Shown in pieces: positions 1 through 64,000 of a DNA stretch of 64,000 nucleotides. Origin of the DNA: an uncultured Shimia sp. (GTDB lineage: Bacteria > Pseudomonadota > Alphaproteobacteria > Rhodobacterales > Rhodobacteraceae); assembly GCF_947493595.1 (NCBI RefSeq), contig NZ_CANLRL010000002.1, forward strand, positions 310,001 through 374,000, written 5' to 3'. The translations under genes were made by a program, and so were the position numbers. The notes beneath the pieces were generated by a model. It was not told the origin of the DNA, made no database searches, and saw nothing but the letters and a program-made list of their open reading frames with translations. Every line of letters starts with the position of its first letter. Position 1 is the first letter of the stretch.

Positions 1-1
1 C

Positions 2-1429
2 CGTGACAATCATGTGCTACTCAAGGGCACTCAGGTGTTTGCTGGACCCGCGGTAACTGCTTTGGGTCTCAGGGAGGCACAAAGGCGCGTGGGCTTGGTT
101 GATGTGGTTTTCAACCAGCTGGCGCAGCCAGAGTTTGAAACACAGCTGGCGAAACTTTATGACGGCTCAGACACGGGGCCGGATCCGACAAGCGACACCG
201 AGCTGAGTTTTGATCTCGAAGAAGCGGCTTTTGCCTCGCGTCAGCGAGATCTGCTGGACGAACCGGGAGATGCGCCAGTGATCCAGCTGGTCAATCGGCT
301 GCTGCGCAAAGCTGTGCTGGGCCACGCGTCTGATTTGCATGTGGAGCCGCACGAATACGGCCTTCGCGTGCGCATGCGGGTCGACGGCTTTTTGCAGGAA
401 GTGATGGACCGTGCCGACGTGCCGGTTAAACGCATTGTGTCGCGACTGAAGGTCATGGCCGGTTTAGATATTTCCGAAACACGCCTTCCGCAAGATGGAC
501 GCATTGCGCTGTCTTTGGGGGGGCGCATGATCGACACGCGGGTGTCTTCGCTGCCTGGCCACTATGGCGAGCGCATTGTCCTGCGTATTCTGGACCGCTC
601 GGCTGGTCTGATGCCACTCAAGGATCTTGGCTTGTCAGAGGCGCAGCAGGCATTGTTGCAGCGCCTTGCGTCTCTGCCAAATGGCATCATTTTGGCGACA
701 GGTCCAACTGGTGCGGGAAAAACCACCACGCTTTATTCCCTGCTGCAATTGGCGGATCGGGACGAGCACAACATCGTCACCGTCGAAGATCCGATTGAAT
801 ATGATCTGCCTGGCGTGAGCCAATCTCAAATCAACGCAGACATCGGCATGACCTTTGCTGCGGGCTTGCGGGCCACGTTGCGCCAAGACCCAGACGTTAT
901 TCTTGTTGGCGAAATCCGCGATCCGGAAACCGCCTCCACTGCGGCGCAAGCGGCCCTTACTGGGCATTTGGTATTTTCCTCTTTGCACGCAAATAGCTCT
1001 GTTGGTGCCATTGTCCGTCTGCGGGACTTGGGTGTGGATAACTTTCTCATAGCCGCCACTTTGCGCGGTGTGATTGCGCAACGTCTTCTGCGCAGATTGT
1101 GCCAAAACTGTTGCGCGGCTCACGATCCAACTCGTGAAGAAACATCGCATTTCACCCGCCACGGTTTGCCAATTCCCGAGACGCTTTATGATCCTGTTGG
1201 GTGTGAAGTCTGTTTAGGAACGGGTCATGCCGGTCGGATGGGTGTCTTTGAGATGGTGGAAATTGGCGAAACGCTCCGTGCGGCGATTGATCGTGGGGCA
1301 ACCGAAACCGAAATGGCATCCATGTCGCTCTCTGCCGGAGAAACCCTGATTGGTCAGGGTCTGCTGGCCGCCTCTGGCGGTGATGTGAGCCTGTCTGAAA
1401 CATTGCGCGTTGTTGGAGACGTAGCGTGA
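2..1429 (+). CDS. gspE: Type II secretion ATPase GspE, 5' end cut by window edge
   Basis: Cytoplasmic hexameric ATPase that powers pseudopilus assembly in type II secretion. The reading frame is open to the left edge, so the true start and part of the N-terminal GspL-binding domain are probably outside; a GTG at 14 is a less likely start. Visible from that GTG (471 residues): Walker A GPTGAGKTTT near residue 230, then EDPIEYDLPGV, the Asp box around DPDVILVGEIRDPET, the His box around LTGHLVFSSLHAN, and a C-terminal zinc site of paired cysteines (CQNC and CEVC). The four-cysteine motif and the neighbouring gspC/L/M/K genes favour GspE over a PilB pilus ATPase. The stop overlaps gspF by 4 bp (GTGA), so the two are translationally coupled. 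Confidence 0.93.
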   Translation, partial: RDNHVLLKGTQVFAGPAVTALGLREAQRRVGLVDVVFNQLAQPEFETQLAKLYDGSDTGPDPTSDTELSFDLEEAAFASRQRDLLDEPGDAPVIQLVNRLLRKAVLGHASDLHVEPHEYGLRVRMRVDGFLQEVMDRADVPVKRIVSRLKVMAGLDISETRLPQDGRIALSLGGRMIDTRVSSLPGHYGERIVLRILDRSAGLMPLKDLGLSEAQQALLQRLASLPNGIILATGPTGAGKTTTLYSLLQLADRDEHNIVTVEDPIEYDLPGVSQSQINADIGMTFAAGLRATLRQDPDVILVGEIRDPETASTAAQAALTGHLVFSSLHANSSVGAIVRLRDLGVDNFLIAATLRGVIAQRLLRRLCQNCCAAHDPTREETSHFTRHGLPIPETLYDPVGCEVCLGTGHAGRMGVFEMVEIGETLRAAIDRGATETEMASMSLSAGETLIGQGLLAASGGDVSLSETLRVVGDVA

Positions 1430-2640
1430 AGGCCTACGCCTATACCGCCTACACCGGTAATGGCCGGCGCAAAACAGGCACTATTGTTGCTGAAACCGAG
1501 GCTGATGTTGCTGCACAGTTGGCGCAGCAAGACTTGTTTGTGTCTGAGGTTCATGAGACAACACCACAGCTCAGCAAACACACCGCGCGCCTGTCACGCC
1601 GGTCTCGTTTGAACCCAGATCTGCAGTCGGTGTTTACCCGCCAAATGGCGGTATTGCTTGGAGCAGACCTCACTGCGGAAGCTGCGTTGGAGGCCGTACG
1701 AAGTGAGAGCCAAACCGTGCTGGATACAGTAGCGGCGCAAGCACGTGCCTCGCTAATGGAAGGTGCCACCTTGTCAGATGCATTGGCGGAGACGGGTGCC
1801 GGGTTTCCCCCTTACTACCTTGCTGCGCTAAGGGCGGGTGAGGGCGCTGGCGAATTGGCAACGGTGTTCCAAGAGCTGGCAGATCACTTGGAGCAACTGG
1901 GGACCGAGAAAGCAGATATTGCCACCGCGCTGATATACCCTGGTTTCGTGGCCGCTGTGGCATTATTGGTTTGTGCAATCCTGATGACCAGCGTCGCCCC
2001 TGAAATTGTCTCCATGTTTGAACTTTCTGGACGCCCCTTACCGCCCCTCACGCAATACGTGCTTTCTATAAGCGACTGGATACAGGCCAACGCAATCCTT
2101 CTTGCTGTGCTTATGGGCTTGCTTACCGCCTTGGCGATAGTCACACCGCATATTCCTGTCTTGCGGGATCTTCGAGACCGGGGGCTTTTGCGCCTGCCTG
2201 TGACGGGACGCCTACTGCGACTTTCCGCTTCAGTGCAATACATGCGTACATTGGCGTTGGTGCTCGGGGCGCGCCATGCCGTCCTCAGCGCTGCGGTTAA
2301 CGCCAAAGATGTTCTGGTGGTTGCGCAGTTTCAAAGTGAGGGTGATGCGGTTGCGACAGCCGTGCGGCAAGGCGAAAGCCTGTCGTCCGCCTTGTCTCAG
2401 CTGTCGTTTCTTCCGCCGGTCGCCCGCCAACTAATTGCCGCCGGCGAAGCCTCCGCCCGTCTGGCCCGCATGACTGACCGCGCTGCCGCTTTGGTGGAGC
2501 ACCGCCTATCAACGGAACGCAAACGCATCGCCGCACTGCTGGAGCCATTGCTCATGATGCTGGTTGGCGCCTTGGTGCTTACAATTGTGCTTGCGGTGTT
2601 GCTGCCGATCTTTGATTTGCAAGCGGTGGTCGCAGGGTAG
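1426..2640 (+). CDS. gspF: Type II secretion inner-membrane platform protein GspF
   Basis: Polytopic platform protein that couples GspE to pseudopilus assembly. The 404-residue protein has the usual two T2SSF cytoplasmic helical domains: one at about residues 65-190 (FTRQMAVLLGADLTAEAAL) and one at about 265-390 (YMRTLALVLGARHAVLSAA). Each is followed by hydrophobic segments (about 165-190, 215-240 and a terminal one near 375-400). The length is typical. The GTG start at 1426 overlaps the gspE stop by 4 bp. It is convergent with gspC, with only 16 bp between the stop codons. Confidence 0.93.
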   Translation: MKAYAYTAYTGNGRRKTGTIVAETEADVAAQLAQQDLFVSEVHETTPQLSKHTARLSRRSRLNPDLQSVFTRQMAVLLGADLTAEAALEAVRSESQTVLDTVAAQARASLMEGATLSDALAETGAGFPPYYLAALRAGEGAGELATVFQELADHLEQLGTEKADIATALIYPGFVAAVALLVCAILMTSVAPEIVSMFELSGRPLPPLTQYVLSISDWIQANAILLAVLMGLLTALAIVTPHIPVLRDLRDRGLLRLPVTGRLLRLSASVQYMRTLALVLGARHAVLSAAVNAKDVLVVAQFQSEGDAVATAVRQGESLSSALSQLSFLPPVARQLIAAGEASARLARMTDRAAALVEHRLSTERKRIAALLEPLLMMLVGALVLTIVLAVLLPIFDLQAVVAG

Positions 2641-2656
2641 TGAATCCCAGCTGAAC

Positions 2657-3130
2657 CTATTCAGGGAAAGCCATCAGTTCAGGATCACCGTCATCTCGTG
2701 AGACCCAAAGGCCCTGCGCATCAATGATTGCAACCCGCACGTTTGGTTCCAACATATCACCCACGCGCAACAGCCGGTCTCCTGTGGGATGGCCGACAAT
2801 GGCCCACGATGACGCCCCGTCCCGAACCATGCCTTTCAATGTGTAGCCGAGACTGGACAGAGGCGGTTTGGCCGCCTTTGGTGGTTGTGGTTCTTCAGCT
2901 GGTTGTGGCGGTGCAGTCTGCGGGCTTGGAGGTTGACGCTCGCCAAACAAAGCGGTCCATCGGCGTGGTTGCCGCACAGGGGATGGTGGCGATGCGACAT
3001 CAGATTGCGATGCCCCGGTTGCTACCGTCAGCGGATCCGGCGCAGTACGCAGTTCCTCGGCCAGTTGCCACCCTGCCCAAGCGGCACCCCCTAAGCACAC
3101 CAAAGTGCAGAACCCAGCGATTAGTCGCAT
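2657..3130 (-). CDS. gspC: Type II secretion protein GspC, short form
   Basis: Inner-membrane protein that normally links the inner-membrane platform to the secretin GspD through its periplasmic homology (HR) domain. The 157-residue protein has a short cytoplasmic N-terminus, one membrane segment (about residues 3-20), a Pro-rich linker and a C-terminal HR-type domain from about residue 90 (LKGMVRDG, then VGDMLEPNV and a terminal strand). No PDZ or coiled-coil domain follows, so it is a minimal GspC. The ATG at 3130 is chosen because AGAGAG lies 9 nt upstream; an upstream TTG (3154) would put charged residues before the membrane segment. It is isolated and opposite to gspEF. Identity rests on architecture and the HR pattern. 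Confidence 0.75.
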   Translation of the reverse strand: MRLIAGFCTLVCLGGAAWAGWQLAEELRTAPDPLTVATGASQSDVASPPSPVRQPRRWTALFGERQPPSPQTAPPQPAEEPQPPKAAKPPLSSLGYTLKGMVRDGASSWAIVGHPTGDRLLRVGDMLEPNVRVAIIDAQGLWVSRDDGDPELMAFPE

Positions 3131-3238
3131 AAATACCCACTCTCTTCTCGCCAAACCTCTGCAAGATAGACGCAGGGCCGCGATTATGCTAAGCTATTAC
3201 AAATAAGAAAAAACGACAATCTTGAGCAGGTACAAACC

Positions 3239-3745
3239 ATGTCTTCCATTCTCCGAACCGGTCTCGCCGGTCTGGTGCTTATTGGGGTAGGCAGTTGCGG
3301 CGATGAAATGGTGTCGCGCAACAGCTTTGAAAGCCAATATGCTGTCGCCAGAAATGCACTTGAAGGCGGCCAATACGACCGTGCGCGCCGCAGCTATCAA
3401 AAGTTGCTGCAACAAGCAGGCCCTCTCGCTCCGCGGCTTCAACTTGAGTACGCCCATACTGAGTTGCGGGCTGGCAATTTCGAACAAGCAGCAAAAATTG
3501 CCGCTTCGCTTGCGGCCAGCCAAACGGGGTTGGCGCGCAGTGCGGCTTTGTCGGTTCAAGGTACTGCACAGCATGAATTGGGCATGAAACAGCTGTCCGA
3601 AGGCAACACCGCAGCTGGTCAGCAAAATCTCAGTGCGGCAAATGCTGCGCTACAAGAGGTGCTCAAATCAAATCCAGATTTGGATCCTCTGGGTGCAATG
3701 GCAGGGCGCCAAGCCAAGATTTCTTCCCGGCTCCAGCGTCTCTGA
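3239..3745 (+). CDS. TPR-like outer-membrane lipoprotein, candidate T2SS accessory
   Basis: A 168-residue protein with an N-terminal lipoprotein signal: hydrophobic stretch, then lipobox VGSC with the acceptor Cys near residue 20, followed by Gly-Asp. The rest is helical with TPR-like periodicity, for example ARNALEGGQYDRARRSYQKL and TELRAGNFEQAAKIAASLA. Its gene lies between gspC and the gspG-M operon but on the opposite strand. Small helical lipoproteins often act as pilotins or assembly factors for secretins, so a role in T2SS assembly is a context-based inference. It could equally be a general TPR lipoprotein. The stop is 15 bp from the convergent gspM stop. Confidence 0.7.
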   Translation: MSSILRTGLAGLVLIGVGSCGDEMVSRNSFESQYAVARNALEGGQYDRARRSYQKLLQQAGPLAPRLQLEYAHTELRAGNFEQAAKIAASLAASQTGLARSAALSVQGTAQHELGMKQLSEGNTAAGQQNLSAANAALQEVLKSNPDLDPLGAMAGRQAKISSRLQRL

Positions 3746-3760
3746 TTCAGCGCAAAAGAC

Positions 3761-4258
3761 TTATCTTTGAAGAGGTCGAAGGTCGAGCCAGGTGGATACA
3801 ACGCCTGGCTCTTCTGTTGCCTCAAGACGGAAGGCAACAATGTCGTATCCCCAATCAGGGTGTGCCGATCTGAGCCAGGAAGCCAGTTTCAGGAAATCAA
3901 CGCGTTCAAACTGAAGTTCGATCCCGTCTGCGCCGTCCGCGTCCAAAACTGTTACGGACCTGCGCAGCTGGGCCGCAATTAACCCTTGTTCGATCCCGCC
4001 GGAGCCAATCGGGTCTCCGATTTCTGGCTGCGGTGCGGCTTGCGTCAGAATTGTGAGCTCTCTGGCTTGTCTGGTTACCCAGCGTTGCAATGCCACCGCG
4101 TCTCGCTGAATCTGTTCAGCCGCCTGTCTTCGTTCTTGTAGCGGCATGAGCAGACCAAACACCAAGGCCAGCGGCGCCACAATGCCTGCCAAACTGGCCA
4201 GTAAAACCTTTTCTCGGCGAGTCAGTTGAAGAAGAAATTCCAGCAGCCGATCGCTCAT
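3761..4258 (-). CDS. gspM: Type II secretion protein GspM
   Basis: Bitopic inner-membrane partner of GspL in the secretion platform. The 165-residue protein has the classical layout: about 17 cytoplasmic residues with the pattern LTRREKVLLASL, one membrane helix (about residues 20-40), then a periplasmic region beginning with a helix (QERRQAAEQIQRDAVALQRW) and a small alpha/beta ferredoxin-like domain. Start ATG overlaps the gspL stop by 4 bp. It is the last gene of the leftward gspG-H-I-J-K-L-M operon. Sequence conservation in GspM is low, so position next to gspL carries much of the assignment. Confidence 0.85.
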   Translation of the reverse strand: MSDRLLEFLLQLTRREKVLLASLAGIVAPLALVFGLLMPLQERRQAAEQIQRDAVALQRWVTRQARELTILTQAAPQPEIGDPIGSGGIEQGLIAAQLRRSVTVLDADGADGIELQFERVDFLKLASWLRSAHPDWGYDIVAFRLEATEEPGVVSTWLDLRPLQR

Positions 4259-5472
4259 GGTGATGGTTCCTTCGGCAAAATTCGGATCTCTGTGCGTACG
4301 CCGACCTGCGCGTCGCTGACCCGGCTTTCCTCCAGATCCGCGGTCATATGGTCAGATTGCAGCGCTGAAGTGAGCCGTTCTGCACTGCCAAAATCTGGCA
4401 TTCGCACAACAATCATAAGCCCATCGCCTTTTGTGTAGCTGACCATCTCCGGTACGGCGTTCGCGGCGTCTAGGACAGCACCAACTTCTGCGGTCAAATC
4501 CAAGACATCCAGCGTTGCTCCGCCATCCCTTCGGGAATTCTGTAGATCCAATAGCACCCGACTGACTTGGCTCCGTACATCCAAAATTGGACCCGTTGGT
4601 ACAAAGTGCTGTTTCACGATTTCTTGGGTGTGTGTGGTGATTTCGTCGGTCTGAGCCTCAATGCGCGCAATGGCAACAAGTTGACCAACACTCCATAGCG
4701 CGACGGCCAATGCCGCGGATAAAGCAGTCCACCGCCACGGCAAAACCCGCTGCGCCAACCGCGTACGAGCGGCCATTGGATCTGCGCGCAGATCACAATC
4801 CAACTCGCCATGTTTCAAAACTGAAGGTCGGTCAACGCCCAACTCAGGCAACTGGTTTGGATCAAGTACAACAGGCACTCCATGCGCGCTCATCAAGCTG
4901 TCAAAGGCCGACAGTGCTTCACCATGCCAAAGCACGGCAGTGGGGCGATTGGGGCTGGCGCTAAGTGCTTGCGACAAGACGATTTCAGCCATTTCCAGTG
5001 ACGTGCTGGCACCATCGTTTGGACCAAACCGCATCATGACGGCTGTTGAGCCGTCCAGCTTGATTTGGGACAGCGTCCAAATCCCTTCTGACGTTGGCAG
5101 TGACAGGTAGTCCGGTATCACTGCCTGGCAGTCATAGCTCCGCCACTCTGCCATATGGGTGTGATCCGCAACAAACACCTGGGACCAGTCTTCTCCGTTG
5201 GCACCAAGATTGCAGGGTCTCATCGCCACTGTGTCATCCAGCCCCATTCGATCGGTGAGTTGCCGCCGCGCGACCTGTTCCCGGGCTTGCCCCCGTAGCG
5301 ACTTTGGGAGGTCCAAGTGGATTAACGGAACCACATGTCCAGGCGCCAATACGACATGTCGCGCGGATTGTATTCCGTCACCAACCCGTGCAAACAATGT
5401 GGACGCCTCTCCATGTTGTGCTGGGGGGGACGATTTTCTGACGTGTCGCACCAGCGCTCCTGTTAAATTCAC
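4255..5472 (-). CDS. gspL: Type II secretion protein GspL
   Basis: Inner-membrane protein that recruits GspE through an actin-like cytoplasmic domain and pairs with GspM. The 405-residue protein has a cytoplasmic domain (about 1-245), a membrane helix at about 250-270 (TALSAALAVALWSVGQLVAI) and a periplasmic ferredoxin-like domain at the C-terminus (about 330-400). The start is GTG with no strong ribosome-binding site; 50 bp separate it from the gspK stop. The stop overlaps the gspM start (ATGA). Confidence 0.88.
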   Translation of the reverse strand: MNLTGALVRHVRKSSPPAQHGEASTLFARVGDGIQSARHVVLAPGHVVPLIHLDLPKSLRGQAREQVARRQLTDRMGLDDTVAMRPCNLGANGEDWSQVFVADHTHMAEWRSYDCQAVIPDYLSLPTSEGIWTLSQIKLDGSTAVMMRFGPNDGASTSLEMAEIVLSQALSASPNRPTAVLWHGEALSAFDSLMSAHGVPVVLDPNQLPELGVDRPSVLKHGELDCDLRADPMAARTRLAQRVLPWRWTALSAALAVALWSVGQLVAIARIEAQTDEITTHTQEIVKQHFVPTGPILDVRSQVSRVLLDLQNSRRDGGATLDVLDLTAEVGAVLDAANAVPEMVSYTKGDGLMIVVRMPDFGSAERLTSALQSDHMTADLEESRVSDAQVGVRTEIRILPKEPSP

Positions 5473-5522
5473 CTGTCAGCAAAATGCAGGCCTCTGGTAT
5501 AGAGTGCAATCCTGCTTTTGTT

Positions 5523-6458
5523 TCATGGCCTTGTCGTGATCCTCCAGTGGGTGGTTACACCAACCGGTAAGCTTTGTCTCTGAAACACAATACTGCGCTG
5601 GGCAAATTGGTCATCAAGCGAAGCCGATATCTCGGCCCGAAACCATTGTGACCCTACCGATAGATGTTCTGGCGACAAAGGTGGCGGCGGTCCTTCCGGA
5701 TTGTCTGCATCTGGCGCAGGAACGCCGACCGCCGCCAAAAATGCGTCAACCGAAGAAAATGGCTGATTTGTGCGATCGCGAAAGACTTGGTTGTACGCAG
5801 CGGCTGACATGTTTGGCAAAAAGGCGCGCAGCACTTCTTCCGAAACTGTGTTGATGTTGAGCGGGCTGTCGCCGGGCAGCGCAGTCACAAACGGTGCCAA
5901 GCGCGCCAAGTGTCGTTCCGAAATACCAGGCAGATGCGCCAACTGGTCAACCATCAATAGGGGGCCGGAGACAGGTTCTTCGGCTGGCGTTTTTCTGCTC
6001 CAAGCGGCTGGATCCACAGGGCCATCTGCGCTCAGTAAATCGTGGATTTGTTGTCCAACCTGCTGCGGCACGCCGCGTTGCGATAACAGCTTTTTAAAGG
6101 CGTCGTGCGCGGTGTGATGATCTGGGTTTGACAGCCAATTCAGGTTAAATAGTCCCTGTTCATCCGAAATTCTCCCGGTCACTCGGCCCCGTGTGAGCTG
6201 CATGTCTATCACCGGCTTGGCCCAGTTTTCTCCGTTGTGGTCAACGGCGCCAACATCACGCTCTAAGACGGTTTTGGCCAAGGCTTCAAAAGCGTTCAGG
6301 TTCAAAGACAGCTGCGCTGCTGTCAGTCCTGCATCTAGTCGCTTACGACCGGCGTCCGCCCGCGCCAAAAGAAAAACGGCCACAGCGGACAACGCAGCCA
6401 CCAACACCAACGCATTGACCAACACATAGCCATTTTTATTGTCCGAAGGCGCATTCAT
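5523..6458 (-). CDS. gspK: Type II secretion minor pseudopilin GspK
   Basis: Large minor pseudopilin that caps the pseudopilus tip with GspI and GspJ. The 311-residue protein has a short basic leader, prepilin cleavage expected before Tyr in NG/YVLVN, then a hydrophobic helix (ALVLVAALSAVAVFLLARAD). As is characteristic of GspK it lacks the Glu at mature position 5 (Asn here). The long globular part contains the GspK helical insertion (VTALPGDSPLNINTVSEEVL), recognisable by the conserved LNINTA-like motif. Start ATG overlaps the gspJ stop by 4 bp. Confidence 0.92.
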   Translation of the reverse strand: MNAPSDNKNGYVLVNALVLVAALSAVAVFLLARADAGRKRLDAGLTAAQLSLNLNAFEALAKTVLERDVGAVDHNGENWAKPVIDMQLTRGRVTGRISDEQGLFNLNWLSNPDHHTAHDAFKKLLSQRGVPQQVGQQIHDLLSADGPVDPAAWSRKTPAEEPVSGPLLMVDQLAHLPGISERHLARLAPFVTALPGDSPLNINTVSEEVLRAFLPNMSAAAYNQVFRDRTNQPFSSVDAFLAAVGVPAPDADNPEGPPPPLSPEHLSVGSQWFRAEISASLDDQFAQRSIVFQRQSLPVGVTTHWRITTRP

Positions 6459-7141
6459 TTCAAAGACTCCAACAGCACTATGTCTCCATGGGCCTTTGTC
6501 TCCAGCGTGATTTCCACGCCGTCTGGCAATACGCTGGAAAATGAGACCGTGGCCGCCGGGCCGCCGTCTTCATCTTGGTTGGCCGCGCTTGGTATGGCCT
6601 GTAGTGGCGGTCGCAGACCATTGATCCATCCAAGTTCCCCCCAATAGCTTCGCAGCCGAATGCCTGTGACACCCTCCAACACCGGGACTTCTGGACCAAG
6701 TGCTGAGGTGTTGAGCGGAGTTAGTGTCGCCCATCTTTGTCGTATGAATCGACCCGAACTCGGCTGAAAACGCCAAGTTACACGATGCAAAATCGGTTGC
6801 GATTTTCGATCCGAGTGCAGTGTCGGCTGCCCTCCAATGGAAAGGGAAAACCCTCCCGAGTCTTCGGTGAGTGCTGACAGAATGGGGCCATCGTCGGGAG
6901 AAAAGAAAGGCATTGGAACCGCAGAAGAAACATCCCGTCGCAAGAGGCTTATTGCCTGGACCAGTTCAGCTGACGTCTCACCGCGATCTTGCAAGCCATC
7001 TCGGAGCCGCAACATGCCGGAGAGTCCTTGTGCCCCCATGATTGCCACCAAAGCAAATAGGGCTAAGGCGACCACAAGCTCGATCAGACTAAGTCCGAGA
7101 TCGCTTTGCGTTTTTGGTGGTCCCTTTTGTGGTCGATGCAT
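6455..7141 (-). CDS. gspJ: Type II secretion minor pseudopilin GspJ
   Basis: Minor pseudopilin of the tip complex. After a polar leader of about 16 residues comes the prepilin motif LG/LSLIELVVALALFALVAI, with Glu at mature position 5, then a beta-rich globular domain containing the GspJ-type stretch RLRSYWGELGWINGL near the C-terminus. The length (228 residues) is typical. Two starts are possible: GTG at 7144 or ATG at 7141; the ATG gives a TGATG stop-start junction with gspI and has AAGGTGGG just upstream. Confidence 0.9.
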   Translation of the reverse strand: MHRPQKGPPKTQSDLGLSLIELVVALALFALVAIMGAQGLSGMLRLRDGLQDRGETSAELVQAISLLRRDVSSAVPMPFFSPDDGPILSALTEDSGGFSLSIGGQPTLHSDRKSQPILHRVTWRFQPSSGRFIRQRWATLTPLNTSALGPEVPVLEGVTGIRLRSYWGELGWINGLRPPLQAIPSAANQDEDGGPAATVSFSSVLPDGVEITLETKAHGDIVLLESLK

Positions 7142-7512
7142 CACCGCCCACCTTTGAGGTAGGCATTCAATTGCGCCCCCTCACCGGATTGGCCTCGTGC
7201 TGTCACACGAATGCGGACCAAGCCCGCTTCGGTGATGGCAACGTCTTCTTCAATCACAAAATTTTGTGCGCCCATCAATACCGTGGCGGGCAACGAGGCG
7301 GACATTCCAAGAAGTTTACGCTCTTCCACCCGATTGTGCGCCACAATCCGTGCCAGCAAACGCGGGGTTTCTCCGCCAATGGCGACTCGTGATTGATCTG
7401 CAGCTCGAGTCGCAGCGATGGTGCCCAATGCCAGAACAACAATTGCAATGGCCAGTTCGATCAGAGTTAAACCCGACTCCTTTGATCCTTTTTGGTGCTT
7501 AATCACTGGCAT
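7141..7512 (-). CDS. gspI: Type II secretion minor pseudopilin GspI
   Basis: Minor pseudopilin that nucleates the GspIJK tip. The ATG at 7512 gives a 123-residue protein with a 14-residue charged leader and prepilin site SG/LTLIELAIAIVVLALGTIA (Glu at +5). A GTG at 7542 would add ten residues and is less likely. The post-helix stretch ARIVAHNRVEERKL matches the GspI pattern (A-x-N-R-x-x-E). The gene begins inside the last codons of gspH (10-bp overlap), which implies coupled translation. Confidence 0.9.
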   Translation of the reverse strand: MPVIKHQKGSKESGLTLIELAIAIVVLALGTIAATRAADQSRVAIGGETPRLLARIVAHNRVEERKLLGMSASLPATVLMGAQNFVIEEDVAITEAGLVRIRVTARGQSGEGAQLNAYLKGGR

Positions 7513-7952
7513 GACAGCCCCAACAGCCCATCCGACAGGCACCGGCTAATGTGGCTTTCTTTGCTAAAAACTATGGAGAACACCGTGTTCTCGCCGTTGG
7601 CCAAAAACACAATTTCGGGTGCATTGGAGGCAGATGGGTGTGACGTGACCACCACTTGGCCGCGCCAGCGAAGGACTTGGTCAGAAATGTTCCAGCCTTG
7701 GGCAGTGCTTGTGGCCAGTTGCATGCCTTTGGGGGTGAACTTCATGCCCCGGCTTTGGCCGCTAGTGATGGCCAAGTCACTCAATTGGTCAAAAGTGTGC
7801 TGAAACAAAGCCTGATCTTGTGGCGCAGTCGCTTGAGATCGGCCAACCGACAAACTTGCGCCCACTGCCAACACGGCCATGACCGCTACAGCAATCAGAA
7901 GCTCGATCAATGAGAAACCGCCAGAGGGGTCTGGGGTTACTGCGTGGCCCAT
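7503..7952 (-). CDS. gspH: Type II secretion minor pseudopilin GspH
   Basis: Minor pseudopilin connecting the tip complex to the major pseudopilus. The 149-residue protein has a short leader with prepilin site GG/FSLIELLIAVAVMAVLAVGA (Glu at +5) followed by a beta-rich C-terminal domain with the GspH/FimT feature of a Ser/Gly-rich segment (ITSGQSRGMKFTPKGMQLA). The start overlaps the gspG 3' end by 16 bp, and the 3' end overlaps gspI by 10 bp. Confidence 0.9.
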   Translation of the reverse strand: MGHAVTPDPSGGFSLIELLIAVAVMAVLAVGASLSVGRSQATAPQDQALFQHTFDQLSDLAITSGQSRGMKFTPKGMQLATSTAQGWNISDQVLRWRGQVVVTSHPSASNAPEIVFLANGENTVFSIVFSKESHISRCLSDGLLGLSCQ

Positions 7953-8395
7953 GATCCGATATCCGCATCCGCACCTGTGCCGCCGGCAACTGCATTTGCG
8001 CCGTAACTGAACACGTCAAAATCCCCGTGCACACCAGGGGATAAATATTGGTACGGCTGCCCCCAAGGGTCGATCGGCAGGCGATCCATATAGCCGTTGG
8101 CGGCCCAATTTGTTGGCACGGGGTCACTGGTTGGTTGTGTGACCAAAGCGTCCAACCCCTGTTCCGTTGTTGGGTATCTGAAATTGTCGAGCCGGTACAA
8201 ATTGATCGCACTCACAACCGCGGCGATATCAGCCTGGGCACGCGCCGCCCGGGCTTGATCCGGACGGTCAATCACACGTGGCACAATCACCAGTGCCAAA
8301 ACTGATAGGATCACCACAACAACCATCAACTCCAGCAGGGAAAACCCGGCGTCGTTTTTGGCGTGTTGGGAGCTTGGGAGAGAATTGGATGACAT
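7937..8395 (-). CDS. gspG: Type II secretion major pseudopilin GspG
   Basis: Major subunit of the pseudopilus. With the ATG at 8395 the protein is 152 residues, the usual GspG size. It has a 17-residue leader, prepilin site AG/FSLLELMVVVVILSVLALV (Glu at +5), the mid segment LYRLDNFRYPTTEQGLDALV and the C-terminal Ca-site region (DPWGQPYQYLSPG, then DVFSYGANAVAGG and DADIGSW). A TTG at 8482 would add an implausible 29 residues overlapping the divergent promoter region. It is first in the leftward operon and divergent from gspO. Confidence 0.95.
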   Translation of the reverse strand: MSSNSLPSSQHAKNDAGFSLLELMVVVVILSVLALVIVPRVIDRPDQARAARAQADIAAVVSAINLYRLDNFRYPTTEQGLDALVTQPTSDPVPTNWAANGYMDRLPIDPWGQPYQYLSPGVHGDFDVFSYGANAVAGGTGADADIGSWATQ

Positions 8396-8544
8396 AAACT
8401 GGCTCGCTCTATTTGACGGCCATGGTAAAGGCAGCAGGGACGGTTTGTCCATTCTCCCCAAACGCGAGTGTGTTATGGCCAAGCAATGGACAAATTATTC
8501 CAAACTGCGCAAAACTGCGCTGTCCAAATTATCTGAGCGCGCCT

Positions 8545-9297
8545 GTGACCGATCCAATCTCTTTGTTTCTTTTGCTTGTCAGCCCAGCGGTTGGATCTTT
8601 TCTTGGCGTGCTGATTGATCGATTGCCGCGCGGCGAAAACGTGGTGTCCCGTCGCTCTTTCTGCCGCTCTTGCGGGGCGCAGCTGCAGCCCTTTGATCTC
8701 GTGCCTATTCTAAGCTTTGTCTGGGCAAAGGGACGGTGTCGTCACTGTAGCAGCAGCCTTTCCCCATGGTTGCTCTATTTGGAAATCGCAGCAATTGCGG
8801 CGGCAGGGTTTGCGATCATAACCAGCGACTCCACACCCACCATGCTATTCACGGCAGCTTTTCTCTGGCTCCTTCTCGGCTTGGCGGTATCGGACCTGCT
8901 TTGGATGCGATTGCCAAATGTCCTAACTGGGCTTCTGTTTGGCCTTGCTTTGGCGTGGTCAATGGCTGTGGGCGGGGCCGGCATTGAGGTGGCATTGCTG
9001 GGTGCTGGCCTGGGCGCCGGTGGCTTCTTGGCGCTGCGCATCAGCTATCGCGCGTTGCGGGGAGCTGAAGGGCTGGGTTTGGGTGACGTTAAGCTTATGG
9101 CAGGCTTGGGAGCTGTTGCTGGACCATTTGATTTGCCAGCTCTGGTGCTTGGTGGTGCTACGATAGGGATCCTGTTTGGTTTGGTCCGGCATTGGCGAAG
9201 TGAAAATCTGGGCAGACAGGCAATTCCTTTTGGCACTGCGCTGTGCCTCTCAGCGGCACTGATGTGGCTGAGCCGTGTTACGGGATTGCTGAATTAG
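8545..9297 (+). CDS. gspO: Prepilin leader peptidase / N-methyltransferase GspO
   Basis: Bifunctional polytopic aspartyl protease that cleaves and N-methylates the pseudopilins GspG-K. N-terminal GSFLGVLIDRLPRGE, then two CxxC pairs (CRSCG and CRHCS) of the zinc-binding cytoplasmic domain, and the two catalytic Asp motifs: SDLLWMRLPN and GLGLGDVKLMA (GxGD). About seven membrane segments. The GTG at 8545 gives 250 residues with the normal short N-terminus. ATG 8422, GTG 8470 or TTG 8413 would add up to 44 residues not expected in the family. None has a strong ribosome-binding site, so the start is uncertain. Likely transcribed from the gspG-gspO divergent region. Confidence 0.9.
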   Translation: MTDPISLFLLLVSPAVGSFLGVLIDRLPRGENVVSRRSFCRSCGAQLQPFDLVPILSFVWAKGRCRHCSSSLSPWLLYLEIAAIAAAGFAIITSDSTPTMLFTAAFLWLLLGLAVSDLLWMRLPNVLTGLLFGLALAWSMAVGGAGIEVALLGAGLGAGGFLALRISYRALRGAEGLGLGDVKLMAGLGAVAGPFDLPALVLGGATIGILFGLVRHWRSENLGRQAIPFGTALCLSAALMWLSRVTGLLN

Positions 9298-9375
9298 TGC
9301 CACGTAGCTAGGGTACAGCCGGCGTATAGGACGCGACGAGCCATTGGCCGCAAAGACACAAATCTGGATGACCCT

Positions 9376-10977
9376 ATGCAATTTCCGCTCCGCGTTTTTC
9401 CCTCGTTCTTGTTTGGTCTGGCGCTGATGACGCCCGCAGCAATGTCTCAACAGGCACCGACTTTTAAGCCGATTACCAGCGAAACCGAGGCGCCAGCAGC
9501 GGAGCAAACTTCTCCACGCTCCTCAATGGCGGAAATCGAGACGGCATGGGCGGAAAAAAACTATGTCTTTGTGCGCGAAGGCCTGCGCCAGCATGTCGAA
9601 GACACCGACCAGCCCTTGGTCCAATTCCGCTATGGTCGGGTTCTTCTGGAAGCGCTGGGCGGACCGCGAGACTTGGAGGGTGCCGTTTTTTGGTTGGAAA
9701 AGTCAGCGGCTCACAAGTTTGTAGCTGCTGAAAACTTGTTGGCGCGTCTGTATCTTTCGGCGCCACAAGATGGTGACCTTTATCAGCCCGAACGCGCGAT
9801 TAAGCTGTTTTCCAGTGCGGCGGCGCGTGGGGTGGCGGAATCCCAATATTATTTGGGCCTCGTTTACCGAGACGGCCTCTCGATTGAGGCAAATTTGGAG
9901 ACCGCTTTCAATTGGCTTCTAGCCGCAGCCGAGCAGGATCATCAAGACGCACAACTTGCGGTCAGTCGCGCGTATTCACGTGGCGAGGGTGTTACAAAAG
10001 ACACGAACATGGCTGTGCACTGGCTGACGCTCGCCGCAGAGAATGGCCACACCTCCGCACAGTTCAACCTGGCACGCGCCTATGACGAAGGGCGTGGTGT
10101 GTCGTTGGATCGGGGCCAGTCATTGGTGTGGCTACAACGAGCTGCGGAGGCTGGGCATGTCCAGTCGCAACGCGTGCTTGGACGCCGCTATCTGATAGCA
10201 GATGATGTCGCCGCGAACCCCTCTGCGGCAATGACGTGGCTTTCAACGGCTGCCAAGCGTGGCGACGCGGAGGCCATGACCCTTCTCGGAGATGCTTTTG
10301 GCGGAGGCTATGGCATTGCCAAGGATTCCGAAAACGCCTGGGCTTGGTACAATCAAGCTTCAAACAGGGAGTATGGTCGCGCCACCGCTGCGATTGCGGG
10401 GATGCTTGCAAGCGGGGATGGTCGGCCAGTCGACCTGGAAGCTGCTTTGAACACGTATCGCACCGCGCTGGATCAGGGGTATACCCCGGCCCGAATTGCG
10501 TTGGGGCAGTTGGCAGGGGATGGCAAGCTTGACGGCCTGGTGGCTCCACACACAGTTGTGCCTTGGGCGTTTGACGCCGCCGCTGAGGGAGACACTGCCG
10601 CGCGAGATTGGTTGAAGCAACAGGCGGACGTTGGCATTCGCCCGGCGCAAACGGCATGGGCCATTTGGCTGACGGAGCAAGGCAACACGCCGGAAGACGC
10701 GGTACCTTTTTTTGAACTGGCGGCACAGGCTGGGGATGTTGAGGCGCAATTTCGTCTGGGCCAAATGCTGACACGTGGGGACGGAGGGGCGCAAAACTAT
10801 GTGCAGGCCCACGCTTGGCTCAATATTGCCGCCACTGGAGGTCATTCAAAGGCAGCTGAAGTGCGGAGCACAGTCACGGATTTGATGACCGCAGAAGAAA
10901 TCGCTCAGGCCCAAACCATTGCTCGCCGGTTTTTTGAGGACGCGGCCAATCAATTGCCCAAAGGGGTGTCCCAATGA
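9376..10977 (+). CDS. Secreted Sel1-repeat (TPR-like) protein 1
   Basis: A 533-residue protein with an N-terminal signal peptide (hydrophobic to about residue 20, cleavage probably near AAMSQQ) and roughly ten Sel1-like repeats of 36-38 residues. Examples of the repeat signature are YYLGLVYRDGLSIEANLETA, SRAYSRGEGVTKDTNMAVHW and NLARAYDEGRGVSLDRGQSL. Sel1 repeats form superhelical protein-binding scaffolds, often periplasmic and tied to envelope assembly or exopolysaccharide export. It overlaps the next gene by 4 bp. Position directly after gspO suggests, but does not prove, a link to secretion or to the downstream surface proteins. Confidence 0.87.
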   Translation: MQFPLRVFPSFLFGLALMTPAAMSQQAPTFKPITSETEAPAAEQTSPRSSMAEIETAWAEKNYVFVREGLRQHVEDTDQPLVQFRYGRVLLEALGGPRDLEGAVFWLEKSAAHKFVAAENLLARLYLSAPQDGDLYQPERAIKLFSSAAARGVAESQYYLGLVYRDGLSIEANLETAFNWLLAAAEQDHQDAQLAVSRAYSRGEGVTKDTNMAVHWLTLAAENGHTSAQFNLARAYDEGRGVSLDRGQSLVWLQRAAEAGHVQSQRVLGRRYLIADDVAANPSAAMTWLSTAAKRGDAEAMTLLGDAFGGGYGIAKDSENAWAWYNQASNREYGRATAAIAGMLASGDGRPVDLEAALNTYRTALDQGYTPARIALGQLAGDGKLDGLVAPHTVVPWAFDAAAEGDTAARDWLKQQADVGIRPAQTAWAIWLTEQGNTPEDAVPFFELAAQAGDVEAQFRLGQMLTRGDGGAQNYVQAHAWLNIAATGGHSKAAEVRSTVTDLMTAEEIAQAQTIARRFFEDAANQLPKGVSQ

Positions 10978-12164
10978 GATGGCACGGTGCTCTCATCACG
11001 CTCTTGCTGTTCTGTGGCACTGCGGCGGTGGGCACTCTGGCGATCGCGCAAACAGGCGAAGGTGTGGCACCGGAAGTCTCAGATACAGGTCAGGAGTATA
11101 CACCGCAGGAGATGTATGACCTCGGTATGCAATTTCATTCTGGAGAAGGCGTTCTACAAAATTTTGCATCCGCTGGAGAATGGTTTGGACGCGCCGCACA
11201 ACAGGGCCATGTCGCGGCTCAAAACCGATGGGGCCAATACCTCTTCACTGGCTATGGTGGCACGGCAGACCCGGCAACGGGTCTACTTTGGCTGAAAGCG
11301 GCCGCTCAGGCTGGCGACCCGGATCACGTGTTTGACTATGCAAGCGCCTTGGAAACCGCACCAGAGGCACTGGGGGATATGAGTCAAGCGGCTCAGATGT
11401 ATGCCCGTGCCGCCGAAAAGGGCCATTTGGAGGCCATGGTGAGCCTTGGTGTTTTGTTTCAAAACGGAACTGGCGTGCCCAAGGATCTCGCTCGCGCCAA
11501 ACAGTTTTATGAACTTGCCGTTTCCGAAAATCATCCGCGTGCGCAAAACAATCTCGGGTTGCTGTATGTGCGCGGCGAAGGCGTGACGCAAGACTATGTG
11601 AGGGCAGCGGAATTGTTTGCAGCAGCAAGTGAGCAGGGGCTGAAAGTGGCCAAGACAAACTTGGGCGTTATGTACGAAAATGGATTTGGAGTGCCGCTTG
11701 ATGAGGCCAGAGCGGCGGAGCTCTATCGCGAAGGGGCTGGCCAAACCGGTTCCACTGCGTCCTCTGGATCTGCGGATCCTTTTTACGATCCGCGTTTGAG
11801 CCAACCCGATACCAGTGAAGCAGGGTTAAAGCTGCTTCAGGAGAGCTCCAATCTTGGGGATCCAATTTCGCAATTTCAGCTCGGGTGGTTGCTTCTGATA
11901 CAATCCGACCGGACGCCAGCCGCACAAATCCAAGCCGCCACACACATGAGGTCGGCTGCCGAGGCTGGTTTGGCCCCTGCAATGATCAATCTTGCAGGGC
12001 TATACGCACGTGGCGAAGGGGTGCCGCAAGATTATGTTCTCGCGCAAATGTGGATGATCCGAGCGGTTAGATTTGGTCATACTGGCGATCCCGGTCTCGC
12101 GGAGTTTTTGGCGTCCCATATGACCGTTGAGCAAGTCAGCGAGGCCCAGAAGCGCGCCCAATAG
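10974..12164 (+). CDS. Secreted Sel1-repeat (TPR-like) protein 2
   Basis: A 396-residue protein with a signal peptide (cleavage probably after LAIAQ, about residue 26) and about seven Sel1 repeats, such as SLGVLFQNGTGVPKDLARAK, NLGLLYVRGEGVTQDYVRAA and NLAGLYARGEGVPQDYVLAQ. Start ATG overlaps the previous Sel1 gene (ATGA), so the two are a coupled pair, probably partners in one periplasmic complex. A Ser/Thr/Gly-rich break near residues 255-280 interrupts the repeats. Downstream, 12165-12360 contains no gene and no clear promoter. Confidence 0.87.
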   Translation: MRWHGALITLLLFCGTAAVGTLAIAQTGEGVAPEVSDTGQEYTPQEMYDLGMQFHSGEGVLQNFASAGEWFGRAAQQGHVAAQNRWGQYLFTGYGGTADPATGLLWLKAAAQAGDPDHVFDYASALETAPEALGDMSQAAQMYARAAEKGHLEAMVSLGVLFQNGTGVPKDLARAKQFYELAVSENHPRAQNNLGLLYVRGEGVTQDYVRAAELFAAASEQGLKVAKTNLGVMYENGFGVPLDEARAAELYREGAGQTGSTASSGSADPFYDPRLSQPDTSEAGLKLLQESSNLGDPISQFQLGWLLLIQSDRTPAAQIQAATHMRSAAEAGLAPAMINLAGLYARGEGVPQDYVLAQMWMIRAVRFGHTGDPGLAEFLASHMTVEQVSEAQKRAQ

Positions 12165-12360
12165 CCCATGGCCTGTTGCGAGATCGCAATACTGCGCTGT
12201 TAAGAAAATCTGGTTTCCCATCTTTTTTGCCGTTTCAGTGGGTCAAAAGTCTGGAATTCCATAAAAACGTTCCATTTTTTTTAAACTTGCGTTAAGCTAT
12301 TCGGATGGCAGGGTTAGGAGCCTTGCCTTTCTCCTCATGACCGATAGCATTGGTGTTTTA

Positions 12361-12771
12361 ATGCGACGATTTCTTACTGGCGCAGCATTTTTTTGTTTTT
12401 CTCTTCAGGTTGCCGTAGCGGCAACCCCTGAACCTGTACAACTACATAACTCAAATGCGGTGTGGTTCGAAAACTGGATTGGGCTGAGCAATGCAACGTT
12501 GTCGGTGATGGCGCCCAACGGAGAAACAATCGAGGTGTTTGCAGCCTCGGGTACACCTGTGTTCCAATTATCTGGCCGCGACATTCAAGACGGTTACTAC
12601 CGGTACGAGTTACGCGCTGCGACTGAGGAACAGAAGAAAATTGTCAACGCTACGAACCAGGGTCGTGGCGATGCACAGCGAGACTCTGTTGCTGTGCCCT
12701 ATTACTCCACCGGCACTTTTTTGGTGGAGCGCGGGGTCATTGTGACCCCTGAAGACATCAAGGAGGAGTGA
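12361..12771 (+). CDS. Small secreted protein of unknown function
   Basis: About 136 residues from the ATG at 12361 (an in-frame ATG at 12337 would add eight). A clear signal peptide (RRFLTGAAFFCFSLQVAVAA, cleavage near AVA/ATP) is followed by a compact beta-rich domain: FENWIGLSNATLSVMAPNGE, FQLSGRDIQDGYYRYELRAA. The C-terminus is acidic. I do not recognise a family; the fold looks like a small beta-sandwich or bacterial-Ig-like accessory domain. It precedes the fibre-like gene by 46 bp in the same direction and is probably co-transcribed, which suggests a partner or carrier for that protein. No membrane segment beyond the signal. Confidence 0.65.
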   Translation: MRRFLTGAAFFCFSLQVAVAATPEPVQLHNSNAVWFENWIGLSNATLSVMAPNGETIEVFAASGTPVFQLSGRDIQDGYYRYELRAATEEQKKIVNATNQGRGDAQRDSVAVPYYSTGTFLVERGVIVTPEDIKEE

Positions 12772-12817
12772 CCGGCGGGTTTCAAACCGGTTGGTCCTAG
12801 CGAACAGGATTCTAGCT

Positions 12818-13960
12818 ATGAAACAAACACCAACATTACTCGCAAGCGTTGCTGCCTTTGCTATTACCGGCGCGGCGCATGCACAGCAGGTATTTGCGAC
12901 CGATCTGATCGTGCAAGGCAGCGCCTGTGTCGGTATTGACTGTGTCAGCTCTGAAAGCTTTGGCTTCGACACAATTCGTATGAAGGAAAACAATACCCGG
13001 CTGAAGTTCGATGATACATCCACAAGCGGGAGCTTTCCAAACAACGATTGGCAGTTGACCGCCAATGACAGCTCCAACGGTGGCGCCAACAAGTTCTCGA
13101 TTGACGACGTCACCAATGGACGAGTTCCATTTACTGTTGAGGCAAATACACCAACCAACGCGCTCTTTGTTGAAGACACCGGGCATGTGGGCTTTGGCAC
13201 CAACAACCCTGTCGTGAACTTGCATGCGGTGGAAGGCAACACGCCAACCCTGCGCCTTGAGCAAGATGGCTCTTCTGGCTTCACGCCTTACACTTGGGAT
13301 ATGGCTGGCAACGAGACCAACTTCTTCATTCGGGATGTAAACGGTGGCAGCGCCCTGTCTTTCCGGATTTTCCCAGGTAATGAAAACGATGATGGCCTGG
13401 TAATCCGCAACGGCCGCGTGGGTGTGCAAACCGATAACCCAAGTCACACTTTGCACGTCCGAAAAACAGACGGGACTGCAAAGCTTATGGTCGAAGACAC
13501 TGGTGGCGCGGGAGCTAATATTAACATGCTCCAACTGATTAGTGCTGGCGGTAATTCTATCGTAATGGAAAATTCTACTGACAGTCACAAATGGCGTCTG
13601 TTTCAGCACCTAAATAACACCTTTAAGATCTCCAGTAACGGCGGATCAGCTGCAGATGAGTTTGTGCTGGACAGTAATGGAAACCTAACGTTGGCTGGAA
13701 CAATAACCACAACCGGAACGACATGCGGTGGTGGATGTGATTTGGTGTTTACCGATGAATATGAAATTCTGCCAATAGAACAGCGTGCCGCTTTGATGTG
13801 GGAGAACGGTTACCTGCCCAATGTTGGGCCAACGATCGAAAATGAAGCCTTTGATCTTACAGATAAATTGGGCCGCATGCTTAACGAGTTAGAGCATGCC
13901 CACATCTACATCGAGCAACTCCATAAGCGTCTGGAAGTCCTCGAAGCAGAGCGTGGCTGA
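12818..13960 (+). CDS. Secreted fibre-like surface protein with C-terminal coiled coil
   Basis: A 380-residue exported protein. ATG 12818 is chosen because AGGA sits 8 nt upstream and it directly begins a signal peptide (cleavage near GAAHA/QQ). The body has repeated short beta motifs rich in Asn/Gly/Thr with the recurring phrase type VGFGTNNPVVNLHAVEG and VGVQTDNPSHTLHVRKTDG, which is typical of phage-tail-fibre-like or trimeric adhesin stalks. The C-terminus has DEYEILPIEQRAALMWENGY followed by a coiled coil (LTDKLGRMLNELEHAHIYIE), the arrangement seen at the ends of fibre proteins that trimerise. It may be a substrate of the adjacent T2SS. A strong terminator follows. Confidence 0.75.
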   Translation: MKQTPTLLASVAAFAITGAAHAQQVFATDLIVQGSACVGIDCVSSESFGFDTIRMKENNTRLKFDDTSTSGSFPNNDWQLTANDSSNGGANKFSIDDVTNGRVPFTVEANTPTNALFVEDTGHVGFGTNNPVVNLHAVEGNTPTLRLEQDGSSGFTPYTWDMAGNETNFFIRDVNGGSALSFRIFPGNENDDGLVIRNGRVGVQTDNPSHTLHVRKTDGTAKLMVEDTGGAGANINMLQLISAGGNSIVMENSTDSHKWRLFQHLNNTFKISSNGGSAADEFVLDSNGNLTLAGTITTTGTTCGGGCDLVFTDEYEILPIEQRAALMWENGYLPNVGPTIENEAFDLTDKLGRMLNELEHAHIYIEQLHKRLEVLEAERG

Positions 13961-13981
13961 AGCAAAGACTTGAGGAAAATG

Positions 13982-14009
13982 AGGCCCCAGAATTCTGGGG
14001 CCTTTTTTT
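13982..14009 (+). terminator. Intrinsic terminator after the fibre-like gene
   Basis: A perfect 22-nt inverted repeat (13982-14003, AGGCCCCAGAA with its complement, containing an EcoRI-type GAATTC centre) runs directly into a seven-T tract (14003-14009). It lies 21 bp after the fibre gene stop and 28 bp before the next start, so it separates the secreted-protein operon from the polysaccharide region. Confidence 0.92.
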
Positions 14010-14037
14010 GGGTTCAGAATCCGGAGAAATCTTAACT

Positions 14038-14763
14038 ATGAAGGTGTCGTTAGTTTCCTTTGCCGATGGTGAATATTCCAAGAGGGGCCCTGTGATGCAA
14101 AGACAGGCCGAGGAGTTTGGCCGTTTCTCAAGTGTCGAAGTGCATAATGGCCAAACACTTCCCAAGTGGTTTATTGATGAACATCATCGGGCTATGGTTG
14201 GAGTCAAGAAGTACGGGTTTTGCATTTGGAAACCCCGCATTCTTTTAGATCTTCTGGATCGGTTAGAGTTTGGTGACTGCGCGATTTATATTGATGCAGG
14301 GTTCACATTAAATCCAAATGCACAGTCACGTTTCGACGAGTACCTTCAAATTGTGCACGACAGCCCAAGTGGACTGCTAGCATTTCAGAATGTGTTTGTA
14401 GAGGCGCATTGGTGCAAAGCCGATGTGGCCAGTCGGTTGGGGCTTCAAGCGGATTCGAGACATTTGCTCACGGCTCAAATGGGGAGTGGGCTAATTTTTG
14501 TTAAGAAGACACGCGAAAATATTGATATGATACGCCTTTGGTCAGAGGTCGCTGTGGAGAGTAACTATCGGTTCTCTGATGACACGCCCTCAGAAACACA
14601 GAATCATCCCAGATTTCAGGAGCATCGTACTCAAAGTATTTACAGCCTGCTTTGTAAAATACGTGGTGTTGAGACAACACACTACGAAGTTCAAGCTTAT
14701 GCAGGTGCGTTTGATCGATCTCGCGAAAAAGTGCCTTTTTGGGCAACCCGGTCACGTAGCTAA
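14038..14763 (+). CDS. Putative glycosyltransferase with GYG..WKP motif
   Basis: A 241-residue soluble protein. The start ATG 14038 has GGAGAAA about 9 nt upstream. The motif KKYGFCIWKPRILLDLL followed by GDCAIYIDAGFTLN matches a family of GT-A-like enzymes found in capsule and LPS loci, in which a Trp-Lys-Pro phrase precedes an Asp motif (here YIDAG). The later segment (MGSGLIFVKKTREN, then the SDD region) fits a nucleotide-sugar-binding fold. Substrate cannot be told. Its stop overlaps the convergent sulfotransferase stop by 4 bp. Function as a glycosyltransferase is inferred from motif and context. Confidence 0.6.
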   Translation: MKVSLVSFADGEYSKRGPVMQRQAEEFGRFSSVEVHNGQTLPKWFIDEHHRAMVGVKKYGFCIWKPRILLDLLDRLEFGDCAIYIDAGFTLNPNAQSRFDEYLQIVHDSPSGLLAFQNVFVEAHWCKADVASRLGLQADSRHLLTAQMGSGLIFVKKTRENIDMIRLWSEVAVESNYRFSDDTPSETQNHPRFQEHRTQSIYSLLCKIRGVETTHYEVQAYAGAFDRSREKVPFWATRSRS

Positions 14764-15392
14764 TTAAAAAGATCGTACTCGAGAACCTGTAAGTCGTTCC
14801 GCAAAAATGGTTCGGTAGCGGTCCTTAAGGTTCGACTTTTTTTAATACGCGACAATTGGTCATGCGACGCGAGACTCCGATTGAGCTGCGGCAACTCTGC
14901 CACAACACCGTTTGCGCCGATTTTCGTTACAAACGACGCAAAGTCGCGTTTGGCGCACTCATGACGGATATAGAAAACATCGGCCGGAATACTTCCAGAA
15001 ATCTCTAAAAACCAGGTCATTGGCTTTAGATCGCGCGCTAAAGCAAGAAAACTCTCTTCGTCAAAAGTGGGTGTTTGCCAATCTCCGCTGGTTTCGCTGT
15101 CTTGCCATCTGTGAGGTGAAAAATAATAGGAAACTAACCTTTCAAATGGGTGTCGAACCGACGTCGCTACCAAGAACTGGTCCAATCGACCTGAGAGTAG
15201 CTCTGAGTACTGCTGAAGCGTTGCGTGTTTTGAGGGGGTAACTTTTCCTACTATCCCGAACCGCTCTTGTCCTCTAAATCCTTTGGCTACGAGTTTCTTG
15301 TCGTCGCTGATGGGCAACAGTGCGGTTTGAATAGAGTTGCCGGCCGTTTTGGGTATATGGACGTAAATGAACTGGAAAGAAGAAGATATCAT
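14760..15392 (-). CDS. Sulfotransferase family 2-type enzyme
   Basis: Transfers sulfate from PAPS, probably to a sugar hydroxyl. The 210-residue protein has the canonical 5'-phosphosulfate-binding P-loop at residues 11-19 (VHIPKTAGNS) and the 3'-phosphate-binding motif around residue 78 (SVRHPFERLVSYY). This layout is that of carbohydrate sulfotransferases of the Sulfotransfer_2 family (chondroitin/heparan 2-O type). The region shows no membrane segment. It is convergent with the glycosyltransferase gene (shared stop region CTAA). Confidence 0.85.
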   Translation of the reverse strand: MISSSFQFIYVHIPKTAGNSIQTALLPISDDKKLVAKGFRGQERFGIVGKVTPSKHATLQQYSELLSGRLDQFLVATSVRHPFERLVSYYFSPHRWQDSETSGDWQTPTFDEESFLALARDLKPMTWFLEISGSIPADVFYIRHECAKRDFASFVTKIGANGVVAELPQLNRSLASHDQLSRIKKSRTLRTATEPFLRNDLQVLEYDLFN

Positions 15393-15517
15393 TTACTTAC
15401 TCTGCCAATATGATGATCAACGGGAAGTTGGAAGTGGCCAACCGGCTTTTCCAAAAAAATGGCTGTGCTGAGACGTCAAGTTATATCGGACCACCAAGGA
15501 TGTGTAGGAAAATCTTG

Positions 15518-18500
15518 ATGCAAAAAATGGTCGTCGCCCCCTACGAAAAACGCTTCTTTCTAGCGGCTCTCATTGTCGCGGTGTTGGCTTATCTTTTCTG
15601 GACCGGATCTCGTTATCCTGCGCTGGATGAAAAGGCGATGATGTCAGGGGCTATCCAGCTGGAAGACCCTTTGGGCTTTGAGGCGCTCTTTCCGTTGACT
15701 GTCGACATGAGTACGCTCGAGCGGATTTTTTACACCACGATCAATTGGATCAACACCAACAAAAAGGGCATGACTTTTGGCGTCTTGTTTGCCGCTGCCT
15801 TCCTCACTGCCGCCAGCTACCTCAAACAGCGCAGCTTTCGCGGTGGTTTTGCCAATTCACTCCTTGGGTTGGCCATCGGCACCCCGCTTGGCGTTTGTGT
15901 GAACTGCGCCGCCCCGATTGCGCGTGGCATGTACTCCGCCGGCATGCGCGCGGAAACCACGCTGTCTGCCATGATTGCCTCCCCAACGCTAAACATTGTT
16001 GTCCTGACAATGCTGTTCTCGCTTCTGCCCTTCTACATGGCTGTCGCCAAGATCGCGCTCAGTCTGGTGGTGATCCTTGTGGCGGTGCCGCTGATTTGCC
16101 GCCTGTTGCCGCAAACCGAAATCGCGTCCGCAGACCTAAAAGAGGCCACGCCCTGGAGCGTGGATGAGTTGTCACAAGGTCAGCCCGCCTCCGACCCACT
16201 GGGCACCGCCATTCTGGCCGTCGCGCAGGGCTTCCTGAAAAACCTCTGGTACATCGTGAAAATGACAGTGCCGCTGATGTTGTTGGCTGGATTTCTTGGG
16301 GCGCTTGTTGCTGTGCTGTTACCGCAAGACCTGATCACGGGGCTGGCTTTTGGCGTTGCGGCCTTGATCGTCATTGTGATTGTGGGCTTGTTTCTCCCCG
16401 TCCCCATAGCCTTCGATGTGGTTGTCACAGGCGCTCTGTTGTCCGCCGGTCTCGCGCATGGCTATGTCATGGGGCTTCTCTTCACTCTGGGGATCTTCTC
16501 GGTCTACTCGTGCCTGATTGTTGTGCAATCCGTAGGCGTCCGCGCCGCTTGGATGTTGTCAGCAACCATCGCCGTGCTTGGTGTTCTGGCGGGCATGGGC
16601 GCTCAAGGCTATCACGAATGGCAAAGCCGCCGGGCTCTGGAGATGTTGCTTGAAAGTCGGGCACCAGACCAGGTGCAGCCGATGTGGGCTGCCGCCGCCT
16701 CGGAGGCCCCTTCAATCACCGTCACAAGCACACCATTGGCGCCAGCATCTCCAATGGCAGATCAGCCATTCACGCGCATGGAGGCGGACACGATTGGAAT
16801 CGACAAGCCGGTCGAATTCTCTTTTCGTGATATGTGGCCACCCTTCTGGGAAGGCCGCAGCCTGTCCAGTGCCGATTTTGACCGAGATGGCGATCTTGAT
16901 CTTGCAATCGCCTCTACTGAAGTGGGCTTGTATCTCTACACAAATGACGGCTCGGGTGTGTTTACCCCTGCCAGCGCCCCTTTGGGTGAACTGGTCTCCG
17001 CACCAGTTTTTAATGCTGTTTTCGCCGACATAGACAACGACGGCTGGCCGGACCTCTTCCTCACCACCTACCTGCAAGGCAACTACTGGTGGCGCAACGT
17101 TGAGGGCAGTTTTGGCACCGAGCCCCCCAAAGCCGTGCCCAACAACCCGCAGACTCCACTATCCCTTGCTGTGGCACTGGCGGATGTGGATGCTAATGGC
17201 ACTTTGGACGTGGCGCTGGGTAACTGGGCGGCAGGCTGGTACCGCCGCATTCCGGGCGAAGAGAGCCGCAACCGGCTGATCCTCAACACCGATGGGGCGC
17301 TCAGCGGCGAAACCTATGCCGACATGCCAGGTCTGCCCGGCGAAACCCTTTCCATCCTGTTCTCTGACTTTGACGACGACGGCGCCACCGACCTGATTGT
17401 TGGCAACGACTTTGACATCCCTGACTATTTCTATCGTGGCGATGGGACCGGCGGTTTTGCCATGCTGACTGAGCCACAGGGGCTGATTCCGCACACCACC
17501 ACCACTACAATGGCGATTAAAACTGCGGATTTGGCCAATGACGGCAGCACAGACATCTACATGGCCCAGATTGCCGGGCGCTCGTCTGGCGTATCTGACA
17601 CGCTCAAGATGCAGCCGCTGGAGCTCTACTGTGATGGCATCCAGAACGCGGAGGCCAAAGCCCGCTGTGTGAAGAACATGCAGATCAAATCCTGGTACAA
17701 GTCCGGCAACAATTTCGACCCGACTTATGCCAAAAACTGCCAAACGCTGACGGGCCGCGATCAAGTGGAATGCAAGGCGATGCTTGTGAAAGACCTAGCT
17801 ATTCAAAAACGCGACGCTTCGATTTGCGAATTGATCCGCGCCGACCAACCTATTCCGCGCGCCTATTGTGACTGGCATTTCCAACCGACCCGCACGCCTA
17901 GTGCTGACGAGATTGCTCTGACCCATCCGCAAATTTTGCGCTCCAACGTCTTGCTGGCCCGCAAAGGCGCGGGTTGGGAAGATCAGGCCGAGGCCCTTGG
18001 TCTCGACGTGGGCGGCTGGAGCTGGGACACCAAAGTCGCCGACTTTGATCTGGATGGTTGGCAGGATGTTTACATCGTGAACGGCACATGGGTGCCCAAC
18101 GAGGTGTCCCCGTCCAACCTCTTCTTCCACAACGAAGGTGACGGCTCCTTTGCCGAGGCCTCCGGTCCCTTTGGGTTGGAGGACTACCTCATGACGGCCA
18201 GCGCCACTCAGATGGATTTTGACAACGACGGCGATCTCGATTTGATAACCCACCCAGTCAACGGACCGCTGGTGGCGTTCCGCAATAACGCGCAGGGGGC
18301 TGCCTTGGTGTTCCGACTTGAAGACCACATTGGCAATCGGGATGGCATCGGCGCACGAGTGACTTTGATAGAAACCGGCGGCGGCAATCAGATGCGAGAA
18401 TTGCAGGTGGGCGGCGGCTTCATGAGTTTTGATGCGCCGCGTGCGCATTTTGGTCTCGGTTCAAAATCAGAAGTTTCGGGGGCATCTGTTACGTGGGCGG

Positions 18501-18571
18501 ACAGCAGTACAACCTATTTGCAGGGGCCATTTCGAGCGGGCCAGATCTATACAATCACCCGTCGACCATGA
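15518..18571 (+). CDS. Permease fused to FG-GAP/VCBS repeats and UnbV/ASPIC domain
   Basis: About 1017 residues from ATG 15518 (AGGA 8 nt upstream; upstream ATGs at 15410 and 15500 lack a site). The N-terminal part (about 1-365) is a polytopic permease of the ArsP/YraQ type, with the signature GTPLGVCVNCAAPIARGM (about residue 122) and ASPTLNIVVLTMLFS. After a Pro/Ala/Ser linker, a large exported part carries at least six FG-GAP/VCBS calcium-binding loops (DFDRDGDLDLAIAS about 453, DIDNDGWPDLFLTT, DFDDDGATDLIVGN, DFDLDGWQDVYIVN, DFDNDGDLDLITH), a six-cysteine insertion (about 705-790) and a C-terminal UnbV/ASPIC domain (about 930-1017). I know of no standard function for this fusion. A sensor-transporter or surface-anchored binding protein is possible. 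Confidence 0.83.
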   Translation: MQKMVVAPYEKRFFLAALIVAVLAYLFWTGSRYPALDEKAMMSGAIQLEDPLGFEALFPLTVDMSTLERIFYTTINWINTNKKGMTFGVLFAAAFLTAASYLKQRSFRGGFANSLLGLAIGTPLGVCVNCAAPIARGMYSAGMRAETTLSAMIASPTLNIVVLTMLFSLLPFYMAVAKIALSLVVILVAVPLICRLLPQTEIASADLKEATPWSVDELSQGQPASDPLGTAILAVAQGFLKNLWYIVKMTVPLMLLAGFLGALVAVLLPQDLITGLAFGVAALIVIVIVGLFLPVPIAFDVVVTGALLSAGLAHGYVMGLLFTLGIFSVYSCLIVVQSVGVRAAWMLSATIAVLGVLAGMGAQGYHEWQSRRALEMLLESRAPDQVQPMWAAAASEAPSITVTSTPLAPASPMADQPFTRMEADTIGIDKPVEFSFRDMWPPFWEGRSLSSADFDRDGDLDLAIASTEVGLYLYTNDGSGVFTPASAPLGELVSAPVFNAVFADIDNDGWPDLFLTTYLQGNYWWRNVEGSFGTEPPKAVPNNPQTPLSLAVALADVDANGTLDVALGNWAAGWYRRIPGEESRNRLILNTDGALSGETYADMPGLPGETLSILFSDFDDDGATDLIVGNDFDIPDYFYRGDGTGGFAMLTEPQGLIPHTTTTTMAIKTADLANDGSTDIYMAQIAGRSSGVSDTLKMQPLELYCDGIQNAEAKARCVKNMQIKSWYKSGNNFDPTYAKNCQTLTGRDQVECKAMLVKDLAIQKRDASICELIRADQPIPRAYCDWHFQPTRTPSADEIALTHPQILRSNVLLARKGAGWEDQAEALGLDVGGWSWDTKVADFDLDGWQDVYIVNGTWVPNEVSPSNLFFHNEGDGSFAEASGPFGLEDYLMTASATQMDFDNDGDLDLITHPVNGPLVAFRNNAQGAALVFRLEDHIGNRDGIGARVTLIETGGGNQMRELQVGGGFMSFDAPRAHFGLGSKSEVSGASVTWADSSTTYLQGPFRAGQIYTITRRP

Positions 18572-18754
18572 TTGGGTTTTGCCATGTTGAATGCTCAAAA
18601 AAATCGCCGGATTTGCACCTCCGCAAAACCGTTATGATACAGACGGCATACCGACGTCGTTTTTGAGTGTGCAACACCTGCGATTGTTGCGTTTTCCTCT
18701 TGGCAATTCCGGTCTCTGACTCTTGCGTCCATCTCTCATTGATGGAGTTTCCAT

Positions 18755-19957
18755 ATGTCAGAACATTCTTCCCGTCTTGGACTGCCCTATCTCATGCCGT
18801 CACAAGCGCAAAAACACGTTACCCACAATGATGCCCTGCAAAAGCTGGACGTACTGGTTCAGACTCTTGTCGAAGGGTTCGATGCGACCACACCGCCCGC
18901 GCTGCCTGAAGAAGGGCAGATCTGGGCTCTCGGTGCTATGCCAACAGATGTTTGGGCAGGGCAGGCATTCCATTTTGCAATTTGGAGTGACGAATACTGG
19001 GTTTTCGAGCCTCTGCAAGAGGGCCTGATTGCCTTAGACAAAATGACATCGGTCATGCGCCTTTGGGACGGAGAGGTCTGGAAAACTCCTTCTGTTGAAG
19101 CGCTTGAAAACCTGCAGGGACTTGGCGTGAACACCGGAGTTGATCCGACAAATCGGCTCTCTGTGGCTGCACCAGCGACACTTTTTTCCCATGAGGGAAG
19201 TGGGCATCAGCTCAAAGTGAACAAAGCGGAAGAAGGCGATACAGCCAGTGTGTTGTTTCAAACAGATTGGTCGGGTCGTGCCGAAATGGGCACGGCCGCC
19301 AGCGATGATTTTTCAATCAAAGTGAGCCCGGACGGTGTTAATTGGACGGAGGCTTTGGTGTTGGATCAAAGCAACGGCACAGCACAAGGTGCTGCGGTCC
19401 AATCCAACGCCACTGATGATGGCAACGGGAAGCTGCTGACGGTTGGCGCATTTGGGCTAGGCGCGGCGCAACTTTTGACGGGATCCAGCGCCTTGGTGTC
19501 GCGCGCGCTCAAGCCGGGATTATACAGCTACGCTTCAAATGGCCCGATCGATAGCCCCGAGCAAGGCGCGTGGGGGCACAACATGGTGGTCATGCGTAGC
19601 CATCCAGGCCTTGGGTCCGAGCGCTTGGCCGCCTTAGCAATTCGAACCACTGGCAGTCAGGCTTTGCGCTTTTGGATCGGCGCACAAGGTGGTTCTGGTG
19701 GGGCGGGGGAACCCCTGTTTTGGAGTGAAGTCATGCACCACAACAATATTGTTGGCGCAGTCTCGCAAGTAAACGGGACACCCTCAGGTGCGATCGTCGA
19801 AAGCGGAGAAAACTCCAACGGAACTTATACAAGGTGGGCGGATGGTACTCAGATCTGCACAAACAATAACTTGCCGATAACAACGGCGCCGGCCTCGTTT
19901 GCTGGCGTCACAACCAAAATCGACGGTAACAAAATGTGGCTCGGCCGTTGGTTCTAA
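18755..19957 (+). CDS. DUF2793 phage/GTA-type tail-spike protein
   Basis: A 400-residue protein. The N-terminus matches DUF2793: RLGLPYLMPSQAQKHVTHND, then ALQKLDVLVQTLVEG. This domain occurs in tail or head-spike proteins of alphaproteobacterial phages and, as I recall, gene transfer agents. The middle is a beta-rich fibre region. The C-terminus (GTYTRWADGTQICTNNNLPI, ending in WLGRWF) is the kind of receptor-binding tip seen in tail fibres. No signal peptide. GGAG lies upstream of the ATG. It is followed after 13 bp by a small phage-type gene, but no capsid, integrase or lysis gene is nearby, so the pair looks like a captured cassette in a surface-glycan region. Confidence 0.8.
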   Translation: MSEHSSRLGLPYLMPSQAQKHVTHNDALQKLDVLVQTLVEGFDATTPPALPEEGQIWALGAMPTDVWAGQAFHFAIWSDEYWVFEPLQEGLIALDKMTSVMRLWDGEVWKTPSVEALENLQGLGVNTGVDPTNRLSVAAPATLFSHEGSGHQLKVNKAEEGDTASVLFQTDWSGRAEMGTAASDDFSIKVSPDGVNWTEALVLDQSNGTAQGAAVQSNATDDGNGKLLTVGAFGLGAAQLLTGSSALVSRALKPGLYSYASNGPIDSPEQGAWGHNMVVMRSHPGLGSERLAALAIRTTGSQALRFWIGAQGGSGGAGEPLFWSEVMHHNNIVGAVSQVNGTPSGAIVESGENSNGTYTRWADGTQICTNNNLPITTAPASFAGVTTKIDGNKMWLGRWF

Positions 19958-19970
19958 GGAGGTGCTCAAG

Positions 19971-20291
19971 ATGAATATGCAGTTATCGTTTTCCCCTATG
20001 CGCAGCAGCGAACAACTGACTTTGGAGCGTCGAGACGATGTTTTGATTGTCAATGGTACCGAGTTTGACTTTTCAGGTCTGGCAACGTTAGAAAGCGTAT
20101 TGCCTACGGGCCCTAACAGTGAATGGTTTGTCGGAGCGGTGGTGCGGCAACCTGATCGGTTGGAGGTAGGGCTTATATTGCCTCATGGCCCTGACGCGCC
20201 GCACGACACCCTGTTTCCGACTCCGGTTCAGAATGCGAGAAATGGACCAATTTCAGTGCCAAATTGGAGTGCAGACAGGGATAGAGATTGA
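19971..20291 (+). CDS. Small phage-derived protein partner of DUF2793 gene
   Basis: A 106-residue protein starting at ATG 19971 behind an excellent ribosome-binding site (AAGGAGG, 7 nt). Sequence features: LERRDDVLIVNGTEFDFSGL, then GLILPHGPDAPHDTLFP. These phrases resemble small proteins that sit after tail genes in Rhodobacteraceae prophages. Role unknown; it may be a virion assembly or fibre-associated protein. It forms a two-gene unit with the DUF2793 gene. Family recognition is from memory, not a search. Confidence 0.7.
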   Translation: MNMQLSFSPMRSSEQLTLERRDDVLIVNGTEFDFSGLATLESVLPTGPNSEWFVGAVVRQPDRLEVGLILPHGPDAPHDTLFPTPVQNARNGPISVPNWSADRDRD

Positions 20292-20486
20292 TGTGCCTAT
20301 GACTGGGGTATGCGTCATGTGAGTTCCCCCAAGACCCTAACTCCTTGCACGATGTTCAACTAAGCACGGCAAAATCAAAAAGTTGGATGCGTGTATGGGT
20401 GGCGGGGAGCTTTGACATTTGTATCAATCATAAGTCCGTTGAACGTGGTGTGAATTGGGAAAAGCCATTGTTCTTCAGCGTGCGAG

Positions 20487-20500
20487 CCGCTAGTTAGCGG
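20487..20500. repeat. Perfect 14-nt inverted repeat upstream of the 1108-aa gene
   Basis: CCGCTAGTTAGCGG lies 64 bp before the start of the chimeric glycosyltransferase gene, in the 272-bp gap 20292-20563. It could be an operator or small hairpin; there is no T-tract, so it is not an obvious terminator. A TTGACA hexamer at 20412-20417 has no convincing -10 partner at the right spacing. The rest of the gap shows nothing else I can name. Confidence 0.3.
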
Positions 20501-20563
20501 TAAGGGCGCCTCAAGGTATTTAATAGGCGATTATATTATTAGTGAAAATTCATAGGGCCGATC

Positions 20564-23500
20564 ATGCCAGAAACGCTTTTTATTACCATTCCTGGTAACG
20601 ATGACATCAAAGCGATTGACCGTTCGATACTCAGCATCGTTACGCAAACGGGAAATTTTTCCATCAGGCTTCATGTGCACTGCCGAACGCCTGAAACCGA
20701 AGTTGTGGATCGGCTGAAGTGGTGGAAACGGCGACTTAGCTCAAAGGGATTTCCGCTTCAGTGTGTTAGTATCGACATTTCTATTGGCGCGGACGTTGGG
20801 AGTAGTACATTCCGATCTGTGTGCCAAGGCTTAGAGGCCATGTCTCCGGCTAGAAATCAGTTTGTAACATGGCTCCAACCTGGCGACATACTTCAACCTG
20901 GATGTTTGTCATTTGTTGCAAAAATCGCGTCGCAAATGTCGCCGGCTCAGGTGTCTTGGATCAGTGGCGCTCCAAGTGTGCTAAAAGATGAAGTGCCGGT
21001 TCCAGATCAATCCGTTTCCATTGATGTTCCAAAGGCGTTTTTGGCAGCCGGCCTTTGTGACGGGATACACTGGCCCCGGTTACAACAGGCTGGAACCTTC
21101 TTCCGGCGCTGGTTGTGGGAGTCGGTTGATGCCGACAACAAAATTGCATCAATGGAATGGGCGGGAGACTGGAAGCTTTGGTCGCTATTCGCCGCCAAAG
21201 CTTCTTTGGTACAGTCGCCAGTTGCTTTCGCGGCGCGCACTTTGAACGATGACGATACGGAAGCCAGTGTTGAGTCAGAAATCAACGAGTCTCTCCCTCA
21301 AACTCTGCGAGCGGAAATTCTCGAGGATTTGGCCAAGCCCGATGCCGAATTTCTTTGCCGACAGGTCAAAGAGCTGGAAGGTGAAGATGTGTTGCAAGTG
21401 TTAGAACGCGGGTGCAACGCGGCGGTGTCGAGTGGCCTGTCACAGATTCTTAAGGCAAAACCCAATATCAGAAAAAACTCGGCGCAACCGAGAATCGTTG
21501 CAACCGGAACATCTCCTGAAGCTGTGGAGGAGGTGCCGTTGGAAGATTTTGTCTCCTTTGATAACAACATCGCTGCCTATGATCGTGATTGGCAGTTTCC
21601 TGCAATTACGGAACAGCACGCCTTCACCCAATTGAAGAATGTGGGCAGCATCCCGGAGACAGTTACGTATGTTGCGTACCCCTGGGCAAACCTGATTGAT
21701 AAAATTCAGACACACGCGAAAGATTCTGAACTTCATTTGTCATTGTTTCGTAAATTTGTTGATGGCTTGCCTCAGGGCACGGTGCGGGTCACCACTTGTC
21801 AGCATATTAAGCTGCGTAACTTTTTGTACTTGTTTGAGCAGGCCGGAATTAGTCATATTTTTTGGTCGCATGCCACAACCAGAGAGACAGTAGATCAGGA
21901 CACTGCTGGGTTCGACATTCATCCTTTTCCGCTGTTTCCGGTGCAAATTCCGGAAGCGGATACAATTTTGCCGATTTCGGAGCGACCGTATCTGTTCTCA
22001 TTCATTGGCGCCAAGTCAAATCAATATTACCTGACGCAAGCCCGCGAATGGATCCTGAACGAATTGAAGGATCACCCGAGAGGACTGATCATCGGGCGAG
22101 ATACGTGGCACTACAACAAAGTGGTCTATGAGCACCAAATCAAACCTGAGAAAAAGGGTGGAAATGCTGCAGATTTGATCGACAAATCAGCATCGGAGCA
22201 ATTCAGAATTTCGATGGTAAAGAGTGTTTTCTCCCTGTGTCCGTCCGGCACCGGGCCGAATTCGATCCGCCTTTGGGAAACCCTTGGGGCAGGAGGCATT
22301 CCTGTCATTATGGCCGACTCTTACGCGATGCCTGGTGACCCGGCTTTGTGGGAGGCTGGTGTGGTATTCTGTAAAGAGGACAGGGAGTCTATCAAGGAGC
22401 TACCGGCGCGTTTGATAGAACTCGCGAAAGATACTCACAAGTTGGAAGCAATGCGCAAAGTCTGTGCGCAGCTTTGGCTGCTCTACGGCCCGGACTCTTT
22501 TGTCTACGACGTACATAAGTTCATGCTGACGCTTGGGCATCAAGCCAAAGTACCGGGCGTCGACGAAACGACGCCTTCCGCAGCCTTCCGTGAAACTTTA
22601 GCAGAAACAATGAGCCTGTCAGACAAAATCACGGACAGGCAGGCCCAGCTGTTGTTACGTGTTTGTAGTTCCGACCTCCTTCTTGAAGGTGGTGGATTGC
22701 TGGAAGAGTTCAAAGATGACGGCACCGTATTGGGGCAGGTGCTTGAATTAGCGCAGGAGATTTTGCCCGCGGACAACGTGACTCTTCAACACTACCATGG
22801 CGTGGCATCTCACTTCGAATCGCAGGAACACCCGCCTGCTGTGTATACTCCCAGTGTGGTTGCCACGTCTGGGCCAAGTATCTGCTTTTTTGGCAACCAT
22901 TCAAACCGCACACCATTGAGTTATCCGGCATTTCAACAAGCTGTGCAGGGCAAATTTCAGATTGCGAGTGATCCAACGCGCGCAGATGTGATTATGACGG
23001 GGTACAATGTAGACTTCAGGGAGAATGTTGAAGTCTATGAGACCATTTCCCAAAATTCTCCCGACACCAAGTTTATGGTTGTTTCCGAAGAACCCCTTTG
23101 GGACAGTCTATGGAGCGGAGGATTTTCATCACAAAACCGCAAGGCAAAATGTGGTGATGCTGAAGTAGATTACGTGTTTTTGAACCACTCGAACTCCGAA
23201 ATTTATGCGTTCGACAAAATCCCCTATTTCTTGCTCACAAACGATGATCTTTTGGCGCGTTATGGGCTTCTCATTGCCCCAAACTGCAATCTCAAGCCCA
23301 AAGAACTCCTGGATCGGTGGCAAAACGCTGACATATCGGCTGCATTTATTGCTGAAAGACGGGAAGGCAGCAAATACACAAAAAACGTGCCTGAACATGC
23401 AGTGTATACCTTAAGTAGCTATCGGTCTGAGATCGCTGCTAAAACCATCGGTGACAATGTGTTGCGGGAGGGGAAAGGCTGGCATAGCGACAAACCGCGA

Positions 23501-23890
23501 CAAGATTTGCCAGATTGGCATCTGGATAAGCTAGCAGCCCTGAATGGGCGTGTCCGTGTTATGTCCAGTTTCGAAAATACGCATCAAAAAGACTATATCT
23601 CCGAGAAAATTGTCGATGCGTTTGTTGTGGGAGGAATTCCTACCTATTTCGCTGACAAGGATCACAGCATTCACAAGCTTGTGTCACCCAGATGTGTGAT
23701 CAATACGTTTGGTAAATCCGCGGATGAGGGTGCGAAAATGATATCTGAGGTAGCACCGGATCTGGAAATGGCGGAAGCCTGGATCGAAACCGCGAGATAC
23801 TTGCGGAAAACCTTTACAGACCATGATGCTATTGTGGCCGAGAGAGTTCGTGTTGCGGAGGCCGTTTTGCGTGAGGTCGACAAGCTCTAG
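20564..23890 (+). CDS. Chimeric glycosyltransferase: GT2-like + exostosin (GT47)-like + GT10-like
   Basis: An 1108-residue soluble protein. Residues about 1-250 resemble a degenerate GT2 domain (ITIPGNDDIKAIDRSILSI; FVTWLQPGDIL). Residues about 380-660 are exostosin/GT47-like: YLFSFIGAKSNQ near 476 and CPSGTGPNSIRLWETLGAGG near 560 followed by IPVIMAD. Residues about 770-1100 are GT10 fucosyltransferase-like: FFGNHSNRTPLSYPAF at the start and the diagnostic acceptor/donor phrase SSFENTHQKDYISEKIVDAF at about 1001, then GGIPTYFAD. Genes for GDP-L-fucose synthesis lie 3 kb downstream, matching a GT10 donor. The start ATG follows AGGG. The GT2-like part lacks a clear DxD motif, so it may be structural. 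Confidence 0.8.
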   Translation: MPETLFITIPGNDDIKAIDRSILSIVTQTGNFSIRLHVHCRTPETEVVDRLKWWKRRLSSKGFPLQCVSIDISIGADVGSSTFRSVCQGLEAMSPARNQFVTWLQPGDILQPGCLSFVAKIASQMSPAQVSWISGAPSVLKDEVPVPDQSVSIDVPKAFLAAGLCDGIHWPRLQQAGTFFRRWLWESVDADNKIASMEWAGDWKLWSLFAAKASLVQSPVAFAARTLNDDDTEASVESEINESLPQTLRAEILEDLAKPDAEFLCRQVKELEGEDVLQVLERGCNAAVSSGLSQILKAKPNIRKNSAQPRIVATGTSPEAVEEVPLEDFVSFDNNIAAYDRDWQFPAITEQHAFTQLKNVGSIPETVTYVAYPWANLIDKIQTHAKDSELHLSLFRKFVDGLPQGTVRVTTCQHIKLRNFLYLFEQAGISHIFWSHATTRETVDQDTAGFDIHPFPLFPVQIPEADTILPISERPYLFSFIGAKSNQYYLTQAREWILNELKDHPRGLIIGRDTWHYNKVVYEHQIKPEKKGGNAADLIDKSASEQFRISMVKSVFSLCPSGTGPNSIRLWETLGAGGIPVIMADSYAMPGDPALWEAGVVFCKEDRESIKELPARLIELAKDTHKLEAMRKVCAQLWLLYGPDSFVYDVHKFMLTLGHQAKVPGVDETTPSAAFRETLAETMSLSDKITDRQAQLLLRVCSSDLLLEGGGLLEEFKDDGTVLGQVLELAQEILPADNVTLQHYHGVASHFESQEHPPAVYTPSVVATSGPSICFFGNHSNRTPLSYPAFQQAVQGKFQIASDPTRADVIMTGYNVDFRENVEVYETISQNSPDTKFMVVSEEPLWDSLWSGGFSSQNRKAKCGDAEVDYVFLNHSNSEIYAFDKIPYFLLTNDDLLARYGLLIAPNCNLKPKELLDRWQNADISAAFIAERREGSKYTKNVPEHAVYTLSSYRSEIAAKTIGDNVLREGKGWHSDKPRQDLPDWHLDKLAALNGRVRVMSSFENTHQKDYISEKIVDAFVVGGIPTYFADKDHSIHKLVSPRCVINTFGKSADEGAKMISEVAPDLEMAEAWIETARYLRKTFTDHDAIVAERVRVAEAVLREVDKL

Positions 23891-24014
23891 AGGGCTGACA
23901 CGGCGTGCGAAATGACACGTTGCAGTTTTTTGTGCGCCTTCAAGTGGTGGAATATTTGGCCATGCTGCGCCAATTCGCTATAGCTACACTCACCGACATG
24001 GGACCAAATTAGTG

Positions 24015-25541
24015 ATGGAAGACTTTACGACAAACGGAGTTGAGTGTTCTGCACCGGAGACAATTATCGTCATTGGTGCGGGCCACGGTGATCAACTCGC
24101 CAGCTACCTGTGTGAGGGCACGCGGCGAGTGTATCTCGTTGACCCGGATCCGGAGTGTGGCCAGAGTTTGCGCGCTCATGCGAAAACGGACGATCGGTTG
24201 ACCATTATTCCTGTAGCGGTGGCGGGGAACACGCAAAAATCGTCTTATGGTGTTATGCACTTCTGGAACAATGCTGCTTTTAACGGGCTGCGACAGGGCG
24301 ATGGGCTGCTTAATTACTTCCCAGGGATACGGAAAGTAAGCACCGCGACTGTCGAGGTTCTTGGCGTCAAAGATCTCTTTCAGCGTGTTGAACTGGCTGA
24401 TGGTAGGAGTAACACGCTTGTTCTTGAGGCGATGGGCGAAAACCTTGAAATTATTCGGCAACTCATTGCGTTGTCTCTGTTGGACAGTTTCAATCAAGTT
24501 GCGCTCAGCGTGTCTCAAGAGAAGTTGTTTGATACCGACGAGAGCGCTGAAACTTGCTTGATGCTGGTGCAATCAGCAGGGTTTGAACTGCGGCAACATA
24601 AGCATTTGGGATTTGGAGTGTCGCGGTATGTGTTTGAACGCAGAAGCTTGATTGATCAGTTCCAGGATGCGAACCAAAAACTTCAGGCCGCCGACGCGGA
24701 GCTTTCTGAAATAGCCGCGCGTCTTACATCGTCGGAACGTGCGCGCAAAAAAAGCGAATCCAGACTTAAGGTAGCGTCCTCAGAGAGAGATATTGCCCGC
24801 GCCGAAATTGAGCGAATGCGCAATGTTGGAGCGCGAACTACTGCAAATAAAAGTGTCGGGTCAGAAAACAAATTGCTGCAGGACAAGGTGGCCAGCCTGC
24901 AGGTCAAGTTGTCTGAAATGGAAGCCCGAGCAAAGACCGCTGAAGACTCTTGCGTGCACCGGGATGCGCGACTGGCAGAATTGACTGCGCGACAGCCTAA
25001 GATCTCGACGCAAGTTGACTCGTTAAAACAGGAAGCGCGCGAGGCAAAAGAGCGGTTAAAATCGGAAGAGACAGCGCGGGTCGAAGGCCTAAAACGCCTA
25101 ACTCAAGTCGAAACCGATCTTGAACAAAAAAGCGCCGAGTTGACGGCAGCTACGTCCAAAATAAACCAAATGACCGAGTTGTTGCGTGAGCGAGAAGCGT
25201 CTTCCGATGTCGCGAAAGAAGACACAAAAAACTCTGACCAGTTGGAGATCGAAGCCCTCCAGACCAAGCTCGACCAAAAGGAATTGGAGCATGGTGTTCT
25301 GCTTAGAAGTCAAGCAGCGCTGCACTCTGACTTTACCAAGCTCCAAGAGAAATACGAGGCGCTGTATCTCGACAAGAAGAACCAAGACACGTTGCTTATG
25401 ACGGTAACCGCCCGTTTGACAGCGGCTTCAGGGTATCTTCACCAACTGAACGGTTCTGGGGAATCTGAAGTCCCACCTGCCTTGAAGACGTCTGTTGTAC
25501 CTGGCGAGGACAGTAAGCCACAAGGCGACGCCAAGCCATGA
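24015..25541 (+). CDS. FkbM-like methyltransferase domain with long coiled coil
   Basis: About 508 residues (ATG 24015; a GTG at 24012 is adjacent). Residues about 15-215 look like an FkbM-type SAM-binding Rossmann domain (TIIVIGAGHGDQLASYL with glycine-rich loop, VYLVDPDPECG with acidic strand end, TLVLEAMGENLEIIRQL). From about 215 to 480 the protein is a nearly continuous coiled coil of Glu/Lys/Ala heptads. Some expected FkbM catalytic-site motifs are not obvious, so the domain may be inactive. The stop overlaps the following sulfotransferase start (ATGA). Possible roles are sugar O-methylation or scaffolding of glycan-modifying enzymes. Confidence 0.6.
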   Translation: MEDFTTNGVECSAPETIIVIGAGHGDQLASYLCEGTRRVYLVDPDPECGQSLRAHAKTDDRLTIIPVAVAGNTQKSSYGVMHFWNNAAFNGLRQGDGLLNYFPGIRKVSTATVEVLGVKDLFQRVELADGRSNTLVLEAMGENLEIIRQLIALSLLDSFNQVALSVSQEKLFDTDESAETCLMLVQSAGFELRQHKHLGFGVSRYVFERRSLIDQFQDANQKLQAADAELSEIAARLTSSERARKKSESRLKVASSERDIARAEIERMRNVGARTTANKSVGSENKLLQDKVASLQVKLSEMEARAKTAEDSCVHRDARLAELTARQPKISTQVDSLKQEAREAKERLKSEETARVEGLKRLTQVETDLEQKSAELTAATSKINQMTELLREREASSDVAKEDTKNSDQLEIEALQTKLDQKELEHGVLLRSQAALHSDFTKLQEKYEALYLDKKNQDTLLMTVTARLTAASGYLHQLNGSGESEVPPALKTSVVPGEDSKPQGDAKP

Positions 25542-26488
25542 CAGGAAAAGTAGAGCTTGTTAGCTTTGTAGAGGACACGCTTTCACTTCTGGAGGTCAAC
25601 GCAACTGAAAGCAGAACGGAATTGACCTCCGATGTCGCTTTGGGCAGCCTGTTGGTACAGTGCCAACGGCAAGTCGAGATCCTCAAGACCACACAAGTGA
25701 CTCCACTTCGCGTGGTTCATCACTTCGCGTGCTCTGGTGGCACTTTGATTACCCGCGCTTTGGCATGTCAGCCCAATACTATGGTTCTTAGTGAGGTTGA
25801 TCCCTTTAGTTCCAATGCCCGAGTGTCCACCGGCTTTGCCCCAAGCGACCTGATCCATTTGGCCCGCAACAACCGCAACCCACCAAGTCAAAAAACAATT
25901 GTGGACATGTTCCTGCAGCAACTAGAAGTGTTGTACAAAGCCACGGATCAGCGCGGCGAGAATCTGGTCGTGAGAGACCATTCCCATTCCCATTTCTGCG
26001 AGTTTTCAGATCTGAGCTCACGTCCAACAATGGGCAGCATGCTTGCCAGTCGGTTTGAGACACGCGCCATTTTGTCAGTGCGTCACCCTTTGGATTCCTA
26101 CATGTCACTCAGGCGCAATGGCTGGGCGAGAAACTTGACGGGCACTTTGGAAGGTTACGCCAATTGCTACTTGAGCTTTCTGGATTCCTACCGAGCGCCC
26201 CAGATTTTTCACTACGAGCATTTTGTGCAAGAACCGGACGTCGAGTGTAAACGAATGGCTGAATGTCTGGAATTACCATTCGAGCCTCGTTGGCAAGATT
26301 TTCTCCCAACCATCAAGCTGTCCGGGGACAGTGGTCGCTCTTCCCCCCGCATAACGGCGCGCTCGAGGCGAGATGTGCCAGACACTATCAAGGAACAATT
26401 GATGAAGGGCTGCCGATCCTATCATGCGCTTTGTGACAGGTTAAATTACAATCCGGATCCGGATGCACCGGCGGTGGTGGTGACATAG
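25538..26488 (+). CDS. P-loop sulfotransferase
   Basis: A 316-residue protein. A P-loop-like 5'-phosphosulfate site lies at about residues 60-72 (VHHFACSGGTLITRAL). The 3'-phosphate site lies at about 178 (ILSVRHPLDSYMSLRRNGW), followed by the IFHYEHFVQEP phrase common in bacterial sulfotransferases. The N-terminal 55 residues are helical. The start overlaps the preceding coiled-coil gene by 4 bp, pointing to coupled expression. PAPS-dependent sulfation of a saccharide is the likely role. After it, 26489-26654 has no gene. Confidence 0.78.
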   Translation: MTGKVELVSFVEDTLSLLEVNATESRTELTSDVALGSLLVQCQRQVEILKTTQVTPLRVVHHFACSGGTLITRALACQPNTMVLSEVDPFSSNARVSTGFAPSDLIHLARNNRNPPSQKTIVDMFLQQLEVLYKATDQRGENLVVRDHSHSHFCEFSDLSSRPTMGSMLASRFETRAILSVRHPLDSYMSLRRNGWARNLTGTLEGYANCYLSFLDSYRAPQIFHYEHFVQEPDVECKRMAECLELPFEPRWQDFLPTIKLSGDSGRSSPRITARSRRDVPDTIKEQLMKGCRSYHALCDRLNYNPDPDAPAVVVT

Positions 26489-26654
26489 GTGACCACTCAA
26501 TTCTGTGCATCGGAGATTTTTCCTGTCTTGCGAGATTACTGGACATTTGATAACCAGCGATCAGAGTTTATTAGCCAATGATATGATTTTGAGATGTGAG
26601 TTTAACGTCTTCTGTCGACACCATCGGCCCGGTTCATTTTAATGGAAAGAATTT

Positions 26655-27779
<1,125 letters not shown>

Positions 27780-27794
27780 GGGAAAGGCCTTCTC

Positions 27795-28763
27795 ATGCAA
27801 AGAATTTACCTTGCAGGTCATCGCGGTATGGTTGGAGGTGCTATTTTGCGCCGCCTTCAGGACAGGCAAAAGGCCGGTGAAGCGCTGGAAGTGCTCACCA
27901 AAACCCATGCAGAGCTGGATTTAACCAACCAGATCGCCGTGCGGGAATTTATGCAGTCTGAAAAGCCGGACGTGGTGATTTTGGCAGCCGCCAAAGTGGG
28001 CGGCATCCATGCCAATAATACCTATCCTGCGGACTTCATTTACGAGAACCTGATGATTGAATGTAACGTCATTCATCAGGCCTTCGAGGCTGGCGTGCAG
28101 CGCTTGCTGCAGCTGGGATCGTCCTGCATTTACCCCAAAGCTGTGCCGCAGCCGATGAAAGAAGACGCGTTGTTGACCGGTACGTTGGAGCCCACAAATG
28201 AGCCTTATGCGGTCGCAAAAATCGCAGGCATCAAGCTTTGTGAAAGCTACAACCGCCAACACGGTACCGACTATCGCTCGGTGATGCCGACAAACCTCTA
28301 TGGCCCCGGTGACAACTTCCATCCGGAAAACAGCCATGTGTTGCCGGCCTTGATTCGTCGTTTCCACGAAGCGGCCCGTGACGGAGTTGACGAGGTCGTA
28401 ATCTGGGGCTCGGGCAAACCGATGCGTGAGTTCTTGCATGTGGACGACATGGCAGAGGCCAGCTTGTTTGTACTGGACCTTGCAAAGGAAACCTACGAGG
28501 CCAACACAGACCCTATGTTGAGCCACATTAACGTGGGCACGGGCACCGATGTCTCCATTATGGAGTTGGCGCAGATGGTTGCGAAAGTCACCGGGTTTAC
28601 CGGAAAAATCAGCAACGACCCCTCTAAACCCGATGGCACCATGAAAAAATTGATGGATGTCGGCCGCTTGGCAGACATGGGCTGGAAAGCAAAAGTGGAT
28701 TTAAAAAACGGGCTTGCTGAGACATATGATTGGTTTTGTGCACAATCTGATTACCGAGCTTGA
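27795..28763 (+). CDS. fcl: GDP-L-fucose synthase
   Basis: Bifunctional 3,5-epimerase/4-reductase making GDP-L-fucose from the Gmd product. The 322-residue SDR protein has NADP motif AGHRGMVG (residues 7-14), the catalytic SSC (109-111) followed by IYPK, and Tyr138/Lys142 (EPYAVAK). The [19 protein letters not shown] block is characteristic of the family. Co-oriented with gmd, and together they supply the donor for the GT10-like and O-fucosyltransferase-like enzymes here. Confidence 0.97.
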
Positions 28764-28792
28764 GGGCAAAATTTTTTAACCAAGAGGCCATT

Positions 28793-29464
28793 ATGTCTAA
28801 AATAGATCACTACGGGTATTTTGAATTATTAAAGTCAACTGACGACCCGGTCCTGCCGTTTCTGGAAAAGGTCACCGGTGATGGATATGTCCACTTTAAT
28901 CCTGCGCATCAAGTCGCCTTTCTGGAGCGGCTAGACAGCAAGCATTGGACCCTAATTGCTGGGCGGTTTAACGCTGCTGACCAAGGGGTGCGAGAGGTTC
29001 TGAATGGCTGTAAGCTCTTTACGATTGTCCAAAACCCGATCGAACGCTTTTACGCATCTTATCAGGAAGCGCGCACGGTCAGAACGCATCCACTGTACGA
29101 AAAGTACAGTAATATGTCGGCTGTGGAGGCAGCGCAGTATTGCATTGATGAGGGGTTGGACTATGGCCGCAATTCTCAGTGTAGTGCATTGACGGCCGGT
29201 GCACAGTCCACAGCCGCTGCCGCTTTGGAATCTTGGGCTGATGCCTTTTCTTTCGTTGCCTGTGCGGATAAGCCAATTCAGCTTCTCAATTTTTTGAAGC
29301 AAGAAGGCGTGTTGCCTGCAAAAAGTCGTGCGAAGCTCAAGATTAAGGCACCCTATATTCGCAAAGGGGATCGTGATGCTTTGCGAACCGCCCTAGAGCC
29401 GGCTGTTGCTGAGGATTTGCAACTCTATGAAGCTGTGCGGACTACTGGCGGATTTGCGAACTAG
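28793..29464 (+). CDS. Sulfotransferase-like protein with degenerate P-loop
   Basis: A 223-residue protein; ATG 28793 is favoured (AAGAGG upstream) over a TTG at 28760. It is a paralogue of the N-terminal part of the gene at 29571: both share VHFNPAHQ, a GRF phrase, and the 3'-phosphate-like motif VQNPIERFYASYQEA, followed by similar C-terminal helices (QLLNFLKQEGVLPAK). The expected first motif, PKTAGTS in active family members, appears only as LLKSTDDPVLPFL, lacking the glycine. PAPS binding is therefore doubtful. It may be a pseudo-enzyme or use another donor. Confidence 0.65.
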   Translation: MSKIDHYGYFELLKSTDDPVLPFLEKVTGDGYVHFNPAHQVAFLERLDSKHWTLIAGRFNAADQGVREVLNGCKLFTIVQNPIERFYASYQEARTVRTHPLYEKYSNMSAVEAAQYCIDEGLDYGRNSQCSALTAGAQSTAAAALESWADAFSFVACADKPIQLLNFLKQEGVLPAKSRAKLKIKAPYIRKGDRDALRTALEPAVAEDLQLYEAVRTTGGFAN

Positions 29465-29570
29465 TGGCGCAAATATGGGCCTGCCAATCTGGTGCTATTG
29501 CTGGAAGACAGTGTTGAAACATTCAGAAAAATTTATGCGTAAGATTGAGCTGGTCAGGGGCGGATGAGAG

Positions 29571-31286
29571 ATGTCTCATGAGTCAAAATTTTCGTCAGAC
29601 TGGCCTGAGCCACGTTTTACGTATCTGGAGTTTGCAAAGACACGGTCTTCATTTTTGTCACCGGAGCTAATTGATTTTCTCGGTCCCAAATGCGTGCACT
29701 TTAATCCGGCACATCAGGGAAAATTTGTGGATACGGTCACGGTCAAAAACTGGTCCGTGCTGTGGGGACGTTTCTCGGCGGCACATACGCCTGTCAGAGA
29801 CCTTTTAACAAAGTGTAATCGGTTCACAGTTGTGCAAAATCCTGTAGATCGGTTTGTAAGTAGTTATTTAGAGGTATGTGCTTCTCCAAAACACCCATTA
29901 TATCAGGTGTTCTCTGAGCGTTCTTTGATTGAAGCTTGCCACTGGGCAGTCCAAAATCAGATTGACGTAGGGCGTAGTTCACAAACATCTGGTATTGTGT
30001 CCAGTTGCAAGGGTGTACCCGAGCAGCAGGATACCATATTTGAGTTCTGTAAGAAGAATTTGTCGTTTTGTGGTACGGTAGAACAATTGCCACAGCTTTT
30101 ATCCTTCCTCAAAACCGCTGAGCTTGTTGCCCCAAATCTTCCTGAAATCAAGCCAGCTGATGTACCGTTCATTGAAGCATCGGAACGCGATGATCTGGCA
30201 AAAATCCTCCGACCAGCAGCAAAAAATGACTTTGGTCTATTTCAGGATTTGAAAAAAAATGGTCCAATTATTAATGCGATAGAAGCGCCAGACGCGCCCT
30301 ATATGCAAGCCTTGAAAGATACGCGATCTAGGTGTTTGGTGTACGGTTTTAGTGTCACAGCTGACACGCCGGGATATGTGGAAGAGTGGCAAAAAACATT
30401 TGCAAAGAATTTTCCCGATCTGAGGTTGGATAAAGCTGGTATAGGCGGATTGCAACCGCACCACGCGCGCCATTTGGTACGGGATCTTTTGGACCGTTGG
30501 CAGCCCGATCATTTGATCGTCGAAATTTCCACCGCGATATCACGCTTGCAACCAGACACAAAAGAAAGACGTGCAGATCACGCTGCGACCATCGAGAGCT
30601 TGCTTGGCGTGTGTCAGGAGCGCGGTATCAGCATTGGGTTTTTGGACCTTCCCCAGACAGGAGTTGTTCCTCAGAATGACTGGATGTTCCGCGTTCACAA
30701 AGAGATTTGTGATAGATACAAAGTCCCAAGAGTTATTGTCGACTTGCAGAAGGAGAACCTGAAAGACAATGTTCATCCCACGGCAAGTGGAAAGGCAGTA
30801 TATGCGCAGGCTCTAAATCATTTGTTGTCAGAGGTTCTGGTGCATACACCAAAAGCGCTTCCTGCTGGAAAGAAATTGCCGATTTTTGACTGCTACGCCG
30901 TCGCGGATGTCGTGTCGGATTGTGGAGTCCGCCAGATGTTTTCCAGAAACGGGTTCTCAACTGAAATGGTGCGAATCCGAGAAGGGGAAACAGTAACTTT
31001 CCAACTATCTCAAGCTCAAGAAGTCTGTGGATTAATCGTTTCAATGGGACCTACAACAAGCGTCTTGAATGTATGCTTGGACAAGCAAGAAGAAGTCGTC
31101 GATTGTTTTGATATCCACTGTTATTATTTTCGCGTCGCCGGTCGTTCAGTGAAACCGGAAGTGACTGACAGTATTTCAATTTCTCAGCCTTCGCAGCTGC
31201 CTAAGGTTGCCCCCGACAAAGGAACGGTAAATAATGGCGCCCGGATTGGAGGCATCACACATTTTCTGTTCAAGGCAACGCCGTGA
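29571..31286 (+). CDS. Degenerate sulfotransferase-like domain fused to SGNH hydrolase
   Basis: A 571-residue protein. Residues about 1-225 match the preceding gene (CVHFNPAHQGKF, VQNPVDRFVSSYLEV) and again have a degraded P-loop (FAKTRSSFL). Residues about 240-430 look like an SGNH/GDSL hydrolase: block I GFSVTADTPG (nucleophile Ser), a Gly-x block IGGLQPHH, and block V DNVHPTASGK with the Asp-x-x-His dyad. SGNH enzymes often add or remove acetyl groups on glycans. Residues about 435-571 form a Cys-containing beta-rich tail. GGGGCGG precedes the ATG. No signal peptide, so cytoplasmic action on a nascent glycan is suggested. Confidence 0.7.
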   Translation: MSHESKFSSDWPEPRFTYLEFAKTRSSFLSPELIDFLGPKCVHFNPAHQGKFVDTVTVKNWSVLWGRFSAAHTPVRDLLTKCNRFTVVQNPVDRFVSSYLEVCASPKHPLYQVFSERSLIEACHWAVQNQIDVGRSSQTSGIVSSCKGVPEQQDTIFEFCKKNLSFCGTVEQLPQLLSFLKTAELVAPNLPEIKPADVPFIEASERDDLAKILRPAAKNDFGLFQDLKKNGPIINAIEAPDAPYMQALKDTRSRCLVYGFSVTADTPGYVEEWQKTFAKNFPDLRLDKAGIGGLQPHHARHLVRDLLDRWQPDHLIVEISTAISRLQPDTKERRADHAATIESLLGVCQERGISIGFLDLPQTGVVPQNDWMFRVHKEICDRYKVPRVIVDLQKENLKDNVHPTASGKAVYAQALNHLLSEVLVHTPKALPAGKKLPIFDCYAVADVVSDCGVRQMFSRNGFSTEMVRIREGETVTFQLSQAQEVCGLIVSMGPTTSVLNVCLDKQEEVVDCFDIHCYYFRVAGRSVKPEVTDSISISQPSQLPKVAPDKGTVNNGARIGGITHFLFKATP

Positions 31287-31320
31287 ATTAAGGCCATAAG
31301 TTTTTATAGAAAGATACACC

Positions 31321-32751
31321 ATGACCTCGCTTATTCATCCCATTCTTCTCTGCGGCGGTTCAGGCACACGTCTGTGGCCGCTGTCGCGCAAATCTTACCC
31401 GAAACAGTTTGCTAAGCTTATGGGCGAAGAGAGTCTGTTTCAGGCCTCCGCCAAGCGGCTCTCAGGAGACGGGTTTGCCGCGCCAACGGTTCTCACCGGG
31501 GAGCCGTTTCGCTTTATCGTCACCGAACAGCTGGCGCAGGTGGAACAAGCACCAGCTGGGATTCTGATCGAGCCGGAAGGCCGCAACACGGCGCCGGCTG
31601 TGCTTGCGGCCGCGCTCTGGCTGGAAAAAGAGGATCCTGAGGCGTTGATGCTGGTGGCGCCTTCGGACCACGTCATCCCTGATGCTGAGTCCTTCCGATC
31701 CACGGTTCAAGCGGCAGCCCCCCGTGCGCTTGCCGGGGATCTTGTGACGTTTGGCATCACGCCAACACGTGCAGAGACTGGCTATGGGTACCTGGAACTG
31801 GCGACAGGCTCAGATGCCACTGCCAGCACGCCACAAAGCCTGGCGCGGTTTATCGAAAAGCCGGACCAGGGCCGCGCCGAAGACATGCTGGCTGCGGGTA
31901 ACTTCCTGTGGAACGCCGGCATCTTCTTGTTCACGGCCAAAGCCATATTGGCAGCTTATCGGGACCATGCGCCTGAGCTGATCGAGACTGTGTCCGCGGC
32001 GATTGAAGGGGCGGATGCTGATCTTGGTTTCACCCGTTTGGATGTGGATGCGTGGGCACTGGTTGAAGACATCTCCATTGACTATGCGATCATGGAAAAA
32101 GCTGACAACCTGGCAGTGATGCCATTTAGCGCAGGCTGGTCGGACCTTGGCGGCTGGGATGCAGTTTGGATGGAAAGTGGACCGGACGACACAGGCAACG
32201 TGTGTTCCGATGAGGCAACTGCCATTGATTGTAAAGACACGTTGTTGCGGTCTGAAACCCGTGGTCAACAGGTGGTTGGCATTGGTCTTGAGGACATGTT
32301 GGTTGTGGCAATGTCAGATGCGGTGTTGGTGGCACCCAAATCTCAAGCACAGCGAGTCAAAGAAGCCGTCAACGCGTTGAAAGACAAAGGTGCAAGCCAA
32401 GCTGTTCAGTTGCCGCGGGATTACCGCCCATGGGGCTGGTACGAAAGTCTTATCATTGGCGGCCGCTTTCAAGTTAAACGCATTGTGGTGAATCCTGGGG
32501 CTTCGCTCAGCTTGCAAAGCCACCATCATCGGTCGGAACATTGGATTGTTGTTGAAGGCACGGCGCGCGTCACAGTCGACGAGGATGTGAAACTCATCAC
32601 TGAAAACCAATCTGTTTATATTCCTCTTGGTGCAGTTCACCGGATGGAGAACCCTGGAAAGGTGCCAATGGTGCTGATTGAGGTTCAAACCGGGAGCTAC
32701 CTCGGTGAGGATGACATCGTGCGTTATGAAGACATCTACGCGCGTAGCTGA
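31321..32751 (+). CDS. manC: Mannose-1-phosphate guanylyltransferase / mannose-6-phosphate isomerase
   Basis: Makes GDP-mannose from mannose-1-phosphate and usually also isomerises fructose-6-phosphate. The 476-residue bifunctional enzyme has the N-terminal nucleotidyltransferase loop LCGGSGTRLWPLSRKSYPKQ, the FIEKPD phrase (about 178-183) and WNAGIFLF. The C-terminal cupin carries RPWGWYESL and the metal-site run SHHHRSEHWIVVEG. Length and domain order match the CpsB/XanB/AlgA type. It feeds gmd/fcl upstream and possibly mannose incorporation. Confidence 0.95.
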   Translation: MTSLIHPILLCGGSGTRLWPLSRKSYPKQFAKLMGEESLFQASAKRLSGDGFAAPTVLTGEPFRFIVTEQLAQVEQAPAGILIEPEGRNTAPAVLAAALWLEKEDPEALMLVAPSDHVIPDAESFRSTVQAAAPRALAGDLVTFGITPTRAETGYGYLELATGSDATASTPQSLARFIEKPDQGRAEDMLAAGNFLWNAGIFLFTAKAILAAYRDHAPELIETVSAAIEGADADLGFTRLDVDAWALVEDISIDYAIMEKADNLAVMPFSAGWSDLGGWDAVWMESGPDDTGNVCSDEATAIDCKDTLLRSETRGQQVVGIGLEDMLVVAMSDAVLVAPKSQAQRVKEAVNALKDKGASQAVQLPRDYRPWGWYESLIIGGRFQVKRIVVNPGASLSLQSHHHRSEHWIVVEGTARVTVDEDVKLITENQSVYIPLGAVHRMENPGKVPMVLIEVQTGSYLGEDDIVRYEDIYARS

Positions 32752-32823
32752 TTTCACACCCAAATTATGAGCAGTGCCAAAAGTGGCATCCACGTTCGAA
32801 CAGACGCTAAGAAAGTTGTTTTG

Positions 32824-33999
32824 ATGTCTGAAGTAAAGATTGCCGTTGCTGGAATTGGCTATGTTGGTTTGTCCAACGCAGTGCTGCTGGCACAGAACAA
32901 TCCCGTTGTTGCGTTTGATATTGATCCGACGCGTGTGTCGATGCTCAACAATCTAAAGTGTCCAATTGTTGATCCGGACCTGGAAGAATATTTGGCAACC
33001 AAGCCTCTGCAGTTGTCCGCGACAACGTCAGCGGAGGAAGCGTTTGCAGATGCGGATTTTGTAATTGTTGCGACGCCAACAAATTATGATCCGGTGACAA
33101 ATTTCTTTGATACCTCCTCTGTAGAGGCGGTCATCGAAACCGTTCTGGGTCACAACGACACGGCAGTGATTATCATCAAGTCAACGATCCCGGTTGGCTA
33201 TACGGTGGGGCTTCGGGAAAAGCTGGGCACCGATCGAATTTTGTTTAGTCCTGAGTTCTTGCGAGAAGGCAAAGCTCTGCACGACAACCTGTATCCCTCC
33301 CGAATTATTGTCGGTGAGAATTCAGCGCGCGCAGGAGAGTTTGCAGCACTTTTGAAGGCCGCGTCGCTCACACCTGATGTGCCTGTTCTTTTCACGGATT
33401 CATCCGAAGCAGAAGCCATCAAACTGTTTGCGAATACCTATCTTGCGATGCGGGTAGCCTATTTCAATGAACTGGACAGCTATGCCTTAAGTCACGGCTT
33501 GGACTCTCGCCAAATTATCGAAGGTGTGGGCCTCGATCCACGCATTGGTACCCACTACAACAACCCGTCGTTTGGCTATGGGGGGTATTGCTTGCCAAAA
33601 GACTCCAAGCAGCTTCTGGCGAACTACTCGGAAGTTCCGCAAAATTTGATCCGGGCCATCGTCGACGCCAACCAAACACGTAAAGACTTTATTGGCGACA
33701 GTATTCTGAAGATGAATCCAAGCTGTGTCGGGATCCACCGGCTAGTGATGAAATCCGGATCAGACAACTTCCGTCAAAGCGCTGTCCAGGGCATCATGAA
33801 GCGCATCAAGGCAAAGGGCGTTGAGGTATTGGTCTATGAGCCAACTTTGGACGAAAAAGAATTCTTTGGATCGGAGGTTGTGTCTGATCTGGAAGAATTT
33901 AAGTCGCGGACAGATGTGATTATCGCAAATCGTCGAAGCGAAGAATTGGCCAGCGTGCCAGAGAAGGTCTTTACTCGAGATCTGTTTGAGTCCGACTAG
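32824..33999 (+). CDS. ugd: UDP-glucose 6-dehydrogenase
   Basis: Two-step NAD-dependent oxidation of UDP-glucose to UDP-glucuronate. With the ATG at 32824 the protein is 391 residues: NAD motif [11 protein letters not shown] (8-18), KSTIPVGYT (119-127), the [11 protein letters not shown] block (141-151), Lys200 in [13 protein letters not shown], and catalytic Cys256 in [12 protein letters not shown]. An in-frame upstream ATG (32767) would add 19 polar residues and is unlikely. It implies uronic acid in the polymer or as a precursor; a GDP-mannose dehydrogenase reading is less likely given the overall motif pattern. Confidence 0.9.
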
Positions 34000-34033
34000 A
34001 GGCAGTTGATACGCAAAGGAAGGCGGCGGCGGA

Positions 34034-34924
34034 TCAGAAATCTACGCCGCTTTGTTCGACCGGGCATTTTCCGTCAATGAGGCGGGCTACGATGTCCGAA
34101 AACGAACTCCCGGTGCTACCAAGAAATCTTTTGGTTTTGGTCAACAGCAGGGCATCCGCCAAGGCATACTGAAGTTGACGATCGGAACGGTCAAACAGAT
34201 CTCGAGGCAAATAGCGTGTGCGTTTTCCATAGCGATTTTCAAAGAGCTTATAAGTTTCTTCCAAATCCGCCGCGAGAAAGATTGTGTCGGCATTGTTTTC
34301 TTCAATCAACGCGTCGATCCGCTTGAAGAAACGACTTGAGTGGCTGTCTGCGCGCCACTTTATCAGTTCCTCGTGTCGCCCTTCCGGCCAATTTTCCGGA
34401 GATTCGTGTGGCAGATGGTCAAATTGAGGGCCTGTAGCCATACGAATATGTACCGACACATCGCTCGGATGATCCACCTGACCTATTAGTTCAAGTATAG
34501 AACGGGATGGAACCAGACCTTTCAAGAAGCGTTGCTCATCGTCAAAACGGCGCAGAGGGCTGTTTAGGGTGTAGGCCGATCGAACATAGATGTCGCCGCT
34601 CTCAAATTCGGGTTGAATGAAGATGGGGGCCTGAAACCGGGCGCCTTCTTCTACTTCCATATAATTGAAAAACCGGTGTGCGTGGCCACGATATAAGTCC
34701 GCAAAACCGTCCGAAATGACAATGCCGGGATATTCAAAAAGATCAGACATGTGGCAGCCACAGTGATGATCCGGGCGCCAGACAATCACCAACTCATAGT
34801 CTGCTTGTTTCGCAATGGAGTAAGCAGAAGCAATGGCTCGAAGACGATTGGCAAGACCGTGCTGTGCATCAATAAATAGTCGCGGCTTGACGGAGCTTGT
34901 CAGTGAAATGGTCTCTAAGTTCAT
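34034..34924 (-). CDS. O-fucosyltransferase / NodZ-like glycosyltransferase
   Basis: A 296-residue soluble protein. The N-terminal phrase AQHGLANRLRAIASAYSIAK followed by LVIVWRPDHHCGCHMSDLF matches the GT23/GT65/GT68-like superfamily. The central VSVHIRMATGPQ carries the basic HxR donor-phosphate motif. The C-terminal RFLGSTGSSFSDIVARL matches the Ser/Thr/Asp substrate loop. Those families use GDP-L-fucose, which the neighbouring gmd/fcl pair produces. The start ATG overlaps the stop of the upstream coiled-coil gene (ATGA). Acceptor unknown. Confidence 0.75.
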   Translation of the reverse strand: MNLETISLTSSVKPRLFIDAQHGLANRLRAIASAYSIAKQADYELVIVWRPDHHCGCHMSDLFEYPGIVISDGFADLYRGHAHRFFNYMEVEEGARFQAPIFIQPEFESGDIYVRSAYTLNSPLRRFDDEQRFLKGLVPSRSILELIGQVDHPSDVSVHIRMATGPQFDHLPHESPENWPEGRHEELIKWRADSHSSRFFKRIDALIEENNADTIFLAADLEETYKLFENRYGKRTRYLPRDLFDRSDRQLQYALADALLLTKTKRFLGSTGSSFSDIVARLIDGKCPVEQSGVDF

Positions 34925-36507
34925 TTGGGTTTCAGGCTATGTCGCGCTGTCCGCATTGCGCTGACGGCCTTCCAGGATTTCGAATTGTAGATCTGGCTAA
35001 GCTCATTCTGCGCTTCTTCAACAGACTGCTCCAGTTCCTGGATTCTAGCGTCTTTTGGTCCGAGGACTTGGTCTGCTCCATTTACCGTGTTTGCGTGATC
35101 TGGCAATCCATCTGCCCCCAGGCCAAGCTCGCGTCCCAACGATAGGATTTCAGCACCAAGCACTGCCTCCCGCAGCGACAGCTTTCTTTTTTCGATCTGA
35201 AGGCGGCTTTGCAGCGCTTCTTCTCGTTGGCTGGCAAGTCGGGATTCAATCGCATCCAGCTCGACCTGGTTGCGCATTTCTTGAACACTGCCCCGCAAAT
35301 GCTCACATGTTTTTTCTGACCGAGAATACTGGGCGGACAGGTCTTCAAAATCCGCACGGTCTTGCTGGCTTTTGTTGAGCAACTCTTTGTGCTGCAGATC
35401 CAGTGCTTCGAGTTCGCTTTCAAGCTTTTTGATGGTCGATCGATTGGCATCAATCAGCTTTTGCAGCTCTCCCACATGGGTGCGAAGTTGCCCGCAGATA
35501 CCTTCAAGCACCCCGTGTTGGTCCAAAGCTTGCTCGAGAGCTGCATGTTCCTGCTGCCATTGATTGGACATTTCGTCTATCTTGGCCTTGAGGCGAACTT
35601 GTTCCTTTTTGAGGCAGATTTCTTCGGTCTGATCTTCTTTGATTTGGTCTTGCAGTTCTTTCAAACTAAGAAGAATTTGCGCGCGGTCATGTTGTAATGC
35701 AATTTTAAGCGCTTCGGAGTCCTGAAGTGCGCTCTGCGTTGACTTGGCTTCTTCCCGCAACTCCACCAATTCTTTTTCTGCCTTGGCCCAGCGTGCCTCA
35801 GAGCGCCCAAGATCAGCTTGGTTCTCCGCAAGCTCCTCGCGCAGCTCCCGGATTCCAGTTGTGAGCCTTTCGTTTGAACTGCCCAACGCTTGATGCATCT
35901 CGCGGACTGCCGCCAATTCATCTTGCGCAGATTTAGATTTTTGGTGGTCGGAATCCAGCTCTGAACAGATCTCACCGATACCTTGGGCATCCGGACCGTG
36001 GTTCCATCCAGTGCCCAAAGTCATCGATGCCAACTGACCAGCAAGTTGAGAAATCGATGGCTCACTGCGCAGCAAATGATGGGCGAAGATTGTAAATAGA
36101 TCCTCTTTTAGGGCAGGTTTGTCGGATACCCGCCCATCAATTTCAACGCCCAATCGCTGGCCCACTTGGCTCAGAAGTAGGGACGGCTTATTCAAAATGG
36201 CTTCTTCATCAATAAGAAGCACCTGTTCCCACACGTGGCCGATGTTTTCGAGTAAGGCGCTTGCCTCTGTTTTCCATGTCTCAACAGCGTGCTGCGTCGC
36301 GGATCCGCCACGCATTACAGAGCTTAACTCAATGGATGGAGATGGAATTACAATTAGTGCAGGTAAGTCTGATTTAGATCCAACAGCGTCAGCAAGAGAA
36401 GCTGCCCTAAGAAATTTTAACTCTGATGTGCCGGTCTCCAAACTTTCGAAAAACACATCCAGAGTTTCGGCGTTTCCAAGCGTTGCCACTGAGATTGTCG
36501 AGGTCAT
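34921..36507 (-). CDS. Long coiled-coil protein of the glycan region
   Basis: A 528-residue protein. The N-terminal about 190 residues are globular (ISVATLGNAETLDVFFES, and WEQVLLIDEEAILNKPSLLL, which recalls the terminal part of sulfotransferase domains). Residues about 195-505 are heptad-rich coiled coil. The end, LSQIYNSKSWKAVSAMRTA, resembles the short helical tail often placed next to glycosyltransferase domains in bacterial mega-enzymes (the phrase SKSWK/R followed by a hydrophobic helix). Coupled by a 4-bp overlap to the fucosyltransferase-like gene, so a scaffold or chain-length role is possible. No catalytic motif seen. Confidence 0.55.
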   Translation of the reverse strand: MTSTISVATLGNAETLDVFFESLETGTSELKFLRAASLADAVGSKSDLPALIVIPSPSIELSSVMRGGSATQHAVETWKTEASALLENIGHVWEQVLLIDEEAILNKPSLLLSQVGQRLGVEIDGRVSDKPALKEDLFTIFAHHLLRSEPSISQLAGQLASMTLGTGWNHGPDAQGIGEICSELDSDHQKSKSAQDELAAVREMHQALGSSNERLTTGIRELREELAENQADLGRSEARWAKAEKELVELREEAKSTQSALQDSEALKIALQHDRAQILLSLKELQDQIKEDQTEEICLKKEQVRLKAKIDEMSNQWQQEHAALEQALDQHGVLEGICGQLRTHVGELQKLIDANRSTIKKLESELEALDLQHKELLNKSQQDRADFEDLSAQYSRSEKTCEHLRGSVQEMRNQVELDAIESRLASQREEALQSRLQIEKRKLSLREAVLGAEILSLGRELGLGADGLPDHANTVNGADQVLGPKDARIQELEQSVEEAQNELSQIYNSKSWKAVSAMRTARHSLKPK

Positions 36508-36664
36508 TAACTAGTCCGCTTTTCTTGCTTTTCGAAATTGGTCTTATGCCGTGCTAAAAAATATAATTGCCCACCGAACATGTAAGTACAACCTTCTTCA
36601 AGACGTCGAGGATACCGGGAAAAAACTATGTGTTTGCGGGCTGACTTTCCCGAAGAAAAATTCC

Positions 36665-37297
36665 CTAGGAAAAGCGCCCCAATGTTTCATCTGACAGGTG
36701 TAATCCGTGTGCAGCCGGTAGGACAAAAATTTGTACTTCTCGCAAATCCAAATCGAATTTTTTAAATGGTAGTTCAATAATCAAGGTATGAAAGCCGGTG
36801 GCCCCAACTGAGCCACTGTCTTGCGCAAGCTGATGCATTGCTACGCGAACACTCGGGACGTCGGACCCTAACAATCCTTCGTCAAATTGAGTGTCCACGA
36901 ACTCATCATCTCTTGTGGTCCGCACAAACATATTCAATTCGGAGCCTGCTCCGCCTGAAAGGTTTGCAACAATGCCCAAAATGGCGCCTGCCTCAAGTCT
37001 GGCGTTTCCCAGCTCGATATTCAGCGTTAGCCAACGTGGCTTGGTTTCAACCTCATACTCAAATTTAAGAAGGCTCTCAGGGGCCTGCAACAATGGCATC
37101 CGGACAATGCCTTCTTCAGTATCCCAACTGAAATATATGCCTGATACCAAATGCACGCCACTCTCGGCTATCGAGGGCAACTCGGTATTTCGGAGGTTAT
37201 TGAAACTCTGACTTGTTAGTCGTTCAATGAGATGTGCCACTTGGGTCCCAAAAACTTGATAAAACAATGTTGCCTTACCATATGCCGAACTTGGCAC
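36665..37297 (-). CDS. Hypothetical beta-rich protein
   Basis: A 210-residue reading frame with a GTG start and only a weak AAGAA upstream. Nothing I can assign. It is predominantly beta (VHLVSGIYFSWDTEEGIV, WLTLNIELGNARLEAGAILG) and could be a carbohydrate-binding sandwich. It lies alone between the coiled-coil gene (157-bp gap) and glf (122-bp gap), same strand. The start codon sits within a 6-bp inverted repeat (37293-37298/37307-37312). It may be a remnant of a longer protein. Confidence 0.5.
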   Translation of the reverse strand: MPSSAYGKATLFYQVFGTQVAHLIERLTSQSFNNLRNTELPSIAESGVHLVSGIYFSWDTEEGIVRMPLLQAPESLLKFEYEVETKPRWLTLNIELGNARLEAGAILGIVANLSGGAGSELNMFVRTTRDDEFVDTQFDEGLLGSDVPSVRVAMHQLAQDSGSVGATGFHTLIIELPFKKFDLDLREVQIFVLPAAHGLHLSDETLGRFS

Positions 37298-37419
37298 TTC
37301 TTGTCGAGTGCCGGAGTGACATGGGCAATGGAACGCGGTTGCCTCGCGATAACTGGGATATGCGTTCTGGTATGGACGGGAAATCAGGTCAGAGCGTCTG
37401 CGGTATAGCTTTGCCGAAC

Positions 37420-38625
<1,206 letters not shown>

Positions 38626-38667
38626 CTAGACGGATTGCCTGGCCTTCTGACTGTCCCACTCGACAAA

Positions 38668-39429
38668 TCAAAACTGAAAGCTTTGTTTCTTGTGTCCATC
38701 CTCAAGTGCCTCCTGCACGTTTCGGATGTTTGGTACCAAGCCCATGATACTGGCAGAGTTTTGCCCGCGTGTTAAAAGCGCGTCATCAACCTGTTTGGCG
38801 TAGTTATCAAAATTCTCTGGCTTGATACCCACAAAGTTCAACAGCTCGGAGATGCGTTTGCGACCAGCCTCCGGGTCGGAATAAACATCTTCAAAATAAA
38901 CCACAAAAGGCGAAACATTGCTTTGCGTCATTTGTTCGGAAAGGGTTCGCCGGCTGTTGTAGCTGCGAGCCATTTGGTGCATTGCGCTCCGCTGATCAAT
39001 AGCATCCAGTTTGACCTTTCCGGATTGGATACTGTCGTAAATCTCTCGCACGCCATTGCCACCCCAAGCTCCGGTGAGCTTTGCCAATTCCAAAGATAAA
39101 ATGCGCTTTGGTTCGTCACGCCGATCCAAAATGATGTGCCGGTACCCCAATTTCGTGGCGCTGGCCATCAGTGCCAAATTGAACTCGTCTGGGATCAACT
39201 CATAACAGTGCTTGATGACGGGTTTAGTCTCGAGAGCGTGTAGAATGTTCTCTCGTGTTGCTGTGGGGGAGCCGTTTTCCTGCCAGTGCTTTACGATCCA
39301 CCCTAGTACGCGATCCACATTAAAAGGCTCGTGTTGAAAACTTGGAAACTCTGATAAGTCTTCGAGCAAAGCGGCGAGGGTGGTCCCTCCTGTGCGCTGC
39401 ATTGTCCAAACAATAAATGGGGCGCTCAC
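38668..39429 (-). CDS. Stf0-like sulfotransferase
   Basis: A 253-residue enzyme starting at GTG 39429, which has AGGAAGAG just upstream; the longer frame starts at TTG 39489 without such a site. The P-loop motif WTMQRTGGTTLAALLED is near the N-terminus (residues about 8-24). IILDRRDEPKRILSLELAKL corresponds to the 3'-phosphate region, and a VVYFEDVYSDPEAGRKRI block follows. The arrangement resembles the Stf0 trehalose sulfotransferase type. Substrate here is probably the surface glycan or a glycolipid. Confidence 0.75.
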   Translation of the reverse strand: MSAPFIVWTMQRTGGTTLAALLEDLSEFPSFQHEPFNVDRVLGWIVKHWQENGSPTATRENILHALETKPVIKHCYELIPDEFNLALMASATKLGYRHIILDRRDEPKRILSLELAKLTGAWGGNGVREIYDSIQSGKVKLDAIDQRSAMHQMARSYNSRRTLSEQMTQSNVSPFVVYFEDVYSDPEAGRKRISELLNFVGIKPENFDNYAKQVDDALLTRGQNSASIMGLVPNIRNVQEALEDGHKKQSFQF

Positions 39430-39694
39430 GCGTCTCTTCCTTAACTTAAAATACTCACCGGAGGTAACATTGGTGAGGAATTCAGACAAGTGTTGCCAGT
39501 GATGGCCCGACGCAACCGCAACCAGATATGGTCATGTCGCAATCGCCGAAAGCTCGTCTGACCACACCCGACTTCAAATCTGAGCACACCACAGCGCCCA
39601 ATTCACAGGTTTCAGACAATAAAAGGAAAAGCCCCCTTTACCCCGCGCCTCAGGTAAGAAAAACATAGATACCGTTACTACATTTGTTGATTTT

Positions 39695-42600
39695 ATGCCA
39701 AATTCCAAAACGCACTTGTCGGACGCGTCTGTGCCGGCCATCTCGGTCATCGTTCCAGTATTTAACGTGTGTGATCACGTGGTGGCTTGCCTGAAAAGTA
39801 TACAGAGTCAAACCTGGACAGATTTTGAGGTGATTGTGGTGGACGACGGATCCACCGACAACAGTGGTGACTTGGCGGCCCGGTTCTGTGAGTCTGACCC
39901 GCGGTTTTATGTGATTACGCAGCAGAACCGCGGCTTGTCAGGGGCGCGGAATACCGGTTTGGAAGTGGCACGAGCTGAGGTCATTTCTTTTGTCGATAGC
40001 GATGATTGTATTGCACCCCAGTTTTTGGAGCACCTTTTTGCGGTCTTGCAGGAAAGTGGAAGTGATTGGGTTTCCTGCGCGATGAAATCTTGCTTTTCTG
40101 ACGGGACATGGTCGGAACATTCGACAATTCATGGCGCACCTGTTCCGTCAGAGGAGGTTGATGCCAAGCGGTATGACTTTTCCAATTGGTCTGATGTGAT
40201 CCGCCACTTTCCATCAGCGTGGAACAAACTCTATCGCCGCAGTCTGATTGGTGACTTGCGCTTTGACGAAGGCACCTGGTTTGAGGATCACAGCTTCTTT
40301 CAGCGCTTGGCCGCGCGTACCGACCATATTCAGCATCTGTCACTGCCTCTTTATCTACAAACCCGTGGACGTGACGGGCAAATCACTTCATCTGACAGCG
40401 AGCGCGTGTTTGAACAGTTTGATGTGCTGCGGCGGCTGCGTGCCATTTTGATGGAGGGGCCGCATACTGGCGCTGAAGCCGCATTTTCAACACTCGCCAG
40501 CCGCTTAATCAGTGAACGCAGTTTGGTTTTGCACGATCCAGAACGGCGTGCCCGTTTCGCTGCTGCCGCTGGTGATTTTCTAAGCGGTCACGGCCTCTTG
40601 TTTTCAACATCTGACCACAGTGAGATCGCAGCAAGCTGGGGTTTGGAGATGGCAGATGAGCTGCCGTTGAGTCTTTGTATCCTCTGGCAATCGGAACCGG
40701 TGTCAGAGCTTCAAGTGACACTAGAGAGCCTCGCAGAACAGTTTGCGGTGGGATTTGAAGTCATGTTGGTCTGTCGCTCCAGTACGGTCGCGTCAGAGGT
40801 GCTAAATTTAAATCCCAATCTGCGGGTGTTTGACTGTTCCAAACGGCCGATCACAGAGCTGTGGCAAGAGGCCAAAGGACGTCTGGTGAATGTGCTGCGG
40901 CCCGGCGTGACGTTGGAGCCTTATGTGTTGGTCCACCGGGTCAACAACATGCTGCGCCATCAGGCGGAAATGGGACTGACGGCCTATCATGTGCGCCCGA
41001 CCGCATCTGAAGAGGGGGAAATCCACTATCACAATGGGTTTGTGGACATGCGCAGCTTGCCATCGGGTACGCCGGAAAATGGCATGGTCAAGCTGGCGCC
41101 GGACACCGCTCTTGCGATGGCTCCAGAATTGTCAGCCTGCATGTTTGACCGTGGCTTCCTGCAGGAACAGAGCCTGTTCTTAACGCAGTCACCTCGAGCG
41201 GGCTGGGCTTTGCAATTGGCGGCAGCCATGCTGTCGAGGCATGTGCATTACCACCGCTGGGCAGGGGTCACGGTGCCGCAGGACACAGGCGATATGGGCG
41301 CCTTGGGAAAAGGACACTCCGCTCTTGTCAAAGCCTTGCCGGGGCAAGTACAGCGCGATTTGCCACCGGGATGGCAACGCCGACTTTTTGACCGAGCCTA
41401 TCGTGCAGAAGCGCTGTCTCGTATGGAACAACCTCGCCTCAAGCGACGGTTATTTCTGATAGAGGCAATGGTCCAGGCCGCACGCTTCCAGTTAAACGGA
41501 CTTATGCCGCAGGAAGCCGGGCTTGATTTACCGGAGCTCCAAGGAACAGATTGGGTGCTAGATCCCATTGGTCTGGCACGTTTGGTGCTCAGGCGCCCAC
41601 GGGGCCGATCTTTGCTGGAGCGACAAAAAGATCTTGATGCCCGCGTCAAAGCGCGTCGGACAATGGATCAAACCCAAACGCTTCTGGTTTTTCCCGCATC
41701 AGATGAAAGCCAATTCACCTGCATTGCCGATTTCACAAAAGCGGGCTACGCAAATTTCGACTTTCTGTCTGACGATCGACTTTCGGTGCCGGTTCATTTC
41801 TCACTGCGCCAAAAAGAGAGTTGTGTTGTGTTTAACCGCCGCGACAACAACGGTTGGGGTGAGGAGCGAAGCTGGCCGGTTGTCTTACCAAAATCTGTGG
41901 TTGAAGTGACTGTCCACATTTTGGGTCGCCACGTCAGGCTTCATCTGGATGGTGAAGTGTTCTGCGAATTTGATGTGCCACTAGGACGTGTCTCGCAGAA
42001 ATCCGGCGTTCTGGATATTGCGTTTCTCGGTTTGAAGGGCAAAATTTCTCCGGTGGAAATTGTACCGGTTTTTCCCACCCGCGCCCTCCGTCTCGGCGAA
42101 AGGCTTGTGCTGCAAGCCGCTTGCTCTGCTGACACGCATCAAGTGATTGACTTAAAAACAAAATGCGCACTCCCGGCGACCACTATTTTGACTGTCTCAG
42201 ACAGGTCCGGATTACAGGTAACCGTGCCGGGCCGCTTGTGGATTGACGTGGCGCAAGACGAATCCGCTGCGCTGTGTTTCCAACTGCAAACAACACAGGG
42301 TGATCCCGTTGGCCCACCGTTGCAATTGACGCGTCAAGACTTCGCCCGTCACGTGGAGATCCTGTTGCGACGTCATCCAAGCGGCACAGACACAACTGTC
42401 GTGCTGGCCGCGTTGGAGCACATCCACAATGCCGGTATTTTTTCAATGCTCAGTCGTGACGCCCAAGAGACCGCCCAAGACCTTGCCGCGTTCTTTCGGC
42501 TCGAAAACTACATTCAAGGTCCGTCTGATGCCTCTAGCGCACCGGATCGGTCTGCTGCGGCAGACTCACTTGTGGCGGAGGTCGACCCGGAGACGCAAGA

Positions 42601-45600
42601 AATTGACCGTGCGTTGGCAGTTCTGGCGAAATGCCTCAAGGCGGGCAGCAAGGAGGATCCACTTGATGTTGTCGCGCAGCTTGTAGTGTCTTCGAATGCA
42701 CGCCAAGCGGTCTATTTATCTTTGGGAGAATTTTTCGCGCGCCAAGATCAGGACTTTGAAACCTATTTTGCACTGGTGAGTGCCGCGGGCACAGACCGAT
42801 ACGTCCCGAACGGGCATCCTTGGCACGACTCTGCAGTGTTGCCTTTCTTGTTCATGCAGGGCGACATGCAATTGCTTGTGGAGACTTTAGCCTCCCTAAC
42901 CAAGCCCTTTGACGATTGGATTGTGACCACCACGCTGTCGTGGGTCGTGCGTCAAGCCTTGCATTCCAACCAGGTGTCTGACGCCCACCGACAAGACCTG
43001 CTCGCCGCCTATATGGCGTTCATTTCTAATCGTGCCTTAGACTATTGGGACCGCGTACATTGTCGAGAATTGACTTTGGCTGCCGTAGATCTGGCTGTTC
43101 ACAACCAGGCTCGATCAACCAAGCAAGCGCGTAAACTCAATCACTTTTTGGCGCGCAACTATGGTTTGTCGCGCCTGTTTTGGGATCTGTTGGATCAGCG
43201 GGAGAATGCTGTCCTATCCTGTGAGCTGGCAAGCGCAAAAGAGCATTTCTCTAACCTGCGCGATCATGAAAGCAACCCCCAGGAGGCTGATTACGCTTTG
43301 CGCTTCTTCGAACGCTTGCGCTCTCCAGATGTTGCGCGCGTGCGCTATGAGATTTTTGGACCTTCGGGCCTTCCTTTGTCTGAGAATGCCGCGCCCACAC
43401 TTGATGCGTTGTCTGAGGTATTTGATGAGCCGGCGCTGCCAGCCTTGCGCTACATGGCAGCGCCCAACAGTGCATCCGTCGACAGCGGGCTGTCCGCAGC
43501 GGTCTCAGCGCATCTGCCCCGTCTGATAAAGTATCAGCCCAGAGCGCCCTTTTTGGCAATGCAGCAGGATGTGGCAAAAGATATTGCTGCGTTGCTTGCG
43601 GCACCAGACCAGGTCCTTGATCTGGAAAGCTTCGATGATCTCATGCACCGATGCCACTTGTTAGGAAGGAAGCGGGATAAATTCCTGGGGATCGCGCTAC
43701 GCATTGTGCTGATCAACGGGTTCAGCCAAGTCCCCCAACAATCATCCGTTATGGATCGCATTGTGCAACTGATCAGGGATCAGGTTGCGACATTTGAAAG
43801 CGAGAGCAAACTGGCTCTGGCCAACTGCACGCCAGTCCAATTGGCCCTGGCGAAGCTGCGTCATGATGGTGGTGATCCCGGCATTGTACGGGAATTGGTT
43901 GATTTGCTACTCGGAGTCGAAAGTCAGTTACCAAATTATCCTGACACACTGGAAGAGGGGCTTGGCGGGTCCCCTCTGTATGACACAATTGTCACGGTTT
44001 TCTCCTGTAAGCCCCATCTGAACACGCGCATCCCAGCGTTGCGCAGTGGGTGGTTGCGCCTGTTGGAGGGGCTCGGCGTGCCCTACGTGATTGTGGTTGG
44101 CGATGGTGACGGTCGCAAGGAAGGTGATGTGGTGCATCTGGATGCGCCGGACACCTATGAAGGCCTGCCTCAGAAAACACTGGCCACAATCCAATGGGTG
44201 CATTCCAAAACCAATTTTGGGCATATGGTGAAAGTGGATGATGATTGTTTTCTCAACGCTCCATTGTTCTTTCAGTCTCTAAGCTACCGAAAATTTGATT
44301 ACTACGGTCGCAAGCTCATACGGGAGGTTGGAGGGCTTGATCGGGTTTGGCACCAGCAAAAATCCACGACACAACGGGGTCGCATGGAACTCGATAAATC
44401 GCCGGAACCGTCCACTTATGCTGACGGCGGATCCGGGTACGCTCTCAGTCGAAACGCCATGGCTGCGGCGTTGAGCGCGGCGCAAACGTCCGCGGGTCAG
44501 GATCTCATCCAAGTGTCCTTTATGGAGGATAAGTTGCTGGGCGATTTGCTTGGTTTGCGTGGGATTTCGGTTGTGAATGAGGACTATACCGTAACCGTGC
44601 GGCGCCGGATGCATAGCAGCGGCATTCCTGTACCCTCCTGGCAAAATGGCTTTAACAGCAGTTTGACCGCGCCCGTGCATTTTGTGCATATGGACACGGT
44701 TGAAGGCCAGCAGGAGGCAGTTGCGGGGCTAACCAAGCTTGAGCTGACTCCCAAAAAGATTTGGCCAACCTATCAAAAGGTGCGTTTGGGCTATCAAAGC
44801 AATGCGCTTGAGTTGGTGTCGCCAGAAGCGCGCTTACACCAAGCGCGTCACGCAGAGGTCGCCCTTGTGGCCTGTGTGCGCAACGAGATGTTCATTCTAC
44901 CGCATTTTCTGGATCATTATCGCAAGTTGGGCGTTGGTGCCTTTTTGATTGCGGATAACGCGTCTGATGACGGTACGTTGGAATACCTCGCAGAACAGCC
45001 AGATGTATCCGTCTTTTCTGTGGATACGGATTATCGCCTGTCGCGCTATGGGGTCGCTTGGCAACAGGCCCTCTTGGCAGAATATCGGGTCAATAAATGG
45101 AGCATCGTTGCTGATGCGGATGAGCTGCTTGTTTGGCAAGAAAACCAAACCCAAAGCTTGCCGGATTTGCTTGCTGAGCCCGATTTTACTCAGGCCGAGG
45201 CTGTCCGATTGTTTATGCTTGATATGTATCCCAAAGGTCCGCTTGAAAATGCGCGATTTACCGGCAACCCGTTTGATGAGGCTGGCTATTGTGACCGCGT
45301 GCCATTCCTGCGCAATTTGCCTGCCTTCGGGCCTTTTTCCGATGGGCCTACGTGGACAAGCGCTCTGCGCCACCGCCTGATACCAGGTTCACGTCCCAAC
45401 CTGTTTGTGGCGCAAAAACTGGCCTTGTTGCGTTACCAACCTTGGATGCGTTTGTCTGCCGGCTTGCACTATGTTGGCGACGCGCGCTTGGCAGACCGTG
45501 AATTGATTTTGGCGCATTTCAAATACAACGCGGATTTCCGTCGTAAAGCGCAAACAGAGGTCGCCCGTGGTCAGCATTTCAATGACGCTGAGGAGTACCG

Positions 45601-45721
45601 GAAATACTTGGCACTGGCATCTGAGGGGCGCAGTGTGATCTACGATTCTGACTGGTCGTCACATTGGACGGAGACGTCCTTTGCACAGAAGATTTTTGGC
45701 GCTCAGACCAAAGCAGAGTGA
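39695..45721 (+). CDS. 2008-aa chimera: GT2, galectin-like, GT31-like and GT2_4/GT92-like domains
   Basis: Residues about 14-250: GT2 (ISVIVPVFNVC, VVDDGSTDNSG, FVDSDDC). About 323-640: a second, degenerate GT2-like part. About 665-800: galectin-like module (H701, R705, then W721-G-E-E-R725). About 860-1420: helical. About 1428-1650: GT31-like beta-galactosyltransferase (ALRSGWLRLLEG, YEGLPQKTLATIQWVH, DDD at 1515-1517 in KVDDDCF, ADGGSGYALSRNAM, MEDKLLGD). About 1720-1990: GT2_4/GT92-like (VACVRNEMFILPHFLDHY, ADNASDDGT, DADELLVW). No membrane segment. It could add several residues in sequence to one acceptor. No good ribosome-binding site at ATG 39695. Confidence 0.83.
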   Translation: MPNSKTHLSDASVPAISVIVPVFNVCDHVVACLKSIQSQTWTDFEVIVVDDGSTDNSGDLAARFCESDPRFYVITQQNRGLSGARNTGLEVARAEVISFVDSDDCIAPQFLEHLFAVLQESGSDWVSCAMKSCFSDGTWSEHSTIHGAPVPSEEVDAKRYDFSNWSDVIRHFPSAWNKLYRRSLIGDLRFDEGTWFEDHSFFQRLAARTDHIQHLSLPLYLQTRGRDGQITSSDSERVFEQFDVLRRLRAILMEGPHTGAEAAFSTLASRLISERSLVLHDPERRARFAAAAGDFLSGHGLLFSTSDHSEIAASWGLEMADELPLSLCILWQSEPVSELQVTLESLAEQFAVGFEVMLVCRSSTVASEVLNLNPNLRVFDCSKRPITELWQEAKGRLVNVLRPGVTLEPYVLVHRVNNMLRHQAEMGLTAYHVRPTASEEGEIHYHNGFVDMRSLPSGTPENGMVKLAPDTALAMAPELSACMFDRGFLQEQSLFLTQSPRAGWALQLAAAMLSRHVHYHRWAGVTVPQDTGDMGALGKGHSALVKALPGQVQRDLPPGWQRRLFDRAYRAEALSRMEQPRLKRRLFLIEAMVQAARFQLNGLMPQEAGLDLPELQGTDWVLDPIGLARLVLRRPRGRSLLERQKDLDARVKARRTMDQTQTLLVFPASDESQFTCIADFTKAGYANFDFLSDDRLSVPVHFSLRQKESCVVFNRRDNNGWGEERSWPVVLPKSVVEVTVHILGRHVRLHLDGEVFCEFDVPLGRVSQKSGVLDIAFLGLKGKISPVEIVPVFPTRALRLGERLVLQAACSADTHQVIDLKTKCALPATTILTVSDRSGLQVTVPGRLWIDVAQDESAALCFQLQTTQGDPVGPPLQLTRQDFARHVEILLRRHPSGTDTTVVLAALEHIHNAGIFSMLSRDAQETAQDLAAFFRLENYIQGPSDASSAPDRSAAADSLVAEVDPETQEIDRALAVLAKCLKAGSKEDPLDVVAQLVVSSNARQAVYLSLGEFFARQDQDFETYFALVSAAGTDRYVPNGHPWHDSAVLPFLFMQGDMQLLVETLASLTKPFDDWIVTTTLSWVVRQALHSNQVSDAHRQDLLAAYMAFISNRALDYWDRVHCRELTLAAVDLAVHNQARSTKQARKLNHFLARNYGLSRLFWDLLDQRENAVLSCELASAKEHFSNLRDHESNPQEADYALRFFERLRSPDVARVRYEIFGPSGLPLSENAAPTLDALSEVFDEPALPALRYMAAPNSASVDSGLSAAVSAHLPRLIKYQPRAPFLAMQQDVAKDIAALLAAPDQVLDLESFDDLMHRCHLLGRKRDKFLGIALRIVLINGFSQVPQQSSVMDRIVQLIRDQVATFESESKLALANCTPVQLALAKLRHDGGDPGIVRELVDLLLGVESQLPNYPDTLEEGLGGSPLYDTIVTVFSCKPHLNTRIPALRSGWLRLLEGLGVPYVIVVGDGDGRKEGDVVHLDAPDTYEGLPQKTLATIQWVHSKTNFGHMVKVDDDCFLNAPLFFQSLSYRKFDYYGRKLIREVGGLDRVWHQQKSTTQRGRMELDKSPEPSTYADGGSGYALSRNAMAAALSAAQTSAGQDLIQVSFMEDKLLGDLLGLRGISVVNEDYTVTVRRRMHSSGIPVPSWQNGFNSSLTAPVHFVHMDTVEGQQEAVAGLTKLELTPKKIWPTYQKVRLGYQSNALELVSPEARLHQARHAEVALVACVRNEMFILPHFLDHYRKLGVGAFLIADNASDDGTLEYLAEQPDVSVFSVDTDYRLSRYGVAWQQALLAEYRVNKWSIVADADELLVWQENQTQSLPDLLAEPDFTQAEAVRLFMLDMYPKGPLENARFTGNPFDEAGYCDRVPFLRNLPAFGPFSDGPTWTSALRHRLIPGSRPNLFVAQKLALLRYQPWMRLSAGLHYVGDARLADRELILAHFKYNADFRRKAQTEVARGQHFNDAEEYRKYLALASEGRSVIYDSDWSSHWTETSFAQKIFGAQTKAE

Positions 45722-45742
45722 CCTACGTCGCCAGCCGGTTCT

Positions 45743-47236
45743 TTAAGAGGCTTGTACCGGCGCGTAATGGGTCATCAGCTCATGAATATGCGTGTCCATT
45801 GTGGTGGGCGCACGCGCGGACCGCCAATAGGCGTCCATATCGATTTCCCCTTTTAAAATGGTGGAGATCCGAGCGCAGAATGCCTGAACGTCTCCCGCCG
45901 GAAACACCATTTCTGGACAGTTTGCGAGTTCCTGCGCTCCCCCCATATCCGCGGTCAGCAGCGGGATATGACGGCTGTGCAATTCAATGGCGACCTGCGG
46001 TAGGTTGTCGTGCCAAAGCACTGGAACCACTCCAACATCAATGCCCGCCAAAAGTGCCTCCAGATCATCGTGGGAATATCCATCCACATGTGTCAGCTCC
46101 GCAAGTCGATTACCAAGCTTGTCTAACCGTGCCATGGTTTCCTCGTCACCTTGCCTGGCTGCGGCAGTAAAGCGCACGCGCTTTGCTAGCTCGTCTGGCA
46201 GTGCTTCCAGCGCGTCGAGAAGGAACATGAAGCCTTTGTCGCGCCGCATGTAGCCGAGAAACCCCAAAGTGAACGTGCCATCGCCGCGCAACAGCTGCGC
46301 GCGCGGCGGCGTGCGCTCAAACGCTGCAGCCTGCTGAGTGCCAATGTAGCTGGTTATGCAGATCTCTTGGTCCAAACCGTATTGAACCGCAATGTTCCGC
46401 ACTGCCTCCGACACACACAGAACCAAATCGCAATTTTGGTTGATGGTTTTCACCATTTCCGCCCGCCGGAGGACAAACTTCTCTGCAATCGGAGCGCTGT
46501 CTTTAGTCCTAGCTGGCGGCGTTGCTGATTTTGGTTTGAGAAGCTGCCTCAGACGTTTCTGAAGGCCAACGGCGCGTCGCCCAAGTCGCATGACCCAAAC
46601 AAAGCTAAAGTCGAACCCCCGGCTCCCCGGCTCCAAGCCAGCTTTTTTAAGACGAAAGGACAGCCCATTTGCCAGTTTTATGTGATGTGCATCATGACCG
46701 CCGGTCACACACTCAGCGCATTTGCGCCCGTTCGCAAAATCTTTGCAGGTTTCTTTTTCTTGGTACCAAAAATTAACCTGCGGGCAGAACGGGTAGTAAT
46801 TGTGCAGAGAGAAGATGACTTTGGTATGTGGCCACTTTCGCTTGAGGGCCAGCGCAGACACAGGCAGCCCCTCAATGTTGTTGAAGTGAATCACGTCATA
46901 GGGGCCGGTCTTTTCGACAAAATCAAAGAATGCTGCTTGCGTTGCGCTGTGGTCGACTTGTGCCAGATCCCCAAAGCAATGATGCGCCGGTGCCAAGACG
47001 CCGGAATTGATGATTTCATAGTGACGTGGCTGATTGCGGTTTTTGCCGTGCCGCAGCGGCTCCCAGCGCACCTCTCTGGCAGGCAAGTCGTAGGCGAGCC
47101 CTGCTGACAAAAAGCTGACTTCTACATCCTTTTTCTGCCCCAACTCCGCCATCACATTGCGTTGGTATATCGACACCCCACCGCCGCGACTTTCCGCATC
47201 AAGGTAGTCGACCCAGTTGTAGTAGAGAATTTTCAC
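45743..47236 (-). CDS. GT4-family glycosyltransferase
   Basis: A 497-residue GT-B enzyme. The N-terminal domain (ILYYNWVDYLDAESRGGGVS with the Gly-rich loop; VIHFNNIEGLPVSALALK) contains a Cys cluster (YPFCPQVNFWYQ, then CKDFANGRKCAECV) common in one GT4 subgroup. The C-terminal GT4 domain starts near residue 310 (TLGFLGYMRRDKGFMFLLDA) and includes DVGVVPVLWHDNLPQVAIEL with the donor-site Glu. The GTG start is preceded by GGAG and overlaps the upstream sulfotransferase by 4 bp. Confidence 0.88.
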   Translation of the reverse strand: MKILYYNWVDYLDAESRGGGVSIYQRNVMAELGQKKDVEVSFLSAGLAYDLPAREVRWEPLRHGKNRNQPRHYEIINSGVLAPAHHCFGDLAQVDHSATQAAFFDFVEKTGPYDVIHFNNIEGLPVSALALKRKWPHTKVIFSLHNYYPFCPQVNFWYQEKETCKDFANGRKCAECVTGGHDAHHIKLANGLSFRLKKAGLEPGSRGFDFSFVWVMRLGRRAVGLQKRLRQLLKPKSATPPARTKDSAPIAEKFVLRRAEMVKTINQNCDLVLCVSEAVRNIAVQYGLDQEICITSYIGTQQAAAFERTPPRAQLLRGDGTFTLGFLGYMRRDKGFMFLLDALEALPDELAKRVRFTAAARQGDEETMARLDKLGNRLAELTHVDGYSHDDLEALLAGIDVGVVPVLWHDNLPQVAIELHSRHIPLLTADMGGAQELANCPEMVFPAGDVQAFCARISTILKGEIDMDAYWRSARAPTTMDTHIHELMTHYAPVQAS

Positions 47237-48342
47237 TGCGACTCCGGTTTTGAGGGGGCAAGACGTTTCTCGATGTCTGCCAAACGCGTGTTTAACTCGT
47301 AAACATCCTTGTGAAGCCGATCACGCAATCTGGCATTATCTTGTATTAGAAAACTAATGTATTTTAGCATTTCAACTCTGTCTGGCGTATCAGGAACTGG
47401 CGGGTGAGTCGCAAAAGAGTCGGCCACAGGCGCAGTATTTGGGTTGTCTTTCATTGCCTCTAAGCCGCGACGTGACGCTTCAATCACTTCATCAAACTTC
47501 AGCGGTTTTGTATCATCTGACCGATGGCCATCTAACTGTTGAGCCATACATGACTTCAGCCAGTCCGCCAGATCCTCACTCATGCCAGTGTTTTGCGTGA
47601 TTCGAGTGAGTTCCAGAAATCGCTCTTCAAGGCGCAGATTGATCCTGGGGCCAGGCACATCCCAACGGCCCGCATTTTTGCCGCCAAAAGGAATACCCAA
47701 TACACCAAGGAAATCCTTAAAAAGACCGTCGTTTTCACGCAGTGCCTCACTGTAGGGGCGCACGACGACGGATTTTTCCCCAAACAGTTCGATCCATGGC
47801 TTTAAGGCAAGGTCATAGTCGTAGTGGATCGGTTCCATGATGTCACAGACGGTGCTGTTAAAATCTGGCACGGGTTGTCTTAGTTTCACCAGTTGATTGT
47901 ACCATGACCGCAAATGCGCATCTGGCCGCCGCAAAAACGCGATAATCTTGAAGTTAAACTCAGTTTTGACTGGGGTAATGATGTCTGTGAAAATTTGGGC
48001 GGCAGCTGGATTGGCCCCCATACGCATAAATTCTTCCGAGCTGATGAGCACTGAGGGACATTGGCTTTTGGTTACGTAGTCAAAGAAGTTATTCCAGCGT
48101 GTGCGCGCAGGAACGTCATTTTGAAACCCGTATAGCAGCGAAGGCACGCCAGCTTCACGGTAAACCGAAAAAGCCAGTTGCGAGTGTTTGGCCATATCGC
48201 AGAACTCTTCCGGGTAATCCACACCCTTGTTCCACAAAGTTCCGAGTTCTCTCAGAGTTTGCCTGTTGCTGTTCAAAAAGACCTGCAGAGCCGTAGTGCC
48301 GGTTTTGTAGTGGCCTATATGGATGTAAATGGTTTTGGTCAT
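47233..48342 (-). CDS. Sulfotransferase-like protein
   Basis: About 369 residues from ATG 48342 (a TTG two codons earlier is possible). The P-loop motif IYIHIGHYKTGTTALQVFL is at residues 5-23, and IIAFLRRPDAHLRSWYNQLV near 135 is the 3'-phosphate-binding region. A central PYSEALRENDGLFKDFLGVL block follows. A short coiled coil ends the protein (LRDRLHKDVYELNTRLADIE). Coupled to the GT4 gene by a 4-bp overlap, so glycosylation and sulfation steps are probably co-expressed. Confidence 0.8.
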   Translation of the reverse strand: MTKTIYIHIGHYKTGTTALQVFLNSNRQTLRELGTLWNKGVDYPEEFCDMAKHSQLAFSVYREAGVPSLLYGFQNDVPARTRWNNFFDYVTKSQCPSVLISSEEFMRMGANPAAAQIFTDIITPVKTEFNFKIIAFLRRPDAHLRSWYNQLVKLRQPVPDFNSTVCDIMEPIHYDYDLALKPWIELFGEKSVVVRPYSEALRENDGLFKDFLGVLGIPFGGKNAGRWDVPGPRINLRLEERFLELTRITQNTGMSEDLADWLKSCMAQQLDGHRSDDTKPLKFDEVIEASRRGLEAMKDNPNTAPVADSFATHPPVPDTPDRVEMLKYISFLIQDNARLRDRLHKDVYELNTRLADIEKRLAPSKPESQ

Positions 48343-48449
48343 GTTCAATTCATTAGGTAAACTGGGTGCCTGAAACAGCTACACCATGAGCAGGTAAAGC
48401 GGCGGGAGGCAATGCAAAAGCATGGCGCCGATCAGAGACATTGGCCGGT

Positions 48450-49121
48450 TCATTTTTTTGCACGACCGCGGGACATAATTTCTAAATGGGCCTCTACCGC
48501 TTCATGAATGTCTTCAAAATACTGAAGATGCCCATTTGACAGCACCACGCCTGAGTCACAAAAGTTTCGCACTTGTCCCATGTCGTGACTGACCAAAATG
48601 GCACTGGAAGTTTGCATGCGTTCCTGGAAAAGTTCGCGGCTTTTGGCGCGAAACACAGCATCACCCACAGCTGTGACTTCATCCACCAGGTAGGTGTCAA
48701 AGTGAATGCCCATGGAGACACCAAATGCCAATCGCGCCTTCATTCCCGAGGAATAACTGCGCACCGGCATAAAGAAGTGATTACCCAATTCGGAAAATTC
48801 ACGCACGAAATCACAAAGTTCGTCGCTGTCCACGCCATAGACTCTGGCGACAAAGCGGATGTTCTGGACACCGGTTAGATTGGCGTGAAACGATCCGGCA
48901 AACCCAACCGGCCAAGAGATCGAACCATCGCTCACAACGCGACCAGAATCTGGTCGCAAGGTTCCCGCAACGATTTGCAGCAGGGTGGATTTCCCCGCGC
49001 CGTTACGTCCCAATAGCGCCAAGGAGCGGCCACTCGGAAGCTCCATATTGAGGTTATTGATCACAACCTTCTTGTGCCCGCGCACGCGAAAGCTCTTCAC
49101 GAGGTTTTCAATTCGGATCAT
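48450..49121 (-). CDS. kpsT: Capsular polysaccharide ABC exporter ATPase (KpsT type)
   Basis: ATPase of the ABC-2 polysaccharide exporter. The 223-residue protein has Walker A LLGRNGAGKSTLLQIVAG, signature SYSSGMKARLAFGVSM, Walker B with VDEVTAVGD and the H-loop VSHDMGQ. The short length without a C-terminal carbohydrate-binding domain is typical of KpsT/CtrD/BexA. Fifteen bp downstream of the KpsE-type gene on the same strand. The partner permease is 1.6 kb away on the other strand. Confidence 0.92.
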   Translation of the reverse strand: MIRIENLVKSFRVRGHKKVVINNLNMELPSGRSLALLGRNGAGKSTLLQIVAGTLRPDSGRVVSDGSISWPVGFAGSFHANLTGVQNIRFVARVYGVDSDELCDFVREFSELGNHFFMPVRSYSSGMKARLAFGVSMGIHFDTYLVDEVTAVGDAVFRAKSRELFQERMQTSSAILVSHDMGQVRNFCDSGVVLSNGHLQYFEDIHEAVEAHLEIMSRGRAKK

Positions 49122-49136
49122 GGGTCCAGCGCCACC

Positions 49137-50693
49137 TTAGCTTCGATCGCGAATGGAGTAGTACACCAGCGTCAAGATCGACCACGAGAGCAACAGGCAA
49201 AGTGCTGCCAACGCCACAATGGTGAACCGCTTTGGATACTCGCTGGACTCCGCAAGCGTAGGTGGAACAAATGTGGCCAGATAGCGGCTTTGGCGCTGCG
49301 CTTTTGCCCGTGCCACATCCACAGCGGCCAAAGTCGCGCGATACGTGCCTTCAGCATACTCCCGGTCAACAACTAGACCTTCGTATTCCGCAATCAGATC
49401 CGGATAGTCTTCTTGCCCAGCCCCGGTTTCGATGGATTCCGTGGCGAAAGCTTCCCGTTCCAGTTTGATACGGTCTTGAATGGCGGCAATACGCCGTTGC
49501 ACTTGCGAGATGCGTGGGTCACTTGCAGATGTCGTGCTTTTGAGCAAGTCATGTTCGATCAGTGCCTCTGCCAGCTGCTGCTGAAGGTTGCTCATGACAC
49601 CCATGCGACCTTGCAGATCTGATGCGGGATCTACGATCCGTGTCCGAGTTCGAAATGCCGTCAGAGCCTCGCGAGCCTGTTTCAAGCGTTCAACAGAGGC
49701 CTCCAGGTCTTCGCGTGCATAACGCATAGCGTCATCGCGAGCCTGATCGTTCAGAGCATTGATCATGGCTTGGCTGTGAGCCACGATACTGGAAGAAATT
49801 GCGTAAGCCGTTTCCGGGTCAAACGCTTGCACCCGCACATCAATAAGTCCTGACGTGCTGTCGAGGGACACGCGGATAATCCGTGACCAAAACCATTCCA
49901 AATCTTCAATGGTTGCATCCGGCCACAGGGAGAAAACCGGGTCTTCCTCCCAGTATTGGCTGAAATGGGCGCGCAGACCAACACTGTCTTCAACCAGGCG
50001 CACCATGCTTTGGCTCAGAATGAACTGATACAGAATTTCACCATCGCCTGAACTGTTGCCGCCTGCCAGTTGCGCAAGCCCTCCCAATATTTCCTGAGCA
50101 CCAGCGCTCTCTTCCTGGCGCACAGTAAATCCAGTGACAGAGCCATACTGATCCTTGGCGACACCCCATAGGTAACCAGTAATGCCGCCTAGCGGCAGTA
50201 CAACGAGCAAAAAGAAAGACGCGACAATCACCCAATGTCGAGTGCTCATACGGGCGGCCCTTGCGGGGGGGGTGGATTTGGCTTTGGGAGGCTCATTTGG
50301 CTTCTTTGGAATCTGAGCAGGGGGGGGCGCAGGTTTTGGCACCGGCAACTTTTCGGTCTCGGCGCCCTGAGTCTGCGGCGTATTGTTTGTGGCCGCGGCG
50401 CTCTTTGTGTCGGGCTGCTGCTTCGACGCGTTGTCTTTTACGTCTGTGGCTTGCCCGTTGCCAGATCCACCTTGGCTCGGCTTTTGAACCTTCTGAGCGG
50501 CGGCACTGCCGCCCTTCTCGTCGTCATTGTTTGCAACAAGATTTAGTTTTTCGGGGTTACCTGGCGCTGCACCTACGGAAGCGGGTTTGGAGGCCGCTTC
50601 GGGTTTTTGCTGCTTCGGTGTGTTAATATCACCTTCGGAAACAGAATCTTGAACAGCTTTAGGTGCACCTTGCCCCTGGGATGCATCTGACAT
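49137..50693 (-). CDS. kpsE: Capsule export inner-membrane protein, KpsE type, with N-terminal extension
   Basis: Periplasmic adaptor (PCP-3-like) of ABC-dependent capsule export. The 518-residue protein has two membrane segments: about 152-172 (WVIVASFFLLVVLPLGGITG) and about 485-510, close to the C-terminus. A large periplasmic region with coiled coil (about 310-415) lies between. Unusual is the roughly 150-residue cytoplasmic N-terminus, low-complexity and rich in Pro, Lys, Gln and Ala. Usual KpsE/CtrB/BexC proteins have only a short cytoplasmic tail. AAGG precedes ATG. Divergent from the permease gene. Confidence 0.88.
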   Translation of the reverse strand: MSDASQGQGAPKAVQDSVSEGDINTPKQQKPEAASKPASVGAAPGNPEKLNLVANNDDEKGGSAAAQKVQKPSQGGSGNGQATDVKDNASKQQPDTKSAAATNNTPQTQGAETEKLPVPKPAPPPAQIPKKPNEPPKAKSTPPARAARMSTRHWVIVASFFLLVVLPLGGITGYLWGVAKDQYGSVTGFTVRQEESAGAQEILGGLAQLAGGNSSGDGEILYQFILSQSMVRLVEDSVGLRAHFSQYWEEDPVFSLWPDATIEDLEWFWSRIIRVSLDSTSGLIDVRVQAFDPETAYAISSSIVAHSQAMINALNDQARDDAMRYAREDLEASVERLKQAREALTAFRTRTRIVDPASDLQGRMGVMSNLQQQLAEALIEHDLLKSTTSASDPRISQVQRRIAAIQDRIKLEREAFATESIETGAGQEDYPDLIAEYEGLVVDREYAEGTYRATLAAVDVARAKAQRQSRYLATFVPPTLAESSEYPKRFTIVALAALCLLLSWSILTLVYYSIRDRS

Positions 50694-50715
50694 TATGTGC
50701 CTTTGTAAAGCATAA

Positions 50716-50743
50716 TTGAAATCTAGCTCTCATTTAGCATACT
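50716..50743 (+). promoter_or_regulatory. Possible promoter of the exporter permease gene
   Basis: In the 84-bp divergent gap between the KpsE- and KpsM-type genes, TTGAAA (50716-50721) and CATACT (50738-50743) are separated by 16 bp, a sigma70-like layout pointing at kpsM. Both hexamers deviate from consensus. The leftward promoter for kpsE is not clear. Confidence 0.35.
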
Positions 50744-50777
50744 TCATTTCCGAAACGCTAGTATTGGAATCTTATCT

Positions 50778-51602
50778 ATGTCCTCTTCTAACGACGCCTC
50801 CTTTCCGCCTGCACAGCGACCCAGGCAAACACGGTCTGCTCGATTTGGTACGTTTCGCTCCGTTGCAGCATTGATACTTCGGGAAATGGGATCTCGGTAT
50901 GGGCGGTCTCCAGGAGGGTACGTTTGGGCGTTTCTTGAACCGCTTGGCGGGATAATCATCATGACCATCGGGTTCTCTCTAATTATCCGTTCGCCGCCAA
51001 TTGGGACCAGTTTTTTGTTGTTTTATGCAAGCGGAATGCTGCCATTCTCGCTGTATATGTCACTGTCCAATAGCGTTATGCAGTCGTTCAGGTTTTCCCG
51101 CACTTTGTTGAAGTATCCGGCTGTCACGTGGGTGGATGCTGTGTTGGCGCGCTTTTTGCTGAACGCGCTAACAGGTTTGATCGTGATGATTTGTTTACTC
51201 GCTGGCGTTCTGGTCGTTTCAGACACACGTGCGGTTTTAGATTATGTTGCTATCTTACATGCTGTTTGGATGACCTGTTTGATAGGGTTGGCGGTTGGCG
51301 TGTTAAACTGCGCGCTTAGTGGGATGCTGCCTGTCTGGCAGCAGGTTTGGAGCATTCTTTCACGCCCACTATTCCTGATGTCGGGTATCTTCTTTTTGAT
51401 CGATGCCTTCCCGGACAAAGTTCAAAAATTCTTGTGGCTCAATCCCGTAGCCCACGCCATTTCATCCATGCGCGCTGGATTTTACCCAACCTACCGTGGC
51501 GAAAATGTGGATCTTGTCTATGTGGCGGTCTTTGGCTTGATCACATTGTTTTTCGGGATCGTCCTGTTGGTCCGATATCATCGGGAGATATTGAACGGTT
51601 AA
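50778..51602 (+). CDS. kpsM: Capsular polysaccharide ABC exporter permease (KpsM type)
   Basis: Integral membrane half of the ABC-2 exporter; translocates lipid-linked polysaccharide across the inner membrane. The 274-residue protein has a cytoplasmic N-terminal amphipathic part (LILREMGSRYGRSPGGYVW) and six membrane segments, ending with FGIVLLVRYHREILNG. The block PLFLMSGIFFLIDAFPDKVQ and LNPVAHAISSMRAGFYPTY is highly typical of KpsM/CtrC. The stop shares the palindrome TTAA (51599-51602) with the stop of the convergent GT2 gene. Confidence 0.93.
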   Translation: MSSSNDASFPPAQRPRQTRSARFGTFRSVAALILREMGSRYGRSPGGYVWAFLEPLGGIIIMTIGFSLIIRSPPIGTSFLLFYASGMLPFSLYMSLSNSVMQSFRFSRTLLKYPAVTWVDAVLARFLLNALTGLIVMICLLAGVLVVSDTRAVLDYVAILHAVWMTCLIGLAVGVLNCALSGMLPVWQQVWSILSRPLFLMSGIFFLIDAFPDKVQKFLWLNPVAHAISSMRAGFYPTYRGENVDLVYVAVFGLITLFFGIVLLVRYHREILNG

Positions 51603-52627
51603 CCATCCGGCCTTGGCGACGTCACCTTTGACCAGTCTAGTACCTGGGAGTGCGACGCCGAGGTCCGGCGCAGCAATCCGTCAACCACCGCGTGCCGCAG
51701 CAGTTTCAAAAATATCCGCTGCTGCCCTTTGTGATGCCGGGTTTTGAGGGCCCATTTCGGCAAAACCACAAACAGCAGCGGCGCAAAATACAGGCCGGCC
51801 GCTTCGCGGTACAACATCAACAGATTGCGGTGGTAATAATAGACTTTCCACAACGGTCGGAACCGGAGGTCGTTTTCGCCAAAAGTCGAGCAGTCATGCT
51901 CAAACTTGAGGTCAGGGATGAAGCCAATTCGTCCGCCCGCCTTGCTAAGTGTCAATGTGTAAAGCCCGTCTTCTCCGTAGACAAACAGGCGCCCGTCTGG
52001 ATACCCTACTTTGGCAACTGCCGCGCGCGACACAAACAATCCAACAAATGATGACACATCAATCTGTTTGGGTTGCCCTTGGTAGTCGTCTGGCGTGATG
52101 TGAAACCCATCTCGCCCACCACGTCCCAGCAGCGTATTCAGGAACACTTTTCCATGCCAAAATGGATTGCGGGAGGGCCGGTTCATGTCACAAATTTCGC
52201 CATGGGGATAGTAAACCGCTGCAGCCAATCCGTCCCACGGGGACACGTCCATCTCTTGAAATTTGGCAAAAGTTCCTGGGGCGGGCCGCCCGTCGTCGTC
52301 CATCACCACAAGCCAGTCGGGATCATATGTTTCGGTCACCAGACGCATTCCATGCTCAAATCCGCCAGCGCCGCCACGATTTTCTGTCATGTTTTCCACA
52401 ATCAGCCGGGGATCGGTCTGCTGCGAAAGCCACTCATCCGTGCCGTCTGTTGAGGCGTTGTTCACAACCAACACGCCTTCAAGGTCATGAGTAGGCGCTG
52501 CCAACAGGCGGGCAACTGTCTGCTTGAGTTTCTCTAGGCGGTTAAATGTCACGACTACGGCAAATAGCCGCTTTGGATGCTGCACGTTTTGCAAAGAAAG
52601 AACCTTTTCCAATATGGCTGAACACAT
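51599..52627 (-). CDS. GT2 glycosyltransferase, GlfT2/rhamnosyltransferase-like
   Basis: A 342-residue enzyme from ATG 52627 (a TTG at 52639 adds four residues). GT-A motifs: FAVVVTFNRLEKLKQTV, VVNNASTDGTDEWL, then TENRGGAGGFEHGM and the metal-binding VMDDDGRPAPGTF. DVSSFVGLFVSR and GEDGLYTLTLSKAG follow as acceptor-side motifs. The MDDDG and NRGGAGGF phrases are those of the galactofuranosyl/rhamnosyl transferase branch of GT2. Both donor pathways are present here (glf; rfbCBDA), so either substrate is possible. Confidence 0.85.
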   Translation of the reverse strand: MCSAILEKVLSLQNVQHPKRLFAVVVTFNRLEKLKQTVARLLAAPTHDLEGVLVVNNASTDGTDEWLSQQTDPRLIVENMTENRGGAGGFEHGMRLVTETYDPDWLVVMDDDGRPAPGTFAKFQEMDVSPWDGLAAAVYYPHGEICDMNRPSRNPFWHGKVFLNTLLGRGGRDGFHITPDDYQGQPKQIDVSSFVGLFVSRAAVAKVGYPDGRLFVYGEDGLYTLTLSKAGGRIGFIPDLKFEHDCSTFGENDLRFRPLWKVYYYHRNLLMLYREAAGLYFAPLLFVVLPKWALKTRHHKGQQRIFLKLLRHAVVDGLLRRTSASHSQVLDWSKVTSPRPDG

Positions 52628-52746
52628 CCCAATTTCCAATCACGCTGTCAAACCGGCTTCCTCAAACAAGTCTGTGGACGTGACAAGTCGCCAACAGATT
52701 GATAGCACTCACATATTGATTGCAGAAGGGTTTAGGGGCGTGGGCC

Positions 52747-53316
52747 ATGAAAATTGAAACCACAAAATTGGACGGTGTCCTTTTGCTCACTCCTGACCGA
52801 TTCGGCGATGATCGCGGGTTCTTTAGTGAAAGCTGGAACAAGCGGCGGATGGCGGAGCACGGACTTGAGTTAGATTTTGTGCAAGACAACCATTCTCTTT
52901 CCTCCAAAGTGGGCACAATCCGAGGGCTGCACTATCAAACCCCTCCACATGCGCAGGCCAAATTGGTGCGGTGCGGTCGGGGGGCACTGTTTGATGTGGC
53001 TGTGGATATTCGGGCTGGGTCACCCACTTTTGGTCAATGGGTTGGGGCAGAATTAACTGCAGAAAATGGTTGCCAATTGTTGGTTCCGGTTGGATTTGCC
53101 CATGGCTTTGTGACCCGTACGCCTGACACTGAAATTGTGTACAAGTGCACTGACTATTTTGCACCAGATTGTGATCGCGCCATAGCTCACAATGATCCTG
53201 CTTTGGGCATCAATTGGGGCGTTGAAACAGTTTCGACCACACTCAGCGACAAAGATGCCTCAGCGCCGCTTTTGGCTGATATAGAGCCTGTTTTCTCATG
53301 GGAAGATCAAAAATGA
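52747..53316 (+). CDS. rfbC: dTDP-4-dehydrorhamnose 3,5-epimerase
   Basis: Third reaction of dTDP-L-rhamnose synthesis, double epimerisation at C3 and C5. The 189-residue cupin has the active-site base His62 in [26 protein letters not shown] near the N-terminus, and [20 protein letters not shown] with the conserved aromatic region. The ATG 52747 has AGGGGCG upstream; a TTG at 52720 is unlikely. The 3' end overlaps rfbB by 4 bp. Confidence 0.95.
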
Positions 53317-54359
53317 AGATCCTTGTAACCGGCGGAGCAGGCTTTATCGGATCCGCGGTGGTACGTCTGGCGGTCGCGCGCGGTCATCACGTTGTCAATC
53401 TTGATGCGCTGACCTACGCCGCTTGCCTGGAAAATGTCGCCTCGGTTGAGGCTAATCCGCTGTACGTCTTTGAGCACGCCGACATTCGAGACGCAGATGC
53501 TCTGACGCGAATTTTTACGGATCATCAGCCTGACGCGGTGATGCATTTGGCGGCGGAAAGTCATGTCGACCGGTCCATTGACGGCCCTGGTGCGTTTATC
53601 GACACCAACGTGACGGGCACCTACACACTGTTAGAAGCGGCGCGCACGTATTGGCAATCCAAAAGCAAGCCGCAGAGTTTTCGGTTTCACCACATTTCCA
53701 CAGACGAGGTCTATGGCACCTTGCAGGACGACGGGCAGTTCACCGAGGATAGCCCTTACGCGCCTAATTCGCCCTATGCCGCCTCCAAGGCCAGCAGCGA
53801 CCACTTGGTCCGCGCGTGGGGTGAAACCTATCACCTGCCATTTGTCATCACCAACTGCTCCAACAACTATGGCCCATTCCATTTCCCGGAAAAACTGATC
53901 CCTGTGGTTATCCTGAACGCGCTGGCAGGCAAAGATATTCCGGTCTACGGGCAAGGCTTGAATGTACGTGATTGGCTTTATGTCGAAGACCACGCTGACG
54001 CATTGCTTACCGTTCTGGAGAAAAGCAAAAACGGCCGGACGTATAATATCGGCGGTGAAAATGAAGCTCGCAATATCGACCTTGTGGAAAACATCTGCGC
54101 AATTCTGGATCGCTTACGCCCGACGGATCGACCCTATTCCAGCCAAATCACCTATGTACAGGACCGCCCCGGCCACGATTACCGCTATGCCATCGACCCC
54201 ACGCGCCTCCGCGAAGAGCTGGGCTGGCGTCCGTCTGTGACGCTGCAAGAGGGCTTGGAGAAAACCGTGCAATGGTATTTGGAAAATCCTGAGTGGTGGC
54301 AGGCTTTACAGGCGCGTGACGGGGTGGGTCATCGCCTCGGCACAACAAAAGGCACTTAA
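53313..54359 (+). CDS. rfbB: dTDP-glucose 4,6-dehydratase
   Basis: Second reaction of the dTDP-L-rhamnose pathway. The 348-residue SDR has GGAGFIGS (7-14), the catalytic Asp-Glu in STDEVYG (129-135), Tyr155/Lys159 in SPYAASKA, and the family block [23 protein letters not shown] 53313 overlaps the rfbC stop (ATGA) and has GGAAG at good spacing; an ATG five codons upstream (53298) is less likely. Confidence 0.96.
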
Positions 54360-54392
54360 CCGCGTGCCGCGGGAAACCGAACAGGAGCGACG

Positions 54393-55256
54393 ATGAAAGT
54401 TTTGGTGTTTGGAAAAACCGGGCAGGTGGCACGGGAATTGCAAGCTTTGTCTGGTGCAGAAGTTCAGATTGAAGCGTTGAGCCGCACTGAAGCAGATCTC
54501 CAAAATCCTCCCCAATGTGCCGAGCGTATCCTGTCAACAGACGCGGATGTCGTGATCAATGCAGCGGCTTATACAGCCGTAGATCAGGCCGAAACAGAGC
54601 CTGATATTGCAGAGATTATCAATGCAACGGCCCCCGGTGCCATGGCCAAAGCCGCCGCTGCTCGCGCTCTTCCATTCCTGCATATCTCCACCGATTATGT
54701 GTTTGCCGGGGCAGGGGACACGCCCCATGAGGTCAATGATCCAATTGGCCCGATAAACGAATACGGCCGCAGCAAATTGGCAGGTGAAGAGGCTGTACGC
54801 GACGCAGGTGGTCAACATGTGATCCTGCGCACCAGCTGGGTGTTTTCTGCGCATGGGGCCAACTTTGTAAAATCCATGCTGCGCTTGAGTGAGAGCCGTG
54901 ACGCCCTTTCCATTGTGGCGGATCAACATGGTGGACCAACGCCTGCAGGCGACATCGCGGCGACATTGCTCACCATGGCGCGTGGCCTTTTGGCGGGGAA
55001 ACCGTCCGGCACCTATCACTACGCGGGCATTCCCTCGACCACTTGGGCGGATTTTGCCCGCGCCACTTTTCAATCGGCCAACAAAACGGTCACCGTGACC
55101 AATATCCCCAGCAGCGGCTTTCCGACCCCTGCAAAACGCCCGCTCAATTCCCGACTGGATTGCGCCACGCTTCTGTCGGATTTTGGCATTACACCTCCGG
55201 ATTGGCAGGCGGGACTCACCCGCGTGATCACGCAATTGGAGCAGGGCGACACATGA
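54393..55256 (+). CDS. rfbD: dTDP-4-dehydrorhamnose reductase
   Basis: Final, NAD(P)H-dependent reduction to dTDP-L-rhamnose. The 287-residue SDR has the GKTGQVARELQAL dinucleotide loop, AYTAVDQAETEPDIA, the STDYVFAG block and catalytic Tyr/Lys in EYGRSKLAGEEAV. The LRTSWVFSAHGANFVKSML phrase is characteristic. AGGAGCG precedes the ATG. The 3' end overlaps rfbA by 4 bp. Confidence 0.95.
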   Translation: MKVLVFGKTGQVARELQALSGAEVQIEALSRTEADLQNPPQCAERILSTDADVVINAAAYTAVDQAETEPDIAEIINATAPGAMAKAAAARALPFLHISTDYVFAGAGDTPHEVNDPIGPINEYGRSKLAGEEAVRDAGGQHVILRTSWVFSAHGANFVKSMLRLSESRDALSIVADQHGGPTPAGDIAATLLTMARGLLAGKPSGTYHYAGIPSTTWADFARATFQSANKTVTVTNIPSSGFPTPAKRPLNSRLDCATLLSDFGITPPDWQAGLTRVITQLEQGDT

Positions 55257-56131
55257 CGGCACGCAAAGGCATTATTCTGGCAGGTGGCACCGGTTCGCGG
55301 CTGTATCCAATCACCATCGGCATCTCAAAACAGCTTCTGCCGATTTATGACAAGCCGATGATCTACTATCCGTTGTCGGTGCTGATGTTGGCTGGCATCC
55401 GTGAGATCGCCGTCATCACCACCCCGCAGGATCAGGCCCAGTTTCAACGCACACTTGGCGACGGCAGCCAGTGGGGCCTCAGCCTCACCTACATCGAGCA
55501 GCCGAGCCCAGATGGACTTGCCCAAGCCTATCTTTTGGCCGAAGACTTCCTGGATGGCGCCCCCAGCGCCATGGTTTTGGGTGACAACATCTTCTTTGGT
55601 CACGGTCTTCCGGAACAGCTTGCCACCGCTGATGCGCGGGCAACCGGCGGAACAGTTTTTGGCTACCGTGTGGCGGATCCGGAACGCTACGGCGTGGTTG
55701 CTTTCGATGAGACCGGCGCGGCCAATCGCATTGTCGAAAAGCCCCCTAAGGCGCCATCTCCCTACGCGGTAACGGGTCTCTACTTCTTGGACAGCACAGC
55801 GCCTGAACGTGCGCGCACTGTCACCCCATCGGAGCGCGGTGAGCTGGAAATCACCACATTGTTGGAAACCTACCTAACTGAAGGTGCATTACAGGTGGAG
55901 CTCATGGGGCGTGGATACGCCTGGCTCGACACCGGCACCCACGCCAGCCTTCTGGACGCAGGCAATTTTGTGCGCACTTTGTCGGATCGCCAGGGGCAGC
56001 AGGTTGGCAGCCCGGAAGAAATCGCCTGGAGCAAAGGTTGGATCACCGATGACGAGCTGCGCACCCGAGCAGAAATGCTTGGCAAATCCGGCTACGGGGC
56101 TTATCTCGCCGCACTTTTGATGGAGAAATAG
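55253..56131 (+). CDS. rfbA: Glucose-1-phosphate thymidylyltransferase
   Basis: First reaction of the dTDP-L-rhamnose pathway; makes dTDP-glucose. The 292-residue enzyme has GIILAGGTGSRLYPITIGIS with the signature loop, KQLLPIYDKPMIYYPLS, VLGDNIFFGHGL and VEKPPKAPSPYAVTGLYF. The ATG at 55253 overlaps the rfbD stop (ATGA); a longer reading frame from 55043 would run through rfbD out of phase and is rejected. Convergent with mutS, 18 bp apart. Confidence 0.96.
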   Translation: MTARKGIILAGGTGSRLYPITIGISKQLLPIYDKPMIYYPLSVLMLAGIREIAVITTPQDQAQFQRTLGDGSQWGLSLTYIEQPSPDGLAQAYLLAEDFLDGAPSAMVLGDNIFFGHGLPEQLATADARATGGTVFGYRVADPERYGVVAFDETGAANRIVEKPPKAPSPYAVTGLYFLDSTAPERARTVTPSERGELEITTLLETYLTEGALQVELMGRGYAWLDTGTHASLLDAGNFVRTLSDRQGQQVGSPEEIAWSKGWITDDELRTRAEMLGKSGYGAYLAALLMEK

Positions 56132-56149
56132 GCTCTATTTCAGCCAAAA

Positions 56150-58843
56150 TCAGCTCTCAGCCAAGTCTTTCAATTCGTAGATTAGATTTAAAGCCTCACG
56201 CGGGCTAAGCGAATCTGGCGCGACATCCGCAAGTTTTTCTTGTAATGGAGATGGCCCACTTGGTGCCGAAGCCACCGGCGGAGGTGCCGCGGCAAACAAT
56301 GGCAGATCATCAATCAACGCCTTCTGCGTCTTGCCTTCCCGTTCACCTTTTTCGAGCGCATCCAAAACCACGCGGGCGCGATCGACCACGGCCGCAGGCA
56401 AACCTGCCAACTGCGCAACTTGCACGCCGTAGCTGCGATCGGCTGCGCCTTGGGTGACTTCATGCAAGAAGATCACTTCGCCTTCCCACTCCCGCACCGC
56501 CACGGTCGCGTTGTCCACGCCAGCCATTTTCCCGGAGAGCTGAGTCATCTCGTGATAATGGGTGGCAAACAAGGCCCGCGATTTGTTCACATCATGCAAA
56601 TGTTCCAGCGTCGCCCAGGCAATCGACAAGCCATCGTATGTCGCCGTCCCGCGCCCAATTTCATCCAAGATAACCAAGGCGCGGTCGTCCGCCTGATTGA
56701 GAATGGCGGCCGTTTCCACCATCTCGACCATAAAGGTAGACCGTCCTCGCGCCAGATCATCACTCGCGCCCACCCGGCTGAACAGCTGGCTCACAAGCCC
56801 AATCCGCGCGCTGTCTGCGGGCACAAAGCTGCCCATCTGCGCCAGCAAAGCTATGAGCGCATTCTGGCGCAGAAAGGTCGATTTACCCGCCATGTTGGGA
56901 CCGGTCAAAAGCCAGATGCTCGCGGCATCGCCGCCTGACAGGTTGCAATCATTGGCCACAAACGGATCACCAGACTTGCGCAAGGCCGCTTCGACCACAG
57001 GATGCCGCCCGCCTTCGATGGCAAAATCCAGGCTTTCGTTCACCTCGGGGCGGGTCCAGTTTTCATTGGCAGCCAATTCTGCCAATGCCGCCGCCAAATC
57101 AAATTCAGCAAGCGCTTTTGAAGCCGCAGCTACTTGACCCGCTTGAGCCAAGATTGCGCTTTTTAGGCTGTCATAGAGCCGCTTCTCGATCTCAAGCGCC
57201 CGATTTCCGGCGTTCAGGATTTTGGTTTCCATCTCACTCAACTCAACCGTGGTGAAGCGCACCTGATTGGCGGTGGTTTGACGGTGGATGAATGTCTCAT
57301 TGAGTGGCGGCGACATCATCGCATCTGCATGTTTCGCCGTGGTTTCGATGAAGTAGCCCAACACATTGTTGTGTTTGATCTTAAGTGCTGAAATCCCGGT
57401 CTGTTCAGAGTACTGCGCCTGCATGCTGGCAATCACGCCACGCCCTTCGTCACGCAGTTCCCGGCTTTCATCCAGTTCTGGATCATAGCCCGGCGCGATG
57501 AAACCGCCGTCACGCGCCAGCAATGGGGGCTCTGCGATCAGCGCATCTTCCAGCAGGTTGAGCAACGCATCATGATCGCGCAGCGCATCTTGGGCGGCTT
57601 TCAAGTCTTCAGGCAACTCGCCAGCATAAGCGCGCTCTGAAATCTCTCCTGCCTGACCCAAGCCATTGCGCACGGCAGCCAGATCCCGGGGGCCGCCCCG
57701 GTCCAATGAAAGACGCGAGAGCGCCCGATCCAAATCCGGCACTTTGCGCAAGGCGTCCCGGAGGTCCGCAGCCTCACTGCGAAATTCTGCCATGTAAGAC
57801 ACGCTGTCTAACCGTCCGCGAATGGCGGCAAGACGTAGGGAGGGCGAGGACAACCGCTGCTCCAAAAGGCGCGCACCACTTGCGGTTACGGTGCGGTCGA
57901 TAGTGGCCAAAAGCGACCCAGCCCGCCCGCCAGACAGGCTGGCGGTCAGCTCTAAATTACGACGCGTGGCTGCATCAATCTGCATCACGCCCTGCGTTGC
58001 TTCCCGCAATGGCGGTTGCAACAACGGCAATTTGCCTTTTTGGGTCAGCTCCAGATAATCCACGATGGCACCCAATGCGCCAGCTTCGGCACGGCCAAAG
58101 GCACCAAAAGCTTCCAGAGAGGACGCTTTGAACAGCGCTGACACCCGCTTTTCAGCTGAAACAGAGTCGAAACTTCCGCGTGACACGGCTGTCAGCGGCA
58201 CACCCATGTCCTCAACCACAGTTGCCAAATCCGTTTCGGTGCCCTCGGCAACAAGCAGTTCACTTGGCGCCAATCGTGCCAGCTCCGGCCCCAAACGCAC
58301 CGGGCTTAAGGGCATCACATGCAGCGCGCCGGTGGAGATATCAGCCCAAGCCAATGCCGCCTCGTCACGCACCACCGCATAGGCCCCAAGAAAATTGTGT
58401 CGCCGTGCGTCCAGCAAGCTGTCCTCGGTCAGGGTGCCTGGTGTCACCAGGCGCACCACATCCCGCTTCACAACCGCTTTGTAGCCGCGCTTCTTGGCCT
58501 CCGCCGGGCTCTCAAGCTGCTCGCAGACCGCGACGCGAAAGCCTTTGCGGATGAGCGTCAGGAAATAGCCTTCCGCCGCATGATGTGGCACGCCACACAT
58601 CGGAATGTCATTGCCGTCATGTTTGCCTCGTTTGGTGAGAGCAATATCCAGCGCCTCTGCCGCCGCCACCGCGTCGTCAAAGAACATTTCGTAGAAATCG
58701 CCCATACGGTAGAACAATATCGCATCCGGATATTGTGCCTTGATTTCCAGATATTGCGCCATCATTGGCGTGACGCCTGACTTGCCGGCTTTCACTGCTC
58801 GGAACCCCCCAAGGTTTGGTTCCCCCCAGATAGCAAACCCCAT
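56150..58843 (-). CDS. mutS: DNA mismatch repair protein MutS
   Basis: Recognises mismatches and starts repair with MutL. The 897-residue protein has the mismatch-binding Phe-x-Glu at 50-52 (RMGDFYEMF), the clamp/lever helices, Walker A GPNMAGKSTFLRQNAL, Walker B LVILDEIGRGTATYDGLS and the helix-turn-helix C-terminal region (GVQVAQLAGLPAAVVDRAR). The N-terminus begins about 20 residues earlier than in typical MutS; the ATG at 58843 is kept but a later start is possible. Divergent from the kinase gene. It is a housekeeping gene, marking the edge of the polysaccharide region. Confidence 0.97.
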   Translation of the reverse strand: MGFAIWGEPNLGGFRAVKAGKSGVTPMMAQYLEIKAQYPDAILFYRMGDFYEMFFDDAVAAAEALDIALTKRGKHDGNDIPMCGVPHHAAEGYFLTLIRKGFRVAVCEQLESPAEAKKRGYKAVVKRDVVRLVTPGTLTEDSLLDARRHNFLGAYAVVRDEAALAWADISTGALHVMPLSPVRLGPELARLAPSELLVAEGTETDLATVVEDMGVPLTAVSRGSFDSVSAEKRVSALFKASSLEAFGAFGRAEAGALGAIVDYLELTQKGKLPLLQPPLREATQGVMQIDAATRRNLELTASLSGGRAGSLLATIDRTVTASGARLLEQRLSSPSLRLAAIRGRLDSVSYMAEFRSEAADLRDALRKVPDLDRALSRLSLDRGGPRDLAAVRNGLGQAGEISERAYAGELPEDLKAAQDALRDHDALLNLLEDALIAEPPLLARDGGFIAPGYDPELDESRELRDEGRGVIASMQAQYSEQTGISALKIKHNNVLGYFIETTAKHADAMMSPPLNETFIHRQTTANQVRFTTVELSEMETKILNAGNRALEIEKRLYDSLKSAILAQAGQVAAASKALAEFDLAAALAELAANENWTRPEVNESLDFAIEGGRHPVVEAALRKSGDPFVANDCNLSGGDAASIWLLTGPNMAGKSTFLRQNALIALLAQMGSFVPADSARIGLVSQLFSRVGASDDLARGRSTFMVEMVETAAILNQADDRALVILDEIGRGTATYDGLSIAWATLEHLHDVNKSRALFATHYHEMTQLSGKMAGVDNATVAVREWEGEVIFLHEVTQGAADRSYGVQVAQLAGLPAAVVDRARVVLDALEKGEREGKTQKALIDDLPLFAAAPPPVASAPSGPSPLQEKLADVAPDSLSPREALNLIYELKDLAES

Positions 58844-58898
58844 CCCCTATCGGAAAGCGCAAAACGTGTTTTAAGATGATTGGGCATAGACAAGCGAC

Positions 58899-58927
58899 GT
58901 CAAAATTGATCACTTGGTCAAAATTGA
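58899..58927. promoter_or_regulatory. Two direct GTCAAAATTGA repeats upstream of the sugar kinase
   Basis: An 11-bp sequence is repeated exactly (58899-58909 and 58917-58927) with an 18-bp period in the 102-bp divergent gap between mutS and the PfkB gene. Each copy contains the half-palindrome TCAA-AA-TTGA. The arrangement suggests a regulator-binding site controlling the kinase; the regulator is unknown. Confidence 0.4.
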
Positions 58928-58945
58928 GAAGATGAACGGAACCCC

Positions 58946-59815
58946 ATGGCGATCTACAACCTCGGCAGCATCAACGCAGATTACTTTTATCACGTGCCGC
59001 ATTTGCCTGGACCGGGCGAAACTCTGGCCGCCACCAGCATGACACGCGGGTTGGGAGGCAAAGGCGCCAACATGAGCGTTGCAGCCGCACGAGCCGGCGC
59101 GCATACCGCGCATATCGGAGCGGTTGGGGGAGACGGCAAATGGGCCATCGGTCGCATGACCGAGTTTGGCGTCGACACCCGCCACATCGCCACTTTGACA
59201 GACACCCCCATGGGTCAAGCCCTGATCTATGTGGATGACGCTGGCGAAAACAGCATTGTGCTGCTCAATGGCGCGAACTTCCAAATCCCAAATCCAACCA
59301 TCGCCAGCGCCCTATCCGAAGCCTCCCCAGGCGACACGCTCCTGATGCAAAATGAGACCCTAAGTCAGCTGGAAATGGCCAAAATGGCCCGCAGTCTCGA
59401 TCTCTACATCGCCTATGCCGCAGCGCCGTTTGATGCCGCAGCGGTCACCGCTGTACTGCCCTATCTCGATTTCCTGATCCTCAACGAGGTCGAAGCGGCG
59501 CAATTGCAAGAGGCCACCGGCAAAACGCCAGAGGCGCTGGGCGTCGCCGATGTCATCATCACGCTTGGCGCCAATGGCGCGCGCTGGCTGCACAACGGCA
59601 CCGCACGCGATTTCCCCGCCATGCCGGTCACCCCCGTGGACACCACCGGGGCAGGGGACACGTTTACTGGATACGTCTTGGCTGCGCGGGACCGGGGCCT
59701 GCCTATGGAGCAATGCATCGCGCTCGCCATGCGGGCCGGCGCCTTGATGGTGACACGCCAAGGCACCGCAGACGTGATCCCGGACCTCAAAGAAGTCGAC
59801 GAGGCCCGCTTCTAA
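58946..59815 (+). CDS. Ribokinase-like PfkB-family sugar kinase
   Basis: ATP-dependent kinase of a pentose or related sugar; cytoplasmic. The 289-residue protein has the PfkB N-terminal signature region TRGLGGKGANMSVAAARAGA, the NEVEAAQLQEATG block, TLGANGARWLHNG and the catalytic/anion-hole motif PVDTTGAGDTFTGYVLA. Overall it is closest to ribokinase in layout, but substrate specificity cannot be read. Start ATG 58946 lies 19 bp after the direct repeats. Confidence 0.88.
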   Translation: MAIYNLGSINADYFYHVPHLPGPGETLAATSMTRGLGGKGANMSVAAARAGAHTAHIGAVGGDGKWAIGRMTEFGVDTRHIATLTDTPMGQALIYVDDAGENSIVLLNGANFQIPNPTIASALSEASPGDTLLMQNETLSQLEMAKMARSLDLYIAYAAAPFDAAAVTAVLPYLDFLILNEVEAAQLQEATGKTPEALGVADVIITLGANGARWLHNGTARDFPAMPVTPVDTTGAGDTFTGYVLAARDRGLPMEQCIALAMRAGALMVTRQGTADVIPDLKEVDEARF

Positions 59816-59838
59816 GCGTGACCTCGTCTTCATCTGTC

Positions 59839-59885
59839 CAAAAATATCCTGGGGGAGTCGCATTTGGCGACGGGGGCAAAGCCCC
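59839..59885. repeat. Rhodobacteraceae-type intergenic element with two hairpins
   Basis: The stretch CAAAAATATCCTGGGGGAGT followed by GTCGC-ATTTG-GCGAC and GGGGC-AAA-GCCCC forms two adjacent hairpins (59857-59871, 59873-59885). The phrase AATATCCTGGGGGAGT with a GGGGGC-rich tail is, from memory, a frequent intergenic sequence after genes in this family. It lies between the convergent kinase and msrA genes, where it probably helps end transcription. Confidence 0.6.
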
Positions 59886-59890
59886 ATCCG

Positions 59891-60553
59891 TCAGTGTCCT
59901 ACAAACGGCGCGTCTGAGCCCCAAAGCGCCTTCACCCGCGCATCCCGGCCACAGGCCTTGCGATAGCGTTTATACGCCTCACTCTGTTTCTTAGGACCAA
60001 AACGGGTCAGCACAATCTTGGAGCCTTTGTAGTAATCCTGATGATAGGCTTCAGCCTTGTAGAACTTTCCTTCGCGCAGAATGGGCGTCACGATGGTCTG
60101 CCCCAACTGCGCCTGCGCCTTGGCTTTGGCGCTCTCTGCAAGACCCTGTTCCACCTTATTGGCCACAAAAATCGCTGTGCGATAGCTGTCACCACGGTCA
60201 CAGAATTGGCCACCCGCGTCGGTCGGATCAACTGAGCGGAAGAACATATCGAGCAGCGTTTCCCGCGTTACCGTGTCTGGATCAAAGGTGATTTTCACCG
60301 CCTCATAATGGCCGGACCCGCCTTTGGTCACATCCTTGTAGCTGGGGTTCTTTGTCGACCCGCCAGAGTAACCGGAGACCACACCGCGCACGCCGGGCAC
60401 GCTTTCAAAATCACTTTCCACACACCAAAAGCAGCCGCCCGCCACCACCAGCGTATCGGTGCCCATCGCATGGGCTCGGTGGCCATGGGCCAATCCGCCA
60501 AGCAGGATCAAAACGGACAAAGCCACGGTCTTCAGGTTCTGCAAACTTGTCAT
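59891..60553 (-). CDS. msrA: Peptide methionine sulfoxide reductase MsrA, exported form
   Basis: Reduces methionine-S-sulfoxide in proteins. The 220-residue protein starts at ATG 60553, which has AAGGAG upstream. An N-terminal signal or membrane segment (about 8-27: KTVALSVLILLGG) is followed by VVAGGCFWCVESDFESVPGV with catalytic Cys41, SGYSGGSTKNPSYKDVTKGG, and GQFCDRGDSYRTAIF. The signal sequence places it in the periplasm, unlike most MsrA proteins. The C-terminal resolving Cys may be that in KACGRDARV. Confidence 0.93.
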   Translation of the reverse strand: MTSLQNLKTVALSVLILLGGLAHGHRAHAMGTDTLVVAGGCFWCVESDFESVPGVRGVVSGYSGGSTKNPSYKDVTKGGSGHYEAVKITFDPDTVTRETLLDMFFRSVDPTDAGGQFCDRGDSYRTAIFVANKVEQGLAESAKAKAQAQLGQTIVTPILREGKFYKAEAYHQDYYKGSKIVLTRFGPKKQSEAYKRYRKACGRDARVKALWGSDAPFVGH

Positions 60554-60653
60554 AGCGACACTCCTTCTTGCCGCCACCCTGCGCCCAAGTTCCCTCCCGG
60601 CTCAATCCCTTGAAACCGGATGTCACAACTTGGTGAAGCAAGGTGAAGACGGG

Positions 60654-61310
60654 TTACAGAAGCCACTTGCTGCGACCGGGGCGATAGACAGGCGCTACCC
60701 GTCGAAACACAGTGGCCACAGTCAGACGCTGGTCAAATCCCAAAGTGCGCCGCTTCGAGTAGAGCAAATCCAATCGCGCCTTACGAGGCACACAACGCCG
60801 CTCATACACCGCCTCTGTCTCCTCCGGCGTTTTACAATCTTCTAACAGGCGCTCTTCAGTCCGGTGGTAAATTAAAGTTGCCAAGCCGGTCACTCCGGGG
60901 CGATCTTTGAGCACCTTCGAATACAGCGCCGGAAACCGCTCCACATAGCGGCGCAGCGGCGGGCGTGGCCCAACAAAACTGATGTCGCCCTTCAGGATAT
61001 TGAACAGTTGCGGCAACTCATCCAGCCGATAGCGCCGCAAAAACTTGCCGGTCTTGGTGATCCGATGGGCCTTGTCGCCACCGGACACACCGCTGTCCCG
61101 ATCCACATTTCTCATGGTGCGGAACTTGTAGAGATTGAACCCCTGCGTCGGTGTTTTCATACGCTCCGACACATACAGGATTGGCCGCCCATCCCGGATC
61201 AGGATCATCACCGCCACAATCAGCATCACCGGCCACAGGATCAACAGCAGAAACAGCACCCAACCCAGGTCCATCATCCGCCGCCCAAAGGTGGTGCCCT
61301 GTCCAATCAT
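60654..61310 (-). CDS. Initiating undecaprenyl-phosphate sugar transferase, short form
   Basis: Transfers a sugar-1-phosphate to undecaprenyl phosphate, starting repeat-unit synthesis. The 218-residue protein has one N-terminal membrane segment (LGWVLFLLLILWPVMLIVAV) and the Bac_transf catalytic domain: LYKFRTMRNVDRDSG, RRYRLDELPQLFNILKGDIS and VGPRPPLRRYVERF. It lacks the four-helix N-terminal domain of WbaP types and resembles the PglC/WcaJ-core monotopic size. ATG 61310 overlaps the upstream epimerase stop (ATGA); a longer frame from 61460 lies inside that gene and is rejected. Confidence 0.92.
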   Translation of the reverse strand: MIGQGTTFGRRMMDLGWVLFLLLILWPVMLIVAVMILIRDGRPILYVSERMKTPTQGFNLYKFRTMRNVDRDSGVSGGDKAHRITKTGKFLRRYRLDELPQLFNILKGDISFVGPRPPLRRYVERFPALYSKVLKDRPGVTGLATLIYHRTEERLLEDCKTPEETEAVYERRCVPRKARLDLLYSKRRTLGFDQRLTVATVFRRVAPVYRPGRSKWLL

Positions 61311-62176
61311 TCTGCTGCCTCTGTCAATTTGCGCCACTCCGCAATCATGTCCTTGGGCGGTACCACAAGATTCTGCCCCGTCAAGCGGCGCAGGCGCGCC
61401 AGCGACATGGACACCTCTGCCAGCGCCGTTTCTTGAGCTGGGCGCCACACAAACGGGCACTCAGCGGCTTCGAGCAGCTCGTGCATGGCCACGGGGTTGG
61501 AGGTGGCAACATTCACAATGTCGGGCATTGTGTCGACGGAAAGAAGGCTGTTCACAGCCAGCCAGACAACAGTGGGCGTGGCGTAGCTGCGGATTGGACT
61601 TTGGCCAATATCAAAGCCATCCAGCGTCACTGGCTGACCGCTCTGAATTGCGCGGAAAAGACTGTCAGCCCCAACCACATTAGACAGCCGCATTGCGCAA
61701 GATATCGGTTTGTCGGGGAGAGGTGGAACACCTTGAAACAGACTCTGTTCCATCTCAATCTTGGCCACCCCATAGGCATTTATGGGAGCCAAAGCAGTGA
61801 TTTCTGACGCCTCCCGCGCGGGGCCGTAAACCGCGCTGCTGGAGCAATGCAACACGCGGTCCGCGTCGCAGTCTTTGGCAATCTGTACGGCTTGATGAGC
61901 GAGGGTGATGTTATCAGACACATTGCCCTGTCCCGGCACCACGCCCCACAGTGCCAATACGGCGTCAGCTTTGGGCGGCGGGCCTTTGGGATAAACCCAG
62001 TCCACCCCGTCGCCAGCCCGTCGCGCGCCCCAAACGATCTGCCATCCGGTCAACAGGTCAGGTGACGCCGCAATGCATGCCTTGAGCAAGCGCCCAAGCT
62101 TCCCAGTGCTGCCCAGCACCAACAGGGTTTTCAGTGAGGAAGGGGCCGAAGAGCCCAAATGTGTCGCCGAAGTCAA
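61307..62176 (-). CDS. NAD-dependent sugar epimerase/dehydratase
   Basis: A 289-residue SDR-type protein. The N-terminal loop LVLGSTGKLGRLLKACIAAS, the catalytic Ser region VLHCSSSAVYGPAREASE and Tyr/Lys in NAYGVAKIEMEQ. Coupled to the initiating sugar transferase by a 4-bp overlap, it probably prepares the nucleotide- or lipid-linked sugar that enzyme uses. The start is a TTG (62176) with GGA about 10 nt upstream; the next start codons fall too far into the dinucleotide fold. Exact substrate unknown. Confidence 0.82.
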   Translation of the reverse strand: MTSATHLGSSAPSSLKTLLVLGSTGKLGRLLKACIAASPDLLTGWQIVWGARRAGDGVDWVYPKGPPPKADAVLALWGVVPGQGNVSDNITLAHQAVQIAKDCDADRVLHCSSSAVYGPAREASEITALAPINAYGVAKIEMEQSLFQGVPPLPDKPISCAMRLSNVVGADSLFRAIQSGQPVTLDGFDIGQSPIRSYATPTVVWLAVNSLLSVDTMPDIVNVATSNPVAMHELLEAAECPFVWRPAQETALAEVSMSLARLRRLTGQNLVVPPKDMIAEWRKLTEAAE

Positions 62177-62326
62177 AAGTCAAAATTCCAAATCAATTTC
62201 CTGTTCTAAAGTGCCGCCACGACACCTGCTGTCAACCGCATGAAACGTATCCAATATGTAAAATTCAGCTTGGAAACCCCGCGGCACAACGATAGCGTCC
62301 CGTGACTTTGCCAAAGAGAGCGCTCC

Positions 62327-63238
62327 ATGACTGACCACGTCACCACCCACCAGGCCGCCGAAGATGCCCGCAACGAAGAGATCAAGATCTGGCTGAATGG
62401 CCGCGTTGTGCCCAAGGCCGAGGCGATGGTGTCGGTCTATGACAGCGGCTTTATGCTCGGGGACGGCGTGTGGGAAGGATTGCGCCTCTATGACGGTCAC
62501 TGGGCGTTTCTGGACGAGCATATGGACCGCCTGTTTGAGGCCGCCAAAGCCATCGACTTGGACATCGGTATGGACAAAGCGGGCGTGATTGCCGCCTTGG
62601 AGGCCACCCGCGCCGCCAACGAGATGACCACCGATGCCCACGCCCGCCTGATGGTCACACGCGGTGTGAAAACCCGCCCGTTTCAGCACCCCTCGCTGAG
62701 CCAGCAGGGGCCAACGTTCACCATCATCATGGAACATTCCAAACCGTCGATCCCGCGCCCAATCCGGCTGGCGACCGTGCCGCACATTCGCGGCTTGCCG
62801 ATGACGCAGGACCCAAAGCTGAACTCCCACTCCAAACTCAACTGTATTCTCGCCTGCATCGCGGCGGAGAAAGCGGGCGCAGACGAGGCGCTGATGCTCG
62901 ACATCAATGGTTTTGTGAACACCACCAACGCCTGCAATTTCTTCATCGTGCGCAAAGGTGCTGTTTGGACCTCGACGGGCGATTACTGCATGAACGGCAT
63001 CACCCGCCAAAAGGTGATCGATGTCTGTCGTGCCGACGGCATTCCAGTTTATGAGCGCAATTACTCGCTGGTTGACGCCTACGGCGCGGATGAGGCGTTC
63101 CTGACGGGCACCTTTGGCGCACAGACCCCGGTTAGTGAAATTGATGGTCGGCCGATTGGCAGCGGTGAGATGGGTGAGATGACCAAGCATATTCGCGGTC
63201 TCTACAAAGACCTGGTTGCGCAAGACGCTCTGCCATAA
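62327..63238 (+). CDS. Class IV aminotransferase, BCAT/D-amino-acid transaminase-like
   Basis: A 303-residue PLP enzyme. IWLNGRVVPKAEAMVSVYDS and GFMLGDGVWEGLRLYDG at the N-terminus, the probable PLP lysine Lys170 in KLNSHSKLNCILA, and TGTFGAQTPVSEIDG near the C-terminus are class IV marks. In the phrase LDINGFVNTTNACNFFIV the position of the conserved Glu that contacts the PLP ring nitrogen (LDVNGYISEGAGENLF in E. coli IlvE) appears to be Thr199. This departs from typical branched-chain transaminases, so the substrate or reaction may differ. Sixty-five bp before a P-loop sulfotransferase-like gene. Confidence 0.85.
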   Translation: MTDHVTTHQAAEDARNEEIKIWLNGRVVPKAEAMVSVYDSGFMLGDGVWEGLRLYDGHWAFLDEHMDRLFEAAKAIDLDIGMDKAGVIAALEATRAANEMTTDAHARLMVTRGVKTRPFQHPSLSQQGPTFTIIMEHSKPSIPRPIRLATVPHIRGLPMTQDPKLNSHSKLNCILACIAAEKAGADEALMLDINGFVNTTNACNFFIVRKGAVWTSTGDYCMNGITRQKVIDVCRADGIPVYERNYSLVDAYGADEAFLTGTFGAQTPVSEIDGRPIGSGEMGEMTKHIRGLYKDLVAQDALP

Positions 63239-63256
63239 AGCCGAAATTCGCACTGT

Positions 63257-63289
63257 CGCGATACAGCCGCGATACCGACGCAATACCGA
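63257..63289. repeat. Three 11-bp imperfect tandem repeats
   Basis: cgcgatacagc / cgcgataccga / cgcaataccga, immediately upstream of the AGGAG ribosome-binding site of the next gene, in the 65-bp gap. Might be a regulator-binding array or slippage product. Confidence 0.55.
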
Positions 63290-63303
63290 TAGGAGTTTGC
63301 CCC

Positions 63304-64000
63304 GTGAAAATTGCCATGTGGAGCGGCCCCCGCAACCTCTCAACCGCGATGATGTATGCCTTTGGCAACCGCGCCGATTGTGCCGTGGTGGACGAGCCTT
63401 TTTACGCTGCTTACCTCGCCATGACCGATCTCGATCACCCTATGGGGGCGGAGATTTTGGCATCACAGGATCAGGATCCCAACAAGGTCGCGGCCAGCCT
63501 TGTGCAAGCCAATCCGGAGAGCAAGCCGCACTTCTACCAGAAGCATATGACGCAACACATGATTGCTGGCGTGCCACGGGATTGGATGCGCAACGTCACC
63601 AATGTCTTCCTGCTGCGTCACCCCGCCCGCGTGATCGCGTCTTACGCCGCCAAACGTGAAAATCCGTCGCTCACCGACATCGGCTTTCCGCAGCAGCTGG
63701 AGCTAATGCAGCTGGTCTCAAGCTGGGGCCAAACGCCAATTGTGATCGACAGCCACGACATCCGCGACAATCCGCGCGAGATGTTGGAAAAACTATGTGA
63801 TGCCATTGGCTTGGGCTTTGATGGGGCCATGCTGTCCTGGCCCAAAGGTGGCCACAAAGATGACGGCGCGTGGGCGCCGCATTGGTATGGTGCTGTCTGG
63901 GACTCTACCGGATTTGCGGGCGCTGAAGGCCCGTTGCCAGAGGTGCCCGACAGTTTGCAGCCGGTCCTGCAAGCGGCGTTGCCTCTTTATGAAGAGATGA
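63304..64000 (+). CDS. Sulfotransferase-like P-loop protein, 3' end cut by window edge
   Basis: Starts at GTG 63304 with AGGAG 8 nt upstream; open to the right edge (232 codons visible). P-loop region near the N-terminus (IAMWSGPRNLSTAMMYAFGN) and 3'-phosphate-like motif VFLLRHPARVIASYAAKREN around residue 100 place it in the sulfotransferase/P-loop superfamily. It is a branch usually annotated as sulfotransferase family, commonly found beside a class IV aminotransferase. Whether it binds PAPS is not known. Confidence 0.8.
   Translation, partial: MKIAMWSGPRNLSTAMMYAFGNRADCAVVDEPFYAAYLAMTDLDHPMGAEILASQDQDPNKVAASLVQANPESKPHFYQKHMTQHMIAGVPRDWMRNVTNVFLLRHPARVIASYAAKRENPSLTDIGFPQQLELMQLVSSWGQTPIVIDSHDIRDNPREMLEKLCDAIGLGFDGAMLSWPKGGHKDDGAWAPHWYGAVWDSTGFAGAEGPLPEVPDSLQPVLQAALPLYEEM

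Follow-up and report, generated by a model that had tools for sequence, protein, structure and literature searches.

A single bacterial chain joining a galectin module to GT2, GT31 and GT2_4 glycosyltransferase domains within a capsule locus

Galectins are sugar-binding modules known chiefly from animals, fungi and plants, and in the plant GALT enzymes the galectin is placed ahead of a GT31 domain. In the Arabidopsis proteins GALT1-6, PF00337 and PF01762 are united in one protein, as described in the available portions of two reports (PMC4687291, PMC5225481). All six are predicted to be type II membrane proteins of the Golgi, with hydroxyproline as the target of GALT2-6 and N-glycans as that of GALT1 (PMC4687291, available in part). 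In the accessible text of a survey that included 52 bacterial genomes, galectin and GT31 are joined only in land plants (PMC5225481). Two further systems are close in architecture: human CHSY1 and CHSY3 with CHPF, in which one chain carries GT31 and, after it, another GT-A domain, and CHPF is an inactive partner with a structural role (PMC12748766, in part), and the bacterial two-site glycosaminoglycan synthases K4 chondroitin polymerase (K4CP) and heparosan synthase 2 (PmHS2), which are capsule polymerases with two successive GT-A domains.

The window, i.e. the whole 64,000-nucleotide stretch of a marine bacterium that was analysed, contains an open reading frame at 39695-45721 on the + strand that starts with ATG and encodes 2008 residues, exactly as located in the initial annotation. 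From the N- to the C-terminus its domains are ordered as GT2, pseudo-GT2, galectin, small beta-domain, helical scaffold, GT31 and GT2_4:

39695..45721, + strand: multi-domain glycosyltransferase, whole ORF (2008 aa; GT2 in the same ORF in 23/80 relatives)
39722..40624, + strand: GT2 domain, residues 10-310 (PF00535; intact DxD D101/D103/D104, ED 197-198)
40637..41659, + strand: second GT2 without DxD (pseudo-GT2), residues 315-655 (profile against solved GT2)
41672..42094, + strand: galectin domain, residues 660-800 (PF00337; likely sugar-binding H701, R705, N714, W721, E724)
42095..42328, + strand: small beta-domain adjoining the galectin, residues 801-878 (predicted strands)
42332..43909, + strand: alpha-helical (solenoid-like) scaffold, residues 880-1405 (model)
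43982..44809, + strand: GT31 domain, residues 1430-1705 (PF01762; DDD 1515-1517, GSGYALS 1579-1585, ED 1611-1612, H1665)
44837..45694, + strand: Glyco_tranf_2_4 GT-A domain, residues 1715-2000 (PF13704; D1807-x-D1809-E1810)

Six Pfam matches are found in this ORF, none of them to the GT7 family, and the GT2, galectin, GT31 and Glyco_tranf_2_4 domains each lie above their own cut-off, which bears out the initial annotation of a single frame uniting the four. The modules that it named are present, whereas its count of four was too low, as the pseudo-GT2, the beta-domain and the helical scaffold went unnamed. Three conserved DxD-type sites, in GT2, GT31 and GT2_4, lie in one chain, consistent with the three transferase sites that had been proposed. 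Structure models of residues 1-860 and 850-2008 are confident.

The N-terminal domain matches Glycos_transf_2 (PF00535) at residues 17-186 (E 1.3e-37), and D101, D103 and D104 are kept in 54/54 alignment rows. In the 1-860 model the GT2 fold begins at residue 16 with no preceding helix, and the top match in a fold search is the GT2 enzyme CgT (5hea, TMt 0.75). The second domain, which covers a segment previously delimited as 320-660, matches a solved GT2 structure by profile (E 3.1e-17), whereas a DxD is present in 0/38 sequences, with LRPGV in the window protein and a D-A-G-D type in many relatives. PmHS2 and K4CP occupy ranks 2-12 of the same search, although these matches are loose overall (TMt 0.29-0.36, rmsd 18-21), and the low TMt and high rmsd indicate that the domain arrangements differ. 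The window protein resembles K4CP and PmHS2 in its two successive GT-A domains, whereas both GT2 sites are active in those enzymes, which also lack the galectin, scaffold, GT31 and GT2_4 found here.

Gal-bind_lectin (PF00337) is matched at residues 683-764 (E 3.4e-6, 27.0 bits against a cut-off of 22.1), and a sequence profile matches PDB galectins with an E of 1.1e-19, the pocket residues aligning on identical letters. Strands are present in this region of the 1-860 model; all 50 listed fold matches of that model are glycosyltransferase enzymes and none is a galectin, so that the assignment of the fold rests on the sequence profile and the predicted strands. Mean pairwise identity of the domain is 28%, yet the H, R, N, W and E of the pocket occur together in 65/69 rows, the remaining four rows each having lost two or three of the five. 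Of the 140 galectin columns, the eight best conserved include all five (E724 ties with F690). For galectin-1 we take the sugar-binding residues to be H44, N46, R48, N61, W68, E71 and R73. The equivalent of Asn46 is Ser in 67/69 rows, as in the first repeat of the galectin 4hl0, and that of Arg73, if this numbering is right, is not conserved (position 725 is R in 14/67). The pocket is likely of a sugar-binding type, as predicted from its residues, and beta-galactose is its putative ligand. Among 78 uncut family members the galectin is swapped for another beta-module in seven and decayed in two, and it is thus not essential to the core enzyme; members without it retain scaffold-GT31-GT2_4, with the other beta-module in the galectin's position. 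Across 289 genomes of the class, with at most 12 candidates scored per genome so that misses are possible, the galectin profile returned only the window's own domain.

About 630 residues of beta-domain and scaffold separate the galectin from GT31. The beta-domain (801-878) is of low confidence where the 1-860 model ends, whereas the scaffold is all-helical with pLDDT mostly >90. No family was found for residues 880-1405, where a single PDB profile match has an E of 0.5 and the solenoid fold matches are weak.

The GT31 domain is matched by Galactosyl_T (PF01762) at 1474-1628 (E 2.7e-11, 44.1 bits against a cut-off of 23) and by profile to B3GALT6 (E 5.2e-9). The 850-2008 model matches B3GalT6 (9sp7, TMt 0.60, 269 columns of the 277-residue target) and C1GalT1 (7q4i, TMt 0.47); as placed by the sequence profile, the B3GalT6 match would fall on 1430-1705, in agreement with the GT31 fold anticipated for 1420-1700. 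CHSY3-CHPF ranks first in this search and is also a loose match (TMt 0.28, rmsd 24). The Asp-Asp-Asp at 1515-1517, GLPQKT and GSGYALS described for this region were all recovered in the translated ORF. DDD and ED are invariant (79/79 rows), as is H1665 (79/79); in CHSY3, Mn is bound via DxD and a His (PMC12748766, in part), a putative parallel to H1665. By the motif definitions quoted in PMC11538602 (available in part), motif II, [FY][VLM]xxxDxD, is strict in 23/79 rows and present with any first letter in 76/79 (the window has H first), motif IV, GxxYxxS, is found in 75/79 including the window, and motif V, (E/D)DVxxGx(W/C), occurs as EDxxxG in 79/79 and strictly in 0/79 (the window has K for V and L last). 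Motifs I and III are strict in 0/79 rows each, with remnants of motif I at R1445 (79/79) and W1453 (78/79) and of motif III as an aromatic residue and Gly (79/79). The lack of a strict motif I is compatible with GT31 membership, since the GT31 member GfsA lacks it too (PMC11538602). The acid of motif V is kept by pyranose-transferring GT31 enzymes and lost in the GfsA galactofuranosyltransferases, which have Gly before the catalytic Asp, according to the available text of the same source; here the preceding residue is Glu in 79/79 rows. The catalytic residues are thus of a type predicting a pyranose donor.

The C-terminal domain matches Glyco_tranf_2_4 (PF13704) at 1729-1826 (E 1.8e-25), and its DxDE is kept in 78/78 ungapped rows. 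It had been called GT2_4/GT92-like, of which the former stands; GT92 appears as one relative's match at 16.5 bits against a cut-off of 23, and PF13704 was kept. Searched alone against PDB sequences, the domain gave no match up to E 1. The dN/dS ratios against L026 and L028 are 0.05 and 0.04 for GT2_4 and 0.10 and 0.08 for GT31, and 0.23 for the galectin against L028, all of them only rough, since dS exceeds 1 in every case where it has a value and has none for several domains. Like CHSY, the window protein has GT31 followed by another GT-A domain, and its predicted pseudo-GT2 parallels inactive CHPF, whereas that further domain belongs to GT7 in CHSY but to GT2_4 in the window protein, CHSY are Golgi enzymes, and the galectin and N-terminal GT2 pair are absent from them. 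Like plant GALT1-6, it has galectin and GT31 in one chain, whereas two GT2 domains are added upstream, a scaffold in between and GT2_4 downstream.

A scan gave 118 relatives, of which the best 80 of 118, mostly Rhodobacterales, were analysed. The whole set recurs in one ORF and in the same order in 23/80, with catalytic residues invariant or nearly so, which indicates an architecture beyond chance; the order that the initial annotation suggested seeking in other Rhodobacteraceae thus recurs in Rhodobacterales, where the family is often split into two genes. Counting the window, GT2 lies in the same chain in 24/81 members and outside the ORF in the other 57/81, and a single chain is therefore not required. 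These 57 members would suit an assembly or frameshift artefact that fused two genes, yet the fused ORF occurs in every one of the 18 rows in the supported clade that holds the window and as long genes of ~1982 and ~2000 codons on two complete plasmids (L113, L114), and fused relatives in other assemblies already refute this explanation, to which we assign practically no weight.

The surrounding genes form a KpsMTE capsule locus whose gene order is shared with the same two roseobacter plasmids:

37420..38607, - strand: UDP-galactopyranose mutase, Glf (TIGR00031 above cut-off; homologue in 25/80 loci)
38668..39489, - strand: probable sulfotransferase (Sulfotransfer_3 E 1.5e-4, 22.5 bits against a cut-off of 27; homologue in 25/80 loci)
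45743..47236, - strand: partner GT4 glycosyltransferase, convergent neighbour (Pfam; homologue in 45/80 relatives' loci)
47233..48348, - strand: probable sulfotransferase (Sulfotransfer_3 E 0.034, below cut-off)
48450..49121, - strand: KpsT-type ABC ATPase, polysaccharide export (ABC_tran above cut-off)
49137..50693, - strand: KpsE/BexC/CtrB-type export protein (TIGR01010 E 7.7e-57, 193 bits, below the cut-off of 437.5)
50778..51602, + strand: KpsM-type ABC permease (PF01061 above cut-off)
51599..52639, - strand: GT2 glycosyltransferase of the module (homologue in 28/80 loci)
52720..56131, + strand: rmlCBDA, dTDP-rhamnose synthesis (gene order shared with plasmids L113 and L114)

For the KpsT-type gene, polysaccharide-export ABC families are among the best matches, all below their equivalog cut-offs. 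KpsC/KpsS-type genes lie elsewhere in the genome, outside the window, represented by two PF05159 ORFs (673 and 442 aa) on C1, so that KpsM/T/E types in the locus are accompanied by KpsC/KpsS types in the genome, as defines an ABC-transporter-dependent capsule system, with KpsE and KpsT below NCBIfam equivalog cut-offs. Neighbouring genes are variable among relatives' loci. When 9 GT31-positive genomes were compared with 286 GT31-negative ones, the GT4 partner was found in 8/9 versus 8/286 and Glf in 8/9 versus 56/286 (Fisher p 2.5e-5, kinship uncorrected); among 72,556 plasmid records, moreover, the same five carry both the GT4 partner and the GT31 domain. In one of the nine GT31-positive genomes (G216, L025), the arrangement differs and lies on a short contig. 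Michael et al. (2016) reportedly described roseobacter biofilm plasmids carrying an rmlCBDA operon. On L113 and L114, export genes, GT2 and rmlCBDA lie beside replication initiator protein A, whereas a 707-kb contig carries the copy in the window; on L113, the gene at the position of 47233..48348 is annotated as a sulfotransferase, a likeness in position. Phaeobacter inhibens pPGA1_65 has export genes and glf in common with the window locus and is not among the five plasmid records with a GT31 domain.

Taking together the domain identities and order, the conserved catalytic and lectin residues and the capsule-locus context, we consider it probable that the protein is a cytoplasmic glycosyltransferase with multiple active sites that assembles the sugar sequence of an ABC-exported capsule while the galectin holds the chain; its donors, linkages, lectin ligand, processivity, step order, polymerase activity and cytoplasmic place are all putative. 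The N-terminal GT2, GT31 and C-terminal GT2_4 would each contribute one sugar, the second GT2, having lost its metal site, may now serve structure or acceptor binding, and the helical scaffold would space the active sites. The galectin pocket would grip a beta-galactopyranose of the growing chain, most likely one laid down by GT31, and may thereby retain the chain on the enzyme until the next transfer, after which the finished chain would pass to KpsMTE for export. The exported capsule is probably sulfated. It is plausible that one protein builds a multi-residue repeat in order, as was first suggested for this sequence.

We regard as less probable, though a real contender, a fixed, non-repeating capsule oligosaccharide (linker, primer, branch or cap) on which each of the three sites acts once. 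Three active-looking transferases of different families, with a GT4 and a GT2 in the locus, would suit such a product, as would the variable neighbours and the distributive action proposed for CHSY-type enzymes (PMC12748766, in part), whereas the polymerases among the best 1-860 fold matches and the size of scaffold and lectin, which suggest chain handling, point the other way without being decisive. It is unlikely that the galectin fold is a mere structural spacer that binds no sugar: its replacement or decay in some members and the loss of the Arg73 equivalent are consistent with this, but the pocket is among the most conserved positions of a fast-changing domain, its five residues are kept together, and the exceptions lose several at once.

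That GT31 transfers galactofuranose like fungal GfsA, using UDP-Galf from the neighbouring Glf, seems distinctly doubtful. The distribution of Glf across loci and genomes agrees with such a donor, and the 850-2008 model matches GfsA (8yrl) weakly in the fold search (rank 20, E 4.8e-3), but the invariant motif V Glu, in place of the GfsA Gly, means that this is not the leading idea; UDP-Galf would more likely serve the GT2_4, GT4 or GT2 enzyme instead. That galectin and GT31 were acquired together from a plant or an alga appears very improbable. GALT1-6 do unite the same two Pfam domains, but here they are far apart in the chain, and the occurrence of another beta-module before scaffold-GT31-GT2_4 in galectin-less members suggests module exchange on a bacterial core.

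Returning to the capsule assembly that we favour, a more specific form of it can be put forward tentatively, namely an independently built, self-clamping capsule synthase in which a cytoplasmic galectin holds the beta-galactose just added by GT31 of the same chain and so confers processivity and order. Among the literature matches listed, which do not prove absence, no characterised protein has the full domain order, and none assigns a galectin a role in bacterial polysaccharide synthesis. The earlier view that no described enzyme has this order thus holds among those matches, whereas the galectin-GT31 pair itself is already known from land plants. As the survey found the join only there, the bacterial family is new and probably convergent, and it extends the joining of galectin and GT31 past land plants, in a chain where further domains flank and separate the two. 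What the galectin module does in the plant enzymes is named as future work (PMC4687291, in part), and this question is testable in the bacterial protein because its galectin pocket stays conserved although the remainder of the domain has drifted. If true, a self-clamping synthase would be a convergent parallel to the plant galectin-galactosyltransferases, and the family may provide capsules that are defined and possibly sulfated, as well as a multi-step glycosyltransferase that comes ready-made.

The large glycosyltransferase of the capsule locus is encoded by an intact 2008-aa reading frame at 39695-45721 (+), in which four Pfam domains score above their curated cut-offs in the following order from the N-terminus:

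Residues 17-186, + strand: Glycos_transf_2
Residues 683-764, + strand: Gal-bind_lectin
Residues 1474-1628, + strand: Galactosyl_T/GT31
Residues 1729-1826, + strand: Glyco_tranf_2_4

Every one of these domains is a known family, and their arrangement is a new variant. Galectin and GT31 are joined in one protein in Arabidopsis GALT1-6, according to PMC4687291, and a survey found this fusion only in land plants (PMC5225481); no paper on a bacterial galectin plus GT31 form was among the literature matches listed. Two AlphaFold2 models, built on alignments of related sequences, have high confidence (residues 1-860: mean pLDDT 91.4, pTM 0.86; residues 850-2008: mean pLDDT 93.0, pTM 0.92), and the modelled secondary structure runs from GT2 through a second GT2-like domain (∼320-640), a beta-rich domain (661-795), a small beta-domain and an all-helical region, or scaffold (∼880-1405), to GT31 and GT2_4. 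In fold searches, whose matches come without model residue ranges, the top match of model 1-860 is the GT2 enzyme CgT (TMt 0.75), followed by heparosan synthase 2 and K4 chondroitin polymerase, which span 500-630 columns at a TMt of only 0.29-0.36 and rmsd 18-21. Model 850-2008 returns human chondroitin synthase CHSY3-CHPF at rank 1 (E 3.7e-6, TMt 0.28, rmsd 24) and B3GalT6 at rank 3 (TMt 0.60, rmsd 6.2). The low overall scores imply that single domains match, whereas the domain arrangements differ.

Three of the four transferase-like domains retain their acidic residues throughout the family, as indicated by D101, D103 and D104 of the first GT2 (54/54 rows), DDD 1515-1517 and ED 1611-1612 of GT31 (79/79), and D1807, D1809 and E1810 of GT2_4 (all 78 ungapped rows). 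The second GT2 domain shows homology to GT2 enzymes of known structure (profile E 3.1e-17), yet a DxD is absent from all 38 rows of its family alignment, and it is therefore probably not catalytic. Such a pseudo-GT2 may parallel CHPF of the CHSY pair, which stabilizes CHSY without catalysis (PMC12748766). In a sequence-profile search, the GT31 region hits B3GALT6 (E 5.2e-9) and B3GALT5 (9.5e-7). When compared with the five motifs quoted in PMC11538602, motif IV is present in 75 of the 79 family rows and the catalytic core of motifs II and V is present, and the strict forms of motifs I and III are not found in these rows. The same text places Gly before the catalytic Asp in the GfsA galactofuranosyltransferases and Glu or Asp in other GT31s; as this residue is Glu in 79/79 rows here, unlike in GfsA, the predicted donor is a pyranose.

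The galectin domain was profiled from 69 family members, the window copy and 68 profile-selected relatives, whose mean pairwise identity is 28%; galectins of known structure match this profile at E 1.1e-19. Conservation among the 140 columns is highest at eight: W721 (69/69), H701 and N714 (68), S703 (67), N687 and R705 (66), and F690 and E724 (tied at 65). Five of these (H701, R705, N714, W721 and E724) are classic sugar contacts of galectins, and they align with galectin letters in the match to solved structures. The chance of finding five named columns within the top eight of 140 is ∼1.3e-7 by a simple draw that ignores structural constraint and shared descent. All five occur together in 65/69 rows, or in 65/78 once nine uncut members with no galectin or a decayed one are counted. 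The remaining four of the 69 (L051, L073, L083 and L091) have each lost two or three pocket residues together, and would be useful natural controls. Two features speak against a functional lectin: the position equivalent to Arg73 is not conserved, and Asn46 is replaced by Ser.

A scan of named genomes with the GT31-region alignment gave 118 relatives, the best 80 of which carry mostly Rhodobacterales titles with some other Proteobacteria, Shimia sagamensis being the nearest. Identity to the latter is 82% in GT31, 91% in GT2_4, 66% in the first GT2, and 44-45% in pseudo-GT2, galectin and scaffold. The core from galectin through scaffold and GT31 to GT2_4 is often a separate gene, mostly of ∼1350-1430 aa, behind a tandem-GT2 gene. 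GT2 is in the same chain in 24 of 81 members (the window copy and the best 80 of 118 relatives), including every one of the 18 rows in the supported clade that holds the window copy; in the other 57 it is in a separate ORF, absent, or the member is cut by a contig end. As called by failure of the galectin profile and reading by eye, galectin is replaced by another beta-module in seven members and decayed in two, with three members cut. The replacement occupies the N-terminal ∼230 aa of L086, L089, L094, L096, L098, L099 and L104, shows by eye a recurring pattern like GW(A/V/I)...R.DV...GF, and gave no Pfam family match in L094, L098 and L104, the three that were scanned. As the family tree was made by a quick method and midpoint-rooted, gain and loss are not separable on it. 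A galectin-GT31-GT2_4 gene is also present in records titled Bordetella petrii (L054) and Methylobacterium sp. Leaf118 (L056), 60% and 58% identical to the window's gene in the GT31 region, through either transfer or contamination. Galactosyl_T is rare, occurring in 2/398 sampled genomes of the phylum and 9/295 of the family, the window's own included in both, and is absent from the other sampled genome of the genus.

The surrounding capsule locus encodes Gmd, a GDP-fucose-synthase-like epimerase, ManC, UDP-glucose dehydrogenase, Glf, KpsM/T/E-type export, GT4, GT2, rmlCBDA and likely sulfotransferases, two below and one at the Pfam cut-off. The loci of the best 80 relatives, taken as ≤9 kb per side and often truncated at a contig end, were compared with the window's genes by blastp (E ≤1e-8, 40% of the query). 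The GT4 partner at 45743..47236 (-) has a homologue in 45 of them, KpsT, KpsM and GT2 in 28 each, KpsE in 27 and Glf in 25, whereas the two sulfotransferases next to the large gene have one in 25 and 21; 15 of the 80 matched no tested window neighbour. Across 295 family genomes, Glf occurs in 8/9 GT31-positive versus 56/286 GT31-negative genomes (Fisher p 2.5e-5, kinship ignored) and the GT4 partner in 8/9 versus 8/286 (p 9e-11, kinship likewise ignored). The sole GT31-positive genome lacking both is G216, the one arranged differently. Six locus proteins (24012-25541, 25538-26488, 28760-29464, 34034-34924, 34921-36507 and 36665-37297) have no Pfam match above cut-off; two give weak coiled-coil-type matches, and that at 34034-34924 is 54-61% identical to ORFs in 4/80 loci. 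A second multi-domain transferase of the locus, at 20564-23890 (+; 1108 aa), has an Exostosin GT47 domain at 438-607 and a weak, below-cut-off GT10-like fucosyltransferase match at 1002-1049, both types being best known from eukaryotes. The protein at 15410-18571 (+; 1053 aa) has an odd combination of an ArsP_1 permease-like region, FG-GAP repeats and UnbV/ASPIC.

The GT31 domain and the GT4 partner occur on the same 5 of 72,556 plasmid records, from Sulfitobacter, Tropicibacter, Thalassococcus and Palleronia; in the four that contain most of the protein, its annotation is glycosyltransferase, glycosyltransferase family 2 protein or hypothetical protein. Plasmids of Tropicibacter oceani and Sulfitobacter sp. 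W027 (both Roseobacteraceae) share the window's order at 39695-56131, namely large glycosyltransferase, GT4, sulfotransferase, KpsT, KpsE, KpsM, GT2 and rmlCBDA, whereas on the Thalassococcus plasmid the gene is split and the gene order is different. Phaeobacter inhibens pPGA1_65 has export genes and glf in common with the window, but is absent from the GT31-domain plasmid records. Both order-sharing plasmids carry a replication initiator protein A, and the common order suggests a module that can move from one replicon to another.

Synthesis of Kps-type capsules takes place in the cytoplasm, from which the completed chains are exported, and a cytoplasmic lectin on a transferase is therefore plausible. 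The three active sites would add three different sugars, that of GT31 a beta-linked pyranose, plausibly galactose, and the galectin may grip the residue added by GT31 as the chain moves on.
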